Positions 1-19,847 of a DNA stretch of 19,847 nucleotides are shown here, one piece after another. The notes under the pieces were generated by a model. The model saw nothing but the letters and a program-made list of their open reading frames with translations, made no database searches and was not told where the DNA came from. Position 1 is the first letter of the stretch; every line of letters begins with the position of its first letter. Both the position numbers and the translations under genes were made by a program. The stretch spans positions 1 through 19,847 of the forward strand of contig CAMLKW010000063.1 in assembly GCA_946480605.1 (NCBI GenBank). Reading direction: 5' to 3'. This stretch comes from an uncultured Roseateles sp. GTDB taxonomy: Bacteria; Pseudomonadota; Gammaproteobacteria; Burkholderiales; Burkholderiaceae.

Positions 1-52
1 CACTGCCTTCACACGGCAGGGGTCGCAGGTTCGAACCCTGCACCGCCCACCA
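1..52 (+). tRNA. tRNA-Val (CAC), 3' part
   Basis: The window opens inside this gene. The first 23 bases, including the 5' acceptor strand and D arm, lie upstream. The visible part is identical to the two complete copies that follow. The anticodon loop has CAC at 10-12, the T arm is GCAGG-TTCGAAC-CCTGC, and CCA is encoded at 50-52. It decodes GUG valine codons. Confidence 0.93.
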
Positions 53-87
53 GACCTCTGGTGACCTGAATGCGTAGCACAGAATCC

Positions 88-162
88 GGGCGGTTAGCTC
101 AGCGGTAGAGCACTGCCTTCACACGGCAGGGGTCGCAGGTTCGAACCCTGCACCGCCCACCA
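88..162 (+). tRNA. tRNA-Val (CAC)
   Basis: A complete 75-base tRNA. The acceptor strand GGGCGGT pairs with ACCGCCC, the D arm is GCTC...GAGC, and the anticodon stem CTGCC/GGCAG encloses the loop TTCACAC with anticodon CAC at 120-122. The T arm has the TTCGAAC loop, and CCA is genomically encoded at 160-162. It reads the GUG valine codon, which is abundant in this GC-rich genome. It is probably co-transcribed with the flanking copies. Confidence 0.97.
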
Positions 163-197
163 GACCTCTGGTGACCTGAATGCGTAGCACAGAATCC

Positions 198-272
198 GGG
201 CGGTTAGCTCAGCGGTAGAGCACTGCCTTCACACGGCAGGGGTCGCAGGTTCGAACCCTGCACCGCCCACCA
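198..272 (+). tRNA. tRNA-Val (CAC)
   Basis: A complete 75-base tRNA identical to the copy 110 bp upstream, with anticodon CAC at 230-232 and encoded CCA at 270-272. It is the last member of the array. A Rho-independent terminator begins 12 bases after its end. Confidence 0.97.
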
Positions 273-283
273 GAAAGTTCCTC

Positions 284-313
284 AAACCCGGCCTCGTGCC
301 GGGTTTGTTGTTT
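284..313 (+). terminator. Rho-independent terminator of the tRNA array
   Basis: A perfect 9-bp stem, AAACCCGGC (284-292) and GCCGGGTTT (298-306), encloses the loop CTCGT. It is followed by the T-rich tail GTTGTTT. It lies directly after the last tRNA and insulates the array from the sigma-factor gene. Confidence 0.92.
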
Positions 314-325
314 CTGCGGTCTGCA

Positions 326-354
326 TGAACCTTTGGCGGCCCGGCAGGTACATA
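326..354 (+). promoter_or_regulatory. Putative ECF-type promoter of the sigma-factor operon
   Basis: TGAACC at 326-331, inside the longer shared string GCATGAACCTTT at 323-334, resembles the AAC-containing -35 of ECF promoters. After 17 bases comes TACATA (349-354) as a candidate -10. The same 12-mer and spacing recur before the gene at 3528, and the 9-mer TGAACCTTT recurs before the radical SAM gene. The position in front of the sigma gene suggests autoregulation. The promoter role is inferred from recurrence and placement. Confidence 0.62.
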
Positions 355-361
355 GACGTCT

Positions 362-973
362 ATGCGTTTGTCCAAGTGGCCATTTCAACGACGTCAGCCC
401 GAGGCGGGAGACCCTGTCGCAGCTGCCGAAGCGCTGGAGCTGGCGCTGCTCGACGGCGTGAAGCGAGGGCGCCTGGCGGACTTCGAGAAGCTCTACCGGC
501 TCTATCACCCGCGGCTGTCGCGCTTCCTGTCCCACATGCTGCGCCAGCCGGAGCTGGTCGAGGAGGTGCTGGATGACACCTTGCTGGTGGTGTGGCAGGG
601 GGCGGACACCTTCGGCGGACGCAGCAAGCTGTCCACCTGGATCTTCGGCATCGCCTACCGCAAGGCCTTGAAGGCCCTCGACCGGCGGGACCTGCCCGTC
701 GAGGCCGGCGAAGGCGAGGAGCCCGTCGATCCCGCCGCCGGCCCCGACCAGCAGCTGAACCTGGCGCAGTTGCGCCGCCGCCTGCAAGGTGCGCTGGCCG
801 AACTGTCGCCCGAGCACCGCGCCGTCGTGGAGCTGTGCTACTTCAGCGACATGGCCTATGGTGAGATCGCCGAAGTCGTCGGCTGCCCGCCGGAGACCGT
901 GAAGACGCGGATGTTCTATGCGCGGCGTCGGCTGCGCACGCTGCTGGACGACCTGTCCGGCTTGGGAGTCTGA
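362..973 (+). CDS. ECF-family RNA polymerase sigma factor
   Basis: This 203-aa protein has the two-domain layout of ECF sigma-70 factors. Region 2 spans about residues 41-108 and includes the DDTLLVVWQG and KLSTWIFGIAYRKA segments that bind core polymerase and the -10. A linker rich in Asp, Glu and Pro follows. Region 4 spans about 134-195 with the helix-turn-helix YGEIAEVVGCPPETVKTRMF that reads the -35. The length is normal for the family. It is followed after 2 bases by the anti-sigma gene, the usual sigma/anti-sigma pairing. No good SD precedes ATG 362, and the candidate promoter's -10 ends only 7 bases before it, so the mRNA may be leaderless. A GTG near residue 33 is an alternative start but lacks an SD and would cut close to region 2. 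The inferred role is directing transcription of this operon and of the cytochrome/porin genes. The inducing signal is unknown. Confidence 0.93.
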   Translation: MRLSKWPFQRRQPEAGDPVAAAEALELALLDGVKRGRLADFEKLYRLYHPRLSRFLSHMLRQPELVEEVLDDTLLVVWQGADTFGGRSKLSTWIFGIAYRKALKALDRRDLPVEAGEGEEPVDPAAGPDQQLNLAQLRRRLQGALAELSPEHRAVVELCYFSDMAYGEIAEVVGCPPETVKTRMFYARRRLRTLLDDLSGLGV

Positions 974-975
974 AG

Positions 976-1575
976 ATGAGTGTCGTCGTGCCCCTGGATG
1001 TCGATGAGCATGCCCAGGTCCAGGCCTTGCTGCCCTGGTACGTCCGCGGCCAGCTGGATGCGGACGAGATGAGCCTGGTGCGCCAGCACCTGCAGAGCTG
1101 CGAGCGCTGCCGCATCGAGCTGGCGGCCGAGCCCGCGGTGCAGACCCTGCTGGGTGCGGCACTGCCGGCGGCCGCGGGCGATGCCGACCGCGGCTTTGCG
1201 CGCCTGCGTGAACGGCTGGTGCCGCGCGAGGCCGCGCGTGCGCCGCGCTGGATGCCCTGGGCCCTGGGCCTGCAGGGCGCGGCGCTGGTGGCGGTGCTGG
1301 CGCTGTGGCTGCACGACCGGCCGGCCGAGCCGGCCTACCAGGGCCTGTCGGCCGGTAGCGCGGTGGCCGCGGCGGACGCGCTGGTGATGTTCCGCCCGGA
1401 GGTGAGCGAGCAGGAGCTGCGCGCGCTGCTGCACGCCCAGGGCGCCAGCATCGTGGCCGGGCCCACCGAGACCGGTGCCTACCAGCTGCGCCTGCCGGCC
1501 GCGTCGCTGGACGGCCTGCGCCGCTCGCCGCTGGTGCGGCTGGCCGAGCCGCTGCAGCCGGGCGCCGGCCGATGA
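976..1575 (+). CDS. Membrane anti-sigma factor with zinc-finger (zf-HC2-like) domain
   Basis: This 199-aa single-pass membrane protein probably holds the neighbouring sigma factor inactive at the inner membrane. The N-terminal cytoplasmic part has the HX3CX2C zinc motif (H38, C42, C45) of the ZAS/zf-HC2 anti-sigma fold. One hydrophobic helix spans about 93-112. The periplasmic C-terminal part (about 135-195) has a beta-alpha-beta pattern beginning ALVMFRPEVSEQELRALL, which resembles the I9/fervidolysin-like prodomains of subtilases. That is unusual for an anti-sigma factor and notable because a subtilase is encoded next. The ATG follows the sigma stop by 2 bases, and the 3' end overlaps the next start (ATGA). 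The zinc-finger and membrane calls are strong. The prodomain resemblance rests on pattern alone. Confidence 0.85.
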   Translation: MSVVVPLDVDEHAQVQALLPWYVRGQLDADEMSLVRQHLQSCERCRIELAAEPAVQTLLGAALPAAAGDADRGFARLRERLVPREAARAPRWMPWALGLQGAALVAVLALWLHDRPAEPAYQGLSAGSAVAAADALVMFRPEVSEQELRALLHAQGASIVAGPTETGAYQLRLPAASLDGLRRSPLVRLAEPLQPGAGR

Positions 1576-2780
1576 GAGTCATCGCCTGGGCCCTGTGTGC
1601 CCTCGTGCTGCTGCTGGGCCTGGCAGCGCCTGCGCAGGCCCAGTCGGACGAGGTCGAGCGCCAGCTGCTGGTGATGCTGCAGTTGCCCAAGCCGCATTTC
1701 CGCCCCGACGGTGCCTACGCGGGCGCCTATGGCACGGCGGTCGGGCGGCAGGCGCGCCAGCGCCTGGCGCAGGAACTGGCCCGCAGCCATGGGCTGGCGC
1801 TGCGCAGCGACTGGCCCATGCCGCTGCTGGGTGTGGACTGCTTCGTGCTGCGGCTGCCGGCCGGCGATGCGCGCTCGCCCGCCGAACTGGCCGACCGCGT
1901 GGCACAAGACCCCCGCGTCGCCTGGGCCCAGCCCATCCAGCTCTACCAGGCCCAGTCGGCCGTGCAGGAGCCGCTGTACCCGGCCCAGCCCGTCGCCCAG
2001 CGCTGGCAGCTGGCCGAGCTGCATCGCCTGAGCACCGGCCGCGGCGTCAAGGTGGCGGTGATCGACAGCGGCGTGGAGGCCCGTCACCCCGACCTGGACG
2101 GCCAGCTTGCATCGATTGCGAACTTCGTCGATGCCCAACCCACGCCGGCCGAGCGGCATGGCACGGCCGTGGCCGGCATCATTGCCGCGCGGGCCGACAA
2201 CCAGCAGGGCATCGCCGGCGTCGCGCCCGGCGTGCGGCTGCTGGGCCTGCGGGCCTGCTGGCAGGCCGCCGACCAGCGCACGCTGTGCGACAGCCTCAGC
2301 CTGGCCAAGGCGCTGCATGCGGCGGTGCTGGACGGCGCCCACATCATCAACCTCAGCCTGGGCGGCCCGCCGGACCGCTTGCTGTCGGCGCTGCTGGACC
2401 AGGCGCTGGCACGCGGCATCGCCGTGGTGGCCGCGCAGCCGCTGCGGCCCGATGCCTTCCCGGCCGCCCACCCCGGCGTGCTGGTGGTCGGCGGCGCGCC
2501 GCCCGCGCCCAGCGGCGGCGTGGTGGCGCCGGGCCGCGACATCCCCACCACCGTGCCGGGCGGCGGCTGGTCGCTGGTGAGCGGCTCGTCCTTTGCGGCC
2601 GCCCATGCCAGCGGCCTGCTGGCGCTGTTGCGCGAGCGCGACCGCCAGGCCTGGCGCGGTGGCGTGGCGCGCACGCTGGTGACGGCGCTGGGAGGGCAGA
2701 TCGACAGCTGCGCCTCGCTGGCGCGGCACTTGGGCGGCGCCCGGCCGTCCTGCCAGGCGATGGGGCAGACTCTCGACTGA
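1572..2780 (+). CDS. Secreted S8-family (subtilisin-like) serine peptidase
   Basis: This 402-aa protein begins with a Sec signal peptide, with likely cleavage after AQA at residue 23. A prodomain-like region of about 100 residues follows, then a subtilase domain from about 145. The catalytic triad is visible: Asp165 in VAVIDSGVE, His196 in RHGTAVAGII and Ser340 in SGSSFAAAHASG. The segment that normally carries the oxyanion-hole Asn (AAGN) reads VVAAQPLRP, so Gln289 or nothing replaces it. Activity may be reduced or altered. The ATG overlaps the anti-sigma stop (ATGA), so translational coupling is likely. The inferred site of action is the periplasm, possibly processing envelope proteins or the anti-sigma domain encoded next door. 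Membership in S8 is secure, but substrate and activity are not. Confidence 0.9.
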   Translation: MRVIAWALCALVLLLGLAAPAQAQSDEVERQLLVMLQLPKPHFRPDGAYAGAYGTAVGRQARQRLAQELARSHGLALRSDWPMPLLGVDCFVLRLPAGDARSPAELADRVAQDPRVAWAQPIQLYQAQSAVQEPLYPAQPVAQRWQLAELHRLSTGRGVKVAVIDSGVEARHPDLDGQLASIANFVDAQPTPAERHGTAVAGIIAARADNQQGIAGVAPGVRLLGLRACWQAADQRTLCDSLSLAKALHAAVLDGAHIINLSLGGPPDRLLSALLDQALARGIAVVAAQPLRPDAFPAAHPGVLVVGGAPPAPSGGVVAPGRDIPTTVPGGGWSLVSGSSFAAAHASGLLALLRERDRQAWRGGVARTLVTALGGQIDSCASLARHLGGARPSCQAMGQTLD

Positions 2781-3460
2781 TGCCCTTCCCGCACCGGATC
2801 GCCACCACGCTGCTCGCCTCATGTCTCGGCTGCGCCCTGCCGGCCCGGGCGGACTGGGGCGGCACGCTGGCGCTGCTGTCGGACGGCCTGGAGCGCGGCG
2901 TTTCCTACAGCGGCGGCCGCCCGCAGGCCGTGCTGGGCCTGGCCTGGGACGGGGCCCAAGGCCGCTACGCCGGGCTGCAGCTGACGCACAGCCGCTTCTG
3001 GGGCGGCCGGCGTTCCGCCTGGTTGCAGGCCTATGCGGGCCAGGTGGTGGAACTCATCCCCGGTCTGGATGCCGAGGCCGGCCTGCGCGTGCACCGCTTC
3101 CCGTCGCTGGGCCACTACGACTTCGCCGAGGCCTATGTGGGCCTGCTGGCCGAGCGCTGGCAGCTGCGCCTGCACCATGCGCCCGATTACTACGGCCTGG
3201 CCCAGCGCACCTGGTATGTCGAGCTGAACGGCCGCTGGCCGCTGGCGCCGGGCCTGGCGGCCACCGGGCACCTGGGCGTGGCGGCGGTGCAGCGCGGCGG
3301 CCGTGCGCGCGAGGACTTGCGCCTGGGTCTGTCGCGCTCGCTGGGCGAAGCGGCCGAGCTGCAGCTGGCCTGGGTGGCGGTGGGTCGCGGCGGCCCCAGC
3401 AGCTGGACTGCCCCACCACGCGGCCAGCGCTGGCTGGCCAGCCTGTCGCTGGGCTTTTGA
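2780..3460 (+). CDS. TorF/Gcw_chp-type putative porin
   Basis: This 226-aa protein has a signal peptide ending about PARA (residue 24), then alternating hydrophobic and polar strands typical of a small outer-membrane beta-barrel, ending in Phe. The early segment LLSDGLERGVSYSGGRPQ matches the characteristic start of the Gcw_chp (PF09694/TIGR02001) family, now usually called TorF family putative porins, where S-D-Y-x-F/R-G-x-S-x-S-G-G is typical. Its ATG overlaps the subtilase stop (TGATG), so it is the fourth gene of the sigma-led operon. Family function is poorly defined, and a role as an envelope channel or as a target of the stress response is inferred. The mature protein is on the short side. 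Confidence 0.78.
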   Translation: MPFPHRIATTLLASCLGCALPARADWGGTLALLSDGLERGVSYSGGRPQAVLGLAWDGAQGRYAGLQLTHSRFWGGRRSAWLQAYAGQVVELIPGLDAEAGLRVHRFPSLGHYDFAEAYVGLLAERWQLRLHHAPDYYGLAQRTWYVELNGRWPLAPGLAATGHLGVAAVQRGGRAREDLRLGLSRSLGEAAELQLAWVAVGRGGPSSWTAPPRGQRWLASLSLGF

Positions 3461-3468
3461 TGCGCGCA

Positions 3469-3497
3469 TGAACCTTTAGCCCTCCGGCCGGCACTCA
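3469..3497 (+). promoter_or_regulatory. Putative ECF-type promoter of the cytochrome-porin unit
   Basis: TGAACC at 3469-3474 lies within GCATGAACCTTT (3466-3477), identical to the 12-mer before the sigma gene. After 17 bases comes CACTCA (3492-3497), which fits the loose -10 pattern yACnyA shared by the three sites. It lies only 5 bases after the porin stop, and transcription would begin about 20 bases before the cytochrome start codon. Control by the sigma factor at 362 is inferred. Confidence 0.58.
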
Positions 3498-3524
3498 TGC
3501 CCGACCGAATTCCTTTGGAGGGCT
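3478..3524 (+). promoter_or_regulatory. Inverted repeat able to sequester the ribosome-binding site
   Basis: AGCCCTCC (3478-3485) is a perfect 8-base complement of GGAGGGCT (3517-3524), and the latter contains the strong SD (GGAGGG 3517-3522) of the gene starting at 3528. The upstream arm lies between the -35 and -10 of the putative local promoter. It would therefore be absent from transcripts started there and present only in read-through RNA from the sigma operon. A small inner stem GGCA/TGCC (3490-3493 and 3498-3501) sits in the loop. Confidence 0.5.
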
Positions 3525-3527
3525 TTG

Positions 3528-3980
3528 ATGAGATCAACAAGCTGGCGAGGCGCCGCGCTGGCGGCCCTGGTGGCTGCCGTGATGGCGGGTTGTGGCGGTG
3601 GCGGTGGCGAGGGGCTGGACGCCAACGGCCGGCCGCTGGGCGAAGGTGAAGATCCCAGCGGGCCGATGCTGGCCACCTTCCGCTCCATCCAATCGCATGT
3701 GTTCACGCCACGCTGCTCGGGCTGTCATGCGGGCGCGTCGGCACCCGCCGGCCTGCGGCTGGATGCCAGCAACAGCTACGCGATGCTGGTGGGCACGGCC
3801 AGCGCCGAAGTGCCGTCGCTGAAGCGCGTGGCGCCGGGCAAGGCCACCGACAGCTACCTCATCCACAAGCTGGAAGGTCATGCCTCGGTCGGCGCGCGCA
3901 TGCCGCTGGGCGGCCCCTACCTGGACGCCGCGACGGTCGCGCTGATCCGCCAGTGGATCGACAACGGAGCCGCGCAATGA
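3528..3980 (+). CDS. Mono-heme c-type cytochrome-like lipoprotein
   Basis: This 150-aa protein has a lipoprotein signal with lipobox VMAGC (acylated Cys22). A flexible Gly-rich stretch follows, then a single heme c site CSGCH (Cys63, Cys66, His67). Met125 in ARMPLGG is a plausible distal ligand, and LIRQWIDNGA is the closing helix typical of these domains. The product should be a membrane-anchored periplasmic or outer-membrane electron carrier. ATG 3528 is chosen because the SD GGAGGG lies 5 bases upstream. A TTG three bases earlier is also in frame but fits less well. The stop overlaps the next start (ATGA), so it is coupled to the heme-bearing porin. Redox partner unknown. Confidence 0.86.
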   Translation: MRSTSWRGAALAALVAAVMAGCGGGGGEGLDANGRPLGEGEDPSGPMLATFRSIQSHVFTPRCSGCHAGASAPAGLRLDASNSYAMLVGTASAEVPSLKRVAPGKATDSYLIHKLEGHASVGARMPLGGPYLDAATVALIRQWIDNGAAQ

Positions 3981-5059
3981 AGGCCTTGTTCCGACTCCTC
4001 GCCGGCCTGGCCCTGCTGCTGCCCGCCTGGGTCCAGGCCGAGCCCTACTTGGCGCTGCGCTACGGCCTCAAGTGCTCGGCCTGCCATGTCAACCCGACCG
4101 GCGGCGGCCTGCGCAACATGGTGGGCAACAGCTTCGCGCGCGGCAGCATCGCCGCCAATCCGCTGCCGCAGCCGCTGTCGAACTGGGACGGCAGCCTGCT
4201 GGACGACCACCTGCGCATCGGCGGCGACCTGCGCACGTCCAGCAACAGCACGGCCGTCTCGGGCCAGCCGACGCGGCGCGTGGGCGGCAACGAGCAGACG
4301 CGGCTGTATGCCGACGTCCAGCTCATCAAGGACTGGCTGGGCGCCTACGTGGACCAGCAGGTCGCGCCCGGCAAGTCGCTGCGCCAGGAGGCCTATGTGC
4401 GGCTGCAGACGCCGGGCCTGGGCTGGTATGCCAAGGTCGGCCAGTTCTACCTGCCGTTCGGCTGGCGGCTGCAGGACAGCCTGACCTTCGTGCGCCAGCT
4501 CAGCGGCGTCAGCATGACCGTGCCCGACAAGGGCGTGGAGCTGGGCATGGAGCAGGGCGACTGGTCGGTGCAACTGGCCTACACCAACGGCCCGGGCAAC
4601 CGTGGCACGTCGGGCGGCCATCAGTGGACCGGCTCGGCCAGCTGGCTGCAGCCTTGGGGCCGCGTGGGCCTGTCGGCGGCGCAGGTCAAGGGCGTGGCGG
4701 GCAACCGCGACGCCTGGGGCCTGTTCGCCGGCACCACCACCGGGCCAGTCACCTGGCTGGCCGAGCTGGACCTGGTGGGCGACACCGGCTACCCCGAGGG
4801 CAAGCGGCGCCAGCTCGCCGGCCTGCTGGAGGCCAACTGGCTGATGGCGCAGGGCCACAACCTGAAGATAGGCAGCGAGCTGCTGGACCCCGACCGCCGC
4901 GTCAGCCATGACCACAAGGTGCGCTACAGCCTGGTCTACGAGTACACGCCCATCGCCTTCGCGCAGCTGCGCGCCGGCTACCGCAAGTTCGGCGGCATCC
5001 CGCAGAACGCGCTGGACAACCGGCGGCAGACCTTCGTCGAGCTGCACGCCTTCTTCTGA
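3977..5059 (+). CDS. Outer-membrane beta-barrel porin with N-terminal heme c motif
   Basis: This 360-aa protein has a signal peptide cleaved about after VQA (residue 21). Within the first 20 mature residues is a heme site CSACH (Cys33, Cys36, His37), followed by NPTGGGLRN. The rest is a run of amphipathic strands such as TRLYADVQL, YAKVGQFYLPFG and VELHAFF, ending in Phe, the usual signal for outer-membrane insertion. Such a layout would place a heme in the periplasmic mouth or plug of a barrel. The gene overlaps the cytochrome lipoprotein by 4 bp, so a joint role in moving electrons or a redox signal at the outer membrane is inferred. The porin alone could also be a solute channel. Family name not recognised with certainty. 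Confidence 0.8.
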   Translation: MKALFRLLAGLALLLPAWVQAEPYLALRYGLKCSACHVNPTGGGLRNMVGNSFARGSIAANPLPQPLSNWDGSLLDDHLRIGGDLRTSSNSTAVSGQPTRRVGGNEQTRLYADVQLIKDWLGAYVDQQVAPGKSLRQEAYVRLQTPGLGWYAKVGQFYLPFGWRLQDSLTFVRQLSGVSMTVPDKGVELGMEQGDWSVQLAYTNGPGNRGTSGGHQWTGSASWLQPWGRVGLSAAQVKGVAGNRDAWGLFAGTTTGPVTWLAELDLVGDTGYPEGKRRQLAGLLEANWLMAQGHNLKIGSELLDPDRRVSHDHKVRYSLVYEYTPIAFAQLRAGYRKFGGIPQNALDNRRQTFVELHAFF

Positions 5060-5079
5060 CGGCCTGCCGGGCGGCCTCC

Positions 5080-6168
5080 ATGCGTGTGGTGCAGATCTGT
5101 GCCGAGCGCGGGCCGCCCGGGCTGGATGCGGCCGGGCTGCTGCGCGCCTGGCCCACCACCGTGCGGGTGGCCGAGGCGGCGGCCTCGGCCGGCGCCGCGG
5201 TGCGGGTGGTGCTGCATCACGAGCAGCCGCAGCGGTTCAGCCAGCGTGGGGTGGACTACCACTTCCTGCCGCTGGCCGGCGCGGCGCCGGCTGCGACGCT
5301 GGCCACGCTGCTGCAGCAGGCCGACCCCGAGCTGCTGCATGTGCACGGCCTGCATTTCGGCGCCCTGGTGCGCTCGCTTGCAGAGTTATGCCCGCAGCGG
5401 CCCCTGCTGCTGCAACACCATGCGGGCCGGCCCGCACGCCGGCCGCTGGGCTGGTGGCGCATGCGCCGCGCGCTGGCGCCGGCGCGCGGCCTGCTGTTCT
5501 GCAGCGCCGAGCAGGCCCAGCCCTTTGCGCGCTGGCGGCTGCTGCCGCGCGGCTGCCGCGTCTACGAGGTGCCCGAGTCCACCGCCGTCTTCCGCCCGCA
5601 GCAAGGCGCGCCCCGCCTGGCCGGCGACCCGGCGCTGCTGTGGGTGGCCCATCTGAATGCCAACAAGGACCCGCTGACCGTGCTCGCCGGCATCGAGCGC
5701 GCGCTGCCGCGCCTGCCGGGGCTGCAGCTGTGGATGTGCTTCCGCGAAGCGCCGCTGCTGCCGGCCGTGCAGGCCCGCATCGCTCGGGGCCCGCTGGCCG
5801 GCCGCGTGCATCTGCTGGGGCCGCAGCCGCCTGAGCGCATCGAGCAGCTGATGTCGGCCGCCGACCTGTTCGTGCAGGGCAGCCACGAGGAGGGCAGCGG
5901 CTACAGCCTCATTGAGGCGCTGGCCTGCGGGCTGACGCCGGTGGTGAGCGACATCCCGTCGTTCCGGGCGCTGGCCGGCGGCTGCGCCAGCGCCCGGCTG
6001 TGGCCCGTGGGCGATGCCGCGGCGCTGGCTGAAGCGCTGGTGGCCGCCGCCGCCATGCCGGCCGATGAGCGCCGTGCCGCCACGCGTGCGCATTTCGAGC
6101 GGCAGCTGTCCCCGGCTGCGTTGGGGCGTCGGCTGTGCGAGGTCTATGTCGACGCGTTGCGGCCGTGA
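5080..6168 (+). CDS. GT4-like glycosyltransferase
   Basis: This 362-aa protein has the GT-B layout. The N-terminal domain contains LLHVHGLHFGALV (residues 85-97), the equivalent of the HxHG-type acceptor-side motif. The C-terminal domain has WVAHLNANKDP with Lys196, and the donor-binding E-x7-E motif (Glu271 to Glu279, in HEEGSGYSLIEAL). It should transfer a sugar from a nucleotide donor onto a growing glycan at the cytoplasmic face of the inner membrane. It starts 20 bases after the porin gene, and no TGAACCTTT motif precedes it. The stop overlaps the flippase start (GTGA), which ties it to polymer export. Sugar and acceptor cannot be told from sequence. Confidence 0.88.
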   Translation: MRVVQICAERGPPGLDAAGLLRAWPTTVRVAEAAASAGAAVRVVLHHEQPQRFSQRGVDYHFLPLAGAAPAATLATLLQQADPELLHVHGLHFGALVRSLAELCPQRPLLLQHHAGRPARRPLGWWRMRRALAPARGLLFCSAEQAQPFARWRLLPRGCRVYEVPESTAVFRPQQGAPRLAGDPALLWVAHLNANKDPLTVLAGIERALPRLPGLQLWMCFREAPLLPAVQARIARGPLAGRVHLLGPQPPERIEQLMSAADLFVQGSHEEGSGYSLIEALACGLTPVVSDIPSFRALAGGCASARLWPVGDAAALAEALVAAAAMPADERRAATRAHFERQLSPAALGRRLCEVYVDALRP

Positions 6169-7565
6169 GCGGACTGCGCACAGCGCTGCTGCACTACAGC
6201 GCGTCCAGCGGCCTGAGCCTGCTGGTGCGCCTGGCCGTGGGCCTGCTGCTGGCACGCTGGCTGAGCCCCGAGGACTTCGGCACCTGGGGCCTGGCGCTGG
6301 CGATCTATGGCGGCTGCCAGCTGTTGCGCGACCTGGGCGTGTCGGCCTGGGTGCAGCGCGTGCCGGTGCTGGATGGGCGGGACTGGTCGGCGGCGCTGGG
6401 CCTGTCGCTCGCTGCCGCGCTGGCCTGTGCACTGGGCCTGTGGGCGTTCGCGCCGCTGCTGGAGGCCGCGCTCGCGCATGCCGGCCTCTCGGCGCCGCTG
6501 CGGCTGCTGGCACTGGCCTTGCCGCTGTCGGCGTTGGGCAGCCTGCTGGCGGCTTTGCAGATGCGCCGGCTGGCGGCACGGCCGCTGGCCTGGGTCGCGC
6601 GGGCGGGCGACCTCACGCATGCCGCGCTGGCGCTGGGCCTGTGCGTGAACGGCTGGGGCGCCGCCGGGCTGGCGGCGGCCGAGCTGGGTTGCGGGCTGGT
6701 CTGCACCGCCTTGTCGTGGCGGCTGCGCGAGCCCGGCCTGCGCTGGCGGCCGGGGCTGCGGGGCTGGGGCCGGCTGCTGCGCTTCGGCCTGCCGCTGCAG
6801 GGCGCGCAGGCGCTGGCCTGGGCCGGCGCCGCCTGGCCCGCGGCCTGGCTGGGCCTGCGGCTGCCGGGGAGCGAGCTGGGGCATTTCCTGCGCGCCCAGG
6901 CCACCGTGCAACTGCTGCCGCAGCTGGCCCAGCCGGCGCTGGGCTTCGCGGCGCTGCCCTGGCTGTCGCGCACGCAGTCCGAGGGTCGGCCGCTGGCACC
7001 CGCGCTGGAGCATCTGGCGGCGCTGCTGATCGGCCTGGGCTGGCCGGCGCTGGCGTTGCTGGTGTGGGCCGGGCCGCAGCTGCTGGCGCTGCTGTATGGC
7101 CCCGGCTGGGCCGGCTGTGCGCCCGGCCTGCTGCCGCTGGCTCTGGCGGTAGCGCTGGGCCTGGCCTGGCTGCCGCAGAACGCGGCATTGACGGCTCGCG
7201 GTCTGACGCGCCGCGTCTGGCAGCTGCAGCTCGCGCAGTTGTCATTGCGGCTGCTGGCCAGCCTGTCAGTGGCCGTGCTGTGGCCTGGTTCGGGCTGGCT
7301 GGGCCTGGCCTGGGCCTGGGCGCTGGCGGCGCTGCTGGCGTGGCCGCTGCAGGCCGTGGTGGCCTGGCGGGATCTGGGCCAGCGGCCGGCGACCTGGGCG
7401 CTGCATGCGCTGGCAGCCAGCGCAGTGGCGCTGGCCGTCGCCGCAGTTCTCGGACCTGTGGTCGGCCTGGCAGCGGCGCTGGCGCTGCTGTGCGCTTCAG
7501 ACCATCCGCTGCGTGGCGAACTGGCCGCTCAGCTGCCGCGGCGTTTGAGCACCACCAGGAAATGA
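6165..7565 (+). CDS. Wzx/MATE-like polysaccharide flippase
   Basis: This 466-aa protein is almost entirely hydrophobic, with roughly a dozen membrane helices. The N-terminal segment LLARWLSPEDFGTWGLALAIYG matches the A-R-x-L-x-P-E-x-F-G pattern of O-antigen/EPS translocases. It should move lipid-linked oligosaccharides from the inner to the outer face of the inner membrane. GTG 6165 is chosen because it overlaps the glycosyltransferase stop (GTGA). A GTG 30 bases earlier would add ten polar residues inside the upstream gene. The last 37 bases overlap, antisense, the end of the methyltransferase gene. Confidence 0.87.
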   Translation: MSGLRTALLHYSASSGLSLLVRLAVGLLLARWLSPEDFGTWGLALAIYGGCQLLRDLGVSAWVQRVPVLDGRDWSAALGLSLAAALACALGLWAFAPLLEAALAHAGLSAPLRLLALALPLSALGSLLAALQMRRLAARPLAWVARAGDLTHAALALGLCVNGWGAAGLAAAELGCGLVCTALSWRLREPGLRWRPGLRGWGRLLRFGLPLQGAQALAWAGAAWPAAWLGLRLPGSELGHFLRAQATVQLLPQLAQPALGFAALPWLSRTQSEGRPLAPALEHLAALLIGLGWPALALLVWAGPQLLALLYGPGWAGCAPGLLPLALAVALGLAWLPQNAALTARGLTRRVWQLQLAQLSLRLLASLSVAVLWPGSGWLGLAWAWALAALLAWPLQAVVAWRDLGQRPATWALHALAASAVALAVAAVLGPVVGLAAALALLCASDHPLRGELAAQLPRRLSTTRK

Positions 7566-8347
7566 TCGCCCAGCGCACGCACCAGCGGCCGGCCGGCGAT
7601 GCGGCGGTCCAGCCACCACAGCGCGCGGTACAGCCGCGGGTGGCGCTCGCGCAGCGTCGTCAGATAGGGCGGCGGCACCAGCACGCACAGGCCGCGCACC
7701 ACCTCCACATCGAACTCGCGCGCGAACGCGGCGCAGAACTCGCCGGGTGTGTAGTAGCGCGTCCAGATGGTGTGGCCGTTCATGCCCACGGCCACCGTCC
7801 CGCGCGCGAAGCGCAGCTTCAGCCGCGCCCAGCGGCGCTGGCGCGCGTAGTGCCAGATCTCCCACGGGCACCAGCGGCCGATGACGGTGAACACCAGCCG
7901 CCCGCCCGGCCGCAGCAGGCGGGCGCAGTGGGCGGACATGGCCTGCAGGTCGGGCACGCAGTTCAGCGGGCCGAGGTTGGAGTAGGCGCCGTCGAAGCGG
8001 CCGTCGCCGTCCAGCAGCTGCAACTCGTGCGCACCCACAGGCAGCGCCTGCACGCGGCCGGCCAGGTCGGCGTCGCGGGCGCGCTGGCGGGTGCGGGCCA
8101 CCATGGCCGGCGACCAGTCGGTGGCCACCACCTCGTGGCCCAGGCCGGCCATGCGCACGGCGTCCAGCCCGGTGCCGCAGCCCAGGTCGATGAGGCGAGC
8201 GGGCGTGGGGAACTGCAGGTCCAGCCAACGCCACATCTCGGCGCGCATGTCCTGGATGCAGGCGTTGTTGCCGCGCGGGCCGTCGTAGTCGGCGGCCACG
8301 CTGTCGAAGGCGGCCTGGGTGTCGGTCAAGTGGGACGAGGTGTTCAT
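7529..8347 (-). CDS. Class I SAM-dependent methyltransferase
   Basis: This 272-aa protein has the Rossmann-type SAM site: motif I LIDLGCGTG (residues 52-60), motif II VVATDWSP (73-80), and the later segments FDGAYSNLGPLNCV and LLRPGGRLVFTVIG. Its place among glycosyltransferases suggests methylation of a sugar or a lipid-linked intermediate. The long C-terminal part after residue 160 is not diagnostic. It is convergent with the flippase, overlapping by 37 bp. It is divergent from the next glycosyltransferase with only 17 bases between start codons. No SD is seen before ATG 8347, so start or expression level is less sure than the family. Confidence 0.86.
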   Translation of the reverse strand: MNTSSHLTDTQAAFDSVAADYDGPRGNNACIQDMRAEMWRWLDLQFPTPARLIDLGCGTGLDAVRMAGLGHEVVATDWSPAMVARTRQRARDADLAGRVQALPVGAHELQLLDGDGRFDGAYSNLGPLNCVPDLQAMSAHCARLLRPGGRLVFTVIGRWCPWEIWHYARQRRWARLKLRFARGTVAVGMNGHTIWTRYYTPGEFCAAFAREFDVEVVRGLCVLVPPPYLTTLRERHPRLYRALWWLDRRIAGRPLVRALGDHFLVVLKRRGS

Positions 8348-8351
8348 GGGC

Positions 8352-8358
8352 AGGAGGT
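8352..8358 (+). promoter_or_regulatory. Ribosome binding site supporting a TTG start
   Basis: AGGAGGT lies 6 bases before TTG 8365, a near-ideal SD at a good distance. The first in-frame ATG (8377) would be 18 bases away, so TTG is the more likely start of the glycosyltransferase. Confidence 0.75.
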
Positions 8359-8364
8359 GCGGTC

Positions 8365-9474
8365 TTGAAGCTGGCGATGGTGGTGCCCGGCGGCGTGGAC
8401 GCCTCGGGCGAGGTGAAGGTGATTCCGGCGCTGCTGGCCCTGATAGCGCGGCTGGCGGCGCGGCATGAGCTGCATGTCGTGGCGCTGTACCAGCAGCCCG
8501 AGCCCGGCCGCTGGACTCTGCACGGTGCCCAGGTGCACAACGTCGGCGCGGGGCCCAATGCGCTGCGGCAGTGGCGGGCGTTGCGCGTGCTGGCGCGCGA
8601 GCATGGGCGGGCGCGCTTCGACGTCATCCAGTCGCTGTGGGCCGGGCCCTGCGGCGTGACGGCCGTGCTGGCCGGGCGCTGGCTGGGCGTTCCCGCGGCC
8701 GTGCACGTGGCCGGCGGCGAGCTGGTGGCGCTGGACGACATCGCCTACGGCGGCCGGCGCGACCTGCGGGGGCGCTGGCGCGAGGGCTGGGTGTTGCGCC
8801 AGGCGCAGGCCGTCACCGCCGCCAGCCAGCCCATGCTGGATCAGATCGCCGCGCTGGGCCGCAGCGCGCAACGCCTGCCGCTGGGCGCGGACCTGGCGTG
8901 CTGGCCCGCGCAGCCGCCGCAGCGCCGCGAGCCTGGCGAGCCGCTGCGGCTGATCCACGTCGCCAGCCTGAACCGCGTGAAAGACCCGGCCTGCCTGCTG
9001 CACGCCGTGGCGCAGCTGCGCGCGCAAGGCCTGGCCCTGCGGCTGGACCAGGTGGGCGTGGACACGCTGGACGGCGAGGCTCAGCGCCTGGCCACCCGGC
9101 TGGGGCTGGACGACTGCGTGCGCTTCCACGGCTTCAAGACCCAGGCCCAGCTGCGGCCGCTGCTGGCGCGGGCGCACCTGCACCTGGTCAGCTCGCGGCA
9201 CGAGGCCGGGCCGGTGGCGGCGCTGGAGGCGGCCGTGCTGGGCGTGCCCAGCGTGGGCACGGCCGTGGGCCATCTGCAGGAGTGGGATGCGCAGGCGCCG
9301 CTGCCTGGCGATGCGCAAGGTCTGGCGCAGCGCGTGGCCGTGCTGGCCGCCGACGAGGACGCGCGGCTGGCGCTGGCCGCCCGTGTGCAGCGGCTGGCCT
9401 TGCAAGATGATGCCGACCACACGGCGGCCTGCTTCGAGCGGCTTCATGCGGGCTTGTGCGGGGTGGGCCGGTGA
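8365..9474 (+). CDS. GT4-like glycosyltransferase
   Basis: This 369-aa GT-B enzyme has LAMVVPGGVDASGE at the N-terminus, forming the first beta-strand and its glycine loop. DVIQSLWAGPCG follows in the acceptor domain, then HVASLNRVKDP with Lys206. The donor-side E-x7-E motif runs from Glu280 to Glu288 in RHEAGPVAALEAA. It should add a sugar to the same surface polymer as the enzyme at 5080, which it resembles in layout but not in detail. TTG 8365 is used because of the adjacent SD. The last 31 bases overlap, antisense, the end of the nucleotidyltransferase gene. Donor sugar unknown. Confidence 0.88.
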   Translation: MKLAMVVPGGVDASGEVKVIPALLALIARLAARHELHVVALYQQPEPGRWTLHGAQVHNVGAGPNALRQWRALRVLAREHGRARFDVIQSLWAGPCGVTAVLAGRWLGVPAAVHVAGGELVALDDIAYGGRRDLRGRWREGWVLRQAQAVTAASQPMLDQIAALGRSAQRLPLGADLACWPAQPPQRREPGEPLRLIHVASLNRVKDPACLLHAVAQLRAQGLALRLDQVGVDTLDGEAQRLATRLGLDDCVRFHGFKTQAQLRPLLARAHLHLVSSRHEAGPVAALEAAVLGVPSVGTAVGHLQEWDAQAPLPGDAQGLAQRVAVLAADEDARLALAARVQRLALQDDADHTAACFERLHAGLCGVGR

Positions 9475-10688
9475 TCGAGCGCGCGCTGCACCGCATACAG
9501 CGTCTGCACCCGCGGCGGCGCGCCGCGCAGGAAGCGCAGCGCCTTGCGCCACGGCGCCCGCGCGACCCAGGCAGCGCCGCGCAGCGAGGCTTGGGCCCGC
9601 ACCTGCTGCTGCAGCGTGGCGCGGCTGCGTGCGTCGGGCCACAGGCGCTGGCGGGCGCAGGCCCAGGCCTCGGCCAGCGAATGGCTCCACTCGATGCCCG
9701 GCAGCGGCTGTATGGCCAGCCGCGACAGCGACACGGCGCTGAGGGTCTCGCGCTCGCCAACGGCGCGCAGCCGGGCCGGGCAGGCGCCCTGGGCGGCGCG
9801 CCAGGCGCTGGTCTGCATGGCCAGCTGCAGGTCGGCGCCGGCATGGCGGCGCGCGAGCTCCAGGCAGGGCCATGCCCACCAGGCCGGCAGGCCGTCGGAG
9901 CCGGGGGCCAGGGCTTGCTCCCAGTCGGCCGGCTGCAGCCGAGGGGCCAGCCGGGCCAGGTCGATCAGCTGCACCAGGCGCAGCGCGCGGTTGCACAGGT
10001 TGCCGGCGCTGTGCAGCAGCAGGTGGCGCATCAGCGCGGCCGGGCTGGGGTAGGGCTGCAGGCCCGCGGGCAGCTCGGCGCGCCACAGGTCGGCCGTGAT
10101 GTCCACGCGGCGCACCGGCAGCCGTTCCGCCACGGCGGTGTGCAGCTCGATGCGGATGGCGTTGCCGGCGTGCTCGCCAAACGCCGGCTCGGCCGGCATG
10201 CCGGGCGGCAGGTAGTCCACGTGCTTCCACATCTCGACGTGGCGGGTGTAGCCCAGGCCCTGGATCAGCCGGTCCGCGGCGGCGTCGGCCTGGCCGGGCG
10301 CGCACAGCAGGTCGATGTCGCCCATGGGCCGGTGGCCCGGCGCATGCACGCCGAGCGCCAGCAGCGCCGATCCCTTCAGGCCGATCAGCGCCAGGCCCTG
10401 GGTGCGCGCGGCGGCATCGATGCGTGCCAGCAGCTCGGCGATGGCCTGCTCGCGCAGCCGGCCCTGCCAAGCCTGTTCGGCCAGGAAGTCCTGCCAGTCG
10501 GCGGGGCCTTGCCAGCGCAGACGTTCGGCCAGCCGGGCCGACAGGCCGTGCAGAAAGGACGTGGCCATCGCGATGCGCCACTGCCAGGGCGACCAGTCCG
10601 GCGCCGTCGCCATGGGCTGGCGCAGCTCGGCGGCCAGGCGCTCGGTGGTGTCGTGCAGCGCGGCCTGCAGCAGGGTGGAAGAGGACAT
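9444..10688 (-). CDS. PF14907-type nucleotidyltransferase family protein
   Basis: This 414-aa protein carries the signature of the uncharacterised nucleotidyltransferase family (NTP_transf_5). It has LIGLKGSALL (Lys105), then RPMGDIDLL with the metal-binding pair Asp124 and Asp126, and later IELHTAV (Glu181, His183). The rest is helical. These proteins commonly accompany HprK-related kinases, and here the kinase gene starts 20 bases away on the other strand. Reaction and substrate are not established for the family. ATG 10688 (MSSSTLL) is chosen because the reading frame upstream becomes Arg/Ala-rich, shadow-like sequence overlapping the kinase gene. No clear SD is seen. Confidence 0.8.
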   Translation of the reverse strand: MSSSTLLQAALHDTTERLAAELRQPMATAPDWSPWQWRIAMATSFLHGLSARLAERLRWQGPADWQDFLAEQAWQGRLREQAIAELLARIDAAARTQGLALIGLKGSALLALGVHAPGHRPMGDIDLLCAPGQADAAADRLIQGLGYTRHVEMWKHVDYLPPGMPAEPAFGEHAGNAIRIELHTAVAERLPVRRVDITADLWRAELPAGLQPYPSPAALMRHLLLHSAGNLCNRALRLVQLIDLARLAPRLQPADWEQALAPGSDGLPAWWAWPCLELARRHAGADLQLAMQTSAWRAAQGACPARLRAVGERETLSAVSLSRLAIQPLPGIEWSHSLAEAWACARQRLWPDARSRATLQQQVRAQASLRGAAWVARAPWRKALRFLRGAPPRVQTLYAVQRALDHRPTPHKPA

Positions 10689-10708
10689 GGGGTTCAAGGA
10701 GATGATTG

Positions 10709-11722
10709 ATGAGTGAATCAGGCGTTGCCGATCCGTTCGGCACCGGGCTGGCGCTGGACTGCCGGCGCGACTACCGGCTGCTGGGCGTGCCGTTCGAGTT
10801 CCACAGCAACAGCGAGGCCTTGATGGCGCTGGCCGATACGGCCTACCGCGGCCTGCCCGAGCACCGGCTGGTGCACGAGGCCCAGGCGCCGCGGCGCGTG
10901 GAGCTGCGGCTGGGGCCGGAGCGCGCGCCCGCCTGGCTGCTCGCCGACGAGCCGCCCGCACCCTGCATGCATGGCGGTGCGGGGCTGCGGCTGGCGGTGG
11001 TGGACGAGGCCAATCTGGCCGCGGTGCAGCCGGCCCAGGGGCTGGCCGTGGTGCATGTGAGCCCGGCGCTGCTGGCGCGGCCCTACCACGCGCGCCACGA
11101 GCTGGTCGAGTTCGCGGTCTATGTGCTGGCGCAGGCGGCCACCGGCATGCTGCCGCTGCACGCGGGCGCGCTGGCCACGGCGGACGGCGCCGGCCTGCTG
11201 CTGGTGGGCGACAGCGGCGCCGGCAAGTCCACGCTGACGCTGCGGGCCCAGCAGGCCGGCCTGCTGTTCCTGACCGAGGACAGCTGCTTCGTCCATCCGC
11301 ACAGCCTGGCGATGACGGGGCTGTCGAGCTGGCTGCATCTGCGGCTGGACGCGCTGCGCTGGATCGCCGAGCCGGCGCTGCGCGAGCGCATCACGGCCTC
11401 GCCCGTGATCCGGCGCCGCAGCGGCGACGAGAAGTACGAGCTGGACCTGCGCGGTGGCTGGGCGCGGCTGGCTGGCGAGCCGCCGCTGCTGCGCCAGCTG
11501 GTGTTCGCCAGCGCCGAGCCGGCCGGCACCGGCCCGCTGCTGCTGCCGCTGGACGCCGAGCAATGCCTGCAGCGGCTGCGCCGCACCCAGCCCTATGCCG
11601 CCGGCCATGCCGGCTGGGCGGCCTTCGAGCGGGCCTGCCTGCGGCTGCCGGCCTGGCAGCTGCGGCGCGGGGCGCATCCGGACGAGGCGGCGCAAGCGCT
11701 GCTCCAGTTGCTCAGAGGTTGA
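10709..11722 (+). CDS. HPr kinase-related ATP-binding protein (HprK-rel-A type)
   Basis: This 337-aa protein has a P-loop GDSGAGKST (residues 167-175, Lys173) of the kind found in HPr kinase/phosphorylase, preceded by LPLHAGALA, which matches the segment before the HprK P-loop. FLTEDSCFV (187-195) follows, with the acidic pair Glu190 and Asp191. It lacks any obvious HPr partner here. It fits the HprK-related kinases that pair with PF14907 nucleotidyltransferases and usually a PqqD-like protein, but no PqqD-like gene was found in this window. ATG 10709 is chosen for the SD AAGGAG (10696-10701). A TTG just before is also in frame. The stop codon lies in the left arm of the palindrome at 11711-11877. 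Substrate unknown. Confidence 0.8.
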   Translation: MSESGVADPFGTGLALDCRRDYRLLGVPFEFHSNSEALMALADTAYRGLPEHRLVHEAQAPRRVELRLGPERAPAWLLADEPPAPCMHGGAGLRLAVVDEANLAAVQPAQGLAVVHVSPALLARPYHARHELVEFAVYVLAQAATGMLPLHAGALATADGAGLLLVGDSGAGKSTLTLRAQQAGLLFLTEDSCFVHPHSLAMTGLSSWLHLRLDALRWIAEPALRERITASPVIRRRSGDEKYELDLRGGWARLAGEPPLLRQLVFASAEPAGTGPLLLPLDAEQCLQRLRRTQPYAAGHAGWAAFERACLRLPAWQLRRGAHPDEAAQALLQLLRG

Positions 11723-11877
11723 GAGGTTTTCGGCCGTGCCCGAAAGGCGCGCCAAAAGGCCCCTGATCTAGGCGCAAAGCACAGCCATAGCTCTGTCTAT
11801 GGCGAGCATTTGCAACGACGAGCAGGGGTGTTTTGGCGAGCAAGGCGGGCATGGATGAAAGCCTCTCAACCTCTCAG
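11711..11877. repeat. 167-bp imperfect palindrome between convergent genes
   Basis: The left arm (from CTCAGAGGTTGAGAGG at 11711) and the reverse complement of the right arm (from CTGAGAGGTTGAGAGG at 11877 backward) match along most of about 80 bases. Shared blocks include TGCCCG, CGCCAAAA and CCCCTG. The centre is a perfect 7-bp stem GCCATAG (11784-11790) and CTATGGC (11797-11803) with a 6-base loop. The stop codons of both convergent genes lie in the outer arms. It could be a dispersed MITE- or REP-like element and should act as a bidirectional terminator in RNA. No other copy is seen in this window. Confidence 0.8.
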
Positions 11878-13304
11878 TTAAGGGCCTCGGCCGGCGCAAC
11901 CTGCGCCAGCAGCGCCTGCCAGCGCGCGGGCAGGCTGGCGCGCGCGGCCGGGTCCCGCCACTCGACCTCGGCATGCAGCAGCTCGCGCACCTCGCGGTAG
12001 AAGGCGCTGCCAAAGCTGCCCTGGAACATCATGGCCAGGTCGGCGCTGTGGTCCCAGTGCGTCTTGGCGCCCAGCTGCGCGCGCACCTGCGCATGGAAGG
12101 GTGTGCCCGGCAGCGGGTAGCTGACGCTGACGCCGATGGCATCGGGCCGCGCACGGCGCACCAGGTCTAGGGTCTGCAGCAGCTCGGGCAGGCCTTCGCC
12201 CAGATAGCCCAGCTGGATGAAGAAGCCCACGCGCACGCCCACGGCGCGCAGCCGCTCGCGGGCGCGCAGGTTGTCGGCCACCGCCATGCCCTTGTGCATG
12301 GCGTCCAGCACGGCCTGGCTGCCGCTCTCGGCGCCCAGCCAGACTTCCTGGCAGCCGGCGTCGCTCAAGGCCTGGGCCATCGCGTCGCTGACCAGGTCGG
12401 CGCGGGTCTGTATCGTGAACGGCAGCCCGCCGCCGCCGCGAATCAGTGCGTCGGCAAAGCGCTCCACCCAGTCGGTGCGGAAGCCGAAGATGTCGTCGGC
12501 AAACCAGATGTGGTCCGGCTCGAAGCGCTGCTTGAGCATCAGCATCTCGGCCGCCACGGCCTCGGCGCTGCGCTGCTGGTAGCTCTGGCCCCAGATGGGC
12601 TTGGCGCACCAGGCGCAGCGGAAGGAGCAGCCCTTGGACGCCGCCATGTTGAGGCTGAACTGGCCATGCGCCGCCTGCCAGACGCGGCGGTAGCGGGCCA
12701 CGTCCACCAGTTCCCAGGCGACCGGCGCTTCCAGCGTGTCGCTGCCACGCCGCGCGGCGGGCAGCTGCACGACGGCTTGCGGTTCGCCGCGCAGCAGCTG
12801 GTCCTCGTGCCAGGCCAGCGCGCCGTCCAGCCCCTGTACCAGCGCTGCCGCGTCCAGCCCGGGGGCGGCCGCGAGGCGCTGGATCAGCGTGGGAATCACG
12901 TCCAGCCCCTCGCCGCGGCAGACCGCCGCCGCGCCGGCGCCGAGATACACCTCGGGCGCGTCGCTGACGTCCGAGCCGGCGGCGATGACCTGCGCGCCGC
13001 CGGCGCGTGCCAGCCGGATCATCGCCAGCGCCGCCTCGCGCATGCGCGCCAGGCACATCTTGCTCAGGTAGTTGTAGTTGTCCTCGTACAGCAGCACGAC
13101 GGCCGGCTGCTGCTGCGTCAGCTGCGTGGCGAACTCGCCCACGCCGTCGGCCAGCATGGCGTCGAACACCGCCACCTCGTGGCCCAGCCCCTGCAGCAGT
13201 GCGGCGACCTGCAAGGTGGCCAGCGGCGGGTAGGGCCTGGCGCGCTGCGCCTGCTTGGGGTCGAAGCGCAGGAAATAGGAATGGGCGACCAGAACCGACG
13301 GCAT
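11874..13304 (-). CDS. B12-binding-domain-type radical SAM protein
   Basis: This 476-aa protein has an N-terminal Rossmann-like region of the cobalamin-binding type (PPLATLQVAALLQGLGHEVAVFD, residues 26-48). A radical SAM core follows with the iron-sulfur motif C-x3-C-x2-C (Cys226, Cys230, Cys233 in KGCSFRCAWC), then HIWFADDIFGF and EVWLGAESGSQ as expected for the beta-barrel strands. The DxHxxG cobalamin ligand motif is not intact: the region reads DAMLADG. B12 may bind base-off without a His, or not at all. The SD GGGAG precedes ATG 13304. A TGAACCTTT motif lies 74 bases upstream. The family often methylates or rearranges small molecules, lipids or sugars. The substrate here is unknown, and its setting suggests glycan or lipid modification. 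Confidence 0.85.
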   Translation of the reverse strand: MPSVLVAHSYFLRFDPKQAQRARPYPPLATLQVAALLQGLGHEVAVFDAMLADGVGEFATQLTQQQPAVVLLYEDNYNYLSKMCLARMREAALAMIRLARAGGAQVIAAGSDVSDAPEVYLGAGAAAVCRGEGLDVIPTLIQRLAAAPGLDAAALVQGLDGALAWHEDQLLRGEPQAVVQLPAARRGSDTLEAPVAWELVDVARYRRVWQAAHGQFSLNMAASKGCSFRCAWCAKPIWGQSYQQRSAEAVAAEMLMLKQRFEPDHIWFADDIFGFRTDWVERFADALIRGGGGLPFTIQTRADLVSDAMAQALSDAGCQEVWLGAESGSQAVLDAMHKGMAVADNLRARERLRAVGVRVGFFIQLGYLGEGLPELLQTLDLVRRARPDAIGVSVSYPLPGTPFHAQVRAQLGAKTHWDHSADLAMMFQGSFGSAFYREVRELLHAEVEWRDPAARASLPARWQALLAQVAPAEALN

Positions 13305-13357
13305 GCATGCTCCCTGTCGTCATCGCCCGGCCGAGGGGCCGGCGGCGAGACGAGCGG

Positions 13358-13386
13358 TGGGTGCTGTCGGCGGCGGGAAAGGTTCA
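13358..13386 (-). promoter_or_regulatory. Putative ECF-type promoter of the radical SAM gene
   Basis: On the minus strand TGAACCTTT occupies 13386-13378, with TGAACC at 13386-13381. After 17 bases comes CACCCA (13363-13358). The 9-mer and spacing match the sites at 326 and 3469. Transcription would start about 45 bases before ATG 13304, leaving room for its SD. Only the -35 part is well conserved here. Confidence 0.45.
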
Positions 13387-13425
13387 AAGCCCGGCCGTGG
13401 CCTCCCCCGGAGGGCATGGTGCCAG

Positions 13426-14385
13426 TCAGGTCAGGGGGGCCTGGATCAGCTCCGGCAGGTCGCCGCAGATGGCCGTGTCGTTGTGCATTTCAATCATCCC
13501 GGTGGGGGCCACGGAGAACTCGGCGCTGAACAGGGCGTTGCCGTAATAGACCGTCGCTTCGCAGTGGTACGTCCCCTGTTCGTCGACGTGGGTCAGCCTC
13601 GCCACGGACAGCCGGGCTTTCGCGTCGTCAGACAGCACGGCGACGGAGGCAGGCGGCAGCAGGGGGGCCGCCGCGTCGGCCGGGATGAAGAAGGGGCCCT
13701 CATCGCCGCGCACGAAGAAGCAGAAGAACTTCAGGTAGTCGAGCACGCAGAGGTCATTCAGCCTGATCGGTGCCTTCGCATTGACCTCGTGGATGGGCGG
13801 CGAGCTGCCGTTCAGGCGCATCAGGGACTGCTCGCAGGTCAGGTAGTACAGCGCCAAGTCCTTGGTTTGCCAGTCCGGATCGTGCACCCGGATCAGCACT
13901 TCGTTCTCGTACCAGGGCAGCGTCCGGAAATGGACCGCCGTCGTCCTGGGCGTGACGCGGATACGGCCATCGATGGGGTTGAGTTCTGACAGGAAGTTGG
14001 CGGCCTGGTCGCCGGTGAAGGGTGTCCAGCCGCAGCTTTCCAGTCCGTCGATGGGCCAGTTGCCCGGCAGCAGCGTGTCGCCGGACCGGTAGGGATGAGG
14101 GCTTGCGGCGCCGGGGCTGGCCGACTTGATGGCGGCCACCTGGAAGTCGTTGGCAACCTCCATGGCTGCGGCCTCCCTGATGGCGGCGCCCAGCGTCTCG
14201 TTGTTCGCGATGTTGTGCAGCGCCTGCCGCACCACCTTCTTGTTGAGGTGGCCTGCGTCGACGAGGCGCCTCAGGCGCGCGAGGTCTTCGCTGACCAGCG
14301 CATCGGCGCCTGCCACGGTGATGCGCTCCAGCAGGGCGTTCGCGACGTTCTGTGTCAGTTGCAGCGAGAACTCGTCGTTGATCAT
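13426..14385 (-). CDS. Protein of unknown function, partner of the STAND NTPase
   Basis: This 319-aa protein is not one I recognise. The first 90 residues are helical and charged (for example LARLRRLVDAGHLNKKVV). The middle (about 95-230) is mixed, with several Trp and aromatic runs: PGNWPIDGLESCGWTPF, FRTLPWYENEVLIRVHDPDW, and LDYLKFFCFFVRG. The C-terminal third has beta-strand patterns such as TYHCEATVYYGNALFSAEFSV. There is no signal peptide and no clear membrane helix. Its ATG overlaps the STAND gene stop (ATGA), so the two are translated together and probably act together. It may be the effector, the sensor or an accessory factor. Base composition is as low in GC as the STAND gene (about 62% in one sampled 60-base row). 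Confidence 0.8.
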   Translation of the reverse strand: MINDEFSLQLTQNVANALLERITVAGADALVSEDLARLRRLVDAGHLNKKVVRQALHNIANNETLGAAIREAAAMEVANDFQVAAIKSASPGAASPHPYRSGDTLLPGNWPIDGLESCGWTPFTGDQAANFLSELNPIDGRIRVTPRTTAVHFRTLPWYENEVLIRVHDPDWQTKDLALYYLTCEQSLMRLNGSSPPIHEVNAKAPIRLNDLCVLDYLKFFCFFVRGDEGPFFIPADAAAPLLPPASVAVLSDDAKARLSVARLTHVDEQGTYHCEATVYYGNALFSAEFSVAPTGMIEMHNDTAICGDLPELIQAPLT

Positions 14386-17300
14386 GGTGCGGTTCCTTCG
14401 GGCAGCCAGGTGTCGGGGGCGAGGCCCGCCGCGATCTCCAGGCGAGCAAAGCTGGTCGCGGCCTGCACCGCGGCGTGGTGATGTTCCTCCAGCACGGCGC
14501 TTGCCGGGAGCGGCACCGCGGGCGCGCCGCACAGAGCGACGAGGCGAGCCCGCCAGCCCTGCACGCGGGGGTCCTCCGGCCCCAGCCATGCGAGCAGCAT
14601 CGGCAGCATGAGCAGGATGTCCGTGCGCGCGATGAAGTCACCTTCGTCTGTCCCGGTCGACCACATCGCCTCCAACTCGCGCAGCACGGCGTGCTCCTGT
14701 CCGGCCATCAGGCGCTGGGTCGCCAAGGCCAGCATCAGTTGCCGACCATCGGCCAGTTGGCTCGTCGTTTGCGCGTCGCGCCGGACGCGGTCAACGAGCC
14801 AGACGTCGATCTCGTCCGTGGGCCCCGGCGCTGGCAGCCGCTGAAGCAACAGCTGGGTCAAGGCCTTGCGCACACGCTCGCCGATCTGGGCGATGGCCGT
14901 CTCGAAGATGGCTTGTATGGTGGATCTGTGACTGCTGGCGAGATTCCTCAGTAACGACAGGTGGCGTGCAAGGCGCTTCCAGCCATGTGCGTTGGTCGAG
15001 GCAGCGTCGAAGCCGTGCGACTGGACGGTGTGCGCGTAGGCGGCCAGGGCGTCACCGACATCGGACCCCTGTAGGTGGCAGTCACTGATCAGGTCGCTGT
15101 AGAAATCGACGATCTCGGCAGTGACGGGAAGACCCTCTGGCCGTTGAGCCGCTCGCGCGATGGCCTCTGCAGCGGCCGTTAGGCCTGCGAGCGTGGGTCG
15201 CTGGCATTGGTGCTCGTAGTAGGCGAGTTGGCCGGCGATGCGGCAGAGGGCGTTGGTCAGGCGCTTGAGCTGGGGGCGGGACAGCTCGCTGGACAGGCAC
15301 CGATGAAACAGGTCTCTTGCCAGCTCCCACCGGTCCGCCAGCGATGGCGCTTCCGCGGCCCGGTCCGATGGTTCGATTTCGTGCAGCAGTGAGCGAGTCA
15401 GCAGGATCAGATGGTTGTCGAGAAAACGGACGGCTTCCAGCATGGCCAGCGGCTGGGTGAAACCTTGGCCGTGGTGGAGCGCCCATATGGCGTCGTAGAC
15501 AGGCCGGCCGCGGGTCGAGTTTGCGCCGTCCTCGGCATAGACGAGTGCCGAGTTGATGCTGGCGGCGAGTGCCACTGCGTCTTCGTCCAGCTCATCCTGT
15601 TGGATGCTCCGCAGGCTGCGCTCCGCCAGCCTGCTGCGCTGCTGGCGTTCCTCGGGGGTCAGCGTGGTGGCGGCATAGCCGTGCTTGCCCGGGCGGCTCC
15701 GGTTCTCCCAGAAGACCGAATGGAGCGCGTCGCAGACGGTAGCGCCGTGCTGAAGCCGCAGCTCCAGGCTCTGGCTGGAAAACACGCCGGTCTCGGCCTG
15801 CTCGAACAACTGCATCAGCAATGAGGCCGCTGCCTCCGTGGTCGCTTCATCGCTGCGCAGGGTTTCCTGGTCGTCGCGCGGCGCCGTGAGGGCCGGGGCC
15901 GAGCCGCCCGCTGCCACTGCGGCGAAGGTCACCGTGCGTTTTCCCAGCTTGTCTGCAATCGGTGTTCCCTCGACCTCCGGGGGTGCACTGGACTTGTTGA
16001 TGACGAAGCTGAGCTGGCCGGTCAGGATCTTGATCGTCGTGGCGTGCATCAACCGCATGGCATCCGAACCGGCGGCTTCCAGCGGGAACCGCGCAAGCAG
16101 CTCGCGCATGCGCTTGATGTCTTCGAGCGAGGCCGGGCGTGTGCGCAATGAGGCCACCGTCGCCAGAGCGAGGTTGCGGAACAGTTGCTCTCGTTCCGGC
16201 GTTGCGCCGGACATGGCGCTGTCCGGCAGCAGCCATCCCAGCTTCGCGGCGCGTTCCGGGAAGTCCTGCGCCACCAGCACCGCGAAAAACGCTGCGCCGG
16301 CGGGGTCGGCACACCAGGCGTACTCGCGCATCAGCTTGCGCCTGCGTTGCGCGGTGCCCGGGTGACCGCACAAGGCCTTGCCCCTGTCGTCCAGCATCAT
16401 CAGCACCAGGCTCTCGCCGATCAGGTCCGGTTCAAGGATGGGGTAGGGGTCGGCGTCCTCGTCCGTGCGTACCGTGCCAGACAGCGCGGCCAGCAGCTGT
16501 TCCTCGTCCAGCATCTGGGCCGATGAGGTGCCGTCCGTGGCGCTGAAATGCAGCGGGTGGGCCGGCAGCAGTGAGCAAGCGCCTTGCCAGAGCGCGGCGT
16601 TGTTGCGCAGGCGCTCCCAGCCGGCAGGCGTGAGCCCTCGGCACATGGTCGACAGGATGAGCAGTGACAGGTGGCGATCGATCCGTTCGCGGCGCGGCGC
16701 TTCGTCCAGTCCGGTGTAAGGCGGGCTCCAGCGTTTGCGGTACTGGTGTTCGAGGTAGTCCCAGAACAGCTGCAGGCGGGCCTCTTCCTGCGAGGTGGTG
16801 CGGGTGGCCGGGTCCGGCAGGAGGCCGCGAGCGTAGGCGTCGGCCACCATCGCCGCGAACAGCGGGCGCATCAGCGGGTCGTACCCGCGCAGCAGCGCCA
16901 GCAGCTGCTGTGGGCTCCTGGATTGGCCGGGCTGCATGCCGCTTGCGGTGCTGGTGGAGTCCCGGTAGCGCTGCAAGCGTAGCTCCATGAGCACGCCCGT
17001 TTGCTCGTCGGTCAGCCCGTCCAGGAAGAGGGCGCCGGATCGGTCGTCGTGGCGGCCGGGCGGCGGTGGAAAGCTGATCTGCGAGTTGAGCGCCGTGGCA
17101 CCGTCCGTCTGGCGGGCCACGGCCTCGAAGAAACGGTCGCTGGAACGACGCAACAGCACCAGCGCTCGCACCGGGTGCGGCGAGGTGTCGGCCAGCGCCG
17201 CACAGCGTTCCAGGAAGCGACAGCAGTCCTCGGGCAGGCCTGCTGCGTAATCGATGACGAACAGCGTCGGTGCCGGAATTTCGGCCAAGCTGCTCATCGT

Positions 17301-18584
17301 GGTTGCCGCTGAGCGGATGAAATCTTCCCGCACGAAGCCCGAGAACGGCCAAGCCTCTTTCTCGGCATTCACGACCTGCAGCGCCAAACGGCTCTTGCCA
17401 ATGCCGGCATCGCCGCAGATCGCGGCCCAGCGGAACCGGGGCGAGTCGGGCGACTGCGCCAGCAGTTCACCGCGCAGAGCGGTCAGCGCTGATTCGCGGC
17501 CGAGGAAGGGGTCTTCCTCCTCGGCAAAGTAGAACGGCTTGTAGGCAGACGCGAAGGCGGACGAGCTGCCGATGCCAGGCTTGAAGAAGACCTGCTTGTC
17601 GCCGAGCGCGAATTGCCTGCCGATGCGACCCAGGTCCACTGCATGCCGGCCCAGGGCCTGCTGGATGTGGTCGATGCCTCGGAGGATGTTCGCGCCGATC
17701 TGGTCGAAGTCCGCGTGCATCGCCTGGAGTTGTCGCCATTGCCGGTCCAGCGCCGCGTCGGTGGCGTCCAGTTGCTGGGACATCTGCACGAACGACGCGG
17801 CCAGCTGAGCCTGCAGGCGCGACTGAACATCCAGCTCCCAGGCTGTTCTTGCTTTGACGTTCGCCGGGGCCTTCAACTCCTCCCGGAATGCCAGCCGCAG
17901 GCCATCCCACCATCCACCCGGATGCAGGTGCAGCTGCGTGACCAACAGGTCTGGGAGGCCCGCTGGCGCGACGGGGGCGAGGTCGTCCGGCTCGATTCCC
18001 GCGAAGCGCCCGGGTCCACCAGTCACATCTGACAGCCAGGCCACGTAGTCACTCACCACCCTGGCTCGCAGCAGCCCAGGGTCGTCGTTGGCAAAGCATT
18101 CGGAGCCGGCGCGGACCAGTGCCGGCAGGTCTGCCAGAGCGCCCCCATTCAAGAGCACCAGCCGCTCCAGGCTCATCGTGGCCAGGGCCGTGTGCAGGCG
18201 CATGAATGTGCGCCGTAGGCGGCACAAGGTGTCCAGGGTCGGATCAACCCGGCTGCGCCAGCGAGCCTTGAGGGCTTCGCGGACATTGCGCTCGCCCAGG
18301 TCCAGGCCGCAATGCCTGAGGATGCTTGCGTTCAGAACCTCGACCAGCGCGGCGCACTCGGCCCGCCGCAGCACTCGCAGCAGATCGTGGTTGCGGTCAT
18401 GGCCGCCCAGGCGAACCAGCTCGGAGAGTTCCGGAACCTTGTCCAGCAGCGGCCTGGCCAGGTACTTGCCTGACTCCCAGAGCAGCGACGCAGCCAGGTT
18501 GCCGATGACGCCGCCCAGGAAGGCGCTGCCCAGGCACTCGCCGCTGGTCCAGAGCGATCCGCTCGCGGCATCCTGCCTAGGCAT
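14382..18584 (-). CDS. Large STAND-type P-loop NTPase, candidate defence protein
   Basis: This 1400-aa protein has, in order, a hydrophobic N-terminal helix (about 18-36) and a helical region with RNHDLLRVLRRAECAALVEVL (65-85), a pattern seen at the front of other STAND proteins. A long helical or coiled-coil stretch (about 250-320) follows, then the NTPase. The NTPase begins with DPFLGRESALTALRGEL (358-374) and has Walker A GDAGIGKS (391-398, Lys397), Walker B LFVIDYAAG (441-449, Asp445) and VRALVLLRRSSDRFF with candidate sensor arginines at 479-480. From about 560 to the end it is mostly helical, as in the superhelical sensor domains of STAND proteins, without clear TPR or WD repeats. STAND proteins oligomerise on sensing a trigger. 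In bacteria many are anti-phage. No known effector domain was recognised. ATG 18584 follows the SD GGAGGTG. An upstream GTG lies inside that SD. It overlaps its partner by 4 bp. Confidence 0.85.
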   Translation of the reverse strand: MPRQDAASGSLWTSGECLGSAFLGGVIGNLAASLLWESGKYLARPLLDKVPELSELVRLGGHDRNHDLLRVLRRAECAALVEVLNASILRHCGLDLGERNVREALKARWRSRVDPTLDTLCRLRRTFMRLHTALATMSLERLVLLNGGALADLPALVRAGSECFANDDPGLLRARVVSDYVAWLSDVTGGPGRFAGIEPDDLAPVAPAGLPDLLVTQLHLHPGGWWDGLRLAFREELKAPANVKARTAWELDVQSRLQAQLAASFVQMSQQLDATDAALDRQWRQLQAMHADFDQIGANILRGIDHIQQALGRHAVDLGRIGRQFALGDKQVFFKPGIGSSSAFASAYKPFYFAEEEDPFLGRESALTALRGELLAQSPDSPRFRWAAICGDAGIGKSRLALQVVNAEKEAWPFSGFVREDFIRSAATTMSSLAEIPAPTLFVIDYAAGLPEDCCRFLERCAALADTSPHPVRALVLLRRSSDRFFEAVARQTDGATALNSQISFPPPPGRHDDRSGALFLDGLTDEQTGVLMELRLQRYRDSTSTASGMQPGQSRSPQQLLALLRGYDPLMRPLFAAMVADAYARGLLPDPATRTTSQEEARLQLFWDYLEHQYRKRWSPPYTGLDEAPRRERIDRHLSLLILSTMCRGLTPAGWERLRNNAALWQGACSLLPAHPLHFSATDGTSSAQMLDEEQLLAALSGTVRTDEDADPYPILEPDLIGESLVLMMLDDRGKALCGHPGTAQRRRKLMREYAWCADPAGAAFFAVLVAQDFPERAAKLGWLLPDSAMSGATPEREQLFRNLALATVASLRTRPASLEDIKRMRELLARFPLEAAGSDAMRLMHATTIKILTGQLSFVINKSSAPPEVEGTPIADKLGKRTVTFAAVAAGGSAPALTAPRDDQETLRSDEATTEAAASLLMQLFEQAETGVFSSQSLELRLQHGATVCDALHSVFWENRSRPGKHGYAATTLTPEERQQRSRLAERSLRSIQQDELDEDAVALAASINSALVYAEDGANSTRGRPVYDAIWALHHGQGFTQPLAMLEAVRFLDNHLILLTRSLLHEIEPSDRAAEAPSLADRWELARDLFHRCLSSELSRPQLKRLTNALCRIAGQLAYYEHQCQRPTLAGLTAAAEAIARAAQRPEGLPVTAEIVDFYSDLISDCHLQGSDVGDALAAYAHTVQSHGFDAASTNAHGWKRLARHLSLLRNLASSHRSTIQAIFETAIAQIGERVRKALTQLLLQRLPAPGPTDEIDVWLVDRVRRDAQTTSQLADGRQLMLALATQRLMAGQEHAVLRELEAMWSTGTDEGDFIARTDILLMLPMLLAWLGPEDPRVQGWRARLVALCGAPAVPLPASAVLEEHHHAAVQAATSFARLEIAAGLAPDTWLPEGTAP

Positions 18585-18587
18585 GGC

Positions 18588-18594
18588 CACCTCC
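18588..18594 (-). promoter_or_regulatory. Ribosome binding site of the STAND gene
   Basis: On the minus strand GGAGGTG lies just before GCC-ATG. The GGAGG core is 5 bases from ATG 18584, so this ATG is preferred over the in-frame GTG at 18590, which would overlap the SD itself. Confidence 0.75.
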
Positions 18595-18694
18595 GGCGCT
18601 TGAATGGGACGGCCCGCCGGGCATGCGCCTGCGGTGGCTCATGCGGGTCATCGCTGAAACTCGCCCAAGGCCCTGCACCTTCATTCAACCTCTC

Positions 18695-18722
18695 CCTGAC
18701 GGCCAGTATGTGTGGCGTCAGG
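18695..18722. other. Hairpin in the folA-STAND gap
   Basis: CCTGACG (18695-18701) and CGTCAGG (18716-18722) are perfectly complementary. The stem can extend by CCA/TGG past a single bulged G, leaving a 7-base loop. It lies in the 187-bp gap between folA and the STAND gene. No T-run follows on either strand, so it is not a classical terminator. It could be a weak terminator of thyA-folA, or an operator. Apart from this and the SD, no convincing promoter was found in the gap (18595-18781). Confidence 0.45.
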
Positions 18723-18781
18723 CTTCTCGCGCAACTGCGGTCACCCCGGCCCGGCAGGGATGAGTCCAAACTTGTGGGCGC

Positions 18782-19273
18782 TCAGTTCTGGTGCAAGTAG
18801 TCCACGAAATCGACGCGCAGACCGTCGGCGGTCGTCAGCGTGCTGCGCGCGGACTCGGCAAAGCGCTCACGCGGCCAGGCGGGGAAATGGCGGTCGGCGT
18901 CGGGGAAGGCGGCGTCCACCTCAGTCAGCGCCAGCTTGTGCGCGCGGGGCAGGGCCAGCGCATAGATCTCGCTGCCGCCGATGACGCAGACCTCGGGCTC
19001 GGTGCAGGCGGCCAGCGCGGCGTCCAGGCTGGGGAACACCTCGGCGCCGGGCAGCTCAGCGACCGAGCGGCTGACGACCAGGTTGCGCCGGCCGGGCAGG
19101 GGGCGGAACTTCGCGGGCAGCGAGTCCCAGGTCTTGCGGCCCATGACGACCGGCTTGCCCGCGGTGACGGCCTTGAAGCGCGCCATGTCCTCGGGGATGT
19201 GCCACAGCAGCGCGTTGTCGCGGCCGATGGCGCCGTCCTTCGCGACCGCCGCCACCAAGGTGATCAGGCTCAT
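18782..19273 (-). CDS. folA: Dihydrofolate reductase
   Basis: This 163-aa protein is of normal length for bacterial DHFR, which reduces dihydrofolate to tetrahydrofolate with NADPH. Seen are the N-terminal strand [15 protein letters not shown], the Met20-loop/active-site segment LLWHIPEDM with the acidic residue at Asp29 (by alignment to Asp27 of E. coli), [12 protein letters not shown] (42-53), and [15 protein letters not shown] for the cofactor-binding region. It overlaps the thyA stop by 4 bp (ATGA). This is functionally sensible, because thymidylate synthase makes the dihydrofolate that this enzyme recycles. Confidence 0.97.
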
Positions 19274-19847
19274 ACAGCCACCGGCGCCTTGATGGCCGGA
19301 TGGGGGTCGTAGCCGCTGAGCTCGAAGTCTTCGAACTCGTAGTCGAAGATCGACGCCGGCCTGCGCTTGATCGTCATCGTCGGGTAGGCGCGCGGCTCGC
19401 GGGCGAGCTGGGTCTGCACCTGCTCCACGTGGTTGTCGTAGATGTGGCAGTCGCCGCCGGTCCAGATGAAGTCGCCCAGCTGCAGGTCGCACTGCTGGGC
19501 CAGCATCATCGTCAGCAGAGCATAGCTGGCGATGTTGAAGGGCACGCCCAGGAAGATGTCGGCCGAGCGCTGGTAGAGCTGGCAGGACAGCTTCCCGTCC
19601 GCCACGTAGAACTGGAAGAACGCGTGGCAGGGCATCAGCGCCATCCGCGGCAGGTCGGCCACGTTCCAGGCGCTGACGATGATGCGGCGGCTGTCGGGGT
19701 TGGTCTTGAGCTGCTTCACCACCTCGGCGATCTGGTCGATATGGCCGCCGTCGGGCGTGGGCCAGCTGCGCCACTGCACGCCGTAGACCGGGCCCAGGTC
19801 GCCATCGGGCTTGGCCCACTCGTCCCAGATCGTCACGCCGCGTTCCT
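19270..19847 (-). CDS. thyA: Thymidylate synthase, 5' end outside the window
   Basis: Only the C-terminal part (about 191 residues) is in the window. By comparison with E. coli ThyA some 75-80 N-terminal residues are missing beyond position 19847. The enzyme makes dTMP from dUMP with methylene-tetrahydrofolate. Visible hallmarks are [25 protein letters not shown], the catalytic Cys in [30 protein letters not shown], and the C-terminal [14 protein letters not shown] ending. The true start lies upstream; the internal GTG just before TIWDEW is not the start. Coupled to folA. Confidence 0.97.

What the first reader, a model, noticed from the sequence alone, without database searches (positions are those of the whole stretch)
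13426..18584. STAND NTPase plus overlapping unknown partner: candidate new defence system
A 1400-aa STAND-type ATPase with intact Walker A and B motifs is translationally coupled to a 319-aa protein of no recognised family. Most described single-gene STAND defence proteins carry a recognisable effector fused at the N-terminus. Here none is visible, so the partner may be the effector or the trigger sensor. The pair is alone on its strand between folA and unrelated glycan genes and has lower GC than its neighbours, as expected for a mobile defence cassette.
Basis: partly seen in the sequence, partly recalled or inferred. Interest (0 to 1): 0.82.

Follow-up and report, generated by a model that had tools for sequence, protein, structure and literature searches.

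The report
Split STAND sensor with conserved partner
Two overlapping bacterial genes encode an NLR-like ATPase and a partner whose main domain elsewhere sits in the tail part of similar immune-type ATPases, so the pair looks like an immune receptor split into two proteins, though no test of defence has been made.

Summary
In detail: a 1400-aa STAND-type ATPase (14382-18584, -) with intact Walker motifs and a 319-aa partner (13426-14385, -) share an ATGA junction. The pairing recurs in 7 of 7 full-length ATPases known here (window included): on DNA in the window, Acidobacteria bacterium Mor1 and L129; inferred from database records in four. The ATPase does carry an N-terminal module (~300 aa), found on seven other proteins with different backbones; in distant two-gene relatives the N-terminus is swapped or diverged beyond recognition while core and partner stay. 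It is the likelier effector. The partner is a helical domain plus a conserved ~200-aa domain. That domain is a stand-alone gene in Micavibrio and other Alphaproteobacteria, sometimes beside dot/icm-like genes, and occurs in the C-terminal, sensor-side part of nSTAND1 or AAA_16 proteins, two of them beside SIR2-TIR or patatin genes. Best reading: an NLR-like conflict system whose sensor module is a separate, translationally coupled protein. Defence is inferred: PADLOC gave nothing for either protein, and phage, viral and (for the ATPase) plasmid searches were empty. Ligand, killing mechanism and interface are unknown. New variant of a known kind.

The parts
14382..18584 (-). STAND-type ATPase gene, 1400 aa (ATG start; GTG at 18590 gives 1402 aa, the numbering used here)
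   Evidence: ORF; AAA_16 match E 4e-4, below Pfam's cutoff; profile match of its core to the NTPase parts of P0127/P0128/P0130/P0134, probability 95.6% against 0.1% for a reversed control
17646..18563 (-). Transferable N-terminal module, residues ~10-315, candidate effector
   Evidence: 38-48% identity to the N-termini of P0127-P0131 and 30% to P0132, 46% to P0134, proteins with other backbones; only 16-17% to two-gene relatives P0124-P0126 and L129, against 32-56% in residues 336-600
18480..18536 (-). Glycine-rich hydrophobic stretch CLGSAFLGGVIGNLAASLL, residues 19-37
   Evidence: most hydrophobic 19-mer of this protein; the N-terminal stretch ranks first in 10 of 13 proteins examined
15981..17585 (-). 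P-loop NTPase core and following region, residues 336-870
   Evidence: identity to the window protein in residues 336-600: P0123 65%, P0124 56%, P0125 51%, P0126 49%, L129 32%
17391..17414 (-). Walker A, GDAGIGKS, residues 393-400
   Evidence: G393, G396, G398, K399, S400 identical in 7 of 7 sequences
17250..17264 (-). Walker B, LFVID, residues 443-447
   Evidence: D447 identical in 7 of 7 sequences
14385..15980 (-). C-terminal region, residues 871-1402, no recognised repeat
   Evidence: 16-42% identity to five relatives; only a sub-threshold TPR_20 match at 1281-1353, E 0.079
14382..14385 (-). ATGA stop/start overlap of the two genes
   Evidence: junction sequence; 8-bp overlap in Mor1 (L001) and 4-bp in L129
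13426..14385 (-). Partner gene, 319 aa
   Evidence: ORF; homologues along the whole length P0003-P0012, P0017, P0029, Mor1, L129
14134..14385 (-). Partner N-terminal four-helix domain, residues 1-84
   Evidence: AlphaFold2 model, mean pLDDT 88.9 for the whole partner; residues 1-90 keep 27-43% identity in 12 relatives, 82% in P0003, 17% in L129
13429..14040 (-). Partner C-domain, residues 116-319 (alpha/beta; N202 and Y217 invariant)
   Evidence: most of the 120 listed of 751 matches are stand-alone copies of this part; stand-alone gene loci; part of STAND-like proteins; N202 and Y217 identical in 37 of 37 representatives

Best explanation
The pair is an NLR-like (STAND) conflict system in which the C-terminal ligand/sensor module has become a separate protein. 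SHOWN: a P-loop, STAND-like core with intact motifs; a translationally overlapping partner in three distant genomes; an N-terminal module that also occurs on other backbones; the partner's C-domain fused into the C-terminal part of other STAND proteins. INFERRED: the partner docks on the ATPase through its four-helix N-terminal domain; the C-domain binds a conserved ligand or a host or invader factor; binding releases autoinhibition, the ATPase exchanges nucleotide and oligomerises; the clustered N-terminal modules act as effectors, most likely by inserting their glycine-rich stretch into the membrane and killing or arresting the cell. The membrane step is the weakest link (about 0.3 on its own).
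For: Pairing in 7 of 7 full-length ATPases, window included: on DNA for the window, Mor1/L001 and L129; inferred from equal contig lengths, adjacent locus tags or consecutive coordinates for P0122/P0003, P0123/P0004, P0125/P0010, P0126/P0011. Fusion ('Rosetta stone') cases: L096 nSTAND1 E 9e-43 + ankyrin + C-domain at 1298-1500 of 1501; L122 Sinorhizobium plasmid nSTAND1 8e-36 + ankyrin + C-domain at the end, 135 bp downstream of a patatin gene matching a PADLOC effector phospholipase (7e-47); L097 nSTAND1 1.5e-27 + C-domain at 1172-1348 of 1576, 29 bp downstream of a SIR2_2+TIR_2 gene; L123 AAA_16 1.9e-8 + TPR + C-domain near the end. N-module on other backbones. Glycine-rich N-terminal stretch. 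Rarity: 12 ATPase homologues reported, five of them full length; partner-type protein in 1 of 199 genomes of Mor1's phylum, namely Mor1 itself.
Against: No defence gene was recognised in the window and PADLOC has no match for either protein. The C-domain is unusually conserved (44-52% to 12 distant partners; 49-52% to eight stand-alone proteins), odd for a direct sensor of variable phage proteins. Its commonest form is a stand-alone chromosomal gene. No interaction was tested. The N-termini of P0125, P0126 and L129 share by eye an NHxxxRAxRxA-like motif with the window's module, residues R72 and A81 are invariant, and all begin with small-residue-rich stretches: they may be diverged homologues, not swapped modules; (best probability 7%) used one to six sequences a side and is insensitive. 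The N-module model is poor (pLDDT 61), no fold matched and the hydrophobic stretch is borderline (Kyte-Doolittle 1.67; not first in P0125, P0134, L129). The fusion carriers use other STAND families than the window's ATPase, and their scatter on the tree does not prove several origins. Distant P-loop relatives in G743 and G1126 were not shown to have a partner.
Confidence: 0.5

Rival explanations
1. The partner is the effector: the ATPase senses and the partner's C-domain is an enzyme or toxin released on activation.
For: Translational coupling and strong conservation of C-domain residues among the closer members, as in an active site: D139, R166, R190, N192, H199 and N202 are invariant and D169 at least 90% conserved in 56 rows, one protein counted twice.
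Against: The same domain is a stand-alone chromosomal gene in 79 of the 80 loci kept; across 37 diverse representatives only N202 and Y217 are fully kept; where fused to STAND proteins it lies in the C-terminal part, with a SIR2-TIR or patatin gene next door in two loci.
Confidence: 0.18
2. The partner is an adaptor of the effector-associated-domain type: its helical N-terminus makes a homotypic contact with a like domain on the ATPase and the C-domain is cargo.
For: Small helical N-terminal domain followed by a variable linker and a globular domain, the layout described for EAD proteins (PMC7159879, passages).
Against: Profile-profile comparison found no copy of the partner's N-terminal domain in the three parts of the ATPase tested (best probability 2.1%).
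Confidence: 0.1
3. Not defence: a regulatory or secretion-linked pair. The C-domain is a component or chaperone of type IV secretion, and the ATPase remodels or gates it.
For: IcmJ/DotN-like, DotO-like and IcmT-like genes lie in 16, 17 and 18 of the 80 loci, many of them cut short by contig ends; IcmJ/DotN of L072 passes its NCBIfam cutoff (3e-29), DotG/IcmE matches below cutoff (5e-43), while DotO and IcmT are my own reading without a model match. In Pelagibius (L058) a protein with sub-cutoff ClpA N-terminal and IcmJ/DotN matches abuts a C-domain ankyrin protein; on a Sinorhizobium plasmid a C-domain protein abuts a type IV coupling ATPase (PF02534 5e-53).
Against: No secretion gene was recognised in the window. 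Linkage to dot/icm in the Micavibrio-type loci may be plain synteny. The rarity of the two-gene system is atypical of housekeeping machinery.
Confidence: 0.15

Closest known systems
Antiviral STAND / bacterial NLR-like proteins (Avs, bNACHT)
   Same: Central STAND-type ATPase with N-terminal module and C-terminal sensor side; this layout is described in PMC10907252 (abstract and section 12 read); PMC12931631 (abstract and outline read) describes Avs5, with a Sir2-like effector domain.
   Different: The sensor-side domain is encoded by a separate overlapping gene; the two proteins match no PADLOC family and nothing above cutoff in Pfam or NCBIfam, and PDB sequence searches gave only chance-level rows.
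nSTAND1/AAA_16 proteins with the C-domain found here (L096, L097, L122, L123)
   Same: Carry the same C-domain in one chain with a STAND or AAA_16 ATPase.
   Different: Single chain, other ATPase families, and in L097 and L122 a SIR2-TIR or patatin gene next door.
EAD-linked conflict systems and MoxR-vWA ternary systems (PMC7159879, PMC8195603; passages only)
   Same: Modular NTPase-centred operons with a constant core and variable effectors. The Pelagibius locus L058 (DUF4062, an AAA protein that I read as MoxR-type, VWA_CoxE, ankyrin-C-domain) resembles the MoxR-vWA kind.
   Different: No homotypic EAD detected; no MoxR or VWA gene beside the window pair.
DUF4062 'Swarozyc' TIR-like NADases (PMC13174449, passages)
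   Same: A DUF4062 protein (7e-11) is encoded upstream of the ankyrin-C-domain protein in Pelagibius L058.
   Different: No DUF4062 in the window pair; NADase activity is not implied for it.

Membership tests
STAND P-loop NTPases | Intact Walker A and B motifs | tested here: met
   7 of 7 aligned sequences, window included
STAND P-loop NTPases | Profile relationship of the core to a recognised STAND/NB-ARC family | tested here: inconclusive
   Pfam AAA_16 below cutoff; hhalign 95.6% to a four-protein NB-ARC/AAA_16 set over 107 columns and 75.6% to three nSTAND1 proteins over 48 columns, reversed controls 0.1% and 0.2%; P0123 and P0126 carry AAA_16 as precomputed
STAND P-loop NTPases | Winged-helix/helical region after the NTPase and nucleotide-driven oligomerisation | not testable with these tools
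   needs structure and biochemistry; this part was not modelled
Avs / bNACHT antiviral systems | Match to a described defence family | tested here: not met
   PADLOC-DB 2.0.0 (2023): 0 families at E<=1 for both proteins; newer collections were not at hand
Avs / bNACHT antiviral systems | Protection against phage | not testable with these tools
   needs experiment
Avs / bNACHT antiviral systems | N-terminal module exchangeable between ATPase backbones | tested here: met
   window-type N-module on seven other proteins; the converse, other modules on the window's core, is inconclusive
EAD-type conflict systems | Same small domain on core protein and partner (homotypic) | tested here: not met
   hhalign probability at most 2.1% for the partner N-terminus against three parts of the ATPase
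MoxR-vWA ternary systems | MoxR ATPase and vWA protein in the operon | tested here: not met
   the genes from 11874 to 19845 are radical SAM, the pair, folA and thyA
Dot/Icm type IVB secretion component (for the C-domain) | Sequence match to a named Dot/Icm component | tested here: inconclusive
   no Dot/Icm model in NCBIfam matched P0002; stand-alone members were not scanned there; gene linkage was seen in part of the loci

The most novel reading that the evidence does not exclude
A bacterial split NLR with an integrated bait: a conserved cellular protein, kept as a chromosomal gene in Micavibrio and other Alphaproteobacteria and partly linked to type IV secretion genes, was recruited, apparently more than once, into the sensor side of unrelated STAND proteins, and in this system as a free-standing partner. 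The receptor would then guard a conserved cellular process or ligand, in the manner of plant NLRs with integrated decoys, rather than bind a variable phage antigen, and would fire a new class of N-terminal effector.
Probability: 0.14. Interest if true: 0.85.

Novelty: new variant of a known kind. Interest (0 to 1): 0.58.

Why it matters
It points to an unannotated ~200-aa domain that recurs in the sensor-side part of several STAND, TPR or ankyrin proteins, two of them beside known effector genes, and to an unannotated N-terminal module shared by several ATPase backbones. If the pair is a split NLR, sensor and effector can be tested as separate proteins. The conservation of the sensor module would point to guarding of a conserved ligand or process, a mode well described in plants (recalled; PMC8813719 was seen in a search listing only).

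Tried and rejected

The small Pfam/NCBIfam hits of the partner (UPF0253, GatB_Yqey, I-set and GatB/YqeY models) are below cutoffs, and each matched one or two of 56 members; rejected.

Searches of the ATPase in plasmids and phages, of P0127 in plasmids, and of the partner in phages and viral contigs found nothing. The partner did match 4 of 72,556 plasmid records. The ATPase profile matched 0 of 321 genomes of one class and 3 of 17 of another order: G623, where the partner is present, and G743 and G1126, weak matches over about 137 residues at the P-loop. The loci held for those two are 3.4 kb and show no C-domain, but are too short to tell; G743 bears a handle first given around and is not among the 22 of 337 genomes with a C-domain match there, so it probably lacks one.

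Caveats of my own analyses: ORF calling in GC-rich loci was greedy and missed the gene in L011 and L039 and in L130 and L131, which were re-read in all frames. Clusters are loose: 25 of 78 loci with dot/icm clusters is higher than the tblastn counts of 16-18 of 80, and I use the latter. In one search the row 'nucT9444' used wrong boundaries (internal stop) and was dropped. A first tree (51 rows chosen from 123 sequences) suggested at least three origins of the fusion carriers, but its group held one protein (L104) with no recognised ATPase and one ankyrin protein without NTPase. Rebuilt without L104 and with the four real STAND/AAA_16 carriers (50 rows), they still lie in four places, no more clustered than shuffled labels, but well-supported branches force only one origin. 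I therefore dropped the claim of at least three recruitments. In one search, 37 representatives under 60% identity were taken from 123 sequences. Literature searches listed no paper that I recognised as describing this pair or the C-domain; that is not proof of absence from print.
Full report
WHAT IS THERE. The window holds, on the minus strand, a 1400-aa ORF (14382-18584) followed by a 319-aa ORF (13426-14385), with an ATGA overlap. Upstream, on the same strand, are folA and thyA (DHFR_1 9e-47, Thymidylat_synt 1e-92); downstream, also on the same strand, a radical-SAM gene with a B12-binding match just under cutoff. GC of the pair is 66-68%; the left-hand genes are 70-76% except the ECF sigma gene (68%), the two right-hand ones 72% and 66%. 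Promoter scanning found none (0.2 expected) and Rfam gave only tRNAs.

THE ATPASE. Pfam gives only a sub-threshold AAA_16 match at 361-464. Seven aligned sequences, window included, keep Walker A and the Walker B aspartate; the core aligns with a four-protein NB-ARC/AAA_16 set at 95.6% probability (reversed control 0.1%) and with three nSTAND1 proteins at 75.6% over 48 columns (reversed 0.2%). I therefore call it STAND-type, with the exact STAND family open. The search of about 5.8 billion clustered proteins, which scored only 7,992 candidates, reported 12 homologues: five full length (P0122-P0126), six matching only the N-terminal part (P0127-P0132) and one matching only the core (P0133).

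THE N-TERMINAL MODULE. The N-terminal part matches P0127-P0131 at 38-48% and P0132 at 30%; these matches end at residues 296-415 of the window protein. P0134 joins them at 46%. Their backbones differ: NB-ARC+TPR (P0127, P0134), AAA_16 (P0128; below cutoff in P0130, with TPR), NACHT+FGE-sulfatase (P0131), no recognised NTPase (P0129), and a TPR protein by precomputed domains (P0132; not scanned). Conversely, the distant two-gene relatives P0124, P0125, P0126 and L129 keep 56, 51, 49 and 32% identity in residues 336-600 but 16-17% in residues 1-335, and profile comparison finds no relation (best 7%, one to six sequences a side). Against a clean swap: by eye P0125, P0126 and L129 share an NHxxxRAxRxA-like motif with the window's module, and R72 and A81 are invariant in the six-row alignment, so these N-termini may be far-diverged homologues. 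The transferable nature of the module therefore rests mainly on the seven other proteins. The extreme N-terminus is a glycine-rich hydrophobic stretch, the most hydrophobic 19-mer in 10 of 13 proteins examined; the exceptions are P0125 (rank 5), P0134 (rank 11) and L129 (rank 2). A model of the module is all-helical but poor (pLDDT 61) and matches no fold. A membrane-acting effector is my preferred guess, not a result.

THE PARTNER. Its model is good (pLDDT 88.9): four helices (1-84), a linker, and an alpha/beta domain (116-319). One search found 751 proteins at E<=1e-3 and lists the best 120: 13 (P0002 included) cover 96-100% of the query; the other 107 are 205-229 aa and cover only the C-domain. 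With Mor1 and L129 there are 15 partner-type proteins known here; for 7 the ATPase is next door, and for the other 8 I could not see the neighbours. Seen from the ATPase side the score is 7 of 7: on DNA for the window, Mor1 (8-bp overlap) and L129 (4-bp overlap), and by equal contig length, adjacent locus tags or consecutive coordinates for P0122/P0003, P0123/P0004, P0125/P0010 and P0126/P0011. The C-domain is better conserved (44-52% to 12 partners; 79% P0003, 27% L129) than residues 1-90 (27-43%; 82% P0003, 17% L129).

WHERE ELSE THE C-DOMAIN OCCURS. One scan of genome contigs returned 125 relatives, the best 80 kept: one full-length partner (Mor1) and 79 C-domain loci, of which 24 are titled Micavibrio and nearly all others 'Alphaproteobacteria bacterium'. 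In 63 of the 78 loci whose gene was recovered, genes that I read as rnpA, yidC, yidD or engB lie in the fetched stretch. IcmJ/DotN-like, DotO-like and IcmT-like genes lie in 16, 17 and 18 of 80; in L072 IcmJ/DotN passes its NCBIfam cutoff (3e-29), DotG/IcmE matches below cutoff (5e-43), and DotO and IcmT are my own reading. Divergent second copies exist in four genomes checked (G002, G004, G005, G006). The profile matched 4 of 299, 2 of 321, 22 of 337 and 1 of 199 genomes in four samples. Beyond the stand-alone genes, the domain is part of L096 (nSTAND1-ankyrin-C-domain), L122 on a Sinorhizobium plasmid (nSTAND1-ankyrin-C-domain, patatin gene upstream), L097 (nSTAND1-C-domain with 228 residues following, SIR2_2+TIR_2 gene upstream) and L123 (AAA_16-TPR-C-domain). 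L124, a second Sinorhizobium plasmid, has the same arrangement of patatin, coupling ATPase and C-domain protein, but its own domains were not scanned. In Pelagibius L058 a stand-alone C-domain gene (10001-10600) directly precedes DUF4062, AAA, VWA_CoxE and ankyrin-C-domain genes on the same strand. The L122 patatin matches a PADLOC effector phospholipase at 7e-47; that this is the CBASS type is recalled. On a 50-row tree the four STAND/AAA_16 carriers lie in four places, but well-supported branches force only one origin, so repeated recruitment is likely, not shown. Across 37 diverse representatives only N202 and Y217 are identical in all. A stand-alone chromosomal role, a C-terminal-side position in STAND proteins and few invariant polar residues argue for a binding domain rather than a toxin.

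MECHANISM. I propose that partner and ATPase form a receptor: the helical N-terminal domain of the partner docks on the ATPase, the C-domain binds its ligand, the ATPase switches and oligomerises, and the N-terminal modules act. Steps shown: motifs, coupling, a transferable N-module, fusions. Steps inferred: docking, ligand binding, switching, membrane attack. A homotypic adaptor mechanism was tested and not found. The strong conservation of the C-domain speaks against recognition of a variable phage antigen and for a conserved ligand, guarded host factor or shared process.

RELATION TO KNOWN SYSTEMS. It works like an NLR/antiviral STAND, whose effector-STAND-sensor layout is described in PMC10907252 (abstract and section 12 read); PMC12931631 (abstract and outline read) is an Avs5 example. 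It matches no PADLOC family. EAD-type systems (PMC7159879 and PMC8195603, passages read) share the modular logic but not the defining homotypic domain. DUF4062 NADases (PMC13174449, passages read) are neighbours in one related locus.

VERDICT. A real, conserved two-gene system, rare, best read as a STAND receptor split into two proteins. Function in defence is untested. On checking I lowered three scores slightly (best explanation 0.52 to 0.50, novel case 0.17 to 0.14, interest 0.60 to 0.58) and raised the partner-as-effector rival from 0.17 to 0.18, because the rebuilt tree no longer forces several recruitments and because the diverged N-termini may be homologous.

Noticed in passing
L058 10001-19869 (Pelagibius sp. 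Alg239-R121): A stand-alone C-domain gene, then DUF4062, AAA_5-type, VWA_CoxE and 1487-aa ankyrin-C-domain genes in a row, abutting on the other strand a protein with sub-cutoff ClpA N-terminal and IcmJ/DotN matches: a conflict-type operon with a type IVB secretion echo.
   Followed up: partly
L122 702-12552 (Sinorhizobium meliloti plasmid pEm1132b): DUF7779-TPR protein, a 209-aa protein, a type IV coupling ATPase beside a ~254-aa C-domain protein, patatin, and an nSTAND1-ankyrin-C-domain protein together on a plasmid typed as conjugative.
   Followed up: partly
L127 6795-9886: Three C-domain proteins (233, 228, 194 aa) close together on one strand, with a 347-aa gene between the first two.
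   Followed up: no
L100-L103: Divergent C-domain copies in four genomes; in L101-L103 they lie near hemE/hemH-like genes, in L100 near suf-like genes (names read by eye, not scanned).
   Followed up: no
L097 12133-15772: SIR2_2+TIR_2 gene and a 660-aa protein of no Pfam family upstream of an nSTAND1-C-domain protein: a further candidate conflict operon.
   Followed up: partly
P0127-P0132, P0134: Proteins that share the window's N-terminal module on other backbones (NB-ARC, AAA_16, NACHT-FGE-sulfatase, TPR); whether they too have a partner gene was not seen.
   Followed up: partly
window 1-272: Two equally scoring tRNA-Val(cac) genes at 88-162 and 198-272 and the end of a further tRNA at 1-49.
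   Followed up: no
window 5080-10688: Uncharacterised nucleotidyltransferase (NTP_transf_5, 9444-10688) among glycosyltransferase-like and methyltransferase-like genes (by eye) and a flippase-like gene (Polysacc_synt_3): a glycan cluster.
   Followed up: no
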